Shown here piece after piece: positions 1 to 64,000 of a stretch of 64,000 bases of DNA. The number at the start of each line of letters is the position of its first letter. The first letter of the stretch is position 1. The notes beneath the pieces are model-generated. The model had not been told where the DNA came from, did not search any database, and saw only the letters and a list, made by a program, of their open reading frames with translations. A program made the position numbers and the translations under genes. The stretch is taken from positions 102,744 to 166,743 of IMG/VR virus record IMGVR_UViG_3300049218_000083, one strand, 5' to 3'. Source of the stretch: a virus.

Positions 1-192
1 CTCATTGGCCAACTCGATGAAGTATGCCTGAAGAACATACTGCAGAATGAAGAACACGACGCTGTCAACACCCTGGATGCGCGAGTTGCGTGCGGTCCAG
101 TTGGAATAGACGTTCTGTGTCTTGTTTGGATACTGTCGACGATGATCCAGCTTGTAGCCATCGGCCAGAGTGATGAAATCAAACTTGTGCAT
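1..192 (-). CDS. nadV: Nicotinamide phosphoribosyltransferase, N-terminal part (runs off the window)
   Basis: Translation of the minus strand gives 64 residues beginning MHKFDFITLADGYKLDHRRQ and containing YSNWTARNSR, which match the N-terminus of NadV/NAMPT enzymes (DGYKxxH and the early substrate-site R). NadV converts nicotinamide plus PRPP to NMN in NAD salvage. The ATG lies 3 nt downstream of the prs stop codon, so both are almost certainly one operon in which Prs supplies the PRPP. The rest of the gene is outside the window. Confidence 0.88.
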   Translation of the reverse strand, partial: MHKFDFITLADGYKLDHRRQYPNKTQNVYSNWTARNSRIQGVDSVVFFILQYVLQAYFIELANE

Positions 193-195
193 GAT

Positions 196-1035
196 TTAGA
201 AATCCTCGGTAATGATCTTGTTGATGATCTGGTAAAGCGGAATCACTTGCAACCGTGGGTCATGGTACGGATTGGCTGGCAAGTGAGCGAAACTGTCTGT
301 CGTATAGATAGAACTGATCGTTTTGCTGATAGCATCTACACCTTTCGAGAAAATTCCGTGCGACACCCATAGCCATAGGTTGCTACTTCTGGCTGCGGGA
401 TCTTTCTCGAATTCCTGTGCCAAGAGATTAAAAGTCCCACCGCCATCACAAATATCGTCCACGATCAAATAGTTTCCTGGGCCAGGCAAAGCCGGCATGG
501 AGAAACCAGTGAACTTTCCGGTGGCGAAGTCACGCTGTTTGTCGCACTGAATGACTTCCTTTATTGAACTCTTGGCCTCTGCGAAATTCCTTGCTCTTTC
601 AACTGCACCATGATCAGGAGCGATCACGGTGAACTCTTTCTCAAAATTGAAACTCATGTCACTCGGCATGAAATTGTAGTCAACCAGACCCGAAGTCACT
701 GGAGAGTGTGCATCGAATGTGTAAATCTGGTCAGCCACCTGGTCAAACAACTCCATCATGATGTTAGCCGTGATTGGAGTCTGACCATCGCTGCGATCCT
801 GACGAGCAGCTGGAAAATATGGCACGAATAAAGAGGCGCGACCTTGTCGACGAACAGCATCGAGGACACAGATCGCAAGACCAATATCATTCCAGGTCCG
901 TGGTTTCAGGAACAACAGTGCATTACCAAAGTCCTTTGGGATACGCGCATGCGGTTCACCGCCAGGGAAAAAGAAGGTCTCAATCCCAGTCGCCTTGTAG
1001 TTGTCACTGTCAATTACTGTCACGGAGCCTTTCAT
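196..1035 (-). CDS. prs: Ribose-phosphate pyrophosphokinase
   Basis: A 279-residue protein resembling PRPP synthetase, somewhat shorter than typical bacterial Prs (about 315). It shows the PRPP-binding signature VDDICDGGGTF near residue 195 and the upstream segment PYFPAARQDRSD, the catalytic-flap region. It makes PRPP from ribose 5-phosphate and ATP in the cytoplasm. It sits directly upstream of nadV, matching the prs-nadV pairing of many large T4-type phages, where it feeds NMN synthesis. Restoring NAD could help against NAD-depleting defences; that role is inference. Confidence 0.92.
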   Translation of the reverse strand: MKGSVTVIDSDNYKATGIETFFFPGGEPHARIPKDFGNALLFLKPRTWNDIGLAICVLDAVRRQGRASLFVPYFPAARQDRSDGQTPITANIMMELFDQVADQIYTFDAHSPVTSGLVDYNFMPSDMSFNFEKEFTVIAPDHGAVERARNFAEAKSSIKEVIQCDKQRDFATGKFTGFSMPALPGPGNYLIVDDICDGGGTFNLLAQEFEKDPAARSSNLWLWVSHGIFSKGVDAISKTISSIYTTDSFAHLPANPYHDPRLQVIPLYQIINKIITEDF

Positions 1036-1066
1036 AATCTATCCTCAGTTACGTGCCAATATCTTA

Positions 1067-1651
1067 CTATGGTTTCTTCGTAATAACCCGATCGATCAAA
1101 CCATACTGCTGAGCCTCGAGACTGGTCATGAAATTGTCCCGATCGCTGTCCTTCTCAACCTGTTCCGCTGGCTTGCCGGTATGGCTGCCCAGAATTTCAT
1201 TCAGGCGAACCTTGGTCTTCTCAACATCGCGAGCATGGATCAGGATGTCCGATGCCTGACCATAGAACCCAGCGCTCGGCTGGTGAATCATGATCTTGGA
1301 GTTGGGAAGAGCGAACCGTTTGCCCTTGGCACCTGCCGCAAGCAACACTGCACCCATGGACGCAGCAACGCCAAGGCAGATAGTTGAGATCGGCGACCTG
1401 ATGAACTGCATCGTGTCGTAGATGGCCATCCCGGAACTCACAGAGCCACCTGGTGAGTTGATGTAGAGGCAAATATCCTTGTCGTCGTTCTCATTCTCGA
1501 GATACAACAACTGGGCGACGATGGAGTTGGCCACCATGTCATCGATGCCACCAGTCAGAAACACAACGCGCTCTTTCATCAGGCGCGAGTAAATGTCATA
1601 GCCACGTTCACCACGTGGACCAGACTCAACAACCATTGGGACAAGATTCAT
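1067..1651 (-). CDS. clpP: ClpP-like ATP-dependent protease proteolytic subunit
   Basis: A 194-residue serine protease with the ClpP fold. The nucleophile region is [14 protein letters not shown], the catalytic histidine lies in MIHQPSAG, and the aspartate lies in the C-terminal EKDSDRDNF segment, so the triad is complete. Length equals that of host ClpP without a propeptide. It probably assembles as a tetradecamer, possibly with host ClpX/ClpA, because no Clp ATPase is seen here. Its 5' end overlaps the end of the small lipoprotein gene by 4 nt (ATGA type). Confidence 0.93.
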
Positions 1652-1845
1652 ATTGCTTCCTCAGTAAGTGATGATTTGTATTGTACCTGACCAACAACCA
1701 CTTGCGTTACAACAAGTGGTGCTGGCCTCGGGAGAACTGTGCAGGTGACGGTAAACTGAGCATGCGCTGTTTTGGCATGCGCGCAACCAATCAGAACGAG
1801 GCAGTTGATTGCGATGGAGCCGATGATGCAGAGAATCCACTTCAT
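1648..1845 (-). CDS. Small predicted lipoprotein
   Basis: A 65-residue protein with an N-terminal hydrophobic segment ending in a lipobox-like LIGC (around residues 18-21), suggesting lipid attachment and export. No family recognised. The ATG overlaps the stop of the upstream membrane protein gene (ATGA) and its own stop overlaps the clpP start, so it is translationally coupled on both sides. A spanin-like role is possible, but the known-looking lysis genes are elsewhere at 28 kb. Confidence 0.7.
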
Positions 1846-2003
1846 CGCGAAAAGATCTTCGGCTTGGTCATGAAGATGAGCAATATGACCCAGAAAGTGT
1901 CAAAGATCAATCCCCACCAGTTGTGCTTGAAGAAGTCGTCAGCCATGAAGCCGATACAAATCCCAATCAGGATCAGTTGGATATCTCTATGCATGCTGTT
2001 CAT
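1842..2003 (-). CDS. Small two-segment membrane protein
   Basis: A 53-residue protein starting MNSMHRDIQLILIGIC with two hydrophobic stretches separated by ADDFFKHNWW and a basic C-terminus (KPKIFSR). It overlaps both neighbours by 4 nt, the arrangement expected of a translationally coupled operon gene. Function unknown; an inner-membrane location is predicted from hydrophobicity. Confidence 0.65.
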   Translation of the reverse strand: MNSMHRDIQLILIGICIGFMADDFFKHNWWGLIFDTFWVILLIFMTKPKIFSR

Positions 2004-2145
2004 TGTCTGTTCTGCCATTCACACTCAACGCGGCACCAAGAACCCTGCCAGTCAGCGCGACGACCATACTTTCGGTGCAGGATCTTCATGTCATCGAGGT
2101 TGTCAGCGGTGATGTACGTCCAGATATCATGCCAGACGACTCCAT
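2000..2145 (-). pseudogene. Small ORF with unclear or broken start
   Basis: Between two genes a frame reads WHDIWTYITADNLDDMKILH and ends CEWQNRQ with a TGA that overlaps the next ATG (ATGA). It looks like coding sequence, but in its own frame there is no start before the TGA that ends the preceding gene, except an internal ATG giving 29 residues. An ATG at 2145 is in another frame; one indel would join them. It may be a frameshifted gene, a sequencing error, or a short peptide. Confidence 0.4.
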
Positions 2146-2146
2146 A

Positions 2147-2836
2147 TCATTGATTTGCCCTCTTCATGTTCTTCATGGCGGTGAAGTCCGCCAGCGCAGC
2201 CTCGGCTATCTTCTCATCAAACACCGGCAGGTCGTCGAACTTATCCTTGCCCCACGGGAGTCCGTAGTGTTCAGCGCAGTCAGGACCATAACCCATGGCC
2301 TTGGATTCCGGCGTCGACAACTGGCGGGAGCAGAAGCAGCACTTGCTGAGCAGCTTGCCGTGCTCTGCAGCCATCTTGGCCGGATCCTCGTTGAACTTGG
2401 TGAGGAGGGTCAGCAGTTCCTGCTTCACTTCGACACCACGCTTGATGACAGTCACCGAACTGTCGAGGTTGATTCGGCCCATATAGCCACGGTTGTCAGT
2501 CACGAGGCTCAACGCACCGGGATGCTTGGCGCGATCACTGGCGACGCTCATCTTGATCTCTTCGTTACCGAATTTGAGCAGCACCTTGGGAGCCTGGAGA
2601 CCAGCCTTCTTAGCACGACCCATGAGCGCGAAGATTTTGTCAAAGACAACCTTGGTCACGGTAGTGGTGCTGGGGATGCCCAGCGTCTGCTGAAGAAGCT
2701 TGGTGACCCACTCGGCTTGCTTGGCAGACGGCGGATTCGCGTAAGCGATACGACGAGCGAACTGAGCATCACAAGCGGCAACCAGCTCACTTTCTACGAG
2801 AGACTGGAGTTGGATTTGTTCATCACTGTAAGCCAT
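2147..2836 (-). CDS. DUF6011-like zinc-binding protein
   Basis: A 229-residue cytoplasmic protein. The C-terminal third contains CCFCSRQLSTPESKAMGYGP followed by DCAEHYGLPWG, the cysteine pattern of the DUF6011 domain found in phage and actinobacterial proteins of unknown role. The N-terminal part is helical and lysine-rich, with no recognised domain. It lies in the G+C-rich block together with the DNA ligase. Confidence 0.7.
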   Translation of the reverse strand: MAYSDEQIQLQSLVESELVAACDAQFARRIAYANPPSAKQAEWVTKLLQQTLGIPSTTTVTKVVFDKIFALMGRAKKAGLQAPKVLLKFGNEEIKMSVASDRAKHPGALSLVTDNRGYMGRINLDSSVTVIKRGVEVKQELLTLLTKFNEDPAKMAAEHGKLLSKCCFCSRQLSTPESKAMGYGPDCAEHYGLPWGKDKFDDLPVFDEKIAEAALADFTAMKNMKRANQ

Positions 2837-2935
2837 TTTCTATCCTCGTTTCTTACTAACCACGCACCCATTGTACCGGCGCATGTTACGAAAAGAAAGA
2901 CCACTCGTAGAGTTCTTGACCGAACTGTTAACTGG

Positions 2936-3139
2936 TTATCGCTTTTTCACCCTCGCTCCGTTGCGCCATACATATTCAGGCTTTGAATCCTCTTTCTTGA
3001 CCTGTGGCTCGTCAAATTCAGTCGCCATCTCGATGAAAATCTCTTCGTCTTTCATCGAACCTAGCTGCGCCATGGCGAGCGCTCTGTCCATCATGGATCG
3101 AATCTTGGCCGCCAGCTCCTTTGCCTTTTCTTCCAACAT
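2936..3139 (-). CDS. Small hypothetical protein
   Basis: A 67-residue helical, charged protein (MLEEKAKELAAKIRSMMDRA) with a basic C-terminal tail (RNGARVKKR). The ATG shares one base with the DNA ligase stop, so it is co-translated downstream of the ligase. No family recognised. Confidence 0.65.
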   Translation of the reverse strand: MLEEKAKELAAKIRSMMDRALAMAQLGSMKDEEIFIEMATEFDEPQVKKEDSKPEYVWRNGARVKKR

Positions 3140-4035
3140 TACATGTCACTCCTGTCGCGGAAGCCCAAGTAGATGGGGAAACGCGGCGCATCCTTGTTTC
3201 CACCGTCGAAGAACTTGTACTTCACGATCTTACCAATCAGGTTCTTGCGGTCAGCCCACAGAGCCTTCCGGGTCGCGATGTCGAACCCAGAGCCGATATT
3301 GAACACGGCACCACCCTCGCAGTTCTTCACGATCAGCGCGCCGAGCATGTCCTGCGGGATCATGCCTTCTTTGTGTGACGAGCGCTCGGTATGGCCGAAA
3401 GCATCGGTGGTGGCCTGGTTGCCGTTTTTCAGCAACTCCTCGAAGCCAGTGATCTCAGCCTCGGCATCGCTGAAACGCTTCAGCTTGATCATCCCACCCT
3501 CGCTGGTCGTCGATCGACCATGCTTGTAGGCACCGTTGACCGAGCGGCAAATCAAACCCTCGAACCCTTGACCCAGGCATTGGCGCTCATAGGTGTCCAG
3601 TTCGTTCTGGGTCGAGATCATGGTCTGTTCGACCAACACGCCAGGATACGGAAGAGCACCGTCGCTCTGCAACTTGATGAGCGAAGCGACGCGCTGCTTG
3701 AAGCCAAGCGTCTTCTGGTTCAGGTTGTCGAAAATCCAGTACTGGAAGTCCGGCTCGCCGTCCTCGGACATGACCGCCGACATCGTCACGCGGTAGAAGT
3801 CCGGCGCTCCCGGATCACCAACACCCAACTCACCGTCGAAGCCATCGAACTTCCCAGTGCCAAGCAGCTTCTGCACATGGCGATTCGGAATCGGTTTCCA
3901 GTTGCGGCTCATCGCGATACCACCAACGACGATACAGCGGATTCCGTCCAGCTTCGGTGAAGCGATCAGCGGGAACTTGAAGGTATCCGGTGCCTTGGCG
4001 GCCAGCATCGGTTTGATTGCAGCAGGAAGGCTCAT
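3139..4035 (-). CDS. ATP-dependent DNA ligase
   Basis: A 298-residue nucleotidyltransferase of the small viral ligase type. Motif I is SPKLDGIRC near residue 24, with the adenylated lysine; FDGELG is motif III, EGLICRS motif IV, and MIKLKR motif V. A C-terminal OB-like part follows. A longer reading from an upstream codon exists, but the ATG at 4035 overlaps the upstream gene's stop (ATGA) and places motif I at the usual distance. It seals nicks during replication and repair. Confidence 0.9.
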   Translation of the reverse strand: MSLPAAIKPMLAAKAPDTFKFPLIASPKLDGIRCIVVGGIAMSRNWKPIPNRHVQKLLGTGKFDGFDGELGVGDPGAPDFYRVTMSAVMSEDGEPDFQYWIFDNLNQKTLGFKQRVASLIKLQSDGALPYPGVLVEQTMISTQNELDTYERQCLGQGFEGLICRSVNGAYKHGRSTTSEGGMIKLKRFSDAEAEITGFEELLKNGNQATTDAFGHTERSSHKEGMIPQDMLGALIVKNCEGGAVFNIGSGFDIATRKALWADRKNLIGKIVKYKFFDGGNKDAPRFPIYLGFRDRSDM

Positions 4036-4205
4036 TTCATCTCCTTGGCTTCGCCACCATGGCGAGTTGCGTAATCTTTGGCGCGCTGCTCGGTAATGCC
4101 GAACATACGCTGGGACATGTGGGGTCCGATCCACTGCCAGTTTGTCGGAGCCGACTGCATCGAGGCGGCAATCTGGCGGAATCCATCAAGAGTCACTTCA
4201 TTCAT
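4032..4205 (-). CDS. Small hypothetical protein
   Basis: A 57-residue protein beginning MNEVTLDGFRQIAASM. The start at 4205 was chosen for a good AGGAG ribosome-binding site a few bases upstream. It ends overlapping the ligase start. No family recognised. The conserved hairpin element at 4249-4275 precedes it by about 44 nt. Confidence 0.65.
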   Translation of the reverse strand: MNEVTLDGFRQIAASMQSAPTNWQWIGPHMSQRMFGITEQRAKDYATRHGGEAKEMK

Positions 4206-4234
4206 CACGAATCTCCTGTTACCTGAGACCAACT

Positions 4235-4690
4235 CTACGCGGACTCGGCGACTAAAGAAAGAGGCGCAGTTATCGTTTCAGGGATCGGCCAAATGTATGG
4301 CAAATCTGGCGACTCAGTCCAGCCGAATGTGGAGTAATGCTCGGGAAACTTCCGTAGAAGATTGCTACGATGAGATGCGTGGAAAGCCTCGTCACCGATC
4401 CAGCTTGGGAGCCGGTATTCGACCGGCAACGCGATGTTCTCGAAGATCGGCAGTTGGGTGTCCTTGTAGCCGCGACGAATCCACTCGCGACACATGACCA
4501 TCCCATACTCACACAGTGCGCGAGAGTGGCCACGCCACATCTTTGCTGCAGGGTGCTGGGACCATCCGTTAGAAGTGCCGAGCGTCACGCGCAGCAGTTG
4601 CATGGTCTCGATGCGTTGCTTCCCAAGTCGCCGGTAGTCGAGACACTCGGCTGACTTTTGGAAGTCAGAATACGGAAGGAACGTCTGCAT
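4235..4690 (-). CDS. MSMEG_6728 / pyrimidine-dimer DNA glycosylase-like protein
   Basis: A 151-residue protein beginning MQTFLPYSDFQKSAECLDYR followed by RLGKQRIE. This N-terminal pattern is typical of the family that includes T4 endonuclease V-like (Pyr_excise) and MSMEG_6728 proteins. A longer ORF extends upstream, but the family start fits position 4690. A role in repair of UV-damaged phage DNA is plausible from family membership; catalytic residues were not verified. Confidence 0.65.
   Translation of the reverse strand: MQTFLPYSDFQKSAECLDYRRLGKQRIETMQLLRVTLGTSNGWSQHPAAKMWRGHSRALCEYGMVMCREWIRRGYKDTQLPIFENIALPVEYRLPSWIGDEAFHASHRSNLLRKFPEHYSTFGWTESPDLPYIWPIPETITAPLSLVAESA
4249..4275 (-). 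promoter_or_regulatory. Conserved leader hairpin, copy 1
   Basis: On the minus strand CGATAA and TTAgTCG can pair around a loop CTGCGCCTCTTTC. The loop and left arm are nearly identical to copies at 5486 and 57044, each 25-44 nt upstream of a start codon. The pyrimidine loop (CCTCTTT) could pair with a Shine-Dalgarno sequence. This copy overlaps the 3' end of the preceding coding region. Confidence 0.5.
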
Positions 4691-4892
4691 CTTCGCCGTC
4701 CGAACCATCCAGTTCATCCTCGAAGCGCACGTCGCACTTCTCACCCCAGATTTGGCCGAAGGCTCGCTTCAGCTGCTCTGTTATGACGGCGCGATCATTG
4801 GTGTCCATTTCGCTGACATCCATGTCAACCACCGCGTCCTGGCCAGGAATTCCGACCGACCAGTCACCTGTCGTTTGGACGTAGATTTTCAT
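4665..4892 (-). CDS. Small acidic hypothetical protein
   Basis: A 75-residue protein starting MKIYVQTTGDWSVGIPGQDA, with an acidic C-terminus (DELDGSDGEDADVPSVF). It overlaps the glycosylase-like gene by 26 nt and the upstream gene by 4 nt. No family recognised. Confidence 0.65.
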   Translation of the reverse strand: MKIYVQTTGDWSVGIPGQDAVVDMDVSEMDTNDRAVITEQLKRAFGQIWGEKCDVRFEDELDGSDGEDADVPSVF

Positions 4893-5317
4893 GAGCGATC
4901 CGCCGGAGTCAGGAACGCGTCGAGGATGTTACCACCGACAGGCTTCTCACCGAAGTACTGGGCGACCTGGTCGGCATTCATGCGAAACATCTTGCCGTTA
5001 CCGTCTTTCACCGCGCACTTGGAGCGACCAGTGAAACCCTCGAAGGTGAAATTGCCGTGGCGAGGAGTGCTGAAGGTTTTGCCGAGATGAGCCTCGGTCA
5101 AACCGAACTTCCAACCGTTCCGCTTCAGATTGAAGAGAAGCTTCGGATCGACACCTCCAGTTTCGGCAGAGTCACCGAACTGCGCCGATAGCTTAAAGGT
5201 CGTCGGGTTGTAGCGGATAGAAGTCGGACTGAGCGTCAAACCGTGAGCCTTCGCTATAAGCTGAAGAGCCTCGGTGATGTCCTTGTGGATCGCTTTAACT
5301 TTCGCTTCGGTCAACAT
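4889..5317 (-). CDS. Hypothetical protein
   Basis: A 142-residue soluble protein (MLTEAKVKAIHKDITEALQL...). No recognised motif. The ATG follows the TAA of the small basic gene immediately. It belongs to the G+C-rich block. Confidence 0.65.
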   Translation of the reverse strand: MLTEAKVKAIHKDITEALQLIAKAHGLTLSPTSIRYNPTTFKLSAQFGDSAETGGVDPKLLFNLKRNGWKFGLTEAHLGKTFSTPRHGNFTFEGFTGRSKCAVKDGNGKMFRMNADQVAQYFGEKPVGGNILDAFLTPADRS

Positions 5318-5461
5318 TTAGATCTCCAGTTTGAGTTGACGCTTCAGCTTGGCGCGCACGAGTTTGGTAATGGTACGCTTCAAACCCTTCTTGACCTTGG
5401 AGTGGGTATTGCCCTTCCGGGTCAGAGTGGTATTCAGCTTCTTGTGAGATATCTTGTCCAT
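5318..5461 (-). CDS. Very basic 47-residue protein
   Basis: The reading frame starts MDKISHKKLNTTLTRKGNTH and ends with many lysines and arginines (KKGLKRTITKLVRAKLKRQ). The stop codon abuts the start of the next gene. The charge suggests nucleic-acid binding, but no family is recognised. The conserved hairpin element at 5486-5512 lies 25 nt upstream of the ATG. Confidence 0.6.
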   Translation of the reverse strand: MDKISHKKLNTTLTRKGNTHSKVKKGLKRTITKLVRAKLKRQLKLEI

Positions 5462-5485
5462 ACCAGCAACTCTACGCGAAGTCGC

Positions 5486-5512
5486 CGACTAACGAAAGAG
5501 GAACAGTTATCG
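5486..5512 (-). promoter_or_regulatory. Conserved leader hairpin, copy 2
   Basis: The minus strand reads CGATAAC, then TGTTCCTCTTTC, then GTTAgTCG. Here the stem has one extra C-G pair compared with copies 1 and 3, which is the kind of change expected if the RNA hairpin is conserved. Confidence 0.5.
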
Positions 5513-5515
5513 TTT

Positions 5516-5884
5516 CTACCAGGCAATCTGGAATGAATCGAGATTCAGGTCGGGAAGATTGGACTTGCCGTGGAAATGACGAACGACTTCTTCACGGTGT
5601 TCCTTGTGTACTCGATTCAGCATGTGGTCCTCGGATTTGAACCAGAACGAGTCTCCATTGTAAGTGGCCCAAACATCGATGCCATATCGATGGACGTATG
5701 GACAAAGTGACATTTCACCAATTGCTGCTTTACCGTTCTTCTCATTGATGAACACAACGATGTTGAATCTGAATCCGGACTGGAAAACTTTGATCTCACG
5801 TTTTTTGAGGACCGTAGCAATTCTCTTGGCATCCTCTAGACTCACATGACCCAAACCACCGGGACCATTATATGGTTGAACCAT
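5516..5884 (-). CDS. Hypothetical protein
   Basis: A 122-residue protein starting MVQPYNGPGGLGHVSLEDAK. The start at 5884 overlaps the TGA of the upstream kinase gene by one base. It has alternating strand-like and charged segments and no recognised family. Confidence 0.65.
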   Translation of the reverse strand: MVQPYNGPGGLGHVSLEDAKRIATVLKKREIKVFQSGFRFNIVVFINEKNGKAAIGEMSLCPYVHRYGIDVWATYNGDSFWFKSEDHMLNRVHKEHREEVVRHFHGKSNLPDLNLDSFQIAW

Positions 5885-6372
5885 CAGCTGACCGTCCTTG
5901 GACACTGCCAAATATCTCGATAAATGATACCCTTCATCTGAGGGAACCCAGCGTTTGGTACAAAGTTGATTTTCAGCTTTGCCAACTTGCCAGCTGGAAT
6001 ACCATGAACAGATTCGAACTCGTTTGTGCAATGAACGATTTCAACCTGGAAACCCTCATGTTGTGCAGCCTCGACATAGTCTCGGATCGACGCCCAACGC
6101 GCCAGCACACCAATGAGCACGACAGAGTTGCCGTTTGATAGTTCGGTGTAGATGCCGTCTTCAACCTTCTGAATTGCTTTCAGCCAACGTTCCTCAGTCC
6201 AGATGTAAGTGCCATCCGGCTCGGTCATGAACATATCGGTCTCGAAATACTTGATCCCAAGGTCCGTGGCAAGCTCACTCCCATACGTGGTCTTGCCAGA
6301 TCCTGGAAGTCCGCGCACGATGTAAAACACCTTGGGTTTTGGGAACAAGATTTTGGAAAGCCACTTGAACAT
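5884..6372 (-). CDS. P-loop kinase / AAA_33-type nucleotide-binding protein
   Basis: A 162-residue protein with a Walker A motif GLPGSGKTTYG near residue 21 and a DMFM segment after the second strand, as in zeta-toxin and polynucleotide-kinase-like P-loop kinases. Substrate unknown. It is directly downstream of the PilZ gene. Confidence 0.75.
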   Translation of the reverse strand: MFKWLSKILFPKPKVFYIVRGLPGSGKTTYGSELATDLGIKYFETDMFMTEPDGTYIWTEERWLKAIQKVEDGIYTELSNGNSVVLIGVLARWASIRDYVEAAQHEGFQVEIVHCTNEFESVHGIPAGKLAKLKINFVPNAGFPQMKGIIYRDIWQCPRTVS

Positions 6373-6699
6373 TTACTTCACCTGGACGTTCATCGCTGAC
6401 GTTTTGTTCTGGGTCACAAATCCGACATTGCCTTTGGTCACATGAATGACTGTGGCTGTCTTCCAATGAAGTTTGGTCACGTTGGAGCTGCTACCATTCA
6501 ACGGAACTCCAAATACCAACTCAACTCGATCGTTCTTTTTGAGTCCCAGGCTTTCGTCAAGGTGAATCAAGCAGCCACCAATGCTGACGTTGACAACCTT
6601 ACCGACCTGGCGTTTCTCACCAATTTTGCACAGGACAAAAATCCGTCCAACAGGTAGAAACCGTTGGTTGAGTCTTTTCTCTTCGCCCGAATAAGTCAT
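6373..6699 (-). CDS. PilZ domain protein (possible c-di-GMP binder)
   Basis: A 108-residue protein starting MTYSGEEKRLNQRFLPVG. It has the PilZ RxxxR motif (RLNQR) and the second motif NVSIGG, the (D/N)xSxxG box, so both c-di-GMP-binding signatures are present. A longer ORF runs back through the tRNA, but the ATG at 6699 is better: its ribosome-binding site AAGGGAG lies inside the tRNA acceptor stem, and the A of ATG is the last base of the tRNA CCA end. It may sense or interfere with host c-di-GMP signalling. Confidence 0.75.
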   Translation of the reverse strand: MTYSGEEKRLNQRFLPVGRIFVLCKIGEKRQVGKVVNVSIGGCLIHLDESLGLKKNDRVELVFGVPLNGSSSNVTKLHWKTATVIHVTKGNVGFVTQNKTSAMNVQVK

Positions 6700-6773
6700 G
6701 GAGCTCCCTTGCGGAATCGAACCGCATTCTCTCGTGTACGAAACGAGTACATCGCCAGCAATGCTTAGGGAGC
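6699..6773 (-). tRNA. tRNA-Thr(CGT)
   Basis: A cloverleaf with acceptor GCTCCCT/AGGGAGC, anticodon arm CTCGT-TTCGTAC-ACGAG and T arm TGCGG-TTCGATT-CCGCA. CCA is encoded, and its A overlaps the next gene's ATG. It lies outside the main cluster, downstream of the 180-residue gene whose stop it overlaps. Confidence 0.93.
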
Positions 6774-7307
6774 GTTGCTCAATTGAACCTTCAATGTCAA
6801 AGGGTAGATCTTGTTGAGCTGAAGGCTGGTCTTTCGAGTGTAAGGAATCTTTACCCAATGATAGTCAGACTTCAACTGTTTTTCGATCGCTTCGTATTTA
6901 GCGCACTCATCGACATAGCGAGTTTGCTCAGCTGCGTTCTTGGCATCAGCATCCGGATCTCCAGGACCATGGGTCCGAGTGATATAATCCCAAATGCCAG
7001 TTTTGCTGTACCACTGACGCGTTGGATACTTGTGGCCCAACTTCTGCATCGTGTTGTAATCCCACTCTTTGCCAGTCACCTTGTGGACAAACACGCGGCG
7101 ATACAGTTGCTGTTCAACGCAAACAGAAATTTCCTGCGGACGATCCTTGGTTGCTTCCCGGACAATACGATATCCGAGATAGATACCCTTCGCTGCGTAT
7201 GCGCTGCCTGTACACTTGGTCACAGACAAGATCGGATCGCCTGGATTGATCACGTCACCATGATCATTGGTGAACGGATTTTTCAAAATCGGTTTTAGTT
7301 TCGCCAC
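6765..7307 (-). CDS. Hypothetical protein, paralogue of the 8354-8755 product
   Basis: A 180-residue basic protein (MAKLKPILKNPFTNDHGDVI). The pattern of a PGDPILSVT-like strand, KGIYLGYRIV and VTGKEWDY resembles the shorter protein encoded at 8354-8755 (PGQEVIAVT, KGKFLGILV, ATGKVLKDWW), so the two are likely paralogues. Function unknown. The last codons overlap the 5' end of tRNA-Thr(CGT). Confidence 0.7.
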   Translation of the reverse strand: MAKLKPILKNPFTNDHGDVINPGDPILSVTKCTGSAYAAKGIYLGYRIVREATKDRPQEISVCVEQQLYRRVFVHKVTGKEWDYNTMQKLGHKYPTRQWYSKTGIWDYITRTHGPGDPDADAKNAAEQTRYVDECAKYEAIEKQLKSDYHWVKIPYTRKTSLQLNKIYPLTLKVQLSNAP

Positions 7308-7336
7308 GTCATTCTCCTCTTACAAGTCAAAATCGG

Positions 7337-7584
7337 CACTATCCCTATAGCCAGGTTTCTGTCTGTGTTGAGCCTATCCCAACACTCATCCATCATTCGC
7401 CTCAGGCTTTCGCCTGGTCACCAATTGTGACTGCCGCAACCCGACCTCATAGGGTGAAGCTTCCCTCGGTCTGTTAGCGTTGCTGGCCACGTTGCTAGTG
7501 CTAACGACTTTCGTCTCCTAACAGCTTCGAGCCAGTCCTGAACTTCCTCTAGGGTTTCCGCCCCAGCGATGGATCGGGATAGTG
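7337..7584 (-). ncRNA. rnpB: RNase P RNA (bacterial-type, compact)
   Basis: On the minus strand the ends pair perfectly as a P1 helix (CACTATCCC with GGGATAGTG). Near the 5' end is GAGGAAGTTCAGGAC, matching conserved region I; near the 3' end is ACAGAAACCTGGCTATAG, matching conserved region V. These can pair as helix P4 with the conserved bulged U (AG-[T]-TCAGG with CCTGGCT), using A-T and G-T pairs where E. coli has G-C. AACAGACCG, a CAGGC-GAAA-GCCTG hairpin and GACGAAAGTC also fit. At 248 nt it is much shorter than host RNase P RNA. It would trim the 5' ends of the phage tRNAs. Confidence 0.8.
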
Positions 7585-7589
7585 AAACC

Positions 7590-7955
7590 TTAAACTTTCT
7601 TGGCCTTTTGAACTGCTTTCTTCGCAGCTTCAATTCTAGCGCGTTCTTTCTTAACCACCTTCTCCATCTCGAGTATCTTGGCCTTTGCTTGAAGCATGAT
7701 CTCGATGGCCTTGTCGATCTTCTCGAGTTTCATCTCGGAGTCGGAGTCGTATTCTTCGAAGTCCCAAGTGATCACGCGATTGCAATCACCAAGACTCATG
7801 GTGAAGTCAACGTTGATGTAATCCTTGTCTGGCGAATCAGCCTTGCTGACATAGACGTGCGCTTTGTAGCGAATGAAGCTGCCGGTGTCGAGTGGATCGA
7901 TAAAGTCTCCACCAGTGACACGGATCAGGTCATCGCGATTCTTTTTCTTCGGCAT
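7590..7955 (-). CDS. Hypothetical protein with C-terminal coiled coil
   Basis: A 121-residue protein starting MPKKKNRDDLIRVTGGDFID. A beta-rich first half is followed by a long lysine- and glutamate-rich helix, probably coiled coil. It overlaps the GGQ gene by 26 nt and immediately precedes the RNase P RNA. No family recognised. Confidence 0.7.
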   Translation of the reverse strand: MPKKKNRDDLIRVTGGDFIDPLDTGSFIRYKAHVYVSKADSPDKDYINVDFTMSLGDCNRVITWDFEEYDSDSEMKLEKIDKAIEIMLQAKAKILEMEKVVKKERARIEAAKKAVQKAKKV

Positions 7956-8331
7956 CTACTTCTCCATCTGGTAAAACTGCGTCCTTGGGAACTTCTTTCC
8001 AAAGACCATCATCTTTGACTTCCACTTTGATTTGTCGCATCTGGCGCGCAACATTGTCCTGGATCACTGCCTCGGTGCCGTTGCGTCGCATGATTTCCAT
8101 CTTGTGCCACACCTTGAATTTATCAGTGTTGCACATACGTTCAAAGGCAGTGCTGCGGTTTTGGCGCTGTACTCTAGAGTCTTCTGCATACCCATGGGCA
8201 CCACTGGCTCGGTGGGTACAGTGAACCGCTGAGTTCGTCTTATTCTTCTTCTGACCACCATTGCCGGTGCCGCGAGTGTAGGACCAATCGCAGTCGGCAG
8301 CGGTAACAGAGAAGAGTAACTCGCGAGCCAT
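7930..8331 (-). CDS. GGQ-domain peptide-chain release factor-like protein (ArfB/RF-1 domain)
   Basis: A 133-residue protein with RGTGNGGQKKNKTNSAV near residues 20-36, the GGQ motif that triggers peptidyl-tRNA hydrolysis, in the RF-1 catalytic-domain context. There is no codon-recognition domain, so it resembles ArfB-type rescue factors rather than full RF1/RF2. The C-terminus is charged but acidic at its very end, unlike the basic tail of ArfB. Its place beside the tRNA cluster fits a role in takeover or rescue of phage translation. Confidence 0.85.
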   Translation of the reverse strand: MARELLFSVTAADCDWSYTRGTGNGGQKKNKTNSAVHCTHRASGAHGYAEDSRVQRQNRSTAFERMCNTDKFKVWHKMEIMRRNGTEAVIQDNVARQMRQIKVEVKDDGLWKEVPKDAVLPDGEVDAEEKESR

Positions 8332-8353
8332 TATGGATTCAATCGATTCTGCA

Positions 8354-8755
8354 TTAACTTGATGGCGTCAGCCGGTTGCGACGAAACAGCAATGTTATAT
8401 CGTCCTTGTCAACTCGAAAGATTTTCTTGTTGACGAATGCACGATTTCCGTCGTAACCAGTCTCAACACGCTTGCGAACAACGTCAGGAGCCGTATTCCA
8501 CCAATCCTTAAGCACTTTTCCAGTCGCTGCGTCCTCGAAGTGGATCTTCTTCTTGCGAACTTGCAAACGAACTGACGTGGTCTTGTTTGTAGTTGTGTTC
8601 ACAAGAATGCCAAGGAACTTACCCTTGGTGATTTTAATGCCACTCTTGGCTGAAGTTACAGCAATCACTTCTTGACCAGGTTGAATGGTCTGATTGATTT
8701 CGTTGGTGTAAGCAACTGCGAGAAACTTGGGACGCTTGTAATTCCGCTTGCTCAT
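8354..8755 (-). CDS. Hypothetical protein, paralogue of the 6765-7307 product
   Basis: A 133-residue basic protein (MSKRNYKRPKFLAVAYTNEI) sharing the PGQEVIAVT, KGKFLGILV and ATGKVLKDWW pattern with the 180-residue neighbour. The ribosome-binding site AAGGA lies within a direct repeat (see 8762-8817). Confidence 0.7.
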   Translation of the reverse strand: MSKRNYKRPKFLAVAYTNEINQTIQPGQEVIAVTSAKSGIKITKGKFLGILVNTTTNKTTSVRLQVRKKKIHFEDAATGKVLKDWWNTAPDVVRKRVETGYDGNRAFVNKKIFRVDKDDITLLFRRNRLTPSS

Positions 8756-8761
8756 AATGTA

Positions 8762-8817
8762 TATCCTTGACGATATCTATCGAAGTAAACGTGGTTGTCC
8801 TTGACGATATCTTTGAT
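8762..8817. repeat. Pair of short direct repeats
   Basis: The sequence TCCTTGACGATATCT occurs twice, near 8763 and 8799, in the leader of the 133-residue gene. The copy nearer the gene carries its Shine-Dalgarno sequence (AAGGA on the minus strand). It could be a duplication that altered translation. Confidence 0.6.
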
Positions 8818-8837
8818 GTCGGATGAGAGGAACAAGA

Positions 8838-9005
8838 TTAGACATCCTTCCGGTTGGCTGGACGAGGCAACGGGACACCACGGCGAGTGATGTAGTCCTG
8901 AGCAAGTTTGTCCTGCTCAGCCTTGAGCAGTCTTTCGATCGTTCGCCGCTGGATGCACTTGTCGCACATACACTCTGGCTTGTGGATGTCTAATGCTTGA
9001 CTCAT
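8838..9005 (-). CDS. Small protein with a CxCxxC motif
   Basis: A 55-residue protein starting MSQALDIHKPECMCDKCIQR. The CxCxxC could bind a metal. The start at 9005 has AGAGAG at a suitable distance; longer starts read into tRNA-Ser. No family recognised. Confidence 0.6.
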   Translation of the reverse strand: MSQALDIHKPECMCDKCIQRRTIERLLKAEQDKLAQDYITRRGVPLPRPANRKDV

Positions 9006-9136
9006 TTCACGAACTCTCTTGATATACGCAGGAGGACAATTTAGAAACGCTAGATACAAGTCTAAATTGTTTCCTCGTAAAAGAAACGTCAAATTTCGAC
9101 GTTCCATCATGACAAATGACATGTGCAATTTTAATC

Positions 9137-9224
9137 TGGCGGAGAGCAGAGGAATCGAACCCCAACCCATTACTGAGTCCCTTTCTTTAGCAAAGAAGCG
9201 TGAGCCCAGCCCACGTTACTCTCC
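9137..9224 (-). tRNA. tRNA-Ser(GCT), copy 1
   Basis: Class II tRNA with acceptor GGAGAGT/GCTCTCC, anticodon loop TTGCTAA, a long variable arm, G73 and encoded CCA. It reads AGC/AGU. Its 5' end overlaps the stop of the upstream T5orf172-like gene. Confidence 0.92.
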
Positions 9225-9587
9225 AGATCTCTTTCTGTTGTCTTGATTGACTTTCTTAGTGATGTCAATGAAGTCAGGATACATTTTCTTGAACGTTTTG
9301 ACAGCGTCATGAATGTTACCAGCATACCACTCGGAGTTCTTTCCAGTTCCTGAACCTTTGAATGGCAACCATGCGTTGTGCATAGCCTTCTCAACTTCCT
9401 TGTGGTCTTCCATTTCTGCGACCAAAAGAACTTCGGCTGTCATGCCCGGAAACACTTTGTAGCGGTTCAGGGATTTCTTCAATTCCAACAAGTCACGGCT
9501 GGTCTTATCGACTCTGCCGAGCTTAAAGAAGGTCTTCCGTCCTGGATGTTTGATGATGTAAATTGAACCACTGGTTTTCTTCATCAT
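9216..9587 (-). CDS. T5orf172 / Mug113-type GIY-YIG-like protein
   Basis: A 123-residue protein with GSIYIIKHPGRKTFFKLGRV at the N-terminus, the GIY-YIG-like strand pair of the T5orf172 family, and EKAMHNAW...SEWYAGN further on, as in that family. Such proteins are presumed nucleases. Located inside the tRNA region, it may be a homing-type element. Confidence 0.75.
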   Translation of the reverse strand: MMKKTSGSIYIIKHPGRKTFFKLGRVDKTSRDLLELKKSLNRYKVFPGMTAEVLLVAEMEDHKEVEKAMHNAWLPFKGSGTGKNSEWYAGNIHDAVKTFKKMYPDFIDITKKVNQDNRKRSGE

Positions 9588-9629
9588 CGAACCTCTTTAT
9601 TCTTAGCTCGACAGAGTCTCATTTAGACT

Positions 9630-10217
9630 CTAGTGCTTATTATACGCTGGATTCTTCCAGACTCGGCTGTTCTTAGGAATCGTTGCAAGCAAGTAGTCCA
9701 TTTGATCAGCCAGCACTTTCCGGTTCTTCAACAGCAACTTCTCCTGAAGAGATGGTGCGTATGGAACGTAAAGAAGATGCATTCCTGCTTCCTCTGGAGT
9801 CCTGTCAGCCTTACCATGGTTGCATGACTTACATGCAGTTACCGTGTTTGTCCAGAAGTGCCTTCCACCACGAGACTTTGGGTGCACGTGGTCGATGGTC
9901 AAGTGGTGATCCTTGAACTGGATTCCACAGTAAGCGCAAAGATGTGCGTCACGAGCGTACAGAATGTCACGCTCTGCGTACACGGTTTCACGAGTGTAGA
10001 AATCGTTGCCGAATACAGGACCAGTAACCATGATGATGCTTGACACTGTGACGACAGAAACATCGCCGTCGCCGTTCTTTCCGCCTGTATAGGTCTTGAT
10101 TGGGGAACCAAGATCACACACGACTTTGTCACGAGCGTAGTAGCAACATCCAGTTTCTATGTCAGTCCAGTCACGTGGGTTGCCAGATTTGTCAACAATC
10201 AATACATCGAGAGACAT
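9630..10217 (-). CDS. HNH endonuclease
   Basis: A 195-residue protein with a complete HNH core: CAYCGIQF, then LTIDHVHPKSRGG, then NTVTACKSCNHGKADR (residues about 92-138). Two CxxC pairs bind a structural zinc, and the DH pair and final N/H form the active site. This is the most intact HNH gene in the tRNA region. A CTAAATA late-promoter-like sequence lies about 30 nt upstream of the ATG, and a GAGGAG-type site lies just before it. Confidence 0.87.
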   Translation of the reverse strand: MSLDVLIVDKSGNPRDWTDIETGCCYYARDKVVCDLGSPIKTYTGGKNGDGDVSVVTVSSIIMVTGPVFGNDFYTRETVYAERDILYARDAHLCAYCGIQFKDHHLTIDHVHPKSRGGRHFWTNTVTACKSCNHGKADRTPEEAGMHLLYVPYAPSLQEKLLLKNRKVLADQMDYLLATIPKNSRVWKNPAYNKH

Positions 10218-10247
10218 GGTAATCTCCTCTTTATCAACAACATAATG

Positions 10248-10254
10248 TATTTAG
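10248..10254 (-). promoter_or_regulatory. Late-promoter-like CTAAATA
   Basis: The minus strand reads CTAAATA about 30 nt upstream of the HNH gene start. T4 gp55 recognises TATAAATA, and a gp55 homologue is encoded in this window, so this is a candidate late promoter by analogy only. Confidence 0.35.
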
Positions 10255-10262
10255 CACGAAAC

Positions 10263-10337
10263 TGGAGTGGTCGACAGGATTCGAACCTGCATAGGACAGT
10301 TTTGCAGACTGCCGCGTGACCTTTCCGCCACGACCAC
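10263..10337 (-). tRNA. tRNA-Cys(GCA)
   Basis: Acceptor GTGGTCG/CGACCAC, anticodon arm GCAGT-CTGCAAA-ACTGT, T arm GCAGG-TTCGAAT-CCTGT and encoded CCA. Confidence 0.95.
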
Positions 10338-10345
10338 GTTGACTC

Positions 10346-10672
10346 TTAGCGCGCCAGGATCAGATTTTGATTTGGCACATCAATCTTGCGCTTGCCAAAC
10401 ATACGTTCATGGTGAACGATAACCTGATCATCAGGCTTGGCAATGAATACGATCTTGTCCAGGAACAGAGGGACGGCACCGTCAACCAATGTTGCCCACG
10501 GAAGGAAACCTACACCGATTTTGACTTGACCTGTCTTAGGATCCGGTTCGCCTGGCTGCGGAACAATCATCACAGCTTCGTCAACCTCGACAATAGTCTC
10601 GCTGACATTCAGGACGCGGCAAAGAAGCTCTTCGCCAGAAACCAACTTCACAATCTTTACATCGTCACTCAT
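10346..10672 (-). CDS. Sm-like / LSM-fold phage protein
   Basis: A 108-residue protein starting MSDDVKIVKLVSGEELLCRV, with strand pattern and length like the LSM-fold proteins common in T4-type phages. It could bind RNA; its position within the tRNA operon is suggestive only. Confidence 0.55.
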   Translation of the reverse strand: MSDDVKIVKLVSGEELLCRVLNVSETIVEVDEAVMIVPQPGEPDPKTGQVKIGVGFLPWATLVDGAVPLFLDKIVFIAKPDDQVIVHHERMFGKRKIDVPNQNLILAR

Positions 10673-10681
10673 GATATCCCC

Positions 10682-10843
10682 TTAAAATTTGAACCTGACC
10701 TGTAACGGCATTCGCTTGTCACAGTGAAGATGGACATTATGCTTATCATCGACCGCGCGTTCGCACAGGACAAAAACATTTTCTCTGGTGATTGCACAAC
10801 CAGAGAAAATGAGCAGTATGACCAACAAAACTATGTTGCGCAT
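10682..10843 (-). CDS. Small lipoprotein
   Basis: A 53-residue protein MRNIVLLVILLIFSGCAITR... with a signal peptide ending in a lipobox FSGC. The mature part is short, with two cysteines. A longer ORF reads through the Gly tRNA and is unlikely. Confidence 0.65.
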   Translation of the reverse strand: MRNIVLLVILLIFSGCAITRENVFVLCERAVDDKHNVHLHCDKRMPLQVRFKF

Positions 10844-10878
10844 ACAATTATGATAACCTGGAATTGACGATGGGGAAA

Positions 10879-10954
10879 TGGAGCGGATGATGGGACTCGA
10901 ACCCACGACGTTTTCCTTGGCAAGGAAATGCAATTGCCGCTATGCGACATCCGC
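10879..10954 (-). tRNA. tRNA-Gly(GCC)
   Basis: Acceptor GCGGATG/CATCCGC, anticodon arm TTTCC-TTGCCAA-GGAAA, encoded TCCA end. Confidence 0.93.
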
Positions 10955-10962
10955 GAAAGGAG

Positions 10963-11107
10963 TGCCCGAAGTGGGATTCGAACCCACAGTAAGCGTCGTG
11001 CATCACCTTTTCGGTTGCATCGACCTATACAAAGATACATTAATGCTGACTCGGACATTCGCACAATGCGAACCCATGTTGCGTTTTGCCTGTTTCGCCA
11101 TTCGGGC
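10963..11107 (-). tRNA. Aberrant tRNA-like gene with a greatly expanded middle
   Basis: The acceptor arms pair perfectly (GCCCGAA with TTCGGGC). The D arm (GCG-AAACAGGCAAAA-CGC) and T arm (GTGGG-TTCGAAT-CCCAC) are normal, but 93 nt separate them instead of about 35-40. The insert folds into its own hairpins, for example TTCGCA-TTG-TGCGAA, and GTCG/CGAC around TGCA/TGCA. No clear anticodon loop was found, and the 3' end lacks CCA. It may be an intron-bearing or fused tRNA, a pseudogene, or a different RNA with tRNA ends. Confidence 0.5.
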
Positions 11108-11138
11108 AGAGTGGTTGCGCGAAACATCTTTGTAAACC

Positions 11139-11213
11139 TGGTGCTCTCACTGAGAATCGAACTCAGATCCCGTCCTTACCAAAGACGTATCTTGACCATT
11201 GGACGATAAGAGC
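11139..11213 (-). tRNA. tRNA-Thr(GGT)
   Basis: Acceptor GCTCTTA/TGAGAGC, anticodon arm CGTCT-TTGGTAA-GGACG, encoded ACCA end. Confidence 0.93.
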
Positions 11214-11217
11214 GAAC

Positions 11218-11290
11218 TGGTGGTTCATGAAGGAATCGAACCTTCGTATTGCCATGTCAAAGCAACGTATTCCCGCTATACGAATGAACC
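11218..11290 (-). tRNA. tRNA-Val(GAC)
   Basis: Acceptor GGTTCAT/ATGAACC, anticodon arm TTGCT-TTGACAT-GGCAA, encoded ACCA end. Confidence 0.92.
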
Positions 11291-11297
11291 AAAATCT

Positions 11298-11480
11298 TTA
11301 GTGAATTCCTAGCGCATGTAAATATGGCAGGAACTGTATTACCAACCAAACCACTAAAGCAGCAATGGCTACGCAGTTCAGGATATCCTTGAACGTTTGC
11401 TGGATTGGCGCTTTGTTTGCTAGATATAGCAAAATTCCAGCGAAGAAAATTACTGCAAGAATTGGTAGAATCGCGATCAT
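11298..11480 (-). CDS. Small membrane protein (Thivi_2564-like)
   Basis: A 60-residue protein MIAILPILAVIFFAGILLYL... with two membrane segments separated by ANKAPIQQTFKDILN. This resembles the small two-helix Thivi_2564-type proteins found in bacteria. Function unknown. Confidence 0.6.
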   Translation of the reverse strand: MIAILPILAVIFFAGILLYLANKAPIQQTFKDILNCVAIAALVVWLVIQFLPYLHALGIH

Positions 11481-11514
11481 AGTTTGTGTCTCAACATTAT
11501 GTTTATCGAACAAT

Positions 11515-11591
11515 TGGTACCTCAGATGGGAGTCGAACCCACAGAAACTCATTTTTGAGACGAGTATGTTTGCCAATTACATCACTGAGGC
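11515..11591 (-). tRNA. tRNA-Leu(CAA) with a short (class I) variable loop
   Basis: Acceptor GCCTCAG/CTGAGGT, D arm ATGT...ACAT, anticodon arm CTCGT-CTCAAAA-ATGAG, variable loop TTTCT (5 nt), T arm GTGGG-TTCGACT-CCCAT, A73 and CCA. The anticodon reads UUG. Bacterial tRNA-Leu normally has a long variable arm, which is missing here. Confidence 0.85.
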
Positions 11592-11614
11592 ATAGGTCAA
11601 TATGTATCCAAAGC

Positions 11615-11700
11615 TGGCGGGAAGCTGACGAATCGAACGCCAACCGTTTCCAGTCGATCTGCTTTCTAGACAGTCTTGAGCCCAGCCCAAATAACTTCCC
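11615..11700 (-). tRNA. tRNA-Ser(AGA)
   Basis: Class II tRNA with acceptor GGGAAGT/GCTTCCC, anticodon loop CTAGAAA, a long variable arm, G73 and CCA. The A34 anticodon (UCU codon) is unusual and may be modified to inosine. Confidence 0.85.
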
Positions 11701-11704
11701 AATA

Positions 11705-11781
11705 TGGTGCCTCGTGCGAGATTCGAACTCGCAAAATTCTGGGTTTAAGTCAGACACGTTTGCCAATTACGTCAACAAGGC
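11705..11781 (-). tRNA. tRNA-Leu(TAA) with a short variable loop
   Basis: Acceptor GCCTTGT/ACGAGGC, D arm ACGT...ACGT, anticodon loop CTTAAAC, 5-nt variable loop, T arm GCGAG-TTCGAAT-CTCGC, A73 and CCA. It shares the D-loop sequence AATTGGCA with the other class I leucine tRNAs. Confidence 0.85.
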
Positions 11782-11788
11782 GAATCGA

Positions 11789-11884
11789 TGGTACTCCATA
11801 CAGGAATTGAACCTGCCCGTTGCAGCCAGTCCGGCCACTCTCGCGTGCTTATAAAACACACCCGCACGACCAGTGCTATGGAGC
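11789..11884 (-). tRNA. Odd class II tRNA with anticodon TAT (Ile?)
   Basis: Acceptor GCTCCAT/ATGGAGT, T arm GCAGG-TTCAATT-CCTGT and encoded ACCA are good. The anticodon arm TGTGT-TTTATAA-GCACG gives TAT (AUA codon), yet a 6-bp variable arm (GTGGCC-GGACT-GGCTGC) is present. The D region folds as a short GCAC-TGGTC-GTGC hairpin, and U8 is missing. Amino-acid identity is uncertain. Confidence 0.55.
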
Positions 11885-11901
11885 ATATTATACTCTAAAC
11901 T

Positions 11902-11987
11902 TGGCGGAAAGTACAGGAATCGAACCTGAACCCTTTAGAGTCAATCTGTTTAGCAAACAGTTGCAGACCCAGTCTACATTACTTTCC
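11902..11987 (-). tRNA. tRNA-Ser(GCT), copy 2
   Basis: Class II tRNA with acceptor GGAAAGT/ACTTTCC, anticodon loop TTGCTAA, a long variable arm, G73 and CCA. It duplicates the anticodon of the gene at 9137. Confidence 0.9.
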
Positions 11988-11992
11988 AAATT

Positions 11993-12043
11993 TGGCGGAT
12001 GGTGAAGTATAAGGCAGTTGTTTTACCGCTAAACTATAGGACC
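11993..12043 (-). pseudogene. Truncated tRNA remnant
   Basis: The minus strand starts GGTCCTATAGTTTAGCGG, a typical acceptor and D arm, and ends ATCCGCCA, but only 51 nt lie between the ends and no T arm is present. It appears to be a deleted tRNA fused to another 3' end. Confidence 0.45.
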
Positions 12044-12048
12044 AAAAC

Positions 12049-12134
12049 TGGCGGAAGAATGACGAATCGAACGCCACCAGTTTCCCGGCAATCCGCTTTC
12101 AAGGCGGTTCCCATCCCAGATGAGTTATTCTTCC
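12049..12134 (-). tRNA. tRNA-Ser(TGA)
   Basis: Class II tRNA with acceptor GGAAGAA/TTCTTCC, anticodon loop CTTGAAA, a long variable arm, G73 and CCA. Its 5' end contains the original stop of the frameshifted HNH gene upstream. Confidence 0.92.
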
Positions 12135-12416
12135 AAATTCTTTGTTCTGAAATTGCGCGTCCTGGTTCTAATCATGTGACAGTTAGAACAACGTATAACA
12201 CATTTTTGCAATTTCGACTTTAATCTTTTTTAGGCTGGAATACATCATGGAGCCAACCGTCTTGACTTTGGTTGTTTCATTGACATGATCAAATTCTAGC
12301 GCATGTGCATTGGCTTTGTAACCGCAGTCAACGCATCCTTTCATTCGCTTGTACCGACCAATGATTGCTCTGGTACGTGCGGCTCTAATTTTACTTACGC
12401 TTGGATTGGTGCCCAT
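12125..12416 (-). pseudogene. HNH endonuclease with a frameshift
   Basis: The frame beginning MGTNPSVSKIRAARTRAIIG carries CVDCGYKANAHALEFDHVN, the first half of an HNH domain, and then runs into MCYTLF and a stop at 12183. One base earlier in an A5 run (about 12210-12216) the next frame continues QKCVIRCSNCHMIRTRT, exactly the expected second half (CxNCH). One extra A therefore breaks the gene, unless slippage restores it. The restored frame would end at 12125, inside the downstream tRNA-Ser. Confidence 0.75.
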
Positions 12417-12427
12417 GGGAGTATAGC

Positions 12428-12502
12428 TGGTGTTCCTAGAGGGAATCGAACCCTCGTCGAGATCTTGAGAGGATCTCATCCTGGCCGCTAGAAGATAGGA
12501 AC
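12428..12502 (-). tRNA. tRNA-Glu(CTC)
   Basis: Acceptor GTTCCTA/TAGGAAC, anticodon arm AGATC-CTCTCAA-GATCT, encoded ACCA end. Confidence 0.92.
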
Positions 12503-12507
12503 ATAAC

Positions 12508-12583
12508 TGGGGCGATCGACGAGATTCGAACTCGCGCTGACTCTTTCACAGAGAGTGGTGCTTACCGCTACACTACGAACGCC
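12508..12583 (-). tRNA. tRNA-His(GTG)
   Basis: The extra 5' G (G-1) faces C73, as in all tRNA-His. Anticodon arm ACTCT-CTGTGAA-AGAGT, T arm GCGAG-TTCGAAT-CTCGT, encoded CCA. The acceptor stem has one T-T mismatch. Confidence 0.92.
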
Positions 12584-12589
12584 ATAAAC

Positions 12590-12663
12590 TGGTTCCTCGA
12601 GATGGGGTCGAACCACCGTTAACGATTTCAGAGACCGTTGTCCTGCCATTAGACGATCGAGGA
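12590..12663 (-). tRNA. tRNA-Gln(CTG)
   Basis: Acceptor TCCTCGA/TCGAGGA, anticodon arm ACGGT-CTCTGAA-ATCGT, encoded ACCA end. Confidence 0.92.
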
Positions 12664-12669
12664 ATAAAC

Positions 12670-12716
12670 TGGAGCGCGCCAGAGTGTTTGGCTCTGTAAA
12701 GTCGCGAGCAGCGCGC
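12670..12716 (-). ncRNA. tRNA-like minihelix with CCA end
   Basis: In the normal tRNA spacing sits a 47-nt element. GCGCGC pairs with GCGCGC next to a TCCA end, and a perfect 5-bp, 7-nt-loop hairpin (CAGAG-CCAAACA-CTCTG) stacks directly on the acceptor, as a T arm would. D and anticodon arms are replaced by 14 nt. It could be a deleted tRNA or a functional acceptor-T-arm mimic. Confidence 0.45.
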
Positions 12717-12721
12717 ATAAA

Positions 12722-12797
12722 TGGTCGGAGTGGTGGGATTCGAACCCACGACCTCTCAGTTCCAAGCCGAGTCGTCTGGCCACTGACTTACACTCCG
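12722..12797 (-). tRNA. tRNA-Pro(TGG), copy 1
   Basis: Acceptor CGGAGTG/CACTCCG with the C1-G72 pair and A73 typical of tRNA-Pro, anticodon loop CTTGGAA, T arm GTGGG-TTCGAAT-CCCAC, encoded CCA. Confidence 0.9.
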
Positions 12798-12805
12798 ATA
12801 AACTT

Positions 12806-12889
12806 TGGTGCCCTCGATAGGAGTCGAACCTACACGTCTTTCGACACTGGCTTCTTAGACCAGCATGGCTGCCGTTACATCACAAGGGC
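12806..12889 (-). tRNA. tRNA-Leu(AAG), class II
   Basis: Acceptor GCCCTTG/CGAGGGC, anticodon arm CTGGT-CTAAGAA-GCCAG, variable arm with GTC-GAAA-GAC, A73 and CCA. This is the only leucine tRNA here with a variable arm, and it has an A34 anticodon (CUU codon). Confidence 0.87.
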
Positions 12890-12894
12890 AAATC

Positions 12895-12971
12895 TGGACC
12901 CGCCAATAGGATTCGAACCTACAACCATCCGCTTCGTAGGCGGAAGCTCTATCCAGTTGAGCTATGGCGAG
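12895..12971 (-). tRNA. tRNA-Arg(ACG)
   Basis: Acceptor CTCGCCA/TGGCGGG, D arm GCTC...GAGC, anticodon arm TCCGC-CTACGAA-GCGGA, T arm GTAGG-TTCGAAT-CCTAT, encoded CCA. Confidence 0.92.
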
Positions 12972-13005
12972 AATATTGTGGTAATGCTAGCTTGTTTACC
13001 ATAGA

Positions 13006-13081
13006 TGGCACCCTCGATAGGAGTCGAACCTACGCGATCTTCGTTCGAAGCGAAGTCCCCGAATTCCCTCGGGTCGAAGGC
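13006..13081 (-). tRNA. tRNA-Arg(TCG)
   Basis: Anticodon arm CTTCG-CTTCGAA-CGAAG is perfect; acceptor GCCTTCG/CGAGGGT has G-T pairs; T arm GTAGG-TTCGACT-CCTAT; G73 and CCA. Confidence 0.9.
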
Positions 13082-13086
13082 ATAAT

Positions 13087-13163
13087 TGGTAGCGAGTGGC
13101 AGGATTCGAACCTGCGTTCTTCAGCTTATGAGACTGACGAGATGGCCTCTTCTCCACACCGCA
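13087..13163 (-). tRNA. tRNA-Met(CAT) with an irregular acceptor stem
   Basis: D arm GAGA...TCTC, anticodon arm TCAGT-CTCATAA-GCTGA and T arm GCAGG-TTCGAAT-CCTGC are good. The acceptor strands (TGCGGTG and CACTCGCT) pair only with a bulge and an unpaired position 1, reminiscent of initiator tRNA. It could be initiator-like Met, or a decaying gene. Confidence 0.75.
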
Positions 13164-13173
13164 TAATCGTGAT

Positions 13174-13490
13174 AGTGTTTGTGTTAGATTTTCGAGAAGT
13201 TGTCAAGCTTCTATCTTTCCCAGCACCTCTAGTTGTTCAGGTTCACTTGACTCCGCAGGATGGCCGTCCTGCCTCAACATCAAGGAGAGTCTTTCACTCT
13301 CAGCACCGTCGCCTTCTGACTTTATGTGTCTACCGACTGTGCAGCGATCCCAGGCTGTTTCCATATCTGACCTGGTACTTTCTACCCTTACTCTAAATGC
13401 CGTCTACTCAAATATTGCGTATGGACTTTCGCAACTGCCTTTCCGCCGAAGGACGCGTCTTATCAGCCACAAAAACCCAACACAAACACT
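13174..13490 (-). ncRNA. Large structured RNA of unknown class, closed by a 12-bp terminal helix
   Basis: This 337-nt interval between two CAT tRNAs has no convincing ORF. Its ends form a perfect 12-bp helix (AGTGTTTGTGTT with AACACAAACACT). Inside are many perfect hairpins on the minus strand: GAGAGT-GAAAG-ACTCTC, GCAGGA-CGGCCA-TCCTGC, GGTA-GAAAG-TACC, CCAGG/CCTGG and GTCAAG/CTTGAC. Loops of the GAAA type suggest the minus strand is the RNA. It does not match RNase P RNA or tmRNA. It may belong to, or be new beside, the large ornate RNAs known near phage tRNAs. Confidence 0.65.
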
Positions 13491-13500
13491 ACAAACAAAC

Positions 13501-13575
13501 TGGTGGTGATACTGAGAATCGAACTCAGGTTAATGGCTTATGAGACCACTGTCTTTGCCGCTGGACGATATCACC
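13501..13575 (-). tRNA. tRNA with anticodon CAT (Met or Ile2)
   Basis: Acceptor GGTGATA/TATCACC, anticodon arm GTGGT-CTCATAA-GCCAT, T arm CTGAG-TTCGATT-CTCAG, encoded CCA. With another CAT gene at 13087, one of the two may be tRNA-Ile(CAU) modified to lysidine; this one has the cleaner structure. Confidence 0.88.
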
Positions 13576-13580
13576 GAAAT

Positions 13581-13656
13581 TGGTCGAACTGGTTGGAGTC
13601 GAACCAACTCATCTGGGGTTTCAAGCCAGCGCTAAATCCACATCAGCTACAGTTCC
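13581..13656 (-). tRNA. tRNA-Phe(GAA)
   Basis: Anticodon arm CTGGC-TTGAAAC-CCCAG (one C-C mismatch), T arm GTTGG-TTCGACT-CCAAC, acceptor GGAACTG/CAGTTCG with a mismatch at position 1, A73 and CCA. Confidence 0.82.
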
Positions 13657-13693
13657 AAAATCGCTGGTTTTGAAATTGTTCCAGCAAACAAGC

Positions 13694-13807
13694 ATGTCAG
13701 GGTAGACTCGGACATTAACCCTTTTTCTTACGCATCTTTCCGGATTCAAAGTCCGGCGATAACGATCAGCATTCCCGCTCTCCACGAGCAGGCGCATGAG
13801 GACATGA
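13694..13807 (-). pseudogene. Degenerate tRNA-Gln-like element
   Basis: The minus strand has a perfect anticodon-type arm CCGGA-CTTTGAA-TCCGG (TTG, Gln), enclosed by CATGTC/GACATG, but no normal D or T arm. It contains AATGTCCGAGTC, also found in the aberrant element at 10963. An AGGGT/ACCCT pair encloses that motif. An intact tRNA-Gln(TTG) lies nearby at 14069. Confidence 0.4.
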
Positions 13808-13814
13808 CATAATA

Positions 13815-13891
13815 TGGTACTCGTGACAGGAGTTGAACCTGCAACATTCTGGTTCTAAGCCAGACGCGTCTGCCAATTGCGCCACACGAGC
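13815..13891 (-). tRNA. tRNA-Leu(TAG) with a short variable loop
   Basis: Acceptor GCTCGTG/CACGAGT, D arm GCGC...ACGC, anticodon arm TCTGG-CTTAGAA-CCAGA, 5-nt variable loop ATGTT, T arm GCAGG-TTCAACT-CCTGT, A73 and CCA. This is the third class I tRNA with a leucine anticodon. Confidence 0.87.
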
Positions 13892-13983
13892 ATAAGAGAA
13901 AAGAAGGACGCCGATGTCACGATTTGCGCGGACTAGGAGGTTATGAAGCTCCGTACTGCTAAAGACGACGTCCTCTGCTATAG

Positions 13984-14058
13984 TCAACCGGAGTTGCTGT
14001 AGCCTACCATCTCAGCCAAGGCACTTGTCAAAGCGATCAAATCATCAACATCAATCAT
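13984..14058 (-). CDS. Possible 24-residue peptide
   Basis: In the gap between tRNA-Leu(TAG) and tRNA-Gln(TTG) a short frame reads MIDVDDLIALTSALAEMVGY and ends NSG. The ribosome-binding site is weak. The rest of this 177-nt gap holds no recognisable tRNA. Confidence 0.3.
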   Translation of the reverse strand: MIDVDDLIALTSALAEMVGYSNSG

Positions 14059-14068
14059 ACTTGTAATT

Positions 14069-14144
14069 TGGAACACCGAGTAGGCATCGAACCTACATTC
14101 TCCTAGTTCAAAGCCAGGCGTCCTACCAATTAGACGATCAGTGT
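14069..14144 (-). tRNA. tRNA-Gln(TTG)
   Basis: Acceptor ACACTGA/TCGGTGT, anticodon arm CCTGG-CTTTGAA-CTAGG, T arm GTAGG-TTCGATG-CCTAC, encoded CCA. Confidence 0.92.
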
Positions 14145-14150
14145 ATAATC

Positions 14151-14227
14151 TGGCGCAACCGACGGGATTCGAACCCGCACCGTCTCCCGTGACAGGGGAG
14201 AGACCTAGCCAGTTGGTCTACGGTTGC
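14151..14227 (-). tRNA. tRNA-Asp(GTC)
   Basis: Acceptor GCAACCG/CGGTTGC, anticodon arm CTCCC-CTGTCAC-GGGAG, T arm GCGGG-TTCGAAT-CCCGT, G73 and CCA. Confidence 0.95.
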
Positions 14228-14234
14228 ATAAATT

Positions 14235-14312
14235 TGGTGGGCCGCCAGGGATTCGAACCCTGAGTCTCGGTGCTTAAAAGGCAGGTGATTTTTCCAGTTA
14301 ATCTAGCAGCCC
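14235..14312 (-). tRNA. tRNA-Lys(TTT)
   Basis: Acceptor GGGCTGC/GCGGCCC, anticodon loop CTTTTAA as in bacterial tRNA-Lys, T arm CAGGG-TTCGAAT-CCCTG, ACCA end. Only three pairs of the anticodon stem form (TGC/GCA), so this stem is weak. Confidence 0.85.
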
Positions 14313-14318
14313 AAATTT

Positions 14319-14393
14319 TGGTAGGTCTAGAAGGATTCGAACCCTCGTTTTCCGCTAATCAGGCAGACGTCCTTGCCTCTGGACGATAGACCC
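14319..14393 (-). tRNA. tRNA-Ile(GAT)
   Basis: Acceptor GGGTCTA/TAGACCT, anticodon arm TCTGC-CTGATTA-GCGGA, T arm GAGGG-TTCGAAT-CCTTC, ACCA end. Confidence 0.93.
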
Positions 14394-14400
14394 ATAATCT

Positions 14401-14559
14401 TTACTTGGTGGACAACGCTGTAATCAGCGCCAACAAGTTTTCGTATCTTCTACCAGCGCTGTCAAGATAGTAGGTGACCATCTTGCCATTGACTTTCTGT
14501 CTGCAGCGCGTGATATTGTGACCATCGACAACGATTTGTTTCTTCTGCACAAATTCCAT
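14401..14559 (-). CDS. Small hypothetical protein within the tRNA operon
   Basis: A 52-residue protein MEFVQKKQIVVDGHNITRCR... ending LLALITALSTK. A GGAGA ribosome-binding site precedes the ATG at normal spacing, and the frame fits exactly between two tRNAs. No family recognised. Confidence 0.65.
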   Translation of the reverse strand: MEFVQKKQIVVDGHNITRCRQKVNGKMVTYYLDSAGRRYENLLALITALSTK

Positions 14560-14618
14560 AATGGTCTCCGATTCTTTTTGGCTACAGTCTTTCTACTTGA
14601 CAATGCTTGCATTTCATA

Positions 14619-14694
14619 TGGTGGGTCCGCAGGGATTCGAACCCTGATCTCGCTGGTTAAGAGCCAGATATAATAGCCGTTATACGACGAACCC
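14619..14694 (-). tRNA. tRNA-Lys(CTT)
   Basis: Acceptor GGGTTCG/CGGACCC, anticodon loop CTCTTAA with stem TCTGG/CCAGC, T arm CAGGG-TTCGAAT-CCCTG, ACCA end. Confidence 0.92.
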
Positions 14695-14700
14695 GAAACT

Positions 14701-14776
14701 TGGTGCCCTTGACAGGAGTCGAACCTGCAACCTGCGGGATAGGAATCCGCTGCTCTTTCCATTGAGCTACAAAGGC
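14701..14776 (-). tRNA. tRNA-Arg(CCT)
   Basis: Acceptor GCCTTTG/CAAGGGC, D arm GCTC...GAGC, anticodon arm GCGGA-TTCCTAT-CCCGC, T arm GCAGG-TTCGACT-CCTGT, ACCA end. Confidence 0.92.
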
Positions 14777-14819
14777 ATGGAGTGCAAGGAGGAATACACC
14801 TCACGATGCACATAGAAAT

Positions 14820-14896
14820 TGGTACAGCCGACCGGAGTCGAACCGGCATTGCACAGGGTGAAAACCTGGGTTCCTAAGCCATTAGAAGACGGCTGC
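14820..14896 (-). tRNA. tRNA-Glu(TTC)
   Basis: Acceptor GCAGCCG/CGGCTGT, anticodon arm CCAGG-TTTTCAC-CCTGT, T arm GCCGG-TTCGACT-CCGGT, ACCA end. Confidence 0.92.
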
Positions 14897-14907
14897 ATAG
14901 ACGAAAT

Positions 14908-14982
14908 TGGAGCTCCCACTCAGAATCGAACTGAGTTCTCAGGATTACAAAACCAGCGCATCGCCACGTATGCTTTGGGAGC
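14908..14982 (-). tRNA. tRNA-Thr(TGT)
   Basis: Acceptor GCTCCCA/TGGGAGC, anticodon loop TTTGTAA (stem CTGGT/TCCTG, imperfect), T arm CTCAG-TTCGATT-CTGAG, TCCA end. With CGT and GGT this completes the threonine box. Confidence 0.88.
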
Positions 14983-14988
14983 AGAAAT

Positions 14989-15064
14989 TGGAGCGGACGA
15001 CCAGACTCGAACTGGCATGACTCTGATTTGGAAGACCAGGGCACAACCTTTATACCACATCCGC
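14989..15064 (-). tRNA. tRNA-Gly(TCC)
   Basis: Acceptor GCGGATG/CGTCCGC, anticodon arm CTGGT-CTTCCAA-ATCAG, T arm GCCAG-TTCGAGT-CTGGT, TCCA end. Confidence 0.92.
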
Positions 15065-15078
15065 GAAAACAAGTGAAA

Positions 15079-15096
15079 TGCGTGCGATCGCACGCA
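15079..15096. terminator. Perfect 18-bp palindrome, possible terminator or processing hairpin
   Basis: TGCGTGCGATCGCACGCA is a perfect palindrome directly after the stop of the 41-residue gene and before tRNA-Gly(TCC). In the minus direction it is followed by only a short T-rich run (ATTTC), so termination may be weak. Confidence 0.45.
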
Positions 15097-15099
15097 GTC

Positions 15100-15225
15100 T
15101 TAGACCTTCTCGGTGCTACCGATCAGGTCATCGGTGCCTTTATCTTGGCGACCGAATGTAGGAGAAATAGACAGTGATATCGTTTGTTCAAAATGCTTAC
15201 TATCGCATTGAGTAACGATACCCAT
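15100..15225 (-). CDS. Small hypothetical protein within the tRNA operon
   Basis: A 41-residue protein MGIVTQCDSKHFEQTISLSI... ending IGSTEKV. It has a strong TAGGAG ribosome-binding site before the ATG. No family recognised. A perfect palindrome follows its stop. Confidence 0.6.
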   Translation of the reverse strand: MGIVTQCDSKHFEQTISLSISPTFGRQDKGTDDLIGSTEKV

Positions 15226-15258
15226 GATTGTCTCCTAAGTTAATGAAGTGAAAGAAAT

Positions 15259-15336
15259 TGGTCGGGGTTAAGGGATTCGAACTCTTGACCTTCTGCGCCC
15301 AAGGCAGACGCTCTAACCAGACTGAGCTAAACCCCG
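15259..15336 (-). tRNA. tRNA-Pro(TGG), copy 2
   Basis: Acceptor CGGGGTT/AACCCCG (C1-G72, A73), D arm GCTC...GAGC, anticodon arm TCTGC-CTTGGGC-GCAGA, encoded CCA. The anticodon is the same as in the gene at 12722, but the sequence is clearly different. Confidence 0.92.
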
Positions 15337-15343
15337 AAGAAAC

Positions 15344-15430
15344 TGGTGCATTGTGATGGATTCGAACCACCGTTGCCCATAGGACGGCTGATTTACAGTC
15401 AGCTTGTTTAAACCACTCACACAACAATGC
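15344..15430 (-). tRNA. tRNA-Tyr(GTA)
   Basis: Class II tRNA with acceptor GCATTGT/ACAATGC, anticodon arm GCTGA-CTGTAAA-TCAGC, a long variable arm, A73 and CCA. Confidence 0.93.
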
Positions 15431-15438
15431 AGAAACTT

Positions 15439-15514
15439 TGGTGCCCTTGGTAGGAATCGAACCCACACCGAATCGGGTAGAAGCCGAACGCATTATCCGT
15501 TTTGCTACAAGGGC
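15439..15514 (-). tRNA. tRNA-Arg(TCT)
   Basis: Acceptor GCCCTTG/CAAGGGC, anticodon loop CTTCTAC with stem TTCGG/CCGAT, T arm GTGGG-TTCGATT-CCTAC, ACCA end. Confidence 0.92.
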
Positions 15515-15530
15515 AGGGAAATTAAATCGG

Positions 15531-15636
15531 TTCCATAGACAGGGATCAAACCTGCAAATTCTTCAGCAGGACACTTGGCTGCAATACACAAGTGGAAGTC
15601 CTCTGCCCAAGACACCGTACCGTTTGTTACCATGAA
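15531..15636 (-). tRNA. Aberrant tRNA-like gene, possible insertion in the anticodon loop
   Basis: Acceptor TTCATGG/CTATGGA (with G-T pairs), D arm ACA...TGT and T arm GCAGG-TTTGATC-CCTGT are present. CTTGG and CCAAG could form the anticodon stem, but 28 nt lie between them instead of 7. The 3' end is ACCG rather than ACCA. The insert and variable region can also pair as AGGAC/GTCCT with CACTTG/CAAGTG. Either a decayed tRNA or one carrying a small insertion. Confidence 0.45.
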
Positions 15637-15655
15637 ATACATAACCAAATTTAAC

Positions 15656-15730
15656 TGGCGGGATGCGAGGGATTCGAACCCCCATAACTAGTTTTGGAGT
15701 CTAGAGTCCTAGCCATTGGACGAGCAACCC
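15656..15730 (-). tRNA. tRNA-Trp(CCA)
   Basis: Acceptor GGGTTGC/GCATCCC with one T-T mismatch, anticodon loop CTCCAAA, T arm GGGGG-TTCGAAT-CCCTC-like, G73 and CCA. The end of the upstream HNH gene overlaps its 5' part. Confidence 0.9.
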
Positions 15731-16059
15731 AATTTTGCTTTACCTCTTTTCTTCAGATGAACATGGCCTTTCTGAAAGAGGTTGACTTTACGAGCAGCGC
15801 GAAGGTTGCAACGCAAATGTGAAAATGATATGTTGTTCATATCCCAGAACAACTCCGTCGGTGTCGCAGTATCTTGCCAAGCAATTTTATGCTCTAAGCT
15901 CAACTGACCGAACTTGATTTTCTCACCACAATGAAAGCACACATCGAAACCTGCTTTCTGCGCGAGATCGAATATAACCATGTTCCATAACTTTCTAGAA
16001 GCTGCATGAAAGCTCATACCGAGCTGCGCAGATTTCTTCTTGAAAGTGCTGGTTCCCAT
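15709..16059 (-). CDS. HNH endonuclease, small homing-type
   Basis: A 116-residue protein starting MGTSTFKKKSAQLGMSFHAA, with CFHCGEKIKFGQLSLEHKIAW and ISFSHLRCNLRAARK, an HNH core with a CxxC and SLEHK. GAGG precedes the ATG. It lies between tRNAs and is related to the degraded copy at 16941-17215. Confidence 0.8.
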   Translation of the reverse strand: MGTSTFKKKSAQLGMSFHAASRKLWNMVIFDLAQKAGFDVCFHCGEKIKFGQLSLEHKIAWQDTATPTELFWDMNNISFSHLRCNLRAARKVNLFQKGHVHLKKRGKAKLGCSSNG

Positions 16060-16077
16060 GATGTATCCTCTGTAAAT

Positions 16078-16151
16078 TGGTGGGATTGATGGGAGTTAAA
16101 CCACGTGACCTCTCACCGTTAAGTGAGCGCTCTACACTGAGCTACAACCCC
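16078..16151 (-). tRNA. tRNA of uncertain identity (six-base anticodon loop)
   Basis: Acceptor GGGGTTG/CAATCCC, D arm GCTC...GAGC and an ACCA end are good. The anticodon stem CTCAC/GTGAG is perfect but encloses only six bases (TTAACG), so the anticodon may be AAC (Val) or TAA. The D loop lacks GG. Probably degenerate. Confidence 0.6.
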
Positions 16152-16192
16152 GAAGCGACGGTTCTCTGCTCTAGTACCGACAACACGTAATT

Positions 16193-16271
16193 TGGTGGAC
16201 CGCCAGGGATTCGAACCCTGCTAGTTTCCTCGGTGCAAGCGAGGTGAACACCCCAAGCATTCCCGCAGCCC
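16193..16271 (-). tRNA. tRNA-Ala(TGC)
   Basis: Acceptor GGGCTGC/GCGGTCC, anticodon arm CCTCG-CTTGCAC-CGAGG, T arm CAGGG-TTCGAAT-CCCTG, ACCA end. Confidence 0.9.
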
Positions 16272-16276
16272 AAAAC

Positions 16277-16351
16277 TGGTAGTCCGTGACGGGATTGAAC
16301 CGCCGACCCTCTCCGTGTAAAGGAGACGCTCTCCCGCTGAGCTAACGGACC
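16277..16351 (-). tRNA. tRNA-Val(TAC)
   Basis: Acceptor GGTCCGT/ACGGACT, D arm GCTC...GAGC, anticodon arm TCTCC-TTTACAC-GGAGA, T arm GGCGG-TTCAATC-CCGTC, ACCA end. Confidence 0.93.
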
Positions 16352-16364
16352 ATGGGATAGAATT

Positions 16365-16426
16365 GGCAGAGTCGTCTGGTAATCGGCGCGACCCGATACC
16401 CTGGCTTGCAACCAGACGACTCTACC
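16365..16426 (-). ncRNA. Long hairpin element in a tRNA slot
   Basis: A 16-bp helix (GGTAGAGTCGTCTGGT with ACCAGACGACTCTGCC, one G-T pair) encloses 30 nt, which include a second perfect hairpin ATCGG-GTCGCG-CCGAT. It occupies the spacing of a tRNA between tRNA-Val and tRNA-Asn. It may be a small stable RNA or a processing signal. Confidence 0.5.
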
Positions 16427-16431
16427 ATTTT

Positions 16432-16507
16432 TGGCTCCGTGTGCAGGATTCGAACCTACGAATACTCCGTTAACAGCGGAGGCTATTACCACTCTAGTCA
16501 ACACGGA
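16432..16507 (-). tRNA. tRNA-Asn(GTT)
   Basis: Acceptor TCCGTGT/ACACGGA, anticodon arm CTCCG-CTGTTAA-CGGAG, T arm GTAGG-TTCGAAT-CCTGC, G73 and CCA. It is the most upstream tRNA in the operon. Confidence 0.95.
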
Positions 16508-16544
16508 AGAAACTTTCCTTTCTTTTATGCTGTGTATTTTGGTT

Positions 16545-16890
16545 AAGAAAACGATACAGCACTGCGTAGTGTACGCATACCAGAATCAGGTGGCGAAGGC
16601 AGCCAAGACAAGACAAAAACATTGCTGGTTTGATGGGATCCAGCGCCCAATAGCAAATGGGTCCTGCTTGCGGCAAGACCCTTAATCTTGTTCCAGCGGT
16701 TCGTGTTTACGAGTAACCGCGTGCTGGGTCCGGTGAGAACGTCACCGAAAGTTGCGTGGGAGAATCCGGGAAGCATTCTTCCTAACAGCTAGAATTAGCT
16801 GACAGGTACTTCATGCGGTGCTTCTACCACCCCAAATCATCAGCGCGGATTTCTCCGCGAGTAGAACAATCATGAGTTAGCAAGACTGTA
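16545..16890 (-). ncRNA. Second large structured RNA of unknown class, upstream of the first tRNA
   Basis: This stretch without ORFs contains many strong hairpins. On the minus strand they are CGCGGA-GAAA-TCCGCG, CAGCTA-ATTC-TAGCTG, CGGTGA-CGTTC-TCACCG, a long GCGGTT...AACCGC arm capped by CGT/ACG and enclosed by CCAGC/GCTGG, GGGTC...GACCC, and TGCGTA-CAC-TACGCA. The GNRA tetraloop appears only on the minus strand, the direction of the tRNA operon. The boundaries are approximate. It is not recognisable as RNase P RNA, tmRNA or 6S RNA. Confidence 0.55.
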
Positions 16891-16940
16891 ATTACTAGAA
16901 ATATTTAGCTTGATGTTACCATTCAGTGTATTTAGGAAAT

Positions 16941-17215
16941 TCAAGTTCCTGAAATTAAACAGGATTTAGTTTCTAGGATCTTTCTACCCTTAAATGCACC
17001 AGCTTTCATGTTACACTTGAAGTGGGAGAACGCTATGTTGTTCAAAATCCCAGAACAATTCAGGATTTCTGCGCCATGGAATCTTCTGTTCACATTGGAA
17101 ACACACGTCTTTTCCAGTCTGTTTTACCAGCATGAACAGTATCATCTTTCTCAGTTTAGCCTGAGCCTTCGACATAGACATGCCAAGATAGATTTCACAT
17201 TTACGTTGTGGAACG
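16941..17215 (-). pseudogene. Degraded HNH endonuclease
   Basis: The minus strand encodes YLGMSMSKAQAKLRK, then CFQCEQKIP and PELFWD, then in another frame NNIAFSHFKCNMKAG. These match in order the HNH protein at 15709-16059 (LGMSFHAASRKL, CFHCGEKI, TELFWDMNNISFSHLRCN). The segment with the catalytic SLEHK is deleted and the frame is broken. Confidence 0.7.
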
Positions 17216-17221
17216 AATTGC

Positions 17222-17410
17222 TCAATTATCAAGAAACTCATCATCACCCAACAGGTCTTCAACTCGATGACGATTAAACCGTTCACGCTTGTAAGGCTCT
17301 CGAGATACAACCTCACCACGCTCACGCACAGTTTTCTTCTTTCCACCGGATCGATTTTGTCGACCAGGCTTCTGATAATCGTCAGAGTTAGTGTTTCGTT
17401 GGTCCGCCAT
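17222..17410 (-). CDS. Small hydrophilic hypothetical protein
   Basis: A 62-residue, highly charged protein (MADQRNTNSDDYQKPGRQNR) rich in R, K, D and E. It overlaps the upstream gene by 23 nt. It is probably disordered; function unknown. Confidence 0.55.
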   Translation of the reverse strand: MADQRNTNSDDYQKPGRQNRSGGKKKTVRERGEVVSREPYKRERFNRHRVEDLLGDDEFLDN

Positions 17411-17612
17411 TTCTCATCATTTCATCGGCTTCCGCCTGCATGAATCCAAGTAGAAATATTCGGAACCGCTGCTCAGACAAAGATTCAAACTGGTCAGGCT
17501 TGATCCAAGCACGCGACTCACCAACGTAGACCGCATACATCTTTGCCGCCTCGTCAAACATGACGTAGGAGCCAACACTTTCTGCGATCTGTTTCGCAAC
17601 ACTCAATTCCAT
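17388..17612 (-). CDS. Hypothetical protein
   Basis: A 74-residue protein MELSVAKQIAESVGSYVMFD... from the ATG at 17612. A TATAAT-like sequence is about 12 nt upstream. No family recognised. Confidence 0.6.
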   Translation of the reverse strand: MELSVAKQIAESVGSYVMFDEAAKMYAVYVGESRAWIKPDQFESLSEQRFRIFLLGFMQAEADEMMRNGGPTKH

Positions 17613-17632
17613 GGATGTAATTATACGTGATG

Positions 17633-18145
17633 TTAGATCGTTTGCGTACCAGCTGCTGGCAACTGAGCGCAAATCATTGATTCAAGCTGGAATGCTACAC
17701 TCTTTGGTGGTATCTGATTGAACTGCTTATCCGGTGAAGCAAGTACATCGATGACGCTCATATGCTCACCAATGAAGGTTTCGCTGATACCCTTGACCGT
17801 ATGCTCGACACAGTTTATCTGGGTCTTGCTGACGATCATATACAGTTCCTTGTCCTTGTACATGTCACCTTCTGGCGCGATGAACACAGCAAGAAAAGTT
17901 GCTACCGGACCATCCGTGTCAACGCTGTCGACGTCGATTGCAACGGCATCACCCATTGAGTCGATACCGAAAACTTTGAGATGATCACCCGTTTGAGGAA
18001 CGACTGCTTCAACTGCTGGTCTGACTGGACCAACAGGAGTATTTTGAACAGCTACAGGTTTTGGTGCTGCATGCTTGATGGCTAGAAATCCAAGGGCAAG
18101 TAAAGGAATCATCACAAGACCAATCCAGACACGAGTGCTCAACAT
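17633..18145 (-). CDS. Membrane-anchored periplasmic protein of unknown function
   Basis: A 170-residue protein with one N-terminal membrane segment (residues about 5-24, IGLVMIPLLALGFLAIKH), a proline- and valine-rich linker and a beta-rich C-terminal domain with two cysteines. Likely anchored in the inner membrane facing the periplasm. Confidence 0.65.
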   Translation of the reverse strand: MLSTRVWIGLVMIPLLALGFLAIKHAAPKPVAVQNTPVGPVRPAVEAVVPQTGDHLKVFGIDSMGDAVAIDVDSVDTDGPVATFLAVFIAPEGDMYKDKELYMIVSKTQINCVEHTVKGISETFIGEHMSVIDVLASPDKQFNQIPPKSVAFQLESMICAQLPAAGTQTI

Positions 18146-18180
18146 TTCCTACTCCAAACTGAATGACCATTTGTATATAG

Positions 18181-18576
18181 TCATCGGCGATTCTTGTATC
18201 TGGCTGTTAGCTTCTTTACATTGGCGTCGATAACCGTCTGCGGATCAATGCCGTGGCGATCACAAATGATCATCCAATAATACAACACGTCCCCAAGTTC
18301 CTTCACAAGCTTCTTCTTATTGACCTTCGTGATATCCTTCTTGTCGCGCACAGCCTTCTTCAACAGCTCCTGCACTTCACCAACCTCACCGCTGAGTCCC
18401 ATCCCCATGATGTAGTCGTCACGGTCGCCGTATGCTTTCTTCTCACCATTCCAGATGGAAGCGCACCATGCTTTGTACTGAGCCATGTTCATGCTGGCTG
18501 CGTTTTGTACAAGAGGAAGTTGCCATTCGATCAATTTCTTACGAGTGGCTATGTCTGTTTTCTTTTTGCTGCTCAT
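18181..18576 (-). CDS. MazG-like nucleotide pyrophosphohydrolase
   Basis: A 131-residue protein with GLSGEVGEVQELLKK and KELGDVLYYW, the two metal-binding helices (ExxE and ExxD) of the all-alpha NTP pyrophosphatase family. It may hydrolyse NTPs or (p)ppGpp-related nucleotides. It overlaps the next MazG-like gene by 4 nt. Confidence 0.85.
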   Translation of the reverse strand: MSSKKKTDIATRKKLIEWQLPLVQNAASMNMAQYKAWCASIWNGEKKAYGDRDDYIMGMGLSGEVGEVQELLKKAVRDKKDITKVNKKKLVKELGDVLYYWMIICDRHGIDPQTVIDANVKKLTARYKNRR

Positions 18577-18833
18577 GATTTCTTGTGTGTCATGTAACGG
18601 TTGAGTTTCTCGATCTTTCGCTCGGCTTGCTGCATCAGTGCGTCTTCCTGGAAGAGGTCCGGATGCTCGGTGATCAACATTTTCACGACGCCCATGATGT
18701 CACCGACTTCATTCTGGAGATCGTATTCATTGTTACGGTTGTCACCGAAACGCTGAATCTTGGTTACACACTTGATGACTTCCGAGCATTCTTCAGCAAG
18801 GCAAACCAACAGTTCTTCTTTTCGGTCTTTCAC
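18573..18833 (-). CDS. Second MazG-like protein
   Basis: An 86-residue protein with LAEECSEVIKCVTKIQRFG and LQNEVGDIMGVV, again the paired acidic metal-binding helices of the MazG fold, but shorter. It overlaps neighbours on both sides by 4 nt. The two adjacent enzymes may have different substrates. Confidence 0.8.
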   Translation of the reverse strand: MKDRKEELLVCLAEECSEVIKCVTKIQRFGDNRNNEYDLQNEVGDIMGVVKMLITEHPDLFQEDALMQQAERKIEKLNRYMTHKKS

Positions 18834-19360
18834 TGGTCGTGAACCTCTACTGGGTCAAGGGGAGCACCATACGCTTTGACTGGCTTCTGAGGAACCTGCT
18901 TCTTCAGGTCTTCGTTCTCGACGCGCTGTAAAGCGATAGCATAGTTGAGCTGGTTCTGATACACTTGAGCCTGAGCCAACTGACTCTTCAGTTTGCGGTT
19001 CTCATCACGAAGCGCAACTAGCTCGTCAGCATCCTTCATCGACTGGAGAAGATCATTGTAGCCAACAACAAGGCATCGTGTATAGTATGCCTGATATGCG
19101 GCCACTGGGCTGATGTTTTCAGCATAGATTTGACGGCGAATCAACGTCACTGGAAACGTCTGAACCGTCGGTTGGGAGATGTATTGGACCAGATCTGTCT
19201 CAGTTATGCCGGACACCTTCAGCGTCGCAATAGACCGTGCAAAGCTGGCCACCTGATTACACTGCTGGTAGATGACTTCGTTGGTATCATCATGGATCGG
19301 TGGGGTTGCGACAGCAACCCCACCGACCAACAGCGCTGCAAGAATTAGCAGTGCTTTCAT
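18830..19360 (-). CDS. Secreted protein with coiled coil
   Basis: A 176-residue protein with a signal peptide (MKALLILAALLVGGVAVATP, cleavage likely after ALA-like VAT). A helical domain follows, then a coiled coil (VALRDENRKLKSQLAQAQ) and a proline-rich tail. It is encoded with another exported protein. Function unknown; a periplasmic or cell-surface role is inferred. Confidence 0.7.
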   Translation of the reverse strand: MKALLILAALLVGGVAVATPPIHDDTNEVIYQQCNQVASFARSIATLKVSGITETDLVQYISQPTVQTFPVTLIRRQIYAENISPVAAYQAYYTRCLVVGYNDLLQSMKDADELVALRDENRKLKSQLAQAQVYQNQLNYAIALQRVENEDLKKQVPQKPVKAYGAPLDPVEVHDQ

Positions 19361-19361
19361 G

Positions 19362-20414
19362 TTACTTGCTCACGACCTTGGTAGTGATACGATCTTCCAG
19401 GAGGCGCAACTCAGCATGCGTTACAGCGTCCGGAGGAGTCGGAGCAGGAGCGACCTCGACAACTGGAGCGACCAGTGGCGGGCACTCTGCGCCAGCTTCT
19501 TTCATGGCTTCACGAATCAACGCACCTTCCTTGTCCAAGGTAGCGCGGATACACGCAGCACGCTGCTGGTTCAATTCCAACAGGAGGTGAGTCTGTTTGA
19601 TCAGGTCGCAACCTTTGTCACGAACAGTCTTACCAAACGTGATACCCAGGATTTGAGTCTGACCACCAGCTGAGATCGAACCGAGGCAGGTGTCCATACC
19701 AGAAGTGAGCGACGCAGAGTATGCAGTGCTTACAGGTGCTCGGTACGTTTTCGCAGCTTCGTAGGTGACGTCAGTGGTGTTTCCGTTACCGTTGCCGGAT
19801 CCGTTTCCATTGGCGGTTGCGCTGGAAGTAGAGGCTCCTGTGGAGACGTTTCCGACTGTCGCGGCACCACCAGCGACGCCACTAACAGAAGAAGTAGACC
19901 CAACAGTATTTTGAACAGCGCCACTAGCAATAGAAGCACTAGAAGTGCCGCCAGTGACAACATTGCTATTCTGTACAGCACCCCTTGAAATCGACGCATT
20001 GCCGCCTGCTCCACCCTGACCACCCTGGCCGCCAGCACCACCTGAGACGGTGTTGTTATTGGTCACCGCACCTTTGGCAATAGAGGCTGAAGATGTCGAG
20101 GTTTGGTTGCCCGAATTATTTATGGCTTGCCCCTGGGTGTTTGTGCTGTTATTTGTAGCACTCCCTCCAGTCGCATTGCCGCCAGTTGCTGTGGCAGTAC
20201 CACCAGTCGCATTGGACGATGCACCAGCGCCAGCGGACACGCTGCCGTTGATACCATTCACAGTGTTGTTGGTAGTGTTGTAAACATTGTTCGTGGTATT
20301 GTCAATCCACTGATTGTTTTTACACGAACAGTTCGGCGGAGGCGAACCGCTACACGCCAGTGCTGCTTGCGCAAGGAGTGCGGAAGCTGCGATAAGACCA
20401 GTCAGAAATTTCAT
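19362..20414 (-). CDS. Secreted low-complexity N/G/S/T-rich protein with internal repeats
   Basis: A 350-residue protein. The signal peptide MKFLTGLIAASALLAQAALA is followed by a cysteine, a lipobox-like end. About 180 residues of N/G/S/T-rich low complexity follow, with three copies of a unit of the form ASIxxGAVxN (SASIAKGAVTN, NASISRGAVQN, SASIASGAVQN). A globular C-terminal part has cysteines at positions resembling disulfides. It could be a surface adhesin or exclusion protein; unknown. Confidence 0.7.
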   Translation of the reverse strand: MKFLTGLIAASALLAQAALACSGSPPPNCSCKNNQWIDNTTNNVYNTTNNTVNGINGSVSAGAGASSNATGGTATATGGNATGGSATNNSTNTQGQAINNSGNQTSTSSASIAKGAVTNNNTVSGGAGGQGGQGGAGGNASISRGAVQNSNVVTGGTSSASIASGAVQNTVGSTSSVSGVAGGAATVGNVSTGASTSSATANGNGSGNGNGNTTDVTYEAAKTYRAPVSTAYSASLTSGMDTCLGSISAGGQTQILGITFGKTVRDKGCDLIKQTHLLLELNQQRAACIRATLDKEGALIREAMKEAGAECPPLVAPVVEVAPAPTPPDAVTHAELRLLEDRITTKVVSK

Positions 20415-20473
20415 AATGTCTCCATGGTAAAGTTAGAAATTCAAGTCACTCGACAATCTTACTCGTAATCATC

Positions 20474-20794
20474 TCAGGCATAAATGGTGTATAGGACGTG
20501 CGTAGAATATATCAGGTTAAGCACCATCAAGAAATTCGCGAACGCAATCATTCGACCGGCAAAGATCGCGTCCTTCACTAGAGTTATCCTGATCATCACC
20601 AACGCTGTGAACAGGAAGAAAAACAGTTTGACGTAGAAAAGGTTGACTGGATTCTCCCCAATGAAGTATGCCATGATGGGATTCAATTCCTGTCCACCCT
20701 TGACCTTCACGATGATCCATGTAAAGAAACTATCCAGGCTGTTTACTAGGATCGCTATCCAAAACTGGAGCCACATGAATGTTACCGACGTCAT
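20474..20794 (-). CDS. DUF5658-like integral membrane protein
   Basis: A 106-residue protein MTSVTFMWLQFWIAILVNSL... with three hydrophobic segments and the GGQELNPIMAYFI motif characteristic of the DUF5658 type. AAGGA precedes the ATG at 20794; the longer ORF start is unlikely. Inner membrane, function unknown. Confidence 0.7.
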   Translation of the reverse strand: MTSVTFMWLQFWIAILVNSLDSFFTWIIVKVKGGQELNPIMAYFIGENPVNLFYVKLFFFLFTALVMIRITLVKDAIFAGRMIAFANFLMVLNLIYSTHVLYTIYA

Positions 20795-20981
20795 AACGAA
20801 TTCCTTTACAGATAGGACCACAAAGAACGCCACGAGAAGTCAGTGGCTTGTCACCTGGTAGCCAGTACCTGGATGCTGGAATCCAGTGTAGGCCATACGG
20901 TTCAGAATCAACATCGGCACCGCAACCCACACATTTCCAGGTCGCGCGATTTGCTGTCACAATTGGAAAGCTTACTTCCAA
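20730..20981 (-). CDS. Small zinc-ribbon protein (TTG start)
   Basis: An 83-residue frame with WKCVGCGADV and GVLCGPIC, a likely four-cysteine metal site. The only early starts are TTG at 20981, with AAAGG upstream, or GTG at 20960. It overlaps the downstream membrane gene by 65 nt, which is unusual, so the extent is uncertain. Confidence 0.5.
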   Translation of the reverse strand: MEVSFPIVTANRATWKCVGCGADVDSEPYGLHWIPASRYWLPGDKPLTSRGVLCGPICKGIRYDVGNIHVAPVLDSDPSKQPG

Positions 20982-21496
20982 AGCGATTCAACCTTTTGGA
21001 GATACATGTAATAGAGACCTTCAGACAATCCATAGGCTTCAATTTCCCATGGAGAGTTGAAGTATTCCCAGTCCATGGTCTTGCTCGTAGGAAGTGAGTA
21101 AAGCTTGCCTTCAAAACGACTGTGAGTACCGTTGCTGTAGTCAAACAGCTGGTTGGTCAGATACTGCTTCACATGCACCATCTCGTGTGCAAGGAGCTTC
21201 AAGACGGTTTTGTAGGCAGTTAGAGTGTTCTCTGTCAACTTGTTGACAGATTTGTTATCGATCTTCACGGTGAACAGCTTCTTGCCGTTCAATTTGCCGT
21301 CGTAAGTCATCCAGGCTCCTGCCTCAGCCATCTCTTCGCGTTCGTCCTCTGGGAGGTCGTTACGATCGATGATACGAATACGAATGTTGGCATTCGCTAT
21401 GACGCTGGGCTTGACGAATCGCTCAAGAGCAAACTGGCAGAACTCGCGAATCAATTCACGAGCATCACGAAGTGGGACTCCATACACGATTAGCAT
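20972..21496 (-). CDS. Zincin-type metallopeptidase-like protein
   Basis: A 174-residue protein with HEMVHVKQYL near residue 105 (HExxH zinc motif) and SPWEIEAYG further on, which can supply the third ligand (gluzincin arrangement). It resembles phage proteins of the SprT or minigluzincin type. A TTAAATA sequence lies about 30 nt upstream. Substrate unknown. Confidence 0.75.
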   Translation of the reverse strand: MLIVYGVPLRDARELIREFCQFALERFVKPSVIANANIRIRIIDRNDLPEDEREEMAEAGAWMTYDGKLNGKKLFTVKIDNKSVNKLTENTLTAYKTVLKLLAHEMVHVKQYLTNQLFDYSNGTHSRFEGKLYSLPTSKTMDWEYFNSPWEIEAYGLSEGLYYMYLQKVESLWK

Positions 21497-21526
21497 TAGA
21501 GTTTTCCTCGGAAGGGTGGATAACTC

Positions 21527-21533
21527 TATTTAA
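21527..21533 (-). promoter_or_regulatory. Late-promoter-like TTAAATA
   Basis: The minus strand reads TTAAATA 31 nt upstream of the metallopeptidase start, resembling the T4 late promoter core. Assignment by similarity only. Confidence 0.3.
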
Positions 21534-21538
21534 CCCTG

Positions 21539-21835
21539 TCATCCCAACAGCATGACTTTGCTAGGGTTATATTCGAATCCACCAATCTTAACCGATTTGA
21601 TGGATTCCACGCGGAAGGAACGCCACGCGGACTTCTCGAGATCCCATACAGAGATAGTCGCCGAATCGGCTTCGATCACTGGCTGTGCACCTTTACCTTT
21701 GAATTCGCCTTCGAAGAATTCTTCCTGAAGGGTTGCGATCATCCTGCGCTCGGTGCCATCGACCTTCGTAAACAAGATTTCGACTTTACCGTTCTGCAAC
21801 AGGTTGCGGAGCTGGGCTGGGTTGATTGTAGACAT
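21539..21835 (-). CDS. DUF2693-like phage protein
   Basis: A 98-residue protein. The NGKVEILFTKVDGTERRMIA segment and the closing ISVWDLEKSAWRSFRVESI pattern match small SH3-like DUF2693 proteins common in large phages. Role unknown. Confidence 0.7.
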   Translation of the reverse strand: MSTINPAQLRNLLQNGKVEILFTKVDGTERRMIATLQEEFFEGEFKGKGAQPVIEADSATISVWDLEKSAWRSFRVESIKSVKIGGFEYNPSKVMLLG

Positions 21836-21885
21836 GGAATCTCCGAAGTAAGAAGGAATGTCATTGAGACTTTAAGTATGCGGTG

Positions 21886-22431
21886 TTACGTCGTAACAGT
21901 AAAGCCGAATTGTGCGATGTAATAGGAGTCGATGATATCTGAGATCGGAGATCCAAGCTTCGCTTTCTCCCACATGGTAAGCCTCAATGATACGTCCTTT
22001 TTCCAAGCTTCATACATCTGTTCTTTCTTGGCATTGCCTTTGCCAGTGGCGAACTTCTTGATGACGCTTGGTGGAATGACTGTGATGGGATGACCACGTT
22101 TCCACAGCTTGTATTTCATCAGGCCAGTATTCTCAGCGATGTGAAACACTCTACCCTTGGAACCGAATGAGTAGTCTTCAATAAAAACTGGCGTGTTGGA
22201 TGGTACGTTGAGAAGGAACAACTTCTCGATGAAGAACTCCGAAATGTTTTCGTATCGCTCTTCTGGAGTTTTCCATTCCTTGTGAAATGAACCTTTGATC
22301 AGGTTATCGAAGAACGAACCTTGATCTTTCTTGGTATCGGTTAGATAGTGGAATGATGCGTTGGCTAGTCCAGGACCAGACGCAACGCACATACAGGGAC
22401 ATGATAAAGAGAAGTCAAATCCGAGCAACAT
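21886..22431 (-). CDS. RuvC-like Holliday junction resolvase (RNase H fold)
   Basis: A 181-residue protein with acidic residues at the expected RuvC positions: GFDFSLS at the start, FIEDYSFGSKG near residue 80, and ISDIIDSYYIAQFG at the end. KFATGKGNAKKEQM matches the RuvC-type segment before the last acidic pair. It probably cleaves branched DNA before packaging. Confidence 0.75.
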   Translation of the reverse strand: MLLGFDFSLSCPCMCVASGPGLANASFHYLTDTKKDQGSFFDNLIKGSFHKEWKTPEERYENISEFFIEKLFLLNVPSNTPVFIEDYSFGSKGRVFHIAENTGLMKYKLWKRGHPITVIPPSVIKKFATGKGNAKKEQMYEAWKKDVSLRLTMWEKAKLGSPISDIIDSYYIAQFGFTVTT

Positions 22432-22469
22432 AATACAACCACCTTTGTTCAGTGGCTGTATATAGGTGC

Positions 22470-22673
22470 TTAGTAATTGTCTTCTCGATCCTCGTCAGCT
22501 TCCTCTTCGTCATCCTCGCGGTCATCTTCCTCGACCTCTACCGCGAATCCACAGAATGGGCAGTACTGTGGCAATGGATTGCTGACAGCATGCTTCGCCC
22601 ACTTGACGGTTGACTCTGAATCGCAAGACTCACAAATTAGCGTGAGCGTTTCTTTGCTTTCTCGTTTAGCCAT
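22470..22673 (-). CDS. Zinc-ribbon protein with acidic tail
   Basis: A 67-residue protein with two CxxC pairs (ICESCDSE and YCPFCGF) and a C-terminal run of acidic residues (about 20, D/E). The form suggests a small protein- or RNA polymerase-interacting factor, but no family is recognised. Confidence 0.65.
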   Translation of the reverse strand: MAKRESKETLTLICESCDSESTVKWAKHAVSNPLPQYCPFCGFAVEVEEDDREDDEEEADEDREDNY

Positions 22674-22797
22674 GAATCGGTTCCTTTACTCCATTGAAGT
22701 TTGCTGATTTCAACAACAGTGTATTCCACTTCAAGAATTCTTGGTGCAGTCGTGATTCCTACTGCGTTAAGAATTCCTGTTGCGTTTATTGTTTCTC

Positions 22798-24696
22798 TTA
22801 GAGTTCGCATACCCCGGAGCTACAAGCCAAGTTTTGGGCACCGATGGTGTTGTCGTCTTCTTCTCTGAAGGCAGTCCAGTCGATACTTCCTTTAGATGCT
22901 GCGACCAGTTCCTTGTATTTTTCTTCGGTGACTTCTTCATATGGTGCCTGACGGTATGAACCAGTATCACGAGGCAGGAAGCTTACTCCTGACAGGCGGT
23001 CTATGTGTCTGTAAACCCAAGCACCGACTTCCATCCATTCATCGTCACCAACATACACAGTGATAGAAGGCTTATGTTCGCACCAGTTGTCCTGGAATAC
23101 CAACCAGTGTTCCAACTGATGAAGAGCGCTCACGTCCTTTACCAAACGTGAACCTTCCGGTGCTTTCATTGGGAATGAAAACACCCAATTGCTCTTGTTG
23201 TAGAAATCTTCTTCAGCCTTGTATCCTTTCTCCATCATGTAAGTCGCGAGTGGATCGGTCTTAGCCAAACGAACACGTCGTATGTAGTATTGTGCATATC
23301 TTGGATGAATACCAGATGCGGCATCTGTCAACTGTGAAACTGTACCTGATGGCTTGACGCACGTGATAGCAGCTGAATGTTCGATGCCAAGAATATCAGC
23401 AAACTCAACGTTGGTGTCTACAGCCTTTTGCCGAAGTGTACGCAGCAGCTCTCCACCCCAAACACTGTTGTCATCGTCACCCAATCCGTTCAAATGTGGA
23501 TTGTCCATAATGCCGGTCAAACTGACGCCCAACAAACGCTCTTCCTCAGTGTTCTTTTTCCACTTCTTGTTGATGTAGCGGAAATCTGAGACTGTGCTCT
23601 GGATAGTTCCCAGGATAGCAGCCAAACGAACTTTTCTTAAAAGATCTTCTGGCCTATCGTTTGCACGAACAACAACCTCAGACAGATTGCAGAACTGATA
23701 TGGACGTAGGATGATTTCAGAACATGGGTTGGTTCCATAGTCGATCTCAGGATCACGGCGACCAAACTGTGACGCAATCAACTGCGATGCCTTACGTGAG
23801 AAAATACCACGCTCGCCGGAATGACTCTTCAACAATGCCAACCACTCTGACATGAATGTTTCCATGTCTGGCTTGACTTCGTACACCGCGCTGATGTTGG
23901 CAAGGGCACGCTGTCCGTTGTCGAGCCACCAGTTGCCAGACTTCGCCTGACGCATCTTATCATCGTTCAAGTCGGTAAGGCTAATCAATGCTGAACGGCG
24001 AACACCGCCAGACACAATGACGTCTGCAACCTTACACACTACGTCATGACACTCGAGAGGACTTAGCTTTCTTCCTCGTGCTTTGTTGAATACTGTGACT
24101 GTGAACTTGAGCAAGTCGACCAATGGCTCTGGTCCTGAAGCTCGTCCACCGAATGTCTTGAGTCTTGCTCCTGCTGGACGCAACTGGCTGACATCGTATT
24201 TCGCAATCTTTCCAGAATACAGGAGTGATACGAACTCACGGAATCCAGATGCCCAGCCAAGTTTGGAGTCCTTAAAGATAATGGTGGTATCGGTTTCGTG
24301 AAGCTCATCTGGCACCTCAGGAAGCTTGTTGGTGTAACGTGATTCGACGCTGAATCCTACTCCGCAACCGCAGCTGAGCAAGTACATAATTTCGTCAAAT
24401 GATTTTGGATTGTCGATTGGAAGATAAGAGCAATTGTATCCTGCGACATTGTCCTTGTCGAGCGCTGGACCAGCGGTCATCAAAGAACGCATGGATGGCA
24501 TGACTTCCAAGTTCAGAATTGCTGAACGAAGTTCATCCCAAGGAATCTTGCGGGACTTGATTCGTCCTTTGAAAAAGTCGATGTATCGGTCTACGGTTTC
24601 TTCCCAAGTTTCTCTTCGACCCAGATCGTCACGGAAGCGAGCATAGTGTCCTACATGGATGAAAGCTTGATAGATTGTCGGCAACTCAACACTCAT
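22798..24696 (-). CDS. nrdJ: Adenosylcobalamin-dependent (class II) ribonucleotide reductase
   Basis: A 632-residue monomeric reductase. GYNCSYLPID carries the first redox cysteine. NPCSEIILRPYQFCNLSEVV carries the radical-site cysteine, and ITCVKPSGTVSQ is the substrate-binding loop. The C-terminal NLACSSGVCEL holds the shuttle cysteines. No nrdB is present nearby, consistent with class II. It makes deoxyribonucleotides and needs B12 from the host. T4 itself uses class I (NrdAB). Confidence 0.92.
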   Translation of the reverse strand: MSVELPTIYQAFIHVGHYARFRDDLGRRETWEETVDRYIDFFKGRIKSRKIPWDELRSAILNLEVMPSMRSLMTAGPALDKDNVAGYNCSYLPIDNPKSFDEIMYLLSCGCGVGFSVESRYTNKLPEVPDELHETDTTIIFKDSKLGWASGFREFVSLLYSGKIAKYDVSQLRPAGARLKTFGGRASGPEPLVDLLKFTVTVFNKARGRKLSPLECHDVVCKVADVIVSGGVRRSALISLTDLNDDKMRQAKSGNWWLDNGQRALANISAVYEVKPDMETFMSEWLALLKSHSGERGIFSRKASQLIASQFGRRDPEIDYGTNPCSEIILRPYQFCNLSEVVVRANDRPEDLLRKVRLAAILGTIQSTVSDFRYINKKWKKNTEEERLLGVSLTGIMDNPHLNGLGDDDNSVWGGELLRTLRQKAVDTNVEFADILGIEHSAAITCVKPSGTVSQLTDAASGIHPRYAQYYIRRVRLAKTDPLATYMMEKGYKAEEDFYNKSNWVFSFPMKAPEGSRLVKDVSALHQLEHWLVFQDNWCEHKPSITVYVGDDEWMEVGAWVYRHIDRLSGVSFLPRDTGSYRQAPYEEVTEEKYKELVAASKGSIDWTAFREEDDNTIGAQNLACSSGVCEL

Positions 24697-25147
24697 TAAA
24701 ATCTCCCTGGAACAAAGCCTTCAGGTATCTCACCTGGCTTGACTCTTTTATTTGTAATACCATTATTGACCCATAATCTACCAACACAATTTTTATTTCC
24801 TTTTGCTTTCTCGCTTAAGAGCTTGCAAACTTCTGGACGAATTGGTTGGACAGACATCACATTAAATGTTGGCTTCAATTCTTTCAAAAGGACTTGCTCA
24901 TATTCACGAGCTTCCTTTCTTGATAAATTTCTACCTAAACTTTCACCCATTGTTCTGGAGTGAACCCATCATTTAACAAACCTGTAATCCAATTTCTGTG
25001 CTCTACGTTTCCATGGCTTGTTGGTGAGCACACAAATGCTCTACCGCCAGATCCCATTCCGACATACATTGTTTCGCCACTTATTGGTTCAATGTGAGCG
25101 TACACATAAAATTTGGAGAATAGTAATTTGAGACATCGACGTGTCAT
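24696..25147 (-). pseudogene. GIY-YIG homing endonuclease, frameshifted
   Basis: Two overlapping frames form one protein. The first (70 residues) has the GIY-YIG core FYVYAHIEPISGETMYVGMG and ends EQWVKV. The second continues LGRNLSRKEAREYEQVLLKE and carries a C-terminal NUMOD-like segment (RLWVNNGITNKRVKPGEIPE). The break is at GTTTAGG near 24943; one missing T would restore the frame. It sits directly downstream of thyX and upstream of nrdJ, a typical homing site. Confidence 0.8.
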
Positions 25148-25203
25148 GATAGATTCTTTTTAGTTAGGGATGTATGTAGTGAACGGGAATTTTACGATGT
25201 ATC

Positions 25204-25416
25204 TTACTGATTCTCAACCCAGAACTTTCCACATACACCACAGCTACAATGTCTGTAGTATTTGGTTGGTTCAGCATATCCATCATCAGAATGATTTGTA
25301 ATACCTACCATCTCTTTTGGGTGGCTGCATTCTTCTTGTATTTTTGTAAGTTCTTCGCCAGCACGCTTTATAGCATACTTTGCGTCTTGGGCTCGTTCAA
25401 ACAGTGACTTTGTCAT
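25204..25416 (-). CDS. Small zinc-binding protein
   Basis: A 70-residue protein MTKSLFERAQDAKYAIKRAG... with a helical first half and HCSCGVCGKFW plus an upstream ECSHP, a probable zinc site. It overlaps the end of thyX. Confidence 0.6.
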   Translation of the reverse strand: MTKSLFERAQDAKYAIKRAGEELTKIQEECSHPKEMVGITNHSDDGYAEPTKYYRHCSCGVCGKFWVENQ

Positions 25417-26110
25417 TTCGTATCTCATCAAAAGCTGCAATGGTGACTGGGACAATTGGTGTAATCAGTTTCTTCATAGCCTGGGCATAGACACGAACTT
25501 CATGTTGAGCATGGTCGTGGTCACGTAGAACCGTGAAGTTGTTAAGAAGGTTGTGTAAATTTACAGTAGCGAACATCTTGGAATACATCGCTACAGGCAA
25601 CACAATACGCGCCAACTCCCGAGGAGTACCTTCTTTCAACAATCTTAGATAGGTCCTGTACGATCGTGTAATGCTTGCGTACATCTGGGTTTGGATCCAC
25701 TGCGCTTTTGGATGCTGCTCTTTAGTGCGCTGCTGTTTGTTTGCAACACTCTGAGTCGTAATTTGATCTAGATCTGGAATATAGAATCCCATATCCAGTT
25801 CGGTGTAACGAGCGCTCACTTCATTGTATGACCAAGTACGATGACGATGCCATTGGCGATACACGAAAATTGGAGCCTTGACTTCAAACGTGAATGTAAC
25901 AGACTCGAATGGTGAAGTGTGATGATTCTTCATTAAGTAATGAACCAGCTTGGCGTCCTTACCAACAGCTTCTCCAGTTTCTGGTTCGCGCCAGTCTGCA
26001 TCGTAAGATACTCGTGCTGAACGAACCACAGAAAGATCATCACCCATGTGATCAACCAAGCGGACATATCCGCCGTTGAGAACATCGATTTGTAAATTAT
26101 TATCTCTCAT
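25397..26110 (-). CDS. thyX: FAD-dependent thymidylate synthase
   Basis: A 237-residue protein with the ThyX signature RHRTWSYNEVSARY (RHRxxSxNExSxRY) near residue 88, and RVSYDADW and HTSPFESVTF upstream. It methylates dUMP to dTMP using methylenetetrahydrofolate and FAD. No thymidylate synthase of the ThyA or dUMP hydroxymethylase type is seen in the window. Confidence 0.95.
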   Translation of the reverse strand: MRDNNLQIDVLNGGYVRLVDHMGDDLSVVRSARVSYDADWREPETGEAVGKDAKLVHYLMKNHHTSPFESVTFTFEVKAPIFVYRQWHRHRTWSYNEVSARYTELDMGFYIPDLDQITTQSVANKQQRTKEQHPKAQWIQTQMYASITRSYRTYLRLLKEGTPRELARIVLPVAMYSKMFATVNLHNLLNNFTVLRDHDHAQHEVRVYAQAMKKLITPIVPVTIAAFDEIRNDKVTV

Positions 26111-26255
26111 CTTTATCCTTATTATCTAGCAAATATTCTGGAATGTATGGGCAATTATATGCTGCAACTACCCAACCACATTTCTTGCAGGTTGCTACAC
26201 CTACACCAGATTGTGGATGCGCCCAAACAGCGGTGCCTCCGCAATCACACTTCAT
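26100..26255 (-). CDS. Small zinc-finger protein
   Basis: A 51-residue protein MKCDCGGTAVWAHPQSGVGV..., with CxC and CKKCGW forming a four-cysteine zinc site. The ATG shares a base with the primase TAA, and the stop overlaps the thyX start, so it is tightly coupled. Confidence 0.7.
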   Translation of the reverse strand: MKCDCGGTAVWAHPQSGVGVATCKKCGWVVAAYNCPYIPEYLLDNKDKDER

Positions 26256-27292
26256 TAGCTCTTTCTCCAACTGGTAAGACGCAACTGAGCCTCCAACCCC
26301 GATACTGTATTTTCATCAATGATACGTCGTATTTCTTCTGCTGTTAAACCAGCAAGAATAGCTTCGTTGATATCTTTCCCTGGGAATGATTCAGGAAATA
26401 AACATACATCCCAACCATCGTCAATTGCTTTACGAATGGTCTTACAGATTTCACGATTCCGTGGTTCGTTATCAAATACAAGGATTGGACTGATACCCAA
26501 AGTATCCAACAACCACTCAGCAGTTCCCGCCAGGTTACTATCTCCAGACGCAATAGCATTTGGAAGAAACATAGCATCGAACTGACCTTCGAGCAAATAT
26601 ACAGGATGATCTTTTGGCTTAAGTCTGTGAAGGTTGAACACCTTACGCGACTCACTAACTTTAACTGTGATGTATCGAAACTTTGCATCTGCACCAAACG
26701 AACGACCAGTGACGTTGGTCACCTCACCTTGGAAGTTGGTATAGAACACAACGATGCGTGGATCATTTTCAATCAGATTCTGTTTGCCGTGATTTGGCCA
26801 CATATGATCAAGGAACTTCTTGTAGTCCTCAGCATAGTAAATCTCAGACCAGTATTCTCTTGGGATTTTTCGATTCTCGATGTACTTGCGCGCATAGTGA
26901 TCTTCATGGAGACTCTCGATCGATGGAATCGAAACATCACGATGACCAATTAACTTCGAGTCGATTGGTTCAGGTTCAGGTTCAGCAGTCTTGGTTTCTT
27001 CTTTTGGTTTTTGGTCCTTGAATCTTTCCATGATGTATTCCTTGTACTGCGCTGGATCAAGGAATTTCAGAAAGTGAGTGAAATTTGTGGATATGTTACA
27101 ATTCCAACACTTGTAACCATATCCGTTGTACTCTTGCGCTTTGAAAATGTAGCCGCGAGCCTTCAACATGTTGCGTTTCGAGTCGCCACAGAACGGGCAA
27201 CGAAAACGATATAGATCCGGGGCAGTTTCTTTGAATTGTTGGAGCCGCGCAGAGATCAATAACAAATATTTGCGGTCAAGGTAGATCGACAT
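26255..27292 (-). CDS. DNA primase (T4 gp61 type)
   Basis: A 345-residue primase. The N-terminal zinc-binding part is CPFCGDSKRN...YGYKCWNCN (CHC2-like). A TOPRIM domain follows, with LLEGQFDAMF (glutamate motif) and ILVFDNEPRN (D-x-D-like), and a KDINEAI segment at the end. It would make RNA primers with the gp41-type helicase encoded 6 kb upstream. Confidence 0.9.
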   Translation of the reverse strand: MSIYLDRKYLLLISARLQQFKETAPDLYRFRCPFCGDSKRNMLKARGYIFKAQEYNGYGYKCWNCNISTNFTHFLKFLDPAQYKEYIMERFKDQKPKEETKTAEPEPEPIDSKLIGHRDVSIPSIESLHEDHYARKYIENRKIPREYWSEIYYAEDYKKFLDHMWPNHGKQNLIENDPRIVVFYTNFQGEVTNVTGRSFGADAKFRYITVKVSESRKVFNLHRLKPKDHPVYLLEGQFDAMFLPNAIASGDSNLAGTAEWLLDTLGISPILVFDNEPRNREICKTIRKAIDDGWDVCLFPESFPGKDINEAILAGLTAEEIRRIIDENTVSGLEAQLRLTSWRKS

Positions 27293-27316
27293 ACCCCAAT
27301 CATAACCTGAAATGGC

Positions 27317-27772
27317 TTAATTGAAAAGTGCTGTAATCAATCCCCACTTGTGTGTAATGACAGCTGCCATTACGACTGCACCAATGGACAGGTATTTCCA
27401 GTTCTCAACGATAGTTTTGAAGAAGCCGATCTTTGGATCTTCCTTGCTCTCTTTCTTCTCGACGCCATCGACAGCCGCAGTAGTGACAAGATTGATGTGA
27501 GTGATGAGATCTTTCTTCAGATCATCCAATCGTTCCATGGTGCGTGCTTCGTGTTCATCAAGCTGTTCCTTGATGTCTTCGTTCAGCTTTTCCTGATTCT
27601 TGAACTTCTCGTCATGAACCTTGATGGCGCTGTTGTTTACATCCGTGACATCGACATAGCGTTCCAACGCAACCTGCATCTTTTCCAGCATTTTGGTATG
27701 CTGGTCAGAATCACGCTTCAGAAGTTCAACACTAATTTCTAGCTCGTGGATTCTTTCAAGATCCTGTGACAT
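27317..27772 (-). CDS. Coiled-coil protein with C-terminal membrane anchor
   Basis: A 151-residue protein with a long coiled coil (residues about 5-100) and one C-terminal hydrophobic segment (YLSIGAVVMAAVITHKWG). It is the last gene of the lysis-like group and overlaps the lipoprotein gene by 17 nt. It could serve with that lipoprotein in envelope disruption, but an i-spanin would normally have an N-terminal anchor. Confidence 0.6.
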   Translation of the reverse strand: MSQDLERIHELEISVELLKRDSDQHTKMLEKMQVALERYVDVTDVNNSAIKVHDEKFKNQEKLNEDIKEQLDEHEARTMERLDDLKKDLITHINLVTTAAVDGVEKKESKEDPKIGFFKTIVENWKYLSIGAVVMAAVITHKWGLITALFN

Positions 27773-27944
27773 CTTTACTCTCTGCTGGCGCAGCGACTGG
27801 CGCTGGCTTCTTGATGGTTTGAAGTGGCGGAAGTGGAGCCATCAAGGTTGCAGGAGCATCAGGAAAAACATACTGAGGAACAAGCTTGGTGTTGACGCAT
27901 CCAGTTAACAAAAGAATGGAAGCAATTAAGATTTTGACGTTCAT
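27756..27944 (-). CDS. Small proline-rich lipoprotein (o-spanin candidate)
   Basis: A 62-residue protein MNVKILIASILLLTGCVNTK... with a clear lipobox LTGC and a proline/alanine-rich mature part, as in Rz1-type outer-membrane spanins. It lies directly after the holin-like and endolysin genes. Confidence 0.7.
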   Translation of the reverse strand: MNVKILIASILLLTGCVNTKLVPQYVFPDAPATLMAPLPPLQTIKKPAPVAAPAESKDVTGS

Positions 27945-27947
27945 GGG

Positions 27948-28265
27948 TTATGTTCCACTCGTATTTGTTGTTTGGCTCGATGTAGTTACGACTCGACTTG
28001 ATGTTGTTATTGCTTGATTGTCACCAGGCACATCTTGTTCTGTCGTTTCCTTGATCTTGATAGAAGCACCACCACCAGCCAAGATACCGCCAAATGCGAT
28101 ACCGAAGTTGATCATGTTGAATGTAGATGGAGCCAAGATGGTTGTATAGATGACCAATCCAAAGAAGATCAGCGTACCTATCACCCACAGGATTCGTGCT
28201 GTATCGAAAGACGTGCCGTCCTTCTCAGTCGAAATATCCTTCAAGACTCTCGAAAACAACATCAT
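27948..28265 (-). CDS. Holin-like membrane protein
   Basis: A 105-residue protein with two membrane segments (ILWVIGTLIFFGLVIYTTIL and MINFGIAFGGILAGGGA) and a serine/threonine-rich tail. Its place immediately downstream of the endolysin gene suggests a holin. Confidence 0.65.
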   Translation of the reverse strand: MMLFSRVLKDISTEKDGTSFDTARILWVIGTLIFFGLVIYTTILAPSTFNMINFGIAFGGILAGGGASIKIKETTEQDVPGDNQAITTSSRVVTTSSQTTNTSGT

Positions 28266-28267
28266 GA

Positions 28268-28750
28268 TTATTCACCAAGAACATACTTTTTGTATTTAGC
28301 AACGAACTCATCGTGCGTAGCTGCACCTGCTGGCGTGTTGTACCACTTCTTGTAATATGCCCAGATTTGCTCAATATCATTGGCAGGAGGCACAGCACCA
28401 GGCTTACGAAGGTAATGGACGCGTGCCATACAAATAGCATACTGATCGTTGTTGATCATGTCGTCGACAGTTCCCTGACGACCACCGTTGTAATTCTTAA
28501 TTTGAAATGCAAGAGTTGCATGATACTGGAGATAATTCGTCCAGATGTCATTGAAATCTTCACCTTCCATCTGGAAGATTCCACGTGCTGGCCCACCGCC
28601 ACCTTGTGTACGGTAGACACCGAAATTGCTTTCGTTTGCACAGGTCGCCAACAGAAGTTCTTCAACGTCTGGTGTCCAGAGTGAAAGTGGCTTCAGAGTT
28701 GCTTCGATATTTGCTCGGAGTGCTTTTGGATCTAGTGGTTGTCCGCTCAT
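28268..28750 (-). CDS. Endolysin (lysozyme/transglycosylase fold)
   Basis: A 160-residue protein with CANESNFGVY (catalytic E in the SLT/lysozyme-like E-S context) and GPARGIFQMEGEDFNDIW, the GIFQ motif of goose-type/SLT lytic enzymes. No signal peptide, so it would need the holin-like neighbour for release. Confidence 0.8.
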   Translation of the reverse strand: MSGQPLDPKALRANIEATLKPLSLWTPDVEELLLATCANESNFGVYRTQGGGGPARGIFQMEGEDFNDIWTNYLQYHATLAFQIKNYNGGRQGTVDDMINNDQYAICMARVHYLRKPGAVPPANDIEQIWAYYKKWYNTPAGAATHDEFVAKYKKYVLGE

Positions 28751-29289
28751 TCTGGCCTCTTTCGACGCGCATAGTTGTCGGCAACCTTGTGCTTGATCTT
28801 CTGGTCCAAACGCTTGCGACGCTTGTCCTTCTCCATAGCATAGTTGGTGGTTGGGTCTGTGATAGATGGAACAGCTGCGCCAGAGCCAACACTCATAGCA
28901 ACGTTTTCTTTGATCGCTGGCTTCTTAGTTGCCTTGTCTGCCATGTGTGAGAAGTAGTCATTAGAGACTGGCTTCTTGTGGTGTGTCAAATCAGGACGAA
29001 GCATTTTCATACGAGCAGTTTGACTGAGACGCATGTTTGCGGTTGCTTCGCTTTCCTTGCCTTCCCCAAGACCATGACTTGTTGGGCCAGTATGGGATGC
29101 CTTAGCCGTCGTTGCTGTTCTGGAACTCATTGGACGCGTGACAAGCTTTTGCTTGCCAATGCCAGCTACACCACCAATGGTTGGTCCACCTGGTTGGGTT
29201 TGCTGTTGCTTCTGCTTACCAGATACAGCGTTGTTCTTAGAAACAACACTTTTGACTGTATCTATGGTCGTTCTTGTATTCGCGTTCAT
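28747..29289 (-). CDS. Hydrophilic hypothetical protein
   Basis: A 180-residue basic, glycine- and threonine-rich protein (MNANTRTTIDTVKSVVSKNN...), probably largely disordered, with a basic C-terminus (RRKRLDQKIKHK). ATGA overlaps on both sides. Unknown; it could be a virion-associated or nucleic-acid-binding protein. Confidence 0.65.
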   Translation of the reverse strand: MNANTRTTIDTVKSVVSKNNAVSGKQKQQQTQPGGPTIGGVAGIGKQKLVTRPMSSRTATTAKASHTGPTSHGLGEGKESEATANMRLSQTARMKMLRPDLTHHKKPVSNDYFSHMADKATKKPAIKENVAMSVGSGAAVPSITDPTTNYAMEKDKRRKRLDQKIKHKVADNYARRKRPE

Positions 29290-29675
29290 TTCAATGCTCT
29301 CAATGCTTCGATTGCCTGTTCGTCCATCTGGATTTCATCTGTAAATATCGTCTTCCCCTTTACCATCTGAATTTGAACTGGCAACACGTTCAAATACAAA
29401 AGGAAAGGTTTGATCACCTTCCAGTCTTTCTCTTCTAACCTCAGCCACAGCAACCGAGTCGCTGAACTGATCCCAAAAACGTTCACGAAGATGATCAGGT
29501 GGTTCAACAACAACCGATCTTTCAAAATTCCTGTCGAGTAATACTTCGAGAGGAGCCTCTTGATGTACAGAATCCTATTCAGGTCTTCTTCGAACTCTGA
29601 CTGCACAGCTGATGGTCTAGCATAAACTTTCGCAGCAAACAACACATAATTGTCATCGTTCAAATCTGTAATCAT
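29286..29675 (-). CDS. Conserved phage protein of unknown function
   Basis: A 129-residue helical protein MITDLNDDNYVLFAAKVYAR...; LRLEEKDWKVIKPFLLYL is a distinctive segment. The ATG at 29675 is preferred over the TTG further upstream. It looks like the small conserved proteins near T4-type structural genes, but I cannot name it. Confidence 0.6.
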   Translation of the reverse strand: MITDLNDDNYVLFAAKVYARPSAVQSEFEEDLNRILYIKRLLSKYYSTGILKDRLLLNHLIIFVNVFGISSATRLLWLRLEEKDWKVIKPFLLYLNVLPVQIQMVKGKTIFTDEIQMDEQAIEALRALK

Positions 29676-29687
29676 ATAGGTTTTCAA

Positions 29688-30152
29688 TTATTCTGAAGAG
29701 CCACCAGCATCATTTTCTGCATGACGGATTTTCGTCAAATATGAAGTCTGGTCAGGAGTGTCTGTATCAGGATAGTCAGCTGGATCAATGCTCACCAAAA
29801 ATTCCAGTTCCTCTTGATCAACGACCTGCGCATAACACTCATAATGACCTTGATCATTGCGATTAACAATGATGTAAATGTAAGCATCAGTTTGATCGCC
29901 GCGTTCATCTTCGATTGGGTAGACGTATTCGCCTTCTACTTCAACCGGATCCTGGACATCGATTGACAGTGGAACTGGGTCAAGTCCATCAAGTTCCATC
30001 ATCGGCAATACGATACCATGAAGATCAAGTACAGCGCGAACAGCCGTGATGAATATCGTTGGTGATGTGAATGGCTTGAGAGTGATTTGATCCAAGAGAT
30101 CATTCGCTCTACCAATGTCAACTACAGAATCGAAGCTTACCGGCTCAGTCAT
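29688..30152 (-). CDS. Acidic hypothetical protein
   Basis: A 154-residue acidic protein starting MTEPVSFDSVVDIGRANDLL; the ATG at 30152 overlaps the upstream stop (ATGA). A beta-rich middle (YIYIIVNRNDQGHYECY) is visible. No family recognised. Confidence 0.65.
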   Translation of the reverse strand: MTEPVSFDSVVDIGRANDLLDQITLKPFTSPTIFITAVRAVLDLHGIVLPMMELDGLDPVPLSIDVQDPVEVEGEYVYPIEDERGDQTDAYIYIIVNRNDQGHYECYAQVVDQEELEFLVSIDPADYPDTDTPDQTSYLTKIRHAENDAGGSSE

Positions 30153-30661
30153 TTCTTGTATCCCAATTCCTTCAGTCTCTTGATCGTAGTCTTGGCATCC
30201 TTGTGGAATATACCAATACCACCTTTCCTCGTCCATTCATCGATATTCTGTTGCTTATCATCGATCAGAATATTCGGTTCTTTTGTGTCACTATTTATGG
30301 CAAATTTCTGCTTGTCTTTACGCTCCACAATATGGATCCTATCGCTAGGAATCATCACATGCGCGCGAAGCCAATTCTTCTTGCCAATAACCGCAACACT
30401 CCTCGCTTCTTTGCTCCACATTGGGTACGCAGACAGAATCGAAGGATTCCAATATTTGATGTAACCCCAGTATGTATTGAAGTCAGGCATCGGTTCCAAT
30501 GCCGTCCAAAACTCTACCGTGTCACACGCTTCAGCATACTTCTTGTTTCTCGGACCCTGTGCCATGTTCGAAAACGCAGCACTCTCAATATTCATTCCAA
30601 TTTTTTCTGACGCAGCCTTGCTGAAATTGCAAGTCACGCCATCCATGTCTGAAAATATCAT
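30149..30661 (-). CDS. HAD-like 5'(3')-deoxyribonucleotidase
   Basis: A 170-residue protein starting MIFSDMDGVTCNF, the DxDGV motif I of the HAD superfamily, with ILIDDKQQNIDEW as motif IV. It resembles bacterial and phage 5'(3')-deoxyribonucleotidases. AGGAG precedes the ATG at 30661. It may adjust dNMP pools. Confidence 0.8.
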   Translation of the reverse strand: MIFSDMDGVTCNFSKAASEKIGMNIESAAFSNMAQGPRNKKYAEACDTVEFWTALEPMPDFNTYWGYIKYWNPSILSAYPMWSKEARSVAVIGKKNWLRAHVMIPSDRIHIVERKDKQKFAINSDTKEPNILIDDKQQNIDEWTRKGGIGIFHKDAKTTIKRLKELGYKK

Positions 30662-30801
30662 ATACAACTCCTGGCGTGCTTTTCCAAGTTTCCAGTATTC
30701 TGGAGAACACGCTTACACTTTACACATGACCAAGATATCTTAGCTGGGTTATTTGCCACTCCACCTGTTACATGCTTAGGAATTATGTGATGTACATGCA
30801 T
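30658..30801 (-). CDS. Small HNH-type fragment, copy A
   Basis: A 47-residue protein beginning MHVHHIIPKHVTGGVANNPA, the HHIIPKH pattern of small phage HNH proteins, followed by a CVKC...HARSC zinc-finger-like end. Start and stop overlap both neighbours. A related ORF lies at 33255-33383. Confidence 0.6.
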   Translation of the reverse strand: MHVHHIIPKHVTGGVANNPAKISWSCVKCKRVLQNTGNLEKHARSCI

Positions 30802-31805
30802 TACTTCGGTTTGTCTCCACTTGGAGTCGTCTTGTTCCAATCCTTTGTCTGGATACCAAGCATCGGCTGGATATCAATAGCATGTGCAGGTTTTCCTGTT
30901 GCTGTTCGACCCTTTTGATTGCCTAGATACTTGCGCTTGACAGTTGATACTCTACCTGTATTTCCGCCAGTCGTTGTTGGTGACTTAAATTTCTTGACTT
31001 CGTTATCGCCGTCGACTTTACCTTTCTGACCAACCTGAACTTCTTCAGCGACTAAAACGTATCCGTGTGTTTCAAAGATAGGATAAAGGTCTTCAAATGA
31101 CGAAATAACGCTTTCGTTGTTCTCTTTCGCTTCCTTTTCTTTGCGAAGCTTTATCGCTAAAGCACGCACAGCATCATGAGCAGCGCGGGAGTCTCGAATA
31201 TGCTTGTCAATGTAGCGAGTAGTGAATAGATGCGGAGTAGTGTAATCACCCTTTGGGTCTTTTTCATTGGCTTCCTTGATTGCATCAGCAGGAGCACCGA
31301 TGTCACGCTTGTAGACGCTGTACTTCACTCTCTTCTTAGAGGTGTCAGTTCCAGCTGGCAAGTTCTGCGCATAATTGTTGTTGCCTGTGGTTGGAGCGAT
31401 GTAAGCTTCGGCTTGCGGCATCAGTAATGCATGACCACCGGACATCTTCCGACGACGCTCCAACCCTTCAAGTGAATTGTCAAGCTTTGTTGCAACTCGA
31501 CCTTTCTTGTTCTTAACATTGATAGGCTTTGGTGCTGTCACAGGAACACCATGCTGAGAACGTGCGACATTCTTTGACATCGTGCTCTCAGCCTTCAATC
31601 GACCATTGTCAGCTGTGTCTCCAGCTGTGGTCAATCCAGTGTCTGGGATGACCTTTGGCTTTGGATATGGAACCTTGACAGTCTTGTTCAGTCCCTTGAA
31701 ATCTTTCTCCTCCGCAGAGAATGTCTTGACATTGTCAAGATCCGTTGTCTGTTTCTTAACAGCCGCTGCGCGGGCAGCGGTGTATTTGTTGCGGAGAGCG
31801 GACAT
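30801..31805 (-). CDS. Hypothetical basic protein
   Basis: A 334-residue lysine-rich protein (MSALRNKYTAARAAAVKKQT...) with a disordered first half and a more ordered segment near residues 185-260. Its size and composition would suit a virion or scaffold protein, but no family is recognised. Confidence 0.65.
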   Translation of the reverse strand: MSALRNKYTAARAAAVKKQTTDLDNVKTFSAEEKDFKGLNKTVKVPYPKPKVIPDTGLTTAGDTADNGRLKAESTMSKNVARSQHGVPVTAPKPINVKNKKGRVATKLDNSLEGLERRRKMSGGHALLMPQAEAYIAPTTGNNNYAQNLPAGTDTSKKRVKYSVYKRDIGAPADAIKEANEKDPKGDYTTPHLFTTRYIDKHIRDSRAAHDAVRALAIKLRKEKEAKENNESVISSFEDLYPIFETHGYVLVAEEVQVGQKGKVDGDNEVKKFKSPTTTGGNTGRVSTVKRKYLGNQKGRTATGKPAHAIDIQPMLGIQTKDWNKTTPSGDKPK

Positions 31806-31973
31806 TTACTTTCCTTGCTTCTTCTGTGCAATCTGACGTTCGCACTCACGAAGGTTCTTGATCAATGGTGAACGGTTGTTTAGACCATTCTGATCAACCA
31901 ACTGTGAACGACGGACGTCCTTGATAAGACGATCGTGGTAAGCTTGAAGCTCTGCTAGTGTTTTCTCTGCCAT
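31806..31973 (-). CDS. Small hypothetical protein
   Basis: A 55-residue helical protein MAEKTLAELQAYHDRLIKDV.... Its first codons lie in a 40-bp tandem duplication. No family recognised. Confidence 0.65.
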   Translation of the reverse strand: MAEKTLAELQAYHDRLIKDVRRSQLVDQNGLNNRSPLIKNLRECERQIAQKKQGK

Positions 31974-32038
31974 GTTACTTCTTCCTCATTTCGCGCAGTG
32001 TTTTCTCTGCCATGTTACTTCTTCCTCATTTCGCGCAG
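31959..32038. repeat. 40-bp tandem duplication
   Basis: The 40-bp unit beginning GTGTTTTCTCTGCCATGTTA occurs twice without a gap (31959-31998 and 31999-32038). It covers the last codons and stop of the 422-residue gene and the first codons of the 55-residue gene, creating a 12-codon mini-ORF (MAEKTLREMRKK) between them. Confidence 0.9.
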
Positions 32039-33283
32039 TGTTTTCTTTCCTGGGGTTGGTTGCGTCTCATCTACATGATACGCAGTCAAACCGATTCCAC
32101 CAGATGGCACTGAACCCATTCTGCTGTCAAACGTATCGCCAGGTGGTTTCATGCCTTTAGCTGGTCGATCCTTACTGTATTTAACACCTTTCTTCTGAGC
32201 CTGTGTAACAACGACCTCTTGGTTGCTGTCTTCTTCGATGCATTCGTGCATGCCCTTGGCACACTTACAGATTTTAACATCAGCCTTGGCTGGGTCTCCA
32301 CCTTTCTCTTCTTCATCAGCACGGCACCATGCTTCAGCATGATGGGCGTCACCATGGTGAACCCAAGCATTTCGGCGGTCATTCTGTGTGGCGGATGGAC
32401 ATCCAATCTTGTGAATGCGGTATCCGCTAGTCATGTGACTGAAAGTGATCATGTGCTTTTGTGCACCTTCTACCACTTCTCGAGAGGTGGCCTTGTCGCC
32501 AGGAATGGAAATGCCACCCTTGTACTTGTCACCTTGTTTCTTGTCGTTTTTTTTCACTTCCATGTCAACGATGGTAGCACGAGCCTCATCAAACTCCTGC
32601 TCAAACAATGTGTCGACATCAGTCTCTGTCTCTTCAACGGTTGGATGGTTCTTGTAACGATGATCGTCTACAGATACCAGCTTGTTGAAACTGCCGTCCT
32701 TGATGCGCTTCATGCCCTTTGGTACTGGGTGCGGCGTCTTTGGACCTGGAACGTGGGGTGTTGTTTTGATCAGCTGCTTGCGGAAATGATCTTCCATGCT
32801 TTCAGCGAGCTCGGTCAGCCATGCTACGATTTGACCTTGAGTTTCTTCGTTGACTGTTTTGTAATCGTTGGAGTTGTCGAACAGGAAGAATCCTTCACCA
32901 AACAAATCTTTGTATGTGTGCATCATACGAAGAGATTCGTCATACTGTGCTGATCTTCGTGATTCGATAATCTTAGAGCGCAAGAATGATGCTTCGTTAT
33001 CTGTGTATACGAAGATCATCGCTGTTTGATAGCCCATGGCTTCGAGTACAGTCTTTGATATGCCTACACGTGGATTGTCGGCTTTGCCGTTGATGATCAA
33101 TGGCTGACCATTGACTTCTTCTAGGTTTTTGTTGTTCAGGATGGCGTCAACAAGCTTCGGCAAGGGGAGCTCGACAGCTGTAGATTCTTTCAATGCGGTA
33201 TGGAGAATGAAATCCTTACCGGAACCTGGGCCACCAACGAGGAATACACAATTATTATTTTGCACAAAATCTTCCTTTCTCAT
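32015..33283 (-). CDS. P-loop protein, probable kinase, with long C-terminal extension
   Basis: A 422-residue protein. The first 180 residues have a Walker A motif GGPGSGKDF near residue 17 and look like a small kinase or zeta-toxin-like P-loop domain. The rest is hydrophilic, with a cysteine/histidine cluster (CKCAKGMHEC). Similar P-loop proteins occur in T4-type phages without assigned function. Confidence 0.7.
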   Translation of the reverse strand: MRKEDFVQNNNCVFLVGGPGSGKDFILHTALKESTAVELPLPKLVDAILNNKNLEEVNGQPLIINGKADNPRVGISKTVLEAMGYQTAMIFVYTDNEASFLRSKIIESRRSAQYDESLRMMHTYKDLFGEGFFLFDNSNDYKTVNEETQGQIVAWLTELAESMEDHFRKQLIKTTPHVPGPKTPHPVPKGMKRIKDGSFNKLVSVDDHRYKNHPTVEETETDVDTLFEQEFDEARATIVDMEVKKNDKKQGDKYKGGISIPGDKATSREVVEGAQKHMITFSHMTSGYRIHKIGCPSATQNDRRNAWVHHGDAHHAEAWCRADEEEKGGDPAKADVKICKCAKGMHECIEEDSNQEVVVTQAQKKGVKYSKDRPAKGMKPPGDTFDSRMGSVPSGGIGLTAYHVDETQPTPGKKTLREMRKK

Positions 33284-33383
33284 CTCTCACTTTTGTATGG
33301 GTAAGAGTTACCAAATTGTCCGGATGATTATTTGCTATACCATCTGTGACATGTTTTGGAATTTTGTGATGTATATGATTCAT
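33255..33383 (-). CDS. Small HNH-type fragment, copy B
   Basis: A 42-residue frame MNHIHHKIPKHVTDGIANNH... closely resembling the N-terminal half of copy A at 30658-30801. It overlaps the next gene by 29 nt. It may be a remnant of a homing element. Confidence 0.5.
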   Translation of the reverse strand: MNHIHHKIPKHVTDGIANNHPDNLVTLTHTKVRDEKGRFCAK

Positions 33384-33407
33384 TGCTTCCTACACTGTGA
33401 GAAAGTT

Positions 33408-33432
33408 GCCGGGAGTTTACAAGGCTCCCGGC
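33408..33432 (-). terminator. Stem-loop, possible terminator
   Basis: GCCGGGAG and CTCCCGGC pair around nine bases, after the stop of the 59-residue gene. The following minus-strand sequence (AACTTTCTC) is only weakly U-rich. Confidence 0.5.
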
Positions 33433-33469
33433 GCAAGATTATTATTATCTTTGAGTTTTCGTTATTCGC

Positions 33470-33649
33470 TTAAAGCTTAGAAACGACGGTGTTTGCAACT
33501 GCGCTTTCTGCGGTGTTTGCTGCTGACTTAACATCAGCCTCAACGCCAGCTACAACTGCAGCACCAGTGACAGCCTTTCCAGACTTGAACAGCTTGTATG
33601 CTACGACGGCTGCAAAAACGGCGACGCCCAAAAGTATTAGACCCAACAT
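33470..33649 (-). CDS. Small alanine-rich membrane protein
   Basis: A 59-residue protein MLGLILLGVAVFAAVVAYKL... with one N-terminal membrane segment and an alanine/valine-rich helix. AGGAG precedes the ATG. Function unknown. Confidence 0.65.
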   Translation of the reverse strand: MLGLILLGVAVFAAVVAYKLFKSGKAVTGAAVVAGVEADVKSAANTAESAVANTVVSKL

Positions 33650-33679
33650 GTTCTTCTCCTGTTAACGAATCCGTACCTC

Positions 33680-35119
33680 CTATTTAGGAAAGAGAACTTC
33701 CTCTTCGTCTACAGTTTTCTCCTGGACATCCGTTCGGGTGAACTTGTACTTTGCGAAGCCTGAGCCACCCTTTGGTAATGAGGATGCAACGTCCTTGTTA
33801 TCGTTGTTTGCATCCTGGAGATCTTGCTTCTGATCCTCGACGTCATAGAGTTTCATCTTGGCTCGGTCAACCCGAATGATGAATCTCTTGTTACGATTGA
33901 CATCGTTGTTACGATTTTTCAGCTGCTTCACAGCCAGATGACCCATCTTGGCTAGATCTTCATTCGTAGTAATCGCGAACATAAGATCTGCAGTAGCCGG
34001 AAGGCCAAACGACTCAGAAGTATCCTCGAGACCTGGATCGCTGTTTGTAGATCCGCTGCGGGTCGTCTGAGTAGCTGAAATCAACGGCACCTTGAACTCA
34101 ACAGCCAAACCACGAAGCTCTTCGGCAATAGCCTTGATGTGGGTGTAGCTGTTGACGGTTCCACCTGGTTTCACACGAGCGGAACTGCAGATGTTGATGT
34201 AATCGACAATCACGACGTCAGGTTTGAACTGCTTCTTCATCGCAAGTTCATTCAGCAACGCACGGAAGTGATTTGCGTTAGCACCAGCTGTTGGATACTC
34301 CTTGACGAACAGCTTCCCTTTGACGGTTTGCTTCAACTTCGCCATACGAGCGTCAAACTTCTCCTGACTCATAGCCATCAAGTCATCCAACGTCACGTTG
34401 AGAAGGTTTGCATCAATACGCTGCGCAATCTTCTCTTCAGCCATTTCCATGGTGATGTACAGGACGTTGTAATGCTGCGCCAAATAAGCTGCAGCGAAGT
34501 GACACATCATGAGCGACTTACCAACGTTGGTGCCGGCCAGGATGACAGTCAATGTCTTAGGTTCAAGTCCACCGTTTGTGATGCGATTGAAATACTCGAG
34601 ATCGAAAGGTAGTTTCTTGGTGGTACGATGATAGAACTCAAAACGTTCAGCCGCATCTTCCAAGTAGTCATGACCCACGTTTGGATCAAACGAAATTGCT
34701 AGCGCGTCCTGGAGGACTTGAGGGATGGCTCCTTTGTCCTTCTTAGACTTGCCGTCCATGATTTGGATGGACTCGTAGATCGCGTTGTGCAACGCTTTCT
34801 CTTGACAGAACTTTTCAGTTTGGTCTGCGATCCAATTCGGATCAGTGGTCGTTTTATCATTTTTGATCAGCTGTATGAGTGATTCGACAGTCTTCGCGTC
34901 CGACTCGAAGAGTGTGTCAAGATTGGCAACCGTAATCGCCAACGCATCGGTGTCGGGAACCGTGTTGTATTTCTGAACATACTTGAAGATTTCTTCGAAG
35001 ACAACCTGCTCAGCACGGCTGTCATTGAAATACTCACTCTTTAGGTGAGGAAGTGCCTTTCGTAGAAACGGCTCGTGTCTCAGTAAATTCTTCAGAATAA
35101 TCTGGCTCAGTGTCATCAT
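33680..35119 (-). CDS. Replicative DNA helicase, DnaB/gp41 type
   Basis: A 479-residue helicase. RecA-like core with Walker A AGTNVGKSLMM near residue 195, VVIVDYINI (Walker B) and later SATQTTRSG (H4-like). The N-terminal part is helical, as in gp41/DnaB. It unwinds DNA 5'-3' at the fork with the primase at 26 kb. Confidence 0.92.
   Translation of the reverse strand: MMTLSQIILKNLLRHEPFLRKALPHLKSEYFNDSRAEQVVFEEIFKYVQKYNTVPDTDALAITVANLDTLFESDAKTVESLIQLIKNDKTTTDPNWIADQTEKFCQEKALHNAIYESIQIMDGKSKKDKGAIPQVLQDALAISFDPNVGHDYLEDAAERFEFYHRTTKKLPFDLEYFNRITNGGLEPKTLTVILAGTNVGKSLMMCHFAAAYLAQHYNVLYITMEMAEEKIAQRIDANLLNVTLDDLMAMSQEKFDARMAKLKQTVKGKLFVKEYPTAGANANHFRALLNELAMKKQFKPDVVIVDYINICSSARVKPGGTVNSYTHIKAIAEELRGLAVEFKVPLISATQTTRSGSTNSDPGLEDTSESFGLPATADLMFAITTNEDLAKMGHLAVKQLKNRNNDVNRNKRFIIRVDRAKMKLYDVEDQKQDLQDANNDNKDVASSLPKGGSGFAKYKFTRTDVQEKTVDEEEVLFPK
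33681..33687 (-). promoter_or_regulatory. Late-promoter-like CTAAATA
   Basis: CTAAATA on the minus strand about 32 nt upstream of the 59-residue gene. It overlaps the last codons of the helicase gene, so it may be coding only. Confidence 0.3.
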
Positions 35120-35459
35120 CTTTCAAAACCTCTTGTCGAATCGTGTGATAGTTCTGCTGCGCTTCTTCGATGCAGACTAACATAATTTCCTTGGCCATGG
35201 TGGTAAACGTATCACCATGGTATGAGTCGTGTTTGCCAGGGATTTTCTTAATGATCGTATGATCGAACGTTGCTTTACCATAGTCGTCTATCACTTCACA
35301 GTTGACTGTGTAGATCGTTCCCTTGTATGGTCCTTTCAGAATTTCGATGGGCAACAATCCAGTGTATTCATCAGCAATGCGGAAGTAGTCGTCCTTGACA
35401 TACTTCTTCTTGCGCGTGTTGATCAAAATGCGATCGATAACATCGTAAAGCCAATTCAT
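35034..35459 (-). CDS. Hypothetical protein between uvsX and helicase
   Basis: A 141-residue protein (MNWLYDVIDRILINTRKKKY...) with an acidic C-terminal tail. It overlaps the helicase start by 86 nt. No family recognised. Confidence 0.65.
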   Translation of the reverse strand: MNWLYDVIDRILINTRKKKYVKDDYFRIADEYTGLLPIEILKGPYKGTIYTVNCEVIDDYGKATFDHTIIKKIPGKHDSYHGDTFTTMAKEIMLVCIEEAQQNYHTIRQEVLKDDDTEPDYSEEFTETRAVSTKGTSSPKE

Positions 35460-35460
35460 G

Positions 35461-36555
35461 TTACTTCGCCTCTTCTACTTCTTCTGTCGGTTCAGCGACC
35501 TCTTCATCGTTGAATTCTTCCAATGGAGATCCATACATGAACTCCTTCTTGCAGCCTTCATCGATCTTGTCCAGAATTTCCTTGGTGAAGAACTTCGTTG
35601 GGTTCTTGATCACCTGACTCTGGAATACTGGCTTATCGTGACCTGGGAATAGCACCTTCTTAGAGATCTTTTCCACGATGCCGAACTTCTCAGCCAAGTC
35701 GAGCAATCCATAGTAACGATCCAAGCCATCGCGATAGTCAAGCAAGGTTTCTACCTTCTTGTTCTCGATAGTCAAACGAGCCTTGTTTGTTGCCGCAGTG
35801 ACGACCGCTCCTGAGACCGCTTTCGCATCCCCAGATTCATCTTTTTCCCATTGCTTTGATTTGCTCAGGAATACGATGGTTGAGGCGGCATATGGAAGAC
35901 CCTGACCGCCACCCATTGTCTTGGTTGGGACGTATGCGCCGACCGATTCATAAACATGGTTGGTGACTATCATCGCGACCTTGGCACGACCAAGTTTCAA
36001 CGTAAGGACGCGGAAAGCTGCACGGACAAGTCCAGCACGCGTCATATCCTTGGTTTCAGAACCAGCAGCAATATCCGTGACTTCCTTGGTAGTAGACAAG
36101 CTGCCAAGAGAGTCAAGAACCATGAACAATGGTTGACGTTCCTTCTCAGGAATTTCCAGATACTTGTCGATGATACGAACGCACTGGCTGCGGAACTCTT
36201 GAATGGTAACGACTGGGCAGATGTAGACACGGTTGGCTGGAATGCCTCGTGAAGTGATTTGATCTGTCGTCACGGCTGATTCTGATTCGAAGTACACGAC
36301 GCCACCTTTTGGGTTGGCTTCGAGAAACATCTTCACGACGTTCAGCGCATAGAATGTTTTGCCTGTTGCAGGCAAGCCTGCGAACGCACTGATCTTGTTA
36401 CCTGGAACACCACCATAGATGGAACCAGAGAAAAGGGCATTCAGTGTATAGGAGCCGGTGTCGATAAACTGGGTGACATCCGCATCATTCCCTTCAGATA
36501 CTTTGCTTGCAAACTCGTTGCCAGCGACCTTTACTAGATCGTCGAATTGTGACAT
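35461..36555 (-). CDS. uvsX: UvsX/RecA-like recombinase
   Basis: A 364-residue recombinase with Walker A GLPATGKTFYAL near residue 60, LFMVLDSLGSLS (Walker B) and MGGGQGLPYAASTIVFL (loop region). The tail is very acidic (EEVAEPTEEVEEAK), as in T4 UvsX. It drives strand exchange for recombination-dependent replication. A TATAAT box lies upstream. Confidence 0.92.
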   Translation of the reverse strand: MSQFDDLVKVAGNEFASKVSEGNDADVTQFIDTGSYTLNALFSGSIYGGVPGNKISAFAGLPATGKTFYALNVVKMFLEANPKGGVVYFESESAVTTDQITSRGIPANRVYICPVVTIQEFRSQCVRIIDKYLEIPEKERQPLFMVLDSLGSLSTTKEVTDIAAGSETKDMTRAGLVRAAFRVLTLKLGRAKVAMIVTNHVYESVGAYVPTKTMGGGQGLPYAASTIVFLSKSKQWEKDESGDAKAVSGAVVTAATNKARLTIENKKVETLLDYRDGLDRYYGLLDLAEKFGIVEKISKKVLFPGHDKPVFQSQVIKNPTKFFTKEILDKIDEGCKKEFMYGSPLEEFNDEEVAEPTEEVEEAK

Positions 36556-36580
36556 GTTATTCTCCTGAAACTAATCGTCA

Positions 36581-36586
36581 ATTATA
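36581..36586 (-). promoter_or_regulatory. Sigma70-like -10 box upstream of uvsX
   Basis: The minus strand reads TATAAT 26 nt upstream of the uvsX start. No -35 was verified. Confidence 0.4.
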
Positions 36587-36608
36587 CTGTAAATTCAGTG
36601 TAATAGAG

Positions 36609-39272
36609 TCATTCACCGAATAAACTTTCGAGAGTAGATTCCTCGGTCATGTTCCACCCAATCACGTCAGTCACCCTCGTAATTTGTTCCATGAAAGTTT
36701 TCTGGAACATACGTGGATAGTCGACATATTTGTCGATACCGAACTCCTTAGGAATTACAGTTGTGAATGACACGACTGGAAACTGAATTGGATTCGGCTC
36801 CTTAAGAAACACATACTTCAGCTTCTCACCGTCTTTGATTTCCTGATACTTCTTGGTCAGGTTCAACTCGTTAAGCCAGTGATTGTAAATCAGTGCTCCC
36901 TTGACATGTACGGGAGTCTTGCTTTTGAATATCTGTTCGCCGCCAGCGTACTCTTCCAGACCATTCATCATGGTCGGAGCAGCAATGTCTTGAACTGGCA
37001 GGTTGAAAAACTCGGTGCGGAACTTGTCGACGTAATCTAACAGAGCATTGACGTCCTCGTTGATAATCAACTCGTAAGCTTCCTTCACCTTCTTGCGGCA
37101 AATTTCAGGAGTCGTAGATTTGATCGCAGCCATGCCAACGATCTTCAGCTTCGGCTTCGCATATTCAACACCTTCGTTGTTATACACGTTGATCATGTAA
37201 TTCTTTTTCTTCACCCAGATAGCCTGATCCGCCAACGCTTCACGTTTCATTACCAGCTTCTGGGCATACGCATTCACATAGTCAGCCAACTCGATACAGA
37301 ACTTGTCGATTCTTGGGCCAATTGCTTCAGAGCACAATTTGTCCAAAGCACGGATCAGCTTCGCTGGACCCATACCCTTCTGCACGTCTTTCGGGAAGGC
37401 TTTGTCGATCAGCTCCTTGAATGTCACATAAACAGAATCCGTGTCCGATGCAATCACGTAGTCACCATTCTTAGCACCGATCTGTTTGTTGATCAGAGCA
37501 TTCAGGCGACGCTGAATCCAGATGATGGACAACTGCGCCGACAAGGTTACAGCCTCAGCAATACGAATATCGTAGAACCGGAACCACTCGTTGCCGATGG
37601 CACCATACGCCGAATTCAAACAGATCTTCTTTGTAGACTGTAGGTTATTGTAACGGGTGATCAAGTCATTAATTTGTTTATATCTTGGATCTGATTCGTA
37701 TGCTTCTTTGAATTTGTCATTCACTCTAGTTGGATTTGGTTCCTTGTCTCTATACTCCTGGATAAGTTTTTCCAATTCCTTTTTTTGTTCAAGCATCAGC
37801 TTCTTAAATTTAGCACGATCGATGTAAAAGCGATCCATAAGCTCGGACAGGAAACCCTGTTTATCGATTCGAAACACCTGACCATTCGGAGTCAAAGTCA
37901 GCTTCTTACGCTTCAGGATACTTGTGTCCAACGCTTTGTCAAGCATGTTGTCAACGTTGATCTTGTAACGATTGTCATCAAACCACTTCTCGAGTTCTTC
38001 ATCGTAGTTTACTGGCTCGATTAGCATTTCTGGAGACAGGTTGTACATCATGATCAAGTGAGGGTACAAAGCCTGGAAGTCATATGACGCAACCCACTTG
38101 TACTTCCCTGGCTTGGGATCCTTGACATACGCGCCAACGAACTGCTGACACTTTTTGGTCACCTTCTTAGGTGGCATCACCAAACCCTTCTTCTTGAAGT
38201 CGTTCAGGATGATGGTATCCCACATACGGACCTGACTGAAGATGTCATCGTAGTTCACATGTGCATCATAGGCAAGAGTCATGCCCAGAACCAACAATTG
38301 GTTCTTAGCCTCGATCTTCATGACCAATTCAACGTCTCGGATGTTGTACTCGATGAACTGCTGGAAGTTGCGCTTGAACAAAGTAAACAAGTCTTCGTAT
38401 TCACTGTAATCAATCTTCTTAGTTCCAACTTCCACGAAGCCGATGTAGTCAAGCTTGTAGGATTCCTGGCTCGGGTTGGCTGAATATTTCTTGTACAACT
38501 CGATGTAGTCGATCATGCCGACTCCATAAATATCATACAGTTGAACTTCTTTGTTTTTACCAAGCGTGACTGTCCGACCTTTCACAATTCCCCATGGTGA
38601 GAGCCTCTTGTAAAGCTCTTCTTCAGGAAACAGATTGATCATACGATTGATCAGGTATGGGAAGTCAAAATAGTTGGTGTTCCAACCAGTTACGATGTCC
38701 GGCGTGTTGCTCATCCAAAGATTCATGAATGAACGGATCAGATCTTCTTCATCCTCACACTCTTCATACACAATCTTGTCAATGACGCTCCGATCAAGCT
38801 CCTTACAAAGAGTTGGATCAAACGCACCACAACCATAGACGTAGAACTTGCCGTTGACGAACATCGTGATAGCCGTGATTGGCTGACTTGCTTCAGTCGG
38901 CTCCGGAAAACCATCCTCGGATCCAACCTCGATGTCGATGTAAGCAATAGAGATGTGATCCAGCTTCCAGTCAACATCACCAGGATGAGCCTCAGCGATG
39001 TAACTGTACTCGTGACGATTGTCACCGTAGATCTTGAAATTCTCGACTTCCTTGTACCGACGCTTGAAGTCTTCGCAGTCTTTGATCGAATCAAACTTCT
39101 TCTCTTCGACATACTCACCAAAATGAGTCTTGAACTTTGTTGCTTTCTTAGTCGGTAAGTAGAGGCTCGGCTTGAAGTTCAGCTTCTTTTTGACACGGAC
39201 ACCGTTCTCGATGCCACGATACAAAATGCTGTTGCCAACCGTCTGGACATTCGTGTAGAAACTGTTACTCAT
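36609..39272 (-). CDS. Family B DNA polymerase (T4 gp43 type)
   Basis: An 887-residue polymerase with proofreading exonuclease. Exo I is AYIDIEVGSE, exo II WNTNYFDFPY, exo III YNIRDVELV. Polymerase motif A is YDFQALYPHLI, motif B KKICLNSAYGA, motif C ASDTDSVY. The C-terminus EESTLESLFGE resembles the clamp-binding tail of gp43-type polymerases. No intein or split is seen. Confidence 0.96.
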   Translation of the reverse strand: MSNSFYTNVQTVGNSILYRGIENGVRVKKKLNFKPSLYLPTKKATKFKTHFGEYVEEKKFDSIKDCEDFKRRYKEVENFKIYGDNRHEYSYIAEAHPGDVDWKLDHISIAYIDIEVGSEDGFPEPTEASQPITAITMFVNGKFYVYGCGAFDPTLCKELDRSVIDKIVYEECEDEEDLIRSFMNLWMSNTPDIVTGWNTNYFDFPYLINRMINLFPEEELYKRLSPWGIVKGRTVTLGKNKEVQLYDIYGVGMIDYIELYKKYSANPSQESYKLDYIGFVEVGTKKIDYSEYEDLFTLFKRNFQQFIEYNIRDVELVMKIEAKNQLLVLGMTLAYDAHVNYDDIFSQVRMWDTIILNDFKKKGLVMPPKKVTKKCQQFVGAYVKDPKPGKYKWVASYDFQALYPHLIMMYNLSPEMLIEPVNYDEELEKWFDDNRYKINVDNMLDKALDTSILKRKKLTLTPNGQVFRIDKQGFLSELMDRFYIDRAKFKKLMLEQKKELEKLIQEYRDKEPNPTRVNDKFKEAYESDPRYKQINDLITRYNNLQSTKKICLNSAYGAIGNEWFRFYDIRIAEAVTLSAQLSIIWIQRRLNALINKQIGAKNGDYVIASDTDSVYVTFKELIDKAFPKDVQKGMGPAKLIRALDKLCSEAIGPRIDKFCIELADYVNAYAQKLVMKREALADQAIWVKKKNYMINVYNNEGVEYAKPKLKIVGMAAIKSTTPEICRKKVKEAYELIINEDVNALLDYVDKFRTEFFNLPVQDIAAPTMMNGLEEYAGGEQIFKSKTPVHVKGALIYNHWLNELNLTKKYQEIKDGEKLKYVFLKEPNPIQFPVVSFTTVIPKEFGIDKYVDYPRMFQKTFMEQITRVTDVIGWNMTEESTLESLFGE

Positions 39273-39308
39273 AAGCTAAATATTCTATATGAACTATGAC
39301 TGTCCAGC

Positions 39309-39512
39309 TCATAGGTTCGATATACGTGCTCGAAGCACTCGCGTGTACTCTTTCCACTGGTCTTCGTTCATCGCAGTTCCATCACGAACTGGCTGACTGC
39401 CGACAATGCCCCAGCTTGATCCATCGGCGACCATCGAGAATCCAGTAAAATCCTTGACATCGACTTTCATCGTCTCGAAGAATTTACGAAGATCTTGAAG
39501 TGAGTTCATCAT
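39309..39512 (-). CDS. Small hypothetical protein
   Basis: A 67-residue protein starting MMNSLQDLRKFFETMKVDVK. The start overlaps the stop of the upstream gene. No family recognised. Confidence 0.6.
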   Translation of the reverse strand: MMNSLQDLRKFFETMKVDVKDFTGFSMVADGSSWGIVGSQPVRDGTAMNEDQWKEYTRVLRARISNL

Positions 39513-39781
39513 GTTGCAGATACCTCGGTTGTTGCAGCGACTACATCAGTGGCTGGCTCGATAGCCAATGCCTTGTCCAGCTTCTGGGTCTTGAAACGCT
39601 TTGCCGTTGCATGTGCGTCGATGAAAAGTTTACGCAAAGAACGCTCATAGCCTTCTGGACCAGCACCCTTGTGAAGCTGACGCAATTCCTTGTTGTGTGT
39701 TCCTACTGGAGAAACACTCAGATCAGCCAGTCGCTTTAGTTCCCGTGGAAGACGACGGTTGAACGTCGATCGGTTTGCCAT
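39509..39781 (-). CDS. Hypothetical protein
   Basis: A 90-residue basic protein MANRSTFNRRLPRELKRLAD... with an alanine/threonine-rich end. It overlaps the glycosyltransferase gene by 59 nt. No family recognised. Confidence 0.6.
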   Translation of the reverse strand: MANRSTFNRRLPRELKRLADLSVSPVGTHNKELRQLHKGAGPEGYERSLRKLFIDAHATAKRFKTQKLDKALAIEPATDVVAATTEVSAT

Positions 39782-40499
39782 TATCTATTTCCTCTTTCAG
39801 TAATTCGTCACACTTTCTCAAAAACCGTTCATGCTGTCCGGCAAGACGAATCTGGAAGTTATGCCAGAAAGACTCCTCGCCAGTCAGCGGATCAGCAAAC
39901 GTCGTACCAAGACCATACCGTGGCATACCGTCCGCAAGAGCCCAGCCTTGCGGAGCCTCGAGTGGAGCAGCTTCAAATTCAGCTGGCATATAGAACTTCA
40001 CGGGAATACCGTGCTTTTCACATAGCCAAGTGTACTCTTCAGCCACATCAGATCTCGAAGTTTCTAGAGCCGATGGTCTACCAATCGTCAAGAAGGTTGA
40101 ATCACTTATCGCCATCGCGCTAGGAGCCACGAAGACATGCTGACCATTCTGTATATGGTTGGTACGTTGGATGTTTCCAACCAACGACCCATTATACGCT
40201 TGTTCGATGTAACTATCAATGGCTCTATCGTTCAGTGGCACGGCATCGATATCCAGGAACATGATAACATCGAAGTCATACTGTTTTGGAACCTTACCCA
40301 AGAATTCTTTTCTGACGACTGAACCGTTGAGGTGCCAGGTGCAATCCATCGAGAAACCATGCGGCATCTGTGTCAGGATCTGGAAAAACGGCACATTGCT
40401 CTTGTTGAACTTGTCGACGACTTTACGTTGTGCCGTGATCGCTTCCTTTGGAATGTTGCTCATGTAGAATGAGAATATTCCTGCTCTTATTTTATCCAT
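39723..40499 (-). CDS. Glycosyltransferase-like protein with DxD motif
   Basis: A 258-residue protein. DFDVIMFLDIDAVPLND near residue 75 has the DxD metal and nucleotide-sugar site of GT-A glycosyltransferases. The acceptor is unknown. It is in an island with a second glycosyltransferase and a methyltransferase. Confidence 0.7.
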   Translation of the reverse strand: MDKIRAGIFSFYMSNIPKEAITAQRKVVDKFNKSNVPFFQILTQMPHGFSMDCTWHLNGSVVRKEFLGKVPKQYDFDVIMFLDIDAVPLNDRAIDSYIEQAYNGSLVGNIQRTNHIQNGQHVFVAPSAMAISDSTFLTIGRPSALETSRSDVAEEYTWLCEKHGIPVKFYMPAEFEAAPLEAPQGWALADGMPRYGLGTTFADPLTGEESFWHNFQIRLAGQHERFLRKCDELLKEEIDNGKPIDVQPSSSTGTKATG

Positions 40500-41119
40500 A
40501 CGAATTTCTCTCTTCTGTCGTAGACTTTACCAAACAGTTCGCCGACTGCTTGTTTGATTGGTGGATGATGCCAGTCGTCGCCGATCAACACGCCTCCCTT
40601 TTTGAGGATGCTTGCCCAGTTTGATAGGTCATTCTTCACAGAACGATAATCATGGCCGGCATCGATATACACTGCGTCCGGATACAATCCCAACTTCGTG
40701 AAGGCGACGAAACCGTTCTGTGAGTCGATCGGGAATGGTGTGATGTAAGGATCGAGACCCTTGTGGACGTTGTTGGATAGGAACTGCTGATAGAGTGTTG
40801 GTCTGCCGTTGACGAGGTTGAGACGGTTGCCGGGATAATGTTGATCACCGACCCAATGCTCTTCACTCCCCAACCATGTATCTATACAGACAACCTCAAA
40901 GTCTTGCGCGTAGTCTAACACGACGCTGGTCATCGCTCGCGCGGAGCCGCCCATCCAGGATCCAACTTCGACGATCAGCTTTGGATTGAAATGGGGTGAC
41001 AGGAACTCTTTGAAACAAGGATGGTTACTGACAAATCCGTGGCCGTTGAATGGCATGAGTTCAAGATCCTTGTATGGATCATGATCACCAAACAACTTCT
41101 TACGAACTATTTGCGCCAC
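40487..41119 (-). CDS. Class I SAM-dependent methyltransferase
   Basis: A 210-residue protein with LIVEVGSWMGGSARAM (motif I, E-x-G-x-x-x-G), VVCIDTW (motif II) and YIDAGHDYRSVKNDL, the MTase_24/TylF-like pattern. These often methylate sugars or small molecules. It overlaps both neighbouring glycosyltransferase genes. Confidence 0.8.
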   Translation of the reverse strand: MAQIVRKKLFGDHDPYKDLELMPFNGHGFVSNHPCFKEFLSPHFNPKLIVEVGSWMGGSARAMTSVVLDYAQDFEVVCIDTWLGSEEHWVGDQHYPGNRLNLVNGRPTLYQQFLSNNVHKGLDPYITPFPIDSQNGFVAFTKLGLYPDAVYIDAGHDYRSVKNDLSNWASILKKGGVLIGDDWHHPPIKQAVGELFGKVYDRREKFVWIK

Positions 41120-41844
41120 GGAAATCCTTCTGGATATCGCTTTGCCATCTCCTCGTTTCCACGAATGAAGAACGAAGAACTGACCGAGATACCTGTACTG
41201 TCAGTCGTATAGTTTACCGTGTATTTGCCAGTCCCAATACCGGGAGCTGTTGCGGCCAGTGCTTTCACTAATGCTCGATCGACTTCCATCACGTTTGGCT
41301 CTCGAGCCTTACGATACCAAATCGGAGTGACGAACACCGCAAGGTTCCTGTGAATGAAATAGCAGTTGACATCGACAAGTCTGTCATCCTTGTGTAGGAT
41401 GGTAGGATAGTCTGGGCCGAGGCTTTCACAATCATCGTTACACTCGACGCCATTAGCATCGATAACCTTGCGTAGACTCCATCCCCAACCATACTGACCG
41501 CTGGTTACAGCCGCGATGCAACTCTTGATGTGATTAGCGTCGATGTAATTGTCATCGTCAAGGTACATGACATATTCACCTTCTGCCAGGAAGGTTGCTG
41601 CCGCATACATTCGATGACCATTCCATCGATCAGCACCAACGATACGTGGCATCTCAATGACTTCGTGTTTGTGGAAACCTTTGATCGATGCGTTGTATCC
41701 AATCTGCTTGACTTTGGAATGTGCAGGTGGCCCATCAGCCATGATGATATGCTGAATGTCAGCGTGCGTTTGTTGCGCAACTGACGCGATGCAGCGCAGT
41801 AGTGAATCACGACCAGTTGTAGCCGTGACGACAGTGACAAGCAT
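41107..41844 (-). CDS. Family 2 glycosyltransferase
   Basis: A 245-residue protein beginning MLVTVVTATTGRDSLLRCIA, with EYVMYLDDDNYI (DxD) near residue 87, a typical GT2 layout. It may glycosylate modified DNA bases or a virion protein. Confidence 0.83.
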   Translation of the reverse strand: MLVTVVTATTGRDSLLRCIASVAQQTHADIQHIIMADGPPAHSKVKQIGYNASIKGFHKHEVIEMPRIVGADRWNGHRMYAAATFLAEGEYVMYLDDDNYIDANHIKSCIAAVTSGQYGWGWSLRKVIDANGVECNDDCESLGPDYPTILHKDDRLVDVNCYFIHRNLAVFVTPIWYRKAREPNVMEVDRALVKALAATAPGIGTGKYTVNYTTDSTGISVSSSFFIRGNEEMAKRYPEGFPWRK

Positions 41845-41951
41845 TACGACTTACCGCGAATCGAACGCTGGTGCGCTGCCCATCTCTTGAGACGCTTCTT
41901 AGATCCACGCTTCGCGCGACCCCTTCCTCGTCCTTTCAATCCTACACCCAT
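41844..41951 (-). CDS. Very basic 35-residue peptide
   Basis: MGVGLKGRGRGRAKRGSKKR followed by LKRWAAHQRSIRGKS: nearly half lysine and arginine. Its TAA overlaps the GT2 ATG. Probably nucleic-acid binding; no family recognised. Confidence 0.55.
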   Translation of the reverse strand: MGVGLKGRGRGRAKRGSKKRLKRWAAHQRSIRGKS

Positions 41952-41954
41952 GAT

Positions 41955-42188
41955 CTACTCCACCTTTGAATACACATCATCCCAGCGCATGTACGATAGC
42001 TCTGGGTCCTTGCAAAACATCTCACCTTCGGTCACCAGGCTCGGTCCCCATCTAGCAGAAAAAGCATGGTAAGGAACATCAAGTTTATACTTGAAACCTT
42101 TCTCAGTCAACTCGGTGACAGTGAACGCTGATTCGATATTACGTCGAACCATGAACCTGTCACCGACTTTGACATCATCGAAGATCAT
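41955..42188 (-). CDS. Hypothetical protein
   Basis: A 77-residue protein MIFDDVKVGDRFMVRRNIES... ending RWDDVYSKVE, beta-rich. It overlaps the VWA gene by 14 nt. Confidence 0.65.
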   Translation of the reverse strand: MIFDDVKVGDRFMVRRNIESAFTVTELTEKGFKYKLDVPYHAFSARWGPSLVTEGEMFCKDPELSYMRWDDVYSKVE

Positions 42189-43020
42189 TAGCTTTGACCA
42201 CTGCCTCTCGATCAGCCTGAGTGAAGTTGACAGACGCAGCGCCGACAACACCACGAGATGCTGAGATACTTGAGCTGAGAGTGCTGTACGTCCTCAACAT
42301 TGTATCCGGTGCCGCATCATAAGTCATAGACGACTGTGCAGCGATTCCATAGCTTGCGCCAACGGTGATAGCATCCTGGTTAGCAGCCAAGAATACGAAT
42401 GCCCAGTTGTAAATGTTTTTCTGATGGGTGATCATTTCGTTGATTTGTGCACGGTTGTATGTACGACTGTGCAACTCCTGACCGTCAGTCAGAATCACGA
42501 AGAAAACCTTCTCTGGACGCTCGCTCTCAGGAAGAGCAGCAAGCTTCGCACCAGTTTCGTTGATAGCAACGCCGATAGCGTCCATCAACGGAGTACCTGT
42601 TTCGCACAGGTAGTTCTTATCGTTCAAGTCAGGGATGACGTTCACATCAGCAAAGTCATATGTCTTGGCAACGTTGTGATAACTTGGTGTCACCGTAGTG
42701 TTCCAAAGCAAGCCACCAACTGCATTCGCAGAACCGACGCCGACTGGCGGATAGTTGACTGGAACGACGCCTGGGTTACCAGGAGTTAATGGAAGTGCAG
42801 AACCGATAGCAACACCACCAACTGCAACTGGCTTGATTGCTGGTTGTGTGTAACCAACAGATTCTTTCGCGAACTGGTAAAGTGACCATGTCAAATTACC
42901 TGGCTGAGCCTTTTGATCTTTCAGGAACGTGTTGTAACCAGCGATGGTTTGTTCTTTCAAATGTGCCATAGAACCTGAATTGTCCAGGACGAATGTAATG
43001 TGGGAATATCCGCTCTTCAT
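42175..43020 (-). CDS. Von Willebrand A domain protein
   Basis: A 281-residue protein with a complete MIDAS: VLDNSGSMAHL near residue 11, TGTPLMDAIG near residue 140 and VILTDGQEL near 175. VWA proteins mediate metal-dependent protein contacts. Partner unknown. Confidence 0.85.
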   Translation of the reverse strand: MKSGYSHITFVLDNSGSMAHLKEQTIAGYNTFLKDQKAQPGNLTWSLYQFAKESVGYTQPAIKPVAVGGVAIGSALPLTPGNPGVVPVNYPPVGVGSANAVGGLLWNTTVTPSYHNVAKTYDFADVNVIPDLNDKNYLCETGTPLMDAIGVAINETGAKLAALPESERPEKVFFVILTDGQELHSRTYNRAQINEMITHQKNIYNWAFVFLAANQDAITVGASYGIAAQSSMTYDAAPDTMLRTYSTLSSSISASRGVVGAASVNFTQADREAVVKANDLR

Positions 43021-43854
43021 TTATGCTACCTCGAAAGTTAAATTAGGATCGAAGAGTGGGTTCTCATCCGAGACCTTTGGATTGCGTGTGTAACCACGCG
43101 GATTGCACATGACCTTACACTCACCAATGGCATAGCGGAAGTTGTCATGCGTGTGACCATGCACCCAGTTCTTGATATTTGGATGGTCAAGGATGAGTCC
43201 GCTCAGGTCACTGCTGTAAGCGTAGTTCATCGGGTCATTCCCGTATTTAGGATGAACTGAATTGAAACTCGGTGTGTGATGTGTCATGACCAAGAATTCC
43301 ATGTCCGGATGCTGGTCAAGCTCGGTTAAAAGACAATTCTTGGTAATGTTGTGTTCATCCATGGAGTCCGTTGGATGATATGAAGGTGCATTGTTGTACG
43401 GCTGACTTGTACCATACTTGATCAGGTAGAAGTCGTTCATGCCCTGGCGCGCTGCGTAAATCGCAAGCGGATCACCCTTGTTCATATCTGTCCACATCGT
43501 TGCGCCAAACAACATGGTCTTGTCTGTAAGCTTGACAGCTTCGTTGTCCAACACCGTGATGTTTGTGATTTGGCGGTCAGTCAGAAAGTCACGCAATGTC
43601 TGGATCGTATCTCCAAACTTTCCATGGTAGTGTTCGTGATTGCCAGCAATGTAAAAGGCTTGCTTATACTTGGTTGACACCATCCTGAAGAACGCATCGC
43701 AGCGCTCTTTCAGCTTCTTAGATCCACCGTCTGTCCGATGACGTTGTAAGAACGCAGCCACAGTGATGTCACCAGATAGCAGCAACGTTTCACCACCGTC
43801 TAACTCAATCGGGCAAAACTCCAGATGGAGATCGCTCACCAGATGTACCTTCAT
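43021..43854 (-). CDS. Calcineurin-like metallophosphoesterase
   Basis: A 277-residue protein with the phosphoesterase motifs LVSDLHLEF, LSGDIT, IAGNHEHY, VMTHHTPS and VHGHTHDN in order, so the di-metal site is complete. Substrate unknown. Confidence 0.9.
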   Translation of the reverse strand: MKVHLVSDLHLEFCPIELDGGETLLLSGDITVAAFLQRHRTDGGSKKLKERCDAFFRMVSTKYKQAFYIAGNHEHYHGKFGDTIQTLRDFLTDRQITNITVLDNEAVKLTDKTMLFGATMWTDMNKGDPLAIYAARQGMNDFYLIKYGTSQPYNNAPSYHPTDSMDEHNITKNCLLTELDQHPDMEFLVMTHHTPSFNSVHPKYGNDPMNYAYSSDLSGLILDHPNIKNWVHGHTHDNFRYAIGECKVMCNPRGYTRNPKVSDENPLFDPNLTFEVA

Positions 43855-44050
43855 TTAGCTTCTTCCTTCGTTCTTCTATTTTGTCAATGACATCCAGCTT
43901 CTCATCCTTAGAGTATCCACTCCATTCTGAGATTTCTCTGAGCGTCCTCAAGCATCCACCACAGTAACCAGTTCGGCTATTGACGCCGCACTGATTCGTA
44001 CATGGTTGAGTTGGTTCTCGCTGAACCTCTAACCACCATGCGTCGTTCAT
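43805..44050 (-). CDS. DUF1289-like cysteine-rich protein
   Basis: An 81-residue protein with PCTNQCGVNSRTGYCGGCLR and EISEWSGYSKDEK, the DUF1289 pattern. The ATG at 44050 overlaps the stop of the dCMP deaminase (ATGA). Confidence 0.7.
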   Translation of the reverse strand: MNDAWWLEVQREPTQPCTNQCGVNSRTGYCGGCLRTLREISEWSGYSKDEKLDVIDKIEERRKKLNEGTSGERSPSGVLPD

Positions 44051-44529
44051 ACTTCCCACAATTGGACATTACATTCACGCGCATACTGCCGAACTTTTTC
44101 GAACGCTGGACCCCAACGAGTCAGCTGTTCTTGGGTTGCCTTCGGTGCTACAAACCGCACGATTCCATTCTGGACCATCTGTACAAAGCATCGATCGCAA
44201 GGCATGAATGGCGTGGTATATAGCGTGTATCCTTTCACTGGCTCACGAGAGTGTGCCAACGCATTTATCTCACCGTGAATGATACGACTATACTTCTCTT
44301 CACGGTTCGCATACAATTCAGCCTTGTCAGGCATTCCACGTGGGAAACCGTTGAACCCAACTGAGCACACGCTGTTGTCTGGACGAACAATGACTGCGCC
44401 AACCTTGGTTGACGGATCCTTTGATCGAGATGAAATGTACTGACACATTTCAAGATAGAAATCATCCCAAGATATTTGAGATGGTGTTCTCCACTCAGGG
44501 AGTAGAATCATCGATGTTAGTTCGTCCAC
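44047..44529 (-). CDS. dCMP deaminase
   Basis: A 160-residue zinc deaminase. HGEINALAHS carries the HxE catalytic pair and MPCDRCFVQM the PCxxC zinc ligands. It supplies dUMP for ThyX. Confidence 0.9.
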   Translation of the reverse strand: MDELTSMILLPEWRTPSQISWDDFYLEMCQYISSRSKDPSTKVGAVIVRPDNSVCSVGFNGFPRGMPDKAELYANREEKYSRIIHGEINALAHSREPVKGYTLYTTPFMPCDRCFVQMVQNGIVRFVAPKATQEQLTRWGPAFEKVRQYARECNVQLWEV

Positions 44530-44534
44530 TAGAT

Positions 44535-44759
44535 CTACCTCAAATATTCTCGAATGTCTCTTAGCTGTTTAACTTCACGATGCCATTGACCTGGCAACCC
44601 TGGAATGCTGTGAATCAGATGATAGAAGCTGGCGCTGTTGTAGTCGTCACAACACAACTCCTCAACTATCGCCATCAAATCAATCACACCCTCGGTGCAA
44701 TATGCTCGATATTCAAGAGGCAAGTTGCCGCTCGGTGTTTGTTTGATCAGGTAATACAT
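44535..44759 (-). CDS. Small hypothetical protein
   Basis: A 74-residue protein starting MYYLIKQTPSGNLPLEYRAY. Unknown; it overlaps the upstream cupin-like gene. Confidence 0.6.
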   Translation of the reverse strand: MYYLIKQTPSGNLPLEYRAYCTEGVIDLMAIVEELCCDDYNSASFYHLIHSIPGLPGQWHREVKQLRDIREYLR

Positions 44760-45270
44760 CGCGCGACCTTCTTTGCGAGGCTAGATAATCTTCGTGATAA
44801 ATGATTTCGCCAGTTTCCAAGTTTGGACAAAATCCCCAGAATGCATTGTTAATCGTCTTGCCACGCGTGAACGACGTCCACGTCTTACCTGGCTTGGGTA
44901 TTTCTACCCAGTGTAAATTTGCCGGAACTCGAACATCATGACTTTCGTCAGTCGATCTCCAGGTTGTGCAGTCCTGATAGTGCCAACTTCCTGGACCCAT
45001 CCATTTCGTTCCCCATGGAGTATGCTGCCAGTATCCACCTTTCAGCACAATCGTGAAATACCAATCCCACGGATGAGTGTGAAACACTGGATCATCTGAT
45101 CGTAGGAACTGATGAAGGAATGTGTTGAAAGGGATGTCCTTGCGTTCACGCTTCGTGCTGTCAGCCCAAGCAACATAGTATCTCGTGAGATACGGTTCAA
45201 CGTTCTCTCGATCATAGATCGTGTACTTACGATCATGTTTCTCAAGTTGATTCAGCAACCACTGGAACAT
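44713..45270 (-). CDS. Cupin-like protein
   Basis: A 185-residue protein with FHTHPWDWYFTIVLKGGYW near residue 63, the histidine-containing first motif of a cupin, and further aromatic strands. It may bind a metal and a small ligand or modify a sugar; its island also encodes glycosyltransferases. Confidence 0.6.
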   Translation of the reverse strand: MFQWLLNQLEKHDRKYTIYDRENVEPYLTRYYVAWADSTKRERKDIPFNTFLHQFLRSDDPVFHTHPWDWYFTIVLKGGYWQHTPWGTKWMGPGSWHYQDCTTWRSTDESHDVRVPANLHWVEIPKPGKTWTSFTRGKTINNAFWGFCPNLETGEIIYHEDYLASQRRSRDVLPDQTNTERQLAS

Positions 45271-45311
45271 AGTCCACCATTACAAGAATGATCACCAATT
45301 ATAAGTCTTAA

Positions 45312-46688
45312 TCAACGAAACCGTTTCAACGATTCATCGTAGAGTTCGTCATTCTTATAGTATTCTTTGAACTTGTCATCGATCTCTTTGTGTTCAGCTA
45401 ACGCAACCTGGAACTTGCTGAACCATTTGAACAACTCATCGTCTGACAGCTTTTTCAGCTCAGCATGAATGTTCATGTAGTGTTTCTTAACAGCAAGAGC
45501 GATATTAACAGGCTGGTGTATCGACTCCACAAGCTGCTCTTTCATATCATGTGGAGCGTATTGTGCAATTGGCAAATCACCCGCCATGGTAATCTTCTGA
45601 AGTCTGCCATGGTCAGCGCAGTTGAAGATCTCAATCAGTTTGTTGGTTTTACCAAAGGTCGTGGTCGTGCTAAGGTAAGACAAAGTCGCTGGTGGGTTTG
45701 GTTTCGTAAACGTGTAATGGTACTGGTCGCTGAAAATCAGAATCAAAACGACGAATGAACCAGTGTGCTGCATGACTTCCCATGTTCTGCCAGTACTGGA
45801 GACGTCAATGTAGATAGCATTCTCAGGTGCTTGGCTTTTCAGATACGCAGCTGCCTCTTTTGGCTGACTCAAGGCTACTTCTCGTGAGAACGGAAGGTAG
45901 TATGAATCCACATCATAAAACGTGTTGTAGATCTTATACAGAAGCTGACAGTCGCGCCCAAGGAACACAGGTCGACGCACATTCTTCAGTTTACGATAGA
46001 TCATCTCAGAGGCGAAAAACAACCATGGCAGGTTCAGCTGGTTGGCGAGATCAAACACGTCGGTATGAGAATCCATCCTATCGCGGCGAAATCGAACCTC
46101 ACGAACGAGCTCGGCAAGCAATGGAGCCTTGACAATGTTCATGATATCATGCTCAATGCTAGTCAACTGAGGACGACGGTAATGAACTCCGTTTATACCA
46201 TGCTGCTGGGCTTGTGTGACGTCGCTTTGTAGGTTATCGCCCAGATGTAACTCAGGTTTGAATACACCGCTCACGCTCCTCCAAAACGAGCCTGTATGCT
46301 TACCATTGTTAGACTGATAAACGGTGACTTGTTTATCCATGCCTACAGAGCGAACGAGTTTGAGAATATCTGCAGCTGACAAATACATGTCAGAAATCAA
46401 CGCGTCACCATGACGGACCTCGTTGATATTAGTTTGGATCGGGATGGCATTCTCTTGTTCGTAAGCGACTTCGAGACTACAAAGCGCATCAGCCATCACT
46501 GGATCGATGACCTGAAGGTTGACGAGGTGTTGATAGATGTTACGAAGTGACACACCGCGTGCGTTTGCATTCTTACGGTGGAAGAAGAAGTTTGGAATCT
46601 CAAGGTCGGCATCCATCTGCCGCCAGATTGCTTCACCATCGATACACCGTCTTGTGATGAGTGTATCGAATACATCAAATGATCTCAT
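45312..46688 (-). CDS. HAD-superfamily protein of the type found in glycan clusters
   Basis: A 458-residue protein beginning MRSFDVFDTLITRRCIDGEA, the FDVFDTLI HAD motif I. GDALISDMYLS is the motif II region and LHLGDNLQSDVTQA motif IV. The large C-terminal half is typical of predicted HAD hydrolases in polysaccharide clusters. Possibly a sugar or nucleotide-sugar phosphatase. Confidence 0.75.
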   Translation of the reverse strand: MRSFDVFDTLITRRCIDGEAIWRQMDADLEIPNFFFHRKNANARGVSLRNIYQHLVNLQVIDPVMADALCSLEVAYEQENAIPIQTNINEVRHGDALISDMYLSAADILKLVRSVGMDKQVTVYQSNNGKHTGSFWRSVSGVFKPELHLGDNLQSDVTQAQQHGINGVHYRRPQLTSIEHDIMNIVKAPLLAELVREVRFRRDRMDSHTDVFDLANQLNLPWLFFASEMIYRKLKNVRRPVFLGRDCQLLYKIYNTFYDVDSYYLPFSREVALSQPKEAAAYLKSQAPENAIYIDVSSTGRTWEVMQHTGSFVVLILIFSDQYHYTFTKPNPPATLSYLSTTTTFGKTNKLIEIFNCADHGRLQKITMAGDLPIAQYAPHDMKEQLVESIHQPVNIALAVKKHYMNIHAELKKLSDDELFKWFSKFQVALAEHKEIDDKFKEYYKNDELYDESLKRFR

Positions 46689-46691
46689 GAT

Positions 46692-46958
46692 TTATGGTAG
46701 CCTGTAATGTTCCTTTACAGCGTTTGGTGCATACTCTTCTACATTGCCTTCGAAGAATTTGTCGAGAACAGCCTTGGCTTGTTCAACAGTTATGCCACAT
46801 GATTCCGCGTAGCATTTGAGATGGAAGTCATCACGCTGATCCCTTTCAAGGCGACGAAGATCACCCTTGATCATTGAAAGTGGGTGAATGTGCGGATCAT
46901 AGTCACCATCAAGTTGGTTCCGTTTGACAACGCGATCGTATGTCATTGGGTATCCCAT
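46692..46958 (-). CDS. Small hypothetical protein next to regA
   Basis: An 88-residue charged protein MGYPMTYDRVVKRNQLDGDY.... Its ATG overlaps the regA stop codon. No family recognised. Confidence 0.6.
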   Translation of the reverse strand: MGYPMTYDRVVKRNQLDGDYDPHIHPLSMIKGDLRRLERDQRDDFHLKCYAESCGITVEQAKAVLDKFFEGNVEEYAPNAVKEHYRLP

Positions 46959-47362
46959 TAGATTTTCTTCTTGGTTCCGATGCTGTACTTGGCGACAAGT
47001 TGCCAGTCAGCCTTGTCCTTGAATGAGATGATCTTTATTTGTGAAAGAGGCGCAACCGCTGTATCAGGGATCTCAGGAAGAATCTTAATCAGTTCCCACT
47101 GCTGGAGCAGTTTTGCGATGGTGTTACGACGTTGGTAGTCGTTCTCTGTAATTGTCGATGGTTTGCCGTCGAGAGCAAATAGTTCCTTAAAATGAACAAT
47201 TGCGTATCGACCTTGCTTATGAAGAATGTGGGCAGATTGGTAGAGAACATTTTCGTTCTTGGCAGCGACACCGATTCGGGTCAACGATTCTCTTACGATG
47301 TTAAAGCTGTCTGGCTTCGTCAGCGTGACTTCCAGTCCTACACCTTTGAATATGTCAGTCAT
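46958..47362 (-). CDS. regA: RegA translational repressor
   Basis: A 134-residue protein that aligns along its length with T4 RegA: VTLTKPDSFNIVRESLTRIG, VLYQSAHILHKQGRYAIVHF and an ending like VAKYSIGTKKKI (T4: VPKYTIGN). RegA binds early mRNAs at their start regions and represses translation. As in T4 it lies next to gp62 in the replication operon. Confidence 0.92.
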   Translation of the reverse strand: MTDIFKGVGLEVTLTKPDSFNIVRESLTRIGVAAKNENVLYQSAHILHKQGRYAIVHFKELFALDGKPSTITENDYQRRNTIAKLLQQWELIKILPEIPDTAVAPLSQIKIISFKDKADWQLVAKYSIGTKKKI

Positions 47363-47404
47363 TTCAATTTCTCAACGTTTGGTCATGATCCGATCTTCTC
47401 CTGA

Positions 47405-47411
47405 TATTTAG
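47405..47411 (-). promoter_or_regulatory. Late-promoter-like CTAAATA upstream of regA
   Basis: CTAAATA on the minus strand about 43 nt upstream of the regA ATG, in an otherwise short intergenic region. By analogy with T4 TATAAATA only. Confidence 0.3.
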
Positions 47412-47477
47412 AGAAGCTCGTTTCGGTCATGAAACATCAAGTTGATATCACTGGAAGCAACAAGCACATAATCTAGA

Positions 47478-47624
47478 TCACGCATGTAATCGATCATCTG
47501 TGCTGTACGACCAGGCTTCATAGTTCTGCGCATAGCTGCGGTGCAACCATGCTGGAATCGTTGGATTTGAGAGTGCGTTCTCATCCACTTCACAATAGAC
47601 AAATGGATTTGGTATGCGCTTCAT
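47478..47624 (-). CDS. Small ORF between gp62 and regA
   Basis: A 48-residue frame MKRIPNPFVYCEVDENALSN..., whose ATG overlaps the gp62 stop (ATGA). Another frame (ending at 47408) reads YMRDLDYVLVASSDINLMFH and also looks coding. Either two overlapping peptides exist here or one gene has been frameshifted. Confidence 0.45.
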   Translation of the reverse strand: MKRIPNPFVYCEVDENALSNPTIPAWLHRSYAQNYEAWSYSTDDRLHA

Positions 47625-48004
47625 TGACCGATCGTCAAAACTGTGCGGATGTGTTCCAACTCTGACTCTTGGAGTACACTCAGAGCCATTCTTGCTTTCT
47701 GATCACTGTATCCGAAATACTCTTTGACCAACTCGAGATCTTCAGGCTTGACAGGCTTGATCCAGGATGCATAACCACGCTTCTTCTTACGCAACGAGTG
47801 GAAGAAGAAATTGTACTGCGCAACCTCAGGAAGCACATGATAAATGTTCATCTCAGCCGCATAGAAAATGCTGTCATCGTGATACGACAACATCTTGTTG
47901 ACTACAAATGGCTTGTACTCCTTCTCATATTCCTCGAAGCAATGCTTCTTGGTCAGCTGAAGAGAAGGCAGGACGACTTTGAATAGATCACTCATCTTCA
48001 GCAT
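47621..48004 (-). CDS. Clamp loader small subunit (gp62 type)
   Basis: A 127-residue protein with DLFKVVLPSLQLTKKH, DDSIFYAAEMNIYHVLPEVA and YNFFFHSLRKKKRGYASW, the layout of T4 gp62, which forms the 4:1 clamp loader with gp44. A second ATG 9 nt downstream is also possible. In T4 gene 62 directly follows gene 44; here an endonuclease-like gene intervenes. Confidence 0.85.
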   Translation of the reverse strand: MLKMSDLFKVVLPSLQLTKKHCFEEYEKEYKPFVVNKMLSYHDDSIFYAAEMNIYHVLPEVAQYNFFFHSLRKKKRGYASWIKPVKPEDLELVKEYFGYSDQKARMALSVLQESELEHIRTVLTIGQ

Positions 48005-48437
48005 CCAATAAATGTGGAAACATTATTGTATAGCGTTTGATGTTGTTATTCCAGTTCGTCAAACATTTTCTGATGTGTGGAATGTCATCACCCATGAAAC
48101 CCAACGCTCGGTTGCAACTATCGTGCAACCAACTCCTAAACTTGTTGGTCTTGTGATTATGGTCCATCGACAAAACATCAACATCCGTTGGTGGCTTGCC
48201 ACAGTAATCACAAACTTCAGGCATTGGTGGCGCGGTTCGACGTATTTCTTTTCGAACTTTTCCTGCTATGCTACAACATGACTTGCAAATACTGTTTCGA
48301 CCGTCGTGACTGTTCTTATGCTTGTGGAATCCATTGTACGCAATGTAATTTCCACATTCCCTGCAGTGTTTCCCTGGTGGGAGATCTCCTTCTAGCTCTA
48401 GCGGTAGACTAGACCCTTCATACAAATCGTTTCCCAT
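47988..48437 (-). CDS. Recombination endonuclease VII-like HNH protein
   Basis: A 149-residue protein with CRECGNYI...CKSCC (zinc ligands) followed by CDYCGKPP, LSMDHNHKTNKFRSWLHDSC and NRALGFMGDD, the endonuclease VII (T4 gp49) signature DHxHxxGxxRxxxxxxCN. Its position between gp44 and gp62 suggests a homing-type copy or a relocated resolvase. Confidence 0.85.
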   Translation of the reverse strand: MGNDLYEGSSLPLELEGDLPPGKHCRECGNYIAYNGFHKHKNSHDGRNSICKSCCSIAGKVRKEIRRTAPPMPEVCDYCGKPPTDVDVLSMDHNHKTNKFRSWLHDSCNRALGFMGDDIPHIRKCLTNWNNNIKRYTIMFPHLLDAEDE

Positions 48438-49378
48438 TACTTGATCTCACATTCAACCATCACTTCCGTCAGAAACGCAGCTAGATTGATTTCCTGATCC
48501 GCAACCTGCGAAGCATATTGCAGATACTTACCCAACAACACAACCAAAATCGGATGAGACTCTGGCTTGAACATATCGTTCATCTTCAGATAGATGTCAC
48601 GCATGATGACACCCGAATCAGCATCCGAGTTGTTTCCAACCCACTTCCGCAACGCTTTGAAGTCTTTGGCTTTCAAGAAGCCAACAATTTCCTCAACCTT
48701 GGCATCAGTTGCCTGGGCAAGAATACCTTCATCGATCGCACCTGACGCAGCATACTTCTGCAGTTCACCCAATGTCCGGCGAAAGTCTGGAAAGAATCGC
48801 GTGATAACCGCAGCTACCACTTCCTTCTTGTATGGGACATTCTGTTCATCCAGAATACCAAGCGCACGCTTGAAGAAGTCAGCAGCCATCTTCTGTTTGT
48901 CAGATTTCTGCAGCTTGAAGTCAATCGGTGGACATCGGCTATGAATCGCCGGAATGATACGGTTCTTGTGATTACAGGTGAAAATGAAAGAACAGTTTTC
49001 ACCAAACTCTTCGATCGGACCACGAAATGCGTCCTGGGCATCAGCAGTCAATCCATCAGCCTCATCCATGATGATGGCTTTGCGGCCACCACCCAACGAT
49101 ACACTAGAGGCGAAGTTTGGAACCTTGACCTTGATAGTGTCAACACCACGATCCCTACCTGATCCATTCAATAGGATGTAGTCAACACCAATTTCTTCGC
49201 ACATAGCACGCGCGATAGTTGTCTTGCCAGTGCCGGGAGTGCCGGTCAGCATCATATTCGGAATTTCACCCTTGTCGACGTATGTCTGGAAGATCTTCTT
49301 GGTCACTTCCGGAACGATACAATCTACCACTTTCTTCGGGCGATAAATCTCGACCCACAGAATATCATTACCAATCAT
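48437..49378 (-). CDS. Clamp loader large subunit (gp44 type)
   Basis: A 313-residue AAA+ ATPase with Walker A GTPGTGKTTIARAM near residue 45, Walker B AIIMDEADG near residue 105 and an SRC box (IHSRCPP) as arginine finger. It loads the gp45 clamp at primer ends. Confidence 0.93.
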   Translation of the reverse strand: MIGNDILWVEIYRPKKVVDCIVPEVTKKIFQTYVDKGEIPNMMLTGTPGTGKTTIARAMCEEIGVDYILLNGSGRDRGVDTIKVKVPNFASSVSLGGGRKAIIMDEADGLTADAQDAFRGPIEEFGENCSFIFTCNHKNRIIPAIHSRCPPIDFKLQKSDKQKMAADFFKRALGILDEQNVPYKKEVVAAVITRFFPDFRRTLGELQKYAASGAIDEGILAQATDAKVEEIVGFLKAKDFKALRKWVGNNSDADSGVIMRDIYLKMNDMFKPESHPILVVLLGKYLQYASQVADQEINLAAFLTEVMVECEIK

Positions 49379-49390
49379 AAATTCCTCACG

Positions 49391-50122
49391 TCACTGGGTA
49401 TAGAGTTTCCACGCTTTCAGGTAATTGTGTTCAGCAATTTCCCATGACCAATTATACTTGATACCACCAAACGATTCGAGATATGATGCTACAACTTCCT
49501 TGATTCCATCCTGGCTTGGCCAGTCTGCACCTTTGGTGACCATCAGACTATCAGCCTCGACAAACAGCGCGATGATGTCAGCACGCTTGCAGCCTTCGGT
49601 AATCTTTGATGGTAATTTGAACTGTTCACGCAAACGCGCATCCAGTTTGCTTTCAATCTCTTTGTACTGTGGCAGTAAGACCTTCCATGGTGATGGAATA
49701 TCTGCCAGGTACGCTTCCGTTCCATCATGCAGCAATCCTTCCACTGGATTTCCTAGATCAAGGTCCTGCATGATTTGAGAAACAAGAACACAGTGCTGCG
49801 CGACGGAGTAGAACTCCACGCAGTGTCCGTTAAATCTGCAGAGCTTGCTGAGTGCAGAAGCTATTACATTAATGTCGAATGGACTTCGATCTATGTAAAA
49901 GTTCTTACCATTGACCAGTTCAATGAACAGGCCATCGGTCATCTTTTCTTTGTATACTTCGTCAGCTTGCTTTGTAGGAACGAACAAGGGATCAACCTCA
50001 CTGCTTAAATAGCAACAGGGAACGCAGTGATAAACACCTGGCATCCTGTGACACGAACAAGTACAACCACCGAAAGCTTTCGGCAAGTCCTTGTTGAAAT
50101 AATTATTCGGAAGAAGGCTCAT
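49391..50122 (-). CDS. HD-superfamily phosphohydrolase
   Basis: A 243-residue protein with EFYSVAQHCVLVS and GLLHDGTEAYLADIPSPWK (HD metal site), the YfbR-like pattern common in phages; those enzymes act as 5'-deoxynucleotidases. The N-terminal ~40 residues have a cysteine cluster (CTCSCH...CVPCC). Confidence 0.83.
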   Translation of the reverse strand: MSLLPNNYFNKDLPKAFGGCTCSCHRMPGVYHCVPCCYLSSEVDPLFVPTKQADEVYKEKMTDGLFIELVNGKNFYIDRSPFDINVIASALSKLCRFNGHCVEFYSVAQHCVLVSQIMQDLDLGNPVEGLLHDGTEAYLADIPSPWKVLLPQYKEIESKLDARLREQFKLPSKITEGCKRADIIALFVEADSLMVTKGADWPSQDGIKEVVASYLESFGGIKYNWSWEIAEHNYLKAWKLYTQ

Positions 50123-50480
50123 TGTCTATCACCTGTCGAACTGCTTCTTCCAGAGTATTGTCTGGCTCCGGACGTTTGATCACAACATAACCAGCACGCT
50201 CAAGAGCAGCGATCTTGTTGTGAAGACGCATCTCTTCTTCTAGTTTGTCCTGGCGACGCTTCGCCCAAAGATCAACACGAATGTGATCCTGAAAATCTCC
50301 AGGATTCTTCAACTCTGGTATGGTCTCAGACAAATACACGTTGATGTTATTGATCCTGAAGTGAACTTGATCACTCAAGGTTTGCAGTTGTTCCTTCAAC
50401 TGAGCCTGTGTTACACATGGCTCAGCTTTCGGTGGAAAAATATCTTCCGCTGCTTTGCAATCGCAATTACTGCAACCCAT
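50103..50480 (-). CDS. Hypothetical coiled-coil protein
   Basis: A 125-residue protein with an N-terminal cysteine group (MGCSNCDCK) and a charged helical body. It lies between the clamp and HD genes, near the position of RpbA-type proteins in T4, but no similarity is evident. Confidence 0.6.
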   Translation of the reverse strand: MGCSNCDCKAAEDIFPPKAEPCVTQAQLKEQLQTLSDQVHFRINNINVYLSETIPELKNPGDFQDHIRVDLWAKRRQDKLEEEMRLHNKIAALERAGYVVIKRPEPDNTLEEAVRQVIDNEPSSE

Positions 50481-50481
50481 G

Positions 50482-51204
50482 TTAGGCTCCTACGACGCCT
50501 TCCTCAAGCAACTGAGGCGCATCGAAAGAAGACTGCTTGGACTCGATCGAGATCCAATACTGAAGCTTCTTGGTCTTGTGTGTGAAAAGAGAAACGCCAA
50601 CCTTGGAAATCTGCACCGTGTATTCGCCTGGGATGACCTTCAGGTTGTCGATCTTGAAGACTGCCTTGAAGTTGGCAGAAGCAACGGTGCCCAGCTCTAC
50701 GCTTGCACTGTCAACTACTTCACCCTTCACGTCGACCGCAGAGATGGTGATGTTCTCACCAGCTTCACCGGCGACAACGATGTTTGGACACTTCAGGATG
50801 CTCGATACGTTGAACACCCAATCGAAGATTTCTTGAGTTAAAGTCAGATCGACGTTGAACTTCTCGATCTTCAGTTCCTTGGATGGCGGACCCATGATAA
50901 ACTTGGTGTCAGTGAAACGCTGACGAATCTTACCCTTGCCATTCAGGCCAAGGAACACGAATGACTCGTTTTCGATTTCCACTTCCAACGCGCTCTTGTT
51001 CAATGACAACAGCGCCAGCAACTTGTTCAGGTCATAGATACCAAACTCATTCTCGAACGTCTCATCTACAACCGCACGAGCAAGGATTGTCTTGTTCTGG
51101 GAGATGGTACGGATCACATTGCCTGGCTTGATAATCAAACCGCTGTTGATCGATGCAAAATTCTTCAGGACTTCAACAAAGTTCTCACTCAATTTCATGT
51201 GCAA
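50482..51204 (-). CDS. Sliding clamp (gp45 type)
   Basis: A 240-residue protein with the length and strand/helix layout of T4 gp45 (MHMKLSENFVEVLKNFASIN... and KEKTK-like C-terminal strands), encoded directly before the clamp-loader group. It encircles DNA, tethers the polymerase and activates late transcription with gp55. Confidence 0.88.
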   Translation of the reverse strand: MHMKLSENFVEVLKNFASINSGLIIKPGNVIRTISQNKTILARAVVDETFENEFGIYDLNKLLALLSLNKSALEVEIENESFVFLGLNGKGKIRQRFTDTKFIMGPPSKELKIEKFNVDLTLTQEIFDWVFNVSSILKCPNIVVAGEAGENITISAVDVKGEVVDSASVELGTVASANFKAVFKIDNLKVIPGEYTVQISKVGVSLFTHKTKKLQYWISIESKQSSFDAPQLLEEGVVGA

Positions 51205-51223
51205 TTCTCCAAAATGTAGTTCT

Positions 51224-51229
51224 ATTATA
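51224..51229 (-). promoter_or_regulatory. Sigma70-like -10 box upstream of the clamp gene
   Basis: TATAATAGAA on the minus strand 20 nt upstream of the clamp ATG. The same 10-base string occurs upstream of gp47 and gp55. Confidence 0.45.
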
Positions 51230-51233
51230 AATG

Positions 51234-51854
51234 TTAACGCTTGGCGTATTCGGTAATTTTCACCTGTAATTCTTGCACTGTACCATCATTTCTGATTACA
51301 GTTTGCAGCAACGGATGACCGATCCATGCCCACTCCGAATAGTGAACCTCTGGATATTGCGGCATGGTTTGAACTGTTCCATCCCAATTGTTTGCTTCGT
51401 TGATGGCAACAGCAGTGCTGTACCAGGCTGGCCTCTCACCACGCATGATCTGTGCAAGCTTGCCGCCAACGTGCATGACCATTTCGATTTCATTTGGAAA
51501 GCGAACATCAGTTATGACGTAATCCTTGGTCGTGTCCAAACTGCGCAGCAATGCACCAACCCATAGATCCTTTCCGAACACATTGCGACCAGCTTCAGTG
51601 CCCATCCATTGGAGCACTAGACGTGGTGTGATAGTCTTCTTCAACACAGCTGACCAGTACTCGTCAGGCTGTTCACGAAACGCACGTGATTCCGGTGTGT
51701 CACCTTCAAGTAAATGACGTGGCCATCCGAAAATAACCGCAACAGCATCTTTCAGAATCTTAGCAAACGATACTGGAGTGAATCCGTCAGCTGCTAGGAG
51801 CTCTCCAGCAGTTCCCTTGCCCGATCCAATGATGCCTAGAAATCCAACGATCAT
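51234..51854 (-). CDS. Deoxynucleoside monophosphate kinase (gp1 type)
   Basis: A 206-residue protein with P-loop GIIGSGKGTAGELL and VITDVRFPNE, the pattern of T4 gp1-type dNMP kinases. It phosphorylates dNMPs, possibly including modified ones. Confidence 0.85.
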   Translation of the reverse strand: MIVGFLGIIGSGKGTAGELLAADGFTPVSFAKILKDAVAVIFGWPRHLLEGDTPESRAFREQPDEYWSAVLKKTITPRLVLQWMGTEAGRNVFGKDLWVGALLRSLDTTKDYVITDVRFPNEIEMVMHVGGKLAQIMRGERPAWYSTAVAINEANNWDGTVQTMPQYPEVHYSEWAWIGHPLLQTVIRNDGTVQELQVKITEYAKR

Positions 51855-52000
51855 AATTCATCCTTCTTAAAGGCTATTGGCACCGCATAGTTCTTAGCTT
51901 TGTGCCAGCTTTCCTGTATCTCTTCTTGCGTTGCAGCAGGAGGTGATGGATATTCGATTGGACCTTTTGCTGGCGTCTTTGGTTTGGTCGACTCGGTCAT
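51851..52000 (-). CDS. Small hypothetical protein
   Basis: A 49-residue proline-rich protein MTESTKPKTPAKGPIEYPSP.... The ATG at 52000 overlaps the upstream stop, and the end overlaps the dNMP kinase start. Confidence 0.6.
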   Translation of the reverse strand: MTESTKPKTPAKGPIEYPSPPAATQEEIQESWHKAKNYAVPIAFKKDEL

Positions 52001-52227
52001 ACTGGGTCCGCCGTTACACCAAGAACACCCTTGGCATCTGGCTCCGGAAGGCTCAACACCTTCCAAGATTTACCAAGTGGTTCTTCTCCATCTGGTGCCT
52101 CTTCAATGATCGCGATGACTTCACCAACCTGAACACCTGCTAATCCAAGTTGTTCACGCCTTTCTCCGGTTACAGAAACGACTGAGAACTTACGCAGTTC
52201 GAATGAAGTATCGATACCCTTGATCAT
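51997..52227 (-). CDS. Small hypothetical protein
   Basis: A 76-residue beta-rich protein MIKGIDTSFELRKFSVVSVT.... It is coupled to the glycosyltransferase gene upstream through a TAATG overlap. No family recognised. Confidence 0.6.
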   Translation of the reverse strand: MIKGIDTSFELRKFSVVSVTGERREQLGLAGVQVGEVIAIIEEAPDGEEPLGKSWKVLSLPEPDAKGVLGVTADPV

Positions 52228-53213
52228 TACAGATTTCCTACCAATTGCGCAACCGCAGCCATGTTACCTTGGAACGCATACGTACCGACGTGGAACGTGC
52301 GCATCCATGGACACAACCAAATTTCTCCACCCATGTTGCGCCACTGTTGACAGAAGAAATAGTCTTCTGACAAATAACGCTCAGATCCACCGACTTCAAC
52401 AATTTCACCCTTCTTGCGTTCACCCAGGTCCTGTTGAATTTCCATCTGACGCTTCTTGTCGATGATGCAATCAAAGTATGCGTGAATGTAACGAGATCCA
52501 TCAAAGTTAGCTTGACCGACATGGTCAGGCTTGTAGCTGTACTGAGGATACTGAAGAGCCCAACGCAAGAAGACCTCGCGCTTGATCATCATGTAACCTG
52601 TACCGATCTCCATAACCTTCAGTGGTTCACCGACGTTGAACTGACCTGTTCCAGCAACTGGATTGAAGACATAGTCTCCAATGGTTTGTTCAACTTCCTG
52701 AGAGGTCAACTCTTTTGGAACATCATACAGTGGCTTGGCGATAACTGCCCCATCTGCAGTTGGACCAGCAGCCTGTGCAGCCATGTTTTCAGCAGCAATC
52801 TCGATGTTCTTCTCGTTGACCGTCTTGATCAGGCTATGACGTTTGTTGATAGCTGTAATCGCACTGTTCCACTTGATAGACTTCTTTGGATATGGTGCAC
52901 CAATGATGTCCTTGTCGAGTGCCATCAAAGCCAACACATCTTTCGGATCGAAGTGAATATCGGCATCGAGGAACAACAAGTGTGTGTAACCTGAACGCAG
53001 GAACTCATCGACCAGGTAGTTGCGAGCTCGCGTAATCAAGGATTCGTTGAAGATGAATGAGAAGCGATTCTCCATTCCGTACTGACCGCACATACCCTGA
53101 AGGTCAAGGCATGCTTTCATGTACATACCAAGGCACATACCACCATACATTGGAGTGGCGATGAAAAGCTTGTTCTTACGTAGCTGCTCAACACTGATTG
53201 ATAAATTTACCAT
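52227..53213 (-). CDS. GT-A glycosyltransferase, ANP1/GT62-like
   Basis: A 328-residue protein with FNESLITRARNYLVDEF and THLLFLDADIHFDP (DxD) near residue 75, the pattern of Anp1/Mnn9-like transferases in phages. It lies two genes downstream of a base-oxidising dioxygenase, so a role in glycosylating modified DNA bases is plausible; a virion target is the alternative. Confidence 0.75.
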   Translation of the reverse strand: MVNLSISVEQLRKNKLFIATPMYGGMCLGMYMKACLDLQGMCGQYGMENRFSFIFNESLITRARNYLVDEFLRSGYTHLLFLDADIHFDPKDVLALMALDKDIIGAPYPKKSIKWNSAITAINKRHSLIKTVNEKNIEIAAENMAAQAAGPTADGAVIAKPLYDVPKELTSQEVEQTIGDYVFNPVAGTGQFNVGEPLKVMEIGTGYMMIKREVFLRWALQYPQYSYKPDHVGQANFDGSRYIHAYFDCIIDKKRQMEIQQDLGERKKGEIVEVGGSERYLSEDYFFCQQWRNMGGEIWLCPWMRTFHVGTYAFQGNMAAVAQLVGNL

Positions 53214-53282
53214 TTGGGATCCTGTTCTTGTTATTAGAGGCGGATGATTACCAATAATACCGCAGCAAACTGTAAAAGGAAA

Positions 53283-53849
53283 TCAACCTAAGATCAATTC
53301 GTCAATGAGATACTGAATGATCTTGTGCTGATCTTCTGGTGTTTCGTTCACATACGTTTCAGACAGCGGCATCAGAACCATGTTTGACATGAGATTTTCG
53401 ATCTTCGTTTCACGACCACGCTTGAACGTATCTGTTTGCGTATCGTTCCGAACTTCATGACGAGCATGAATTGTTGCTGGACTTGCTGTAATGAAGATGA
53501 TCTTCAGGTCGAGCGTAGGATCATCCGCAAGCAATTCCAAAAAAGACTGATTGAAAAGACGGTCACCCTCGAACAGCACATTGCCTGTTGTCTCTTTGAC
53601 AAACTTTACAGCTTGCGGCTGAACAGCCATTGAGAGGCGATCAGTTCCACCGAACGGTTCACCCTCTGGGTACTTACCGATGATGTGCAAGTTTGATCCA
53701 GACATATAGAGTGTAGGGACTAGCTTCACATCCTCACGCTCAAACCATGTCGCACCTGGTCGACGATCTTCGGTTGACTTGATGAACTTCTTCATTATGG
53801 TCGACTTGCCAGTCGCTGGTTCGCCGCCGATTGCTATAATTTTTCTCAT
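53283..53849 (-). CDS. P-loop kinase (candidate modified-base DNA kinase)
   Basis: A 188-residue protein with Walker A GGEPATGKSTIM near residue 8 and FITASPATIHARHEVRND further on, like small P-loop kinases. Its ATG overlaps the stop of the dioxygenase gene, so the two are co-translated. Phage 5-hydroxymethyluridine DNA kinases belong to this superfamily; that specific activity is inferred from context only. Confidence 0.7.
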   Translation of the reverse strand: MRKIIAIGGEPATGKSTIMKKFIKSTEDRRPGATWFEREDVKLVPTLYMSGSNLHIIGKYPEGEPFGGTDRLSMAVQPQAVKFVKETTGNVLFEGDRLFNQSFLELLADDPTLDLKIIFITASPATIHARHEVRNDTQTDTFKRGRETKIENLMSNMVLMPLSETYVNETPEDQHKIIQYLIDELILG

Positions 53850-55147
53850 CCGAACAAATGCTCCAATGAACTCTCTTCTTCAAGAGGGTGATATTTGTCA
53901 ACTAGAACCTGACCAAAATTCTGGCCAAGGAACTGATACCATTCATCCGACTCCCACATACCTGGGCTGATTCCATTCCAACCGTTTCTCCAAAGCTTGT
54001 GGTCCTGGTTCTTGCGGCGCGACTCTACAAACTGAAAGCGAGCATCTTCGTATCGTTTCTCACCCAGTTCGAGCATCTTCTCTCGCAAGTAACACACCAG
54101 GCTGATACGCTCAAGCTCGACACCCTCTTTCGCAACGATTGGGGTGTTCCCATGGATGTACTCATGGTTGGAAACCAACAACAAATCACCCGGACGAATG
54201 TTCACTGCTGCTCTGATCTCTGGGAGAATCAGATAGCCACCTTGATAGTCAAGGTTCTTGGCAACGACAGTTAGGTTCGAGAACCCAGCGGCAAAGTCGC
54301 CTGCGTCGCGGTGCGCTGCTGTACGGAAGTTCTTGTTGACAGTGATAGTCGTCAGTGGTGTTCCAGGAATCCGGAACGCTGGATCGATCTTATCCGCTGC
54401 CTCCATCTGTGCAGCATATCGCTTTGGTAAGAACTCCTTGAACGCTGAACTCAGCCGCTCCATGAATGGATAGCAAAGTTTCCAGGTGTCGAAATTCTGT
54501 GCCGTGTACGCTGTAGCTCGACCATACGGAATGCGCGGATACCGATCAAACCAGCCGGCAATACCAGAGTCGACAGGATTAGCGTAGAAGGTATCGCTGA
54601 TCAAATCAGACAACACCCACTTGGCTTCTTTGCGGACCTTCTCGAGAGGGAGGCCATAAAGACCGTTCAGCCACTGTTCAAAATCGAACTTGTGTTTCTC
54701 TTTCTCGGACGTCAACCAAACCATGCCGCGAGTGCCCTGCTTCTTGTTAGCCACGAAGCGGATCTGCTCGATGTCAGTTTTCAAGTCTGTGAAATGACTG
54801 GAGCCAAGGTCGACAAGATATTCGAGAACGTCGATTTGCTCATCAGTCACCCAGTCGCGGTTCAACAGCTTTGGGCCCAGGGAGCCAGCTGCCAGGCCAC
54901 GGTTTTGAGTGGCGTGCACAGCTCCGCGTAGACCGTCATAGGCACCGATCTGTTCAGCCTTGGTAAAGTAATTCTTGCGAAACTTCAGGATGACGTTACT
55001 TTCATCGTTCACCTGTTCAGCACCCATGGGCAGCTTGAGATATACGTCGCAGTCTTCATCCAGCAACGTATCGTAATGAGCCTCGTCTAGAAATTGACCG
55101 AGGAGGTGGTCACAATCATGTTTCTCGAGAACTAGAACTTTTGTCAT
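53846..55147 (-). CDS. TET/JBP-type 2-oxoglutarate/Fe(II) dioxygenase with a clamp-binding-like tail
   Basis: A 433-residue protein. Residues about 280-370 form a TET/JBP core: NFRTAAHRDAGDFAAGFSNL carries the HxD iron ligands, GGYLILPEIRAAVNIRPGD the central strands, YIHGNTPI the distal histidine and ERISLVCYLRE the 2-oxoglutarate arginine. Family members hydroxylate thymine or 5-methylcytosine in DNA. The C-terminus EEESSLEHLFG closely resembles that of the phage polymerase (EESTLESLFGE). Confidence 0.83.
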   Translation of the reverse strand: MTKVLVLEKHDCDHLLGQFLDEAHYDTLLDEDCDVYLKLPMGAEQVNDESNVILKFRKNYFTKAEQIGAYDGLRGAVHATQNRGLAAGSLGPKLLNRDWVTDEQIDVLEYLVDLGSSHFTDLKTDIEQIRFVANKKQGTRGMVWLTSEKEKHKFDFEQWLNGLYGLPLEKVRKEAKWVLSDLISDTFYANPVDSGIAGWFDRYPRIPYGRATAYTAQNFDTWKLCYPFMERLSSAFKEFLPKRYAAQMEAADKIDPAFRIPGTPLTTITVNKNFRTAAHRDAGDFAAGFSNLTVVAKNLDYQGGYLILPEIRAAVNIRPGDLLLVSNHEYIHGNTPIVAKEGVELERISLVCYLREKMLELGEKRYEDARFQFVESRRKNQDHKLWRNGWNGISPGMWESDEWYQFLGQNFGQVLVDKYHPLEEESSLEHLFG

Positions 55148-55168
55148 GGAATCTTCCGTAATGATGGA

Positions 55169-55190
55169 ACCCAGGCACTGACACCTGGGT
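55169..55190 (-). terminator. Stem-loop between the AAA+ and dioxygenase genes
   Basis: ACCCAGG and CCTGGGT pair around eight bases in the 202-nt intergenic region. It is followed in the minus direction by TCCATCATT, so it is either a weak terminator or a 5' leader hairpin of the dioxygenase gene. Confidence 0.4.
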
Positions 55191-55349
55191 CCCGATTCAA
55201 CCGCATATTCTGGTATATATGCGATACCACTTTCATCTACTACAATTCTATACTTTATGAAGAGTCCTGTAAAGTTACACCATCGTACCTTGTCCTCCGT
55301 TTAGAAGTTCACATCGCTATCGTCATCACCCGTATCCATCACGCTTTCG

Positions 55350-57002
55350 TCACCCGCCAGTCGCGACCAGCTTCGCCATCTCTTCAACCGTCTGGTCGAG
55401 AAGGTCGCCGGTAGCCGCGAGGATGTCCGAAGCGGAAATCGTACGCTTGATACCGAAGGCAGTCACCTCAGCACCGCCAGTGGCCTTGTTCCGGATACAA
55501 CGCACCGAGTGCTTGTATTTGGAGGAAACCGCTGCAACGTTGCGGGGATCGCCGAAAGTCATGGCAGATATGTCGAACGTGGTAGTCTTACCAGCAGCCT
55601 GACGGAGCGCGAGAAGCGCATCCTTCTTGTTACCAGCAGCCGTCGTCGCCGTCTTGGCAGGAGCCATCGGGCTGGAAGCAGGTTTCGGGGCAACAGGAGG
55701 CTGGTTAGCCGCAGCCGCATGAGCATTCTTACGCAAGGCGACCAGCGGATCCTGGGCAGTAGCCGCAGGAGCAACCTTCGCAGCCTGTGCAGGAGCCTGG
55801 GCGACGTTCTTCTGGCCAAACACGATCTTCTTGTCGAGGTCGGCGTCGATCTTCGAGTAGAAGTCCATGTAAACCGTCTTGACTTCGTTGTCGAAACGAT
55901 TCAAGCACAACTCGATGGCCTTGCGGCGAGTCTTGAAGATGCAGTAAGCACGAACGATGTGGGTCAACCGGCGAGTGGAGATCACTTCCGAGACCGAACC
56001 AGCGGCATAACCCTGGCGGATCATCTCAGCCCACTTCGCAAGGTGCGCCGCGAACTGCGTCACGTTCAGCTCAGGTTCCGGCTTCAGTTCGTTGAAGAGT
56101 TTCTCGAGAATCGACCGCTCGGTCTTCTCGCTGGGATATTCCTGCTCCACCGTGATGGCGAACCGTTCCAGGAACGCGTCGTTCAGCACGTTGGCACCGA
56201 TGAAGCGACCGTCGTCCGAGCCTTTGCCCTTGGTGTTGGCAGTAGCCATCACGTTGAAGCCAGGAGCCGGAGTGATGTACTCACCACGCTTCTTGTTGAA
56301 GTAGCCTTTGCCTTCGAGGATGGGCTGCAAGCACAGGAGGCGCTCAGAGCCATAGTCGGTTTCGTCCAGGAGAAGAACCGCGCCACGCTTCATGGCGACG
56401 ACGACCGGACCATCGCGCCACTTGGTGTCACCATTGACCAACTCGTAGGCACCGATCAGGTCGAACTCGTCAGTCTCCTTGGTGATGTTCACGCGGATCA
56501 ACTCACGCTGTGCCTCGTTACAAGCCTGGGCGACCATCAGGGTCTTACCGTTGCCGGAGAGCCCAGTGATGTAGACAGGGTAGAAAATCTTCGAGGCGAT
56601 GATTCCCTTGAGATTGTTGTAGAAGCCGAAGGGGACGTAGCCAGGCTCCTTCTCAGGGATGAAGTTATCTTTGATCACGGCAGGTTCACCATCCGTGATG
56701 TGGAGAACGTTAGCAACCGCTGTGGCGACCATGTTTTCGTTGGCCGCCTCGCGCACCACGTTGGCCGGATGCAAGAAACGGGAGTCGGTGGCGTCACCTG
56801 CCACGCGGAACTTGCCCCAACCAGCCTTGTATGTATCGGCGGCGAGGAACCGGGGATTCTTGTAGCCTTTGGCTTTCACGAAGTCATCGACCTGTTTAGA
56901 GGTCACGATATCGGTGCCGTAGAAGGCAGAGATTTCGGCGCAGAACTGCTTCTGCTGCGCTTCATCGTAGGATCGGGATTTAACAGTCACTTCAGTCTCC
57001 AT
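55350..57002 (-). CDS. CobS/MoxR-like AAA+ ATPase
   Basis: A 550-residue protein. The AAA+ core (residues about 130-350) has Walker A ITGLSGNGKTLM, Walker B VLLLDETDYG, sensor FNVMATANTKG and FLERFAI, as in CobS/MoxR proteins. A long alanine/proline-rich linker leads to a small C-terminal domain. It is followed in another frame by an acidic tail (see findings). Its partner is the CobT-like VWA protein upstream. Such pairs act as metal-insertion or protein-remodelling machines elsewhere. Confidence 0.85.
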   Translation of the reverse strand: METEVTVKSRSYDEAQQKQFCAEISAFYGTDIVTSKQVDDFVKAKGYKNPRFLAADTYKAGWGKFRVAGDATDSRFLHPANVVREAANENMVATAVANVLHITDGEPAVIKDNFIPEKEPGYVPFGFYNNLKGIIASKIFYPVYITGLSGNGKTLMVAQACNEAQRELIRVNITKETDEFDLIGAYELVNGDTKWRDGPVVVAMKRGAVLLLDETDYGSERLLCLQPILEGKGYFNKKRGEYITPAPGFNVMATANTKGKGSDDGRFIGANVLNDAFLERFAITVEQEYPSEKTERSILEKLFNELKPEPELNVTQFAAHLAKWAEMIRQGYAAGSVSEVISTRRLTHIVRAYCIFKTRRKAIELCLNRFDNEVKTVYMDFYSKIDADLDKKIVFGQKNVAQAPAQAAKVAPAATAQDPLVALRKNAHAAAANQPPVAPKPASSPMAPAKTATTAAGNKKDALLALRQAAGKTTTFDISAMTFGDPRNVAAVSSKYKHSVRCIRNKATGGAEVTAFGIKRTISASDILAATGDLLDQTVEEMAKLVATGG

Positions 57003-57043
57003 AAAGTAAGTTCACCAGGCCAGTAGTTTGAGGGTTAGTGTTA

Positions 57044-57068
57044 CGATAAGAAAGAGGCGCAGTTATCG
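57044..57068 (-). promoter_or_regulatory. Conserved leader hairpin, copy 3
   Basis: CGATAA and TTATCG pair perfectly around CTGCGCCTCTTTC, the same loop as copy 1, 42 nt upstream of the AAA+ gene start. Confidence 0.5.
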
Positions 57069-57071
57069 TTT

Positions 57072-59402
57072 TTACAATCCCTCGGCGACTTCGGCGGCGA
57101 ACTCGCGGACGATAGTCTTCACGTTCTTTTTCTGGTTCATGTGGTGGTTAAAGCTGGACTGGGCAGCTTCCTGGGACATTCCAACGCTGACCCGCAATTC
57201 CGCCTTGTAAGTCATCTTGGCGGTGTCGATGTAGTAGTAGCTATCATAGCCGAGGTCCGGAGTCGAGACCCAGCCGTTCTCCTGAAGACGCTTGGTCAGC
57301 TCCCGTGCTTTCGGAGCCAGCGTTGGGTTTCGGCCGATCTTCATAGTGATGATAGCAGAGTCGCCGAAGAAGTAGCCGATATGGCGGCAACCAGTAATCT
57401 GGCCAACCAGCTTGGTCAGCGCAACCTGATACGGAACAAACGGCGAGATGGTATTGTCCGGCAACTGGCTCAGTTTGGTCTTCGGGTCAATCAAGCCGAA
57501 GATCGTTTTCTGCCGCTCAGAGTGAGACATACGACCCTGCTCATCACCGAAGCTGATGAAGCCATCACCGTCACCGTCGGTCAAGTGAATCACACTGGTG
57601 ATATCCACCTTGTGATTATTCTTGAACTCCTCGATTATTTGACGAGAAGCAAGCAGCATGTGCATGTAGGGAGTGCCGCCAGTCTGGTAACCCATGGTAG
57701 CAATGTTCACCGCCCAGTTAGGATTCTTCGTGAGAATGTCTTTCACAGTTTGATCGCGGTTGGAAGAATTACCGATCTGGGCCAGCGCGTGGAGCATGTT
57801 CATCGCACGCTGATAGTTGGAACCACGCAGATTCGAAGAGAACATATGGCGAAGGTTGAATCCACTGCAGTAAGAGCGCTCCGCGAGCATCACACCGTTG
57901 GTACGGTTGGCCTGGATCAACGATCCGCCAGTCGAGTAGTTGTAGCTATGCTGGTCACCGAAACCGTAAACGTCGAACGGGATGTTCACACGCTTGCAGA
58001 AGGTCGTCAGGATCAGCATCTGTTCAACGATCTCCTTGATGATTGGGTCCATCGAGCCACTCAGGTCCAGGAACAGAATCATGCCGTGGGACTTGCCCTT
58101 GGTCACCGTGGTGATCTTACGGAAGATGTCATTCGTGAACTTGTAGCGGTTCAGCTTCTTGTCATCCAACTCGCCGGTCTTGGCGGTCAGCTGGCGCGCA
58201 TACTGGTTGGCGTTTTTGCGCATCTCGAATTCTTTCACCAACATGTCGATGTAGTTCTTGTTGCGACGAAGGAACGCAGTATGGAGTTGCGCACACAGGG
58301 TGCCGAAGTTGTAACCCTCGGCAGAACAAGCACGACCGAACTCTGTCTCGAACCGTTCCAGAACAACCTTGTGAGGAACGATACAACGCTTCAGGTCAAC
58401 CTTCGGCAAGTCGGCGTAGATAATCTGGGGAGCGCTGCTGTTGATCAGGTCGTCTTCCATCTTACGCTGGGCAGCATCAGTTATGGAGTCCGGCTCCGGC
58501 GTCGAATCACGCTCTTCCTTGCTCAGGCCAGCGCCAGGAGCGCTCGGGCCATCTTCCACTTCACCCTCGCCGTCAGCGTCGCCATCAGATTCACCATCGG
58601 CATCGCCGTCAGATTCTTCATCACCCTCATCCCCATCACCAGAGCCTTCGCCGTCGGCGTCATCGCCGTCGCTCTCGTCTTCACCGTCATCGGGATCCGT
58701 AGAGCCAGCCTCGGTTTCGCCTTCTTCGTCACCCTCACCTTCGTCGCCCGACTCACCAGCTTCTTCCTCGTCGCCGGCATCGTCTTTCTCTTCCTTCTTT
58801 TCCTGTTTCTTCTGCTCGTCCTTGGCCTGATACTTTTGGAAGTCGTAGATCTCGCGAGCGAGCTCAGCAACTTCATCCCAAGTCTCGACGGTGGCCACAC
58901 GGTCAACGAACTTCTTTTCGGCAGGTGAGAACTCGACCAGCACAGACGCGCCGATCTTGAAGTAAAGGTTGATTCGGTCGATCAGACCCAGCTTCGAGAG
59001 GTCCTTGATCTTCTTCACACCGAAAAGGTCACGGTCGGCCAGAGCCTGATAAGCTTCGGCGAACGGTTTCCGCAGGCCAGGATACTTGCGCTTAACGATT
59101 TTCTCAATACGCGCATCCTCGACCACGTTGAGGAACCGTTTGATATTCTTGCGCTTCGTGTCATACACGATGGCGTCATGCCAGCCATCGGCAGGCGTGT
59201 GCAGCGCGTGGGAGATCTCATGACCCATCAGAAGGTCATAGATGTTAGTGTCCATGTCTTTCCAAACCGGGCAGTGAAGCACGCGGTTCTTCAGGTCGAA
59301 CTTCGCGGTGCGGATCTGGCGGTGGTGGACGGTGATATTCTCGGCAGCCATCAGCTTGGCTAGAACAGACTTGTTAGAGGTCAGGTCAGTTTGCTTTTTC
59401 AT
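57072..59402 (-). CDS. Zincin plus von Willebrand A protein, CobT-like
   Basis: A 776-residue protein. The N-terminal part has MGHEISHALHTPADGWHD near residue 68, an HExxH zinc site. Residues about 205-300 are an extremely acidic D/E/G/S linker. The C-terminal part is a VWA domain with ILFLDLSGSMDP and HLTDGDGDG (MIDAS). The CobT-like VWA and the downstream CobS-like AAA+ ATPase are a typical pair. G+C content and codon use are visibly higher than in neighbouring genes. Confidence 0.85.
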   Translation of the reverse strand: MKKQTDLTSNKSVLAKLMAAENITVHHRQIRTAKFDLKNRVLHCPVWKDMDTNIYDLLMGHEISHALHTPADGWHDAIVYDTKRKNIKRFLNVVEDARIEKIVKRKYPGLRKPFAEAYQALADRDLFGVKKIKDLSKLGLIDRINLYFKIGASVLVEFSPAEKKFVDRVATVETWDEVAELAREIYDFQKYQAKDEQKKQEKKEEKDDAGDEEEAGESGDEGEGDEEGETEAGSTDPDDGEDESDGDDADGEGSGDGDEGDEESDGDADGESDGDADGEGEVEDGPSAPGAGLSKEERDSTPEPDSITDAAQRKMEDDLINSSAPQIIYADLPKVDLKRCIVPHKVVLERFETEFGRACSAEGYNFGTLCAQLHTAFLRRNKNYIDMLVKEFEMRKNANQYARQLTAKTGELDDKKLNRYKFTNDIFRKITTVTKGKSHGMILFLDLSGSMDPIIKEIVEQMLILTTFCKRVNIPFDVYGFGDQHSYNYSTGGSLIQANRTNGVMLAERSYCSGFNLRHMFSSNLRGSNYQRAMNMLHALAQIGNSSNRDQTVKDILTKNPNWAVNIATMGYQTGGTPYMHMLLASRQIIEEFKNNHKVDITSVIHLTDGDGDGFISFGDEQGRMSHSERQKTIFGLIDPKTKLSQLPDNTISPFVPYQVALTKLVGQITGCRHIGYFFGDSAIITMKIGRNPTLAPKARELTKRLQENGWVSTPDLGYDSYYYIDTAKMTYKAELRVSVGMSQEAAQSSFNHHMNQKKNVKTIVREFAAEVAEGL

Positions 59403-59458
59403 GACTCAAATCTACCCTAGTCATTACGAAAAGGGTAGACCCAACTCGCCGAAAAGTG

Positions 59459-60193
59459 TTAACTGGCGCTCGTTTCTTCGATGACAGTCGGCGTTGTGAT
59501 CGTCACGCTTGGCAATTCGATCGTCACATCCGGTATGGATAGGTTGATTTGTTTCTGCAGTTCCTGCGCCTGACGCTCAGCCGCAACCTTGGCCATTGCC
59601 TTCTGGATAGCAAAGTTCTTGGCTTGCTGGATGCGCTGCTTCTCGAGCTTCTTCAGATTCGTCTTGACTTTCCCCTTTGCCTTGTCCAGCGTGTAGCGGT
59701 TGACGAGACTTATGTACACGACTCCATTCAAATGGTCCAATTCGTGTTGGAAAGTCCGAGACGTCAAACCTTGAAACTTGCTCTCACGCAACGCACCAGA
59801 GAAGTCTTGGTATTGGACGTTGATTGTTTCCGGACGCTTGATCATCAGGAACAATCCTTTCCATGATAAGCAACCTTCTTCGAACGCGGTCTCACCTTCA
59901 GCTGATATGATCTTTGGGTTGAAACAAGCGAAACCATTTCCATCCGGTGATCCCATGACGAACACTCGGTATGGTAAACCGATCTGAGGTGCGGCCAATC
60001 CTACACCATAATTCTTCACCATGGTTTCGAGCATCGAGATAGCGAGGAACTTTGGATCAATCGGTGGGTTGGCAAAGTCAAACTCTGGCGTTTGCTGATG
60101 AAGCACTTCCGAGTCGTTCGGGACCAATGGGTAGATGGCATACTCATATTCGATGCCTTCTGCAGTCTTCTTGTACTTTACCGGCTCACTCAT
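59459..60193 (-). CDS. def: Peptide deformylase with C-terminal extension
   Basis: A 244-residue protein. GVGLAAPQIGLP, EGCLSW and QHELDHLNGVVY (HExxH) are the three deformylase motifs with all metal ligands. The last ~65 residues form a charged coiled coil and a valine/threonine-rich tail beyond the usual enzyme. It removes formyl groups from new proteins. Confidence 0.93.
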   Translation of the reverse strand: MSEPVKYKKTAEGIEYEYAIYPLVPNDSEVLHQQTPEFDFANPPIDPKFLAISMLETMVKNYGVGLAAPQIGLPYRVFVMGSPDGNGFACFNPKIISAEGETAFEEGCLSWKGLFLMIKRPETINVQYQDFSGALRESKFQGLTSRTFQHELDHLNGVVYISLVNRYTLDKAKGKVKTNLKKLEKQRIQQAKNFAIQKAMAKVAAERQAQELQKQINLSIPDVTIELPSVTITTPTVIEETSAS

Positions 60194-61914
60194 TATTCCT
60201 CCAAGTCAACTATTTCTGAGAAGCTATTTCGTTTCTCAAATCGTATCGTGCTATCGAACTTGTCATGTAGCAACTCACGGTGCGAAATGACGAAGACATT
60301 AGACCCTGATGGTAACGCGGAAAGCATCTGTAATACTAGATCCGCACCTGCACCATCAAGCGAACTGTCGAAAATTTCATCCAGGATCAACAAGTTGGTG
60401 TTCATAGAATTCTTCAGCTTTGCGACTGCTCTCCAGGCGAACAAGAGTGCAATGTCGATCTTTTGCTTTTCACCTTCGCTGAAACTATCATATGTGAACT
60501 GGTCACGGTGCCGGCTCTTTATCGTTTCTTCAAACTCCTCGTTCAACTCGAAGTTGACGAAGAAGTCCATGGATGCCAGGTACTTGTTCACAAGGTTGTT
60601 GATGACAGGCAAATACTGCTTGATGATTTGCGCCTTGATTCCACCATCCTTGAGCAAGTTGACTGCCACCTCATAATACGCTCGGTCTTCGAGTATCTCA
60701 GCGCGTTTCTCGTTGGCGGTTTTCAGAGTGTCGATCAGCTTGTTAGACGTATCCACCATATCATCGCTGATGACTCGCTTGGTCTTCAGGTCCTCGATCT
60801 TCTTCTCAGTCTGGACTATGAACTCGCGCGTTGTCTCAATTGAGGAAAGATGAGAAGCTTTCTGACGTTTGAAAGTCGCGATCTGATCCTCAATCTTCAT
60901 TATCTCGAGAAGCTTGGCGTCGATCTTGGTCTTGTGTTTCTTGGCAGAAATCTTCATGTCAGAGTATTCAGTGCGTTTCGCAGTCGCCTCGGCAATGACC
61001 TTATCGCGCATCTCACGACTCATTTCTTGCCTACATGTCGGACAGCTTTCGTTCTTACCGTAGAAATCCAGATCATGGTTGCACTTACTGATCTTGTTCT
61101 CGAGGGTTGTCAGCGTCTTTTCTATCAGCTGACGTTTCCCTTCGGCTGTGATACGCTCCAAAGCTTTATTCCGAAGGTCATCTATCTTGCGGTCAAACTC
61201 TTCAATGACTGCTTGGTATGTGTCGATCTTTTCCTTGCGCTCGTAAATTTCTTCTTCCAGTGCTTTGATGGCTTCCTGGTTATTCTTTTGAGCATCCGCA
61301 ACATACTTCTTCTGCAACTCAATCTGAGCCTTGGTCGACTCCAACAGGTTCTTGTTTGCTGCAAGTGCTTCTTTGGCTGCTGTGAAAAACTCCTTGGCAA
61401 CCTTGTTCATGCTGGAGAAGATCTCGATGTCGAGTAGGTTCTCGATAATCAGACGGCGATCCTCAGCCTTCAGTTTCATGAACGGGATGAAACTCTTTGA
61501 TCCAAGGATTACGATCTGAGTGAACGCACGATGATTGAACTTCAGCATCGTGTTCTCAAGATGCGTCTGATAGTCCTTGCTGATAGCTTCCTGATCAACC
61601 AACTGACCATCGATTCGGATTTCAAATATGTTTGGGCTGATGCCGCGACGTATGAAATACTTTTTGACACCGACGCGGAACTCTAGCTCGACCAGACAAT
61701 CTTTCTGGTTGATGCTGTTGACTAGGTTGGGCTTGTTGATCTTGCGGAATGGCTTACCAAACAGCGCGAACGTCAGTGCGTCCAGCATAGTGCTCTTTCC
61801 GTGGCCGTTCTTTCCTACAACCAACGTGGTTGCTTTGCTGCAGAGATCTACCTCTGTGAAAACATTACCAGTGGAAAGGAAATTCTTCCAGCGTATCTTC
61901 TCGAAAACTATCAT
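60193..61914 (-). CDS. SbcC/Rad50-like recombination ATPase (gp46 type)
   Basis: A 573-residue protein with Walker A GKNGHGKSTMLDAL near residue 33, long coiled coils around a CPTC zinc hook (about residue 295), and the signature FSEGEKQKIDIALLFAW plus LLILDEIFDSSLD. It acts with gp47 to resect DNA ends. Its start overlaps the gp47 stop by 4 nt. Confidence 0.95.
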   Translation of the reverse strand: MIVFEKIRWKNFLSTGNVFTEVDLCSKATTLVVGKNGHGKSTMLDALTFALFGKPFRKINKPNLVNSINQKDCLVELEFRVGVKKYFIRRGISPNIFEIRIDGQLVDQEAISKDYQTHLENTMLKFNHRAFTQIVILGSKSFIPFMKLKAEDRRLIIENLLDIEIFSSMNKVAKEFFTAAKEALAANKNLLESTKAQIELQKKYVADAQKNNQEAIKALEEEIYERKEKIDTYQAVIEEFDRKIDDLRNKALERITAEGKRQLIEKTLTTLENKISKCNHDLDFYGKNESCPTCRQEMSREMRDKVIAEATAKRTEYSDMKISAKKHKTKIDAKLLEIMKIEDQIATFKRQKASHLSSIETTREFIVQTEKKIEDLKTKRVISDDMVDTSNKLIDTLKTANEKRAEILEDRAYYEVAVNLLKDGGIKAQIIKQYLPVINNLVNKYLASMDFFVNFELNEEFEETIKSRHRDQFTYDSFSEGEKQKIDIALLFAWRAVAKLKNSMNTNLLILDEIFDSSLDGAGADLVLQMLSALPSGSNVFVISHRELLHDKFDSTIRFEKRNSFSEIVDLEE

Positions 61915-62987
61915 GCGTTCTCTTTTGACTGCGCTTCGTGATAGATCTTACGCATCACTGACTTCATCTTGTTCTTATCAAGTTTGGTCTCGATGCTGTC
62001 GACGTATGTGTCGAGCAGATTGTGAGTGCTTTGCGCCTGATCGACAGTCTCATCCATCAGATCAGAGATTGTGTTATAATCAGTGAAGTCTTCAACAATC
62101 GAGAGATCCGCGGGTTCCGCATCATAAAAATTGCTAATGAACCGATCAAATAGCATTGTACTGTTTTTATTCTTGACGATAACTTTGACATAGCGATCCT
62201 TGTACTCGGCATACTCCTTGCCGTCAATAGTGTCTACAGTTTCTTTGTCGTCATCATAGACGATCTTGTGAAACATCTTGTATGGGTTCTCAATGAACTT
62301 CAGTTCTCGTGTTTCAGTGTCAAAAATGTGGAAGCCACGAGGATCTTCCCAATCCGCCCAAGTCATTTCTCCCGGCGAACCCACATAATAAATTTGACCG
62401 TCAGAAGACTTATGATGAAAATGTCCGGAGACAACCAAATCATATCGAGCAAACAATTCACGTTTCGTTTCTCCGTGCCAGGTGATTCCTGATTCCATTG
62501 CAAATCCATCGATCTCAAAGTGTCCAAAGCAGACAGACGACTTGCTGTCCGCGATGAACTTCATGATCTCTTCCTTGTTGTCTGTACAGATCCAAGGAAT
62601 GAAGTCAACCAACACACCATCGAACACCATCCTGGTTGGTTCCTTAATGATGTCGATTCCCAAACCATATTCACCAAGTGTTAGCTCTGGGGAATTTACT
62701 CTAAGTGTATTTTTCAGATACACGTCATGATTCCCAAGATACGTTATCAGATTCAACTTGCCATCTACAAACTCATCGAAGAAATATCCTCTACACTTCT
62801 GCAGCGTATCAAAATTGATGAACTTACGACGATCAAACAAATCACCTGTTTGAATGACTTGTTTGATTCCCATGGACTTGATAGTCGGGAAGAACAGCTC
62901 CTGATAGAACCTCGCATACAACTCATGGAAGACCCTTGAGTCATTGCGCATGCCGAAATGTGTATCACCTAGGATGGCTATTTTCAT
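61911..62987 (-). CDS. SbcD/Mre11-like nuclease (gp47 type)
   Basis: A 358-residue protein with the phosphoesterase motifs ILGDTHFG, TGDLFDRR, YLGNHDVY, CFGHFEID and VSGHFHHKS in order. Nuclease partner of gp46. Confidence 0.95.
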   Translation of the reverse strand: MKIAILGDTHFGMRNDSRVFHELYARFYQELFFPTIKSMGIKQVIQTGDLFDRRKFINFDTLQKCRGYFFDEFVDGKLNLITYLGNHDVYLKNTLRVNSPELTLGEYGLGIDIIKEPTRMVFDGVLVDFIPWICTDNKEEIMKFIADSKSSVCFGHFEIDGFAMESGITWHGETKRELFARYDLVVSGHFHHKSSDGQIYYVGSPGEMTWADWEDPRGFHIFDTETRELKFIENPYKMFHKIVYDDDKETVDTIDGKEYAEYKDRYVKVIVKNKNSTMLFDRFISNFYDAEPADLSIVEDFTDYNTISDLMDETVDQAQSTHNLLDTYVDSIETKLDKNKMKSVMRKIYHEAQSKENA

Positions 62988-62992
62988 CTTCT

Positions 62993-62998
62993 ATTATA
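62993..62998 (-). promoter_or_regulatory. Sigma70-like -10 box upstream of gp47
   Basis: TATAATAGAA on the minus strand a few bases upstream of the gp47 ATG, so close that the transcript would be nearly leaderless, or the match is chance. Confidence 0.3.
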
Positions 62999-63000
62999 GC

Positions 63001-63609
63001 TTATTTATCATCCGGTTCAATCAACAACTCCAAATTCTTCTTGCTTGTTTCTTTCGATTTCTTCTTCGCAGCTTCCTGCGCTTCCTCGTATTTTCCGATG
63101 AACTCTTCGATATTTGCGTACATCTCAAACTGACCTTCCTGATCAGCATTTGGCATCTCATTCAGTTCAGCTTCGTGAAGGATACCAGCCTGTTGAGTTG
63201 CTTTGTACTTGATGTACAGATGCTTCTTTTCACGCTGGATACGTCGAATGAAAGCATAATATGAAATCTTGGAGAAGTAAGCATGAGGATACTTGGACCA
63301 ACGAGGATCGAAGTTATCAAAGTACATGATACAGTTTTCGATGGCGTCTCCAATCATGTCCTGCTTGAATGGGTAGTTGTTGAAGATTGGCTTGTGAGCT
63401 AGATTGGTAGCAATCAGAAAGATATCCTTTCCGAGGCTCTCTGTAATACGTGGCTTTGGTAACTTCGCTTTACGAGCCGCTCTCGCTGCCTTTCGGTACT
63501 CTTTGATCTTACGGTACATGTCGTTGTTGTGGACATAGTTGTTCTTAGGCTTGTCCACGCTCTTGGTGGATGACAGTTCTGGAATGAACTTCGATTTTTC
63601 TCTGGACAT
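63001..63609 (-). CDS. Late sigma factor (gp55 type)
   Basis: A 202-residue protein aligning with T4 gp55: NDMYRKIKEYRKA at the start, DMIGDAIENCIMYFDNFDPR, YPHAYFSKISYYAFIRRIQR and a C-terminal tail KKNLELLIEPDDK comparable to SLDFLYEANDKR in T4, which binds the clamp. It directs RNA polymerase to late promoters. Confidence 0.93.
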   Translation of the reverse strand: MSREKSKFIPELSSTKSVDKPKNNYVHNNDMYRKIKEYRKAARAARKAKLPKPRITESLGKDIFLIATNLAHKPIFNNYPFKQDMIGDAIENCIMYFDNFDPRWSKYPHAYFSKISYYAFIRRIQREKKHLYIKYKATQQAGILHEAELNEMPNADQEGQFEMYANIEEFIGKYEEAQEAAKKKSKETSKKNLELLIEPDDK

Positions 63610-63668
63610 GGATGGTGCTCGTTGTTGTTATTGTGGTTCACCTCGTCATGATATAATGTTACAGTTCT

Positions 63669-63674
63669 ATTATA
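63669..63674 (-). promoter_or_regulatory. Sigma70-like -10 box upstream of gp55
   Basis: TATAATAGAA on the minus strand about 60 nt upstream of the gp55 ATG; the third copy of this string. Confidence 0.45.
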
Positions 63675-63689
63675 CGCTATCGGCGAATG

Positions 63690-63880
63690 TCACCCATGGT
63701 CAAACGAGCTTGACCGATTGTTATAATAATGATGATTACACATAGGAATAGATTCTATCGTGCCATTGTACCGTTCTCTAACTGCTCTGTTGGTTGCAAT
63801 TTTATCACAGTAAAAGCATCGTGGTTTCGCTTCGCACCAACACCACCAAAGTTCCAGACAGGAGTGAATTTCTTATTCAT
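63690..63880 (-). pseudogene. Small cysteine-rich gene with an apparent 5-bp duplication
   Basis: The ATG at 63880 has a good AGGAAA site and reads MNKKFTPVWNFGGVGAK, then leaves frame. The next frame continues KPRCFYCDKIATNRAVRERY and MCNHHYYNNR, a zinc-finger-like protein ending at 63690. At the junction GCGAA is duplicated (GCGAAGCGAA); one copy less would join both parts. Confidence 0.6.
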
Positions 63881-63942
63881 GGTTTCCTACGTGCATAATT
63901 TGTCCAAGATATTCAAATCAAGTAATTTAGAAAGTATTAACA

Positions 63943-64000
63943 CAAAATCAAAGATAAAATCAAAGATAAAATCAAAGATAAAATCAAAGATAAAATCAAA
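63943..64000. repeat. 12-bp tandem repeats at the window edge
   Basis: The unit ATAAAATCAAAG is repeated about five times up to the window end and probably beyond. A/T-rich and phased at 12 bp. The adjacent 60 bp hold no gene. Confidence 0.85.

What the first reader, a model, noticed from the sequence alone, without database searches (positions are those of the whole stretch)
52227..55147. Candidate DNA hypermodification module: TET/JBP dioxygenase, P-loop kinase, glycosyltransferase
The dioxygenase has the full TET/JBP iron and 2-oxoglutarate residues. Its stop overlaps the start of a P-loop kinase, and a GT-A glycosyltransferase follows. In known phages, hydroxymethylated bases are phosphorylated by P-loop kinases or glycosylated. 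No dUMP hydroxymethylase is visible and ThyX is present, so hydroxylation after replication, on thymine or 5-methylcytosine in DNA, is the likely first step. The combination may define a new hypermodified base.
Basis: partly seen in the sequence, partly recalled or inferred. Interest (0 to 1): 0.85.

Follow-up and report, generated by a model that had tools for sequence, protein, structure and literature searches.

The report
Phage TET–kinase DNA-base modification cassette
A T4-like phage carries two linked genes, an enzyme that hydroxylates bases inside DNA and a kinase of the family that usually comes next, a known kind of DNA-camouflage pathway, but unlike nearly all its relatives it lacks the enzyme that normally finishes the job, and the sugar-transferase next door is an older neighbour rather than part of the set.

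Summary
On the minus strand lie a TET/JBP dioxygenase (53846-55147), a P-loop kinase overlapping it by ATGA (53283-53849), and a GT-A-type glycosyltransferase (52227-53213). They belong to a complete circular 166.7-kb T4-like phage genome; the contig ends overlap by 126 bp.

The reading needs two corrections. (1) The true module is TET plus kinase. In 116 of 134 related kinase loci the kinase goes with an amino acid:DNA transferase (ADDT, PF18724), the hallmark of thymidine hypermodification. Here ADDT is absent from the whole genome. (2) The glycosyltransferase is a resident of the clamp region. It occurs in collinear phages without TET or kinase (82% identical GT) and in several near-complete TET-less genomes.

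Thymine in DNA is the more likely substrate. The phage has ThyX, no TS-family hydroxymethylase and no C5-MTase. C5-MTase is missing from 31 of 32 records with this TET type but present in 6 of 6 with the divergent Melnitz type, which also differs at one conserved residue (R355).

Best model: T to 5-hmU in DNA, then phosphorylation, with an unknown or no final transferase. Such pathways are already predicted and annotated; this is a truncated variant. Product unproven.

The parts
53846..55147 (-). TET/JBP 2-oxoglutarate/Fe(II) DNA-base dioxygenase, 433 aa
   Evidence: PF12851 2e-23; phrog_24024 full length; invariant H279/D281/H332/R347; fold matches NgTET1/TET2/CcTET
53283..53849 (-). P-loop kinase, Ploopntkinase3 family, putative 5-hydroxymethylpyrimidine DNA kinase, 188 aa
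   Evidence: PF18751 3e-6, just above cut-off; Walker A and EGDR motifs retained; 116 of 134 relatives found with ADDT
53846..53849 (-). ATGA overlap of the TET stop and kinase start (translational coupling)
   Evidence: sequence read directly
52227..53213 (-). GT-A-type glycosyltransferase (phrog_1574), resident of the clamp region; association with the TET cassette positional, not obligatory
   Evidence: phrog_1574 3.8e-56; Anp1 in 32 of 34 members; fold; found in TET-less relatives
53214..53282 (-). 69-nt gap between kinase stop and GT start
   Evidence: sequence
55245..55273 (-). sigma-70-like promoter match upstream of TET (TTTACA-17-TAGAAT); no more than chance expectation
   Evidence: 2 found, 5.0 expected
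51234..51854 (-). deoxynucleoside monophosphate kinase (flank of the cassette)
   Evidence: phrog_139 1e-36
50482..51204 (-). gp45-like sliding clamp (flank)
   Evidence: phrog_223 9e-58
55350..57002 (-). AAA ATPase upstream of the cassette (flank)
   Evidence: phrog_249 4e-107
25397..26110 (-). ThyX, FAD-dependent thymidylate synthase
   Evidence: PF02511 9e-53 at G000:128188-128805

Best explanation
This is a two-gene DNA-base modification cassette, TET plus kinase, inserted between a T4-like phage's AAA-ATPase gene and a resident glycosyltransferase/dNMP-kinase/clamp block. The TET/JBP enzyme hydroxylates the 5-methyl group of thymine in replicated DNA to give 5-hydroxymethyluracil (substrate inferred). 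The co-translated P-loop kinase then phosphorylates or pyrophosphorylates that hydroxyl (inferred from its family and context). In relatives an amino acid:DNA transferase (ADDT) would replace the activated group with an amino acid. This phage has no recognisable ADDT, so its DNA either carries phosphorylated hmU or uses an unrecognised nucleophile or transferase. The bulky or charged base most likely protects the DNA from host restriction (inferred). The glycosyltransferase is a neighbour whose acceptor is unknown.
For: TET and kinase identity and intact motifs. Kinase-ADDT linkage in 116 of 134 loci; several of the 18 exceptions are cut contigs or carry a divergent ADDT. The TET-(GATase/GNAT/amidoligase-like)-ADDT-kinase cassette recurs in two different backgrounds, T4-like next to the clamp and small phages next to terminase. 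ADDT absent here by Pfam and by own and Cr30-based HMMs on six-frame translation; the genome closes by a 126-bp end overlap. No PF00145 C5-MTase and no PF00303 in the genome; ThyX present. PF00145 in 1 of 32 records with this TET type (that one partial) against 6 of 6 with the divergent Melnitz type. Position 355 is Arg in 164 of 168 of this type and Asp in 46 of 51 Melnitz-type. Nearest TET (L019) and nearest kinase (L099) both sit with ADDT. Relative DLP6 (TET 50% identical) has restriction-resistant DNA (PMC8228603).
Against: No biochemistry is known to me for this TET clade; thymine rests on the absence of C5-MTase, clade context and one residue that is confounded with phylogeny. The host could supply 5mC. 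The kinase match is only just over the Pfam cut-off and was not compared directly with a tested 5-hmU DNA kinase. No terminal transferase was identified. DLP6 lacks this kinase and ADDT, so its resistance does not test the kinase step, and the paper does not say which enzymes failed.
Confidence: 0.55

Rival explanations
1. The TET product (hmU or hmC) is glycosylated by the adjacent GT, giving a base-J-like or glucosyl-hmC-like base, and kinase and GT act as one module.
For: The GT is immediately downstream and has a GT-A fold with a DxD motif. 35 loci combine TET with this GT and no kinase or ADDT, and an alternative cassette TET-GT-B-GT exists at the same locus. P12024L has a TET followed by an annotated glucosyltransferase.
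Against: The GT occurs in collinear relatives without TET or kinase (L177/L178, 82% identical), in TET-less contigs of 157-168 kb with no PF00303, and in Sinorhizobium and other phages that gave no TET hit. It sits 69 nt after the kinase rather than coupled to it.
Confidence: 0.22
2. TET acts on 5-methylcytosine made by a host methyltransferase, giving hmC that is phosphorylated or glycosylated.
For: Characterised phage TETs act on 5mC with C5-MTases (Burke et al. 2021, own knowledge; cited in PMC12730594). Melnitz-type phages carry MTase-TET-kinase.
Against: No C5-MTase here or in 31 of 32 records with this TET type, against 6 of 6 in the Melnitz type. The cassette shares ADDT with thymidine pathways. 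Position 355 differs between the types.
Confidence: 0.2
3. The cassette is decaying: ADDT has been lost, the kinase is vestigial, and the DNA carries at most 5-hmU.
For: Nearest TET and kinase relatives are with ADDT, so absence here looks derived. DLP6 keeps a TET without this kinase or ADDT.
Against: Kinase ORF full length with all family-invariant residues and tight ATGA coupling. Partial contigs L173 and L174 have the same direct TET-kinase junction.
Confidence: 0.2
4. The kinase is a polynucleotide or tRNA-repair kinase unrelated to base modification.
For: The phage has a large tRNA array; weak profile similarity to polynucleotide kinases.
Against: Linkage to ADDT and TET across backgrounds; best curated match is Ploopntkinase3.
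Confidence: 0.07

Closest known systems
Thymidine hypermodification pathways of phages M6, ViI and phiW-14 (Lee et al. 2018, 2022; summarised in PMC6449724)
   Same: A 5-hmU DNA kinase activates the hydroxymethyl group for a transferase; ADDT-family proteins occur in relatives of this cassette.
   Different: There hmU is made at the nucleotide level and incorporated; here no TS-family hydroxymethylase, a TET instead, and no ADDT.
Rhodococcus phage Tonitrus five-gene system (PMC11955845)
   Same: TET-like protein plus 5-hmU DNA kinase, annotated as thymidine hypermodification.
   Different: Tonitrus has an aGPT-Pplase2 transferase and a ParB-like gene; this phage has neither beside the cassette and no ADDT.
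Phage TET/C5-MTase/glycosyltransferase cytosine hypermodification (Burke et al. 2021, own knowledge)
   Same: Phage TET/JBP dioxygenase acting on DNA bases followed by further decoration.
   Different: Needs a C5-MTase, absent here; the neighbouring GT is not tied to TET.
Methylophilales phage Melnitz MTase-TET-X-kinase cluster
   Same: TET and the same kinase family in one cluster.
   Different: Melnitz has an HhaI-like C5-MTase, a divergent TET (about 27% identical) and Asp rather than Arg at the position of R355.
Stenotrophomonas DLP6 and Caulobacter Cr30 (T4-like isolates)
   Same: TET 50% and 43% identical in similar replication regions; same GT family; Cr30 also has kinase and ADDT.
   Different: DLP6 lacks this kinase and ADDT; Cr30's genes are dispersed and it has ADDT and a PF00303 protein.

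Membership tests
TET/JBP dioxygenase | PF12851 domain above cut-off with HxD...H and the 2OG-binding Arg | tested here: met
   82.9 bits; H279, D281, H332, R347 invariant
TET/JBP dioxygenase | TET fold | tested here: met
   Top 26 PDB matches are TET/CMD1 entries, E 1.8e-9 to 7.7e-7; TM by query only 0.30-0.47
TET/JBP dioxygenase | Oxidation of 5mC or T in DNA | not testable with these tools
   needs an enzyme assay
5-hmU DNA kinase (thymidine hypermodification) | P-loop kinase of a base-modification-associated family | tested here: met
   PF18751 27.3 bits against 27; family linked to ADDT in 116 of 134 loci
5-hmU DNA kinase (thymidine hypermodification) | Homology to a biochemically tested 5-hmU DNA kinase (M6, ViI) | not tested
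   no direct comparison was made
5-hmU DNA kinase (thymidine hypermodification) | Phosphorylates 5-hmU in DNA | not testable with these tools
   needs an enzyme assay
Thymidine hypermodification pathway | Source of 5-hmU: TS-family dUMP hydroxymethylase | tested here: not met
   No PF00303 in the genome; TET is the proposed substitute
Thymidine hypermodification pathway | ADDT/aGPT-Pplase transferase | tested here: not met
   No PF18724, no HMM hit in six frames
Phage TET cytosine hypermodification | Phage-encoded C5-MTase | tested here: not met
   No PF00145 in the complete genome
GT-A glycosyltransferase | GT-A fold with DxD motif | tested here: met
   D83/D85 invariant; fold matches at low TM; Anp1 below cut-off for the window protein
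DNA glycosyltransferase | Transfer of sugar to a hydroxymethylated base | not testable with these tools
   distribution independent of TET argues against obligatory linkage

The most novel reading that the evidence does not exclude
The phage ends its pathway at the kinase step: thymine is hydroxylated in DNA by TET and then (pyro)phosphorylated, so the genome carries phosphomethyl- or pyrophosphomethyl-uracil as the final base, or an adduct made by a transferase unrelated to ADDT.
Probability: 0.2. Interest if true: 0.8.

Novelty: new variant of a known kind. Interest (0 to 1): 0.55.

Why it matters
It makes a sharp question testable: can a phage TET hydroxylate thymine in DNA and feed a kinase pathway that otherwise starts from a special nucleotide? 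Cultured relatives exist (DLP6, reported restriction-resistant; Cr30, with TET, kinase and ADDT), so nucleoside analysis is within reach. The locus also shows one insertion site in T4-like phages carrying exchangeable finishing genes (ADDT type or GT-B type), a tidy system for studying how DNA camouflage chemistry is swapped.

Tried and rejected
GT as a core part of the module: rejected as obligatory, because collinear TET-less relatives keep it. C5-MTase in the genome: none. dUMP/dCMP hydroxymethylase: none. Hidden or divergent ADDT: none with four kinds of profile (PF18724, cluster 3, cluster 44, Cr30). GATase, amidoligase-like, GNAT, GT-B and PLP-like profiles of relatives: none in this genome; a profile of another neighbour gene gave one hit at E=0.001 in the clamp-loader region, taken as noise. 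Incomplete assembly as the cause of the missing ADDT: unlikely given the 126-bp end overlap. Pfam and PHROG scans of 20 larger unassigned genes found no obvious replacement transferase. Sequence search of PDB for the GT: nothing. The papers that define the pathways (Iyer 2013, Lee 2018 and 2022, Burke 2021) are not in the library; statements about them rest on own knowledge or on papers citing them.

Full report
What is there. TET and kinase overlap by ATGA; the GT follows after 69 nt. TET matches PF12851 at 2e-23 and PHROG 24024 over nearly its whole length. Its iron and 2OG residues are invariant among 32 relatives, and its model (pLDDT 83) has TET-family structures as its top 26 fold matches. 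The kinase matches PF18751 just above the curated cut-off and keeps Walker A and the family's EGDR motif. The GT is a GT-A-like protein of PHROG 1574.

Where it is. The window is the last 64 kb of a 166,743-base IMG/VR record. The first 126 bases match the end of the record exactly and gene order continues across the ends (UvsW at one end, gp55 at the other, near neighbours in DLP6). The genome is therefore taken as complete, and absences are informative. It is T4-like, with homologues of many DLP6 replication and structural genes, clamp loader, gp46/47 and gp55 among them.

What is missing. No PF00145 C5-MTase, no PF00303 thymidylate synthase or hydroxymethylase, and no ADDT by PF18724 or by family HMMs on six-frame translation. 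ThyX is present. Positive controls in other genomes rang for PF00145, PF00303 and PF02511; for PF18724 the positives were Cr30 and two IMG/VR contigs.

What relatives show. A scan of IMG/VR found 413 stretches encoding TET relatives; 80 were kept. With kinase and GT scans and named phages this gave 241 loci clustered by gene family. The usual neighbours of TET are a class II glutamine amidotransferase, a GNAT or weakly amidoligase-like protein, ADDT (PF18724 1.6e-20) and the kinase. ADDT is present in 116 of 134 kinase loci; of the 18 others, several are truncated and several carry a divergent ADDT. The same set sits beside the clamp in T4-like phages and beside terminase genes in small phages, which argues for a functional cassette. 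Another group of loci has TET followed by a GT-B enzyme and the GT. The closest relatives of the window's TET (L019) and kinase (L099) are both with ADDT, so its absence here looks like a loss. Partial contigs L173 and L174 also show a direct TET-kinase junction.

The glycosyltransferase. L177 and L178 carry an 82%-identical GT with the same flanks but no TET or kinase; nucleotide alignment shows collinear AAA and GT genes with about 1.9 kb extra in the window between them. The 50-kb contig of L178 has no TET, nor do GT-bearing contigs of 157, 162 and 168 kb, which also lack PF00303. Sinorhizobium phages phiM12, phiN3, phiM7 and phiM19 and Rhizobium phage RHph_I1_18 carry the GT and were not among the TET hits. 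The GT is thus a resident gene; it may still act on DNA, but it is not tied to TET.

Substrate. Among records with the window's type of TET, 1 of 32 has a PF00145 match, and that one is partial; in the Melnitz type it is 6 of 6. The residue two after the conserved Tyr353 is Arg in 164 of 168 of the window's type and Asp in 46 of 51 of the Melnitz type. In mammalian TET2 and NgTET1 the corresponding position is, from own knowledge, a His that contacts cytosine. This is consistent with different substrates, but the two types are also separate clades. With the shared ADDT context and ThyX this favours thymine. Host-made 5mC remains possible. Cr30 also carries a PF00303 protein, which was not resolved into thymidylate synthase or hydroxymethylase.

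Experimental link. A review lists DLP6 DNA as restriction-enzyme resistant (PMC8228603). The original paper names 18 enzymes, but its sentence on the outcome is incomplete and does not say which failed (PMC5349666). DLP6 has TET and GT but no hit to the kinase or ADDT profiles.

Mechanism and certainty. Shown: gene identities, intact motifs, genome completeness, absence of ADDT, C5-MTase and PF00303, cassette linkage in relatives, independence of the GT. Inferred: hydroxylation of thymine in DNA, phosphorylation of the hydroxymethyl, protection from restriction. Unknown: what, if anything, follows phosphorylation, and what the GT does.

Novelty. TET-kinase-transferase modules have been predicted (Iyer et al. 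2013, own knowledge) and annotated in phage Tonitrus (PMC11955845). This locus is a variant lacking the transferase, hence 'new variant of a known kind'.

Noticed in passing
window 196-1035 and G000:101436-102935: A gene with a weak ribose-phosphate pyrophosphokinase match next to a NAMPT/NAPRTase-family gene, resembling a phage NAD+ salvage pair.
   Followed up: no
window 6699-16507: Dense array of 36 tRNA genes; the extra tRNA-Val call at 49103-49174 lies inside the clamp-loader gene and is probably false.
   Followed up: no
window 40487-41844: CmcI/rhamnosyl O-methyltransferase-like gene next to a family 2 glycosyltransferase, with a calcineurin-like phosphoesterase nearby at 43021-43854.
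   Followed up: no
window 55350-59402: AAA ATPase plus a 776-aa protein labelled peptidase in PHROGs, a pair conserved across the T4-like loci.
   Followed up: no
GenBank DLP6, Cr30, S-CBWM1: TET homologues are annotated as 'SNF2 DNA repair protein', and the Cr30 kinase as 'terminase small subunit' (PHROG 800 label); both look like misannotations.
   Followed up: partly
L006:4010-8090 (Melnitz): HhaI-like C5-MTase, divergent TET, a 427-aa protein without Pfam match, and a kinase of the same family; a possible cytosine version of the pathway.
   Followed up: partly
L019:7489-8577 and L179:341-1402: A conserved protein that looks like a PLP-dependent enzyme (own reading of the sequence) close to ADDT in near relatives.
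   Followed up: no
L003 (Cr30): Cr30 has TET, ADDT, a weak TET-associated glycosyltransferase match, an annotated inositol-1-phosphate synthase and the kinase within about 9 kb.
   Followed up: no
window 22798-24696: Ribonucleotide reductase with a B12-dependent insertion domain match.
   Followed up: no
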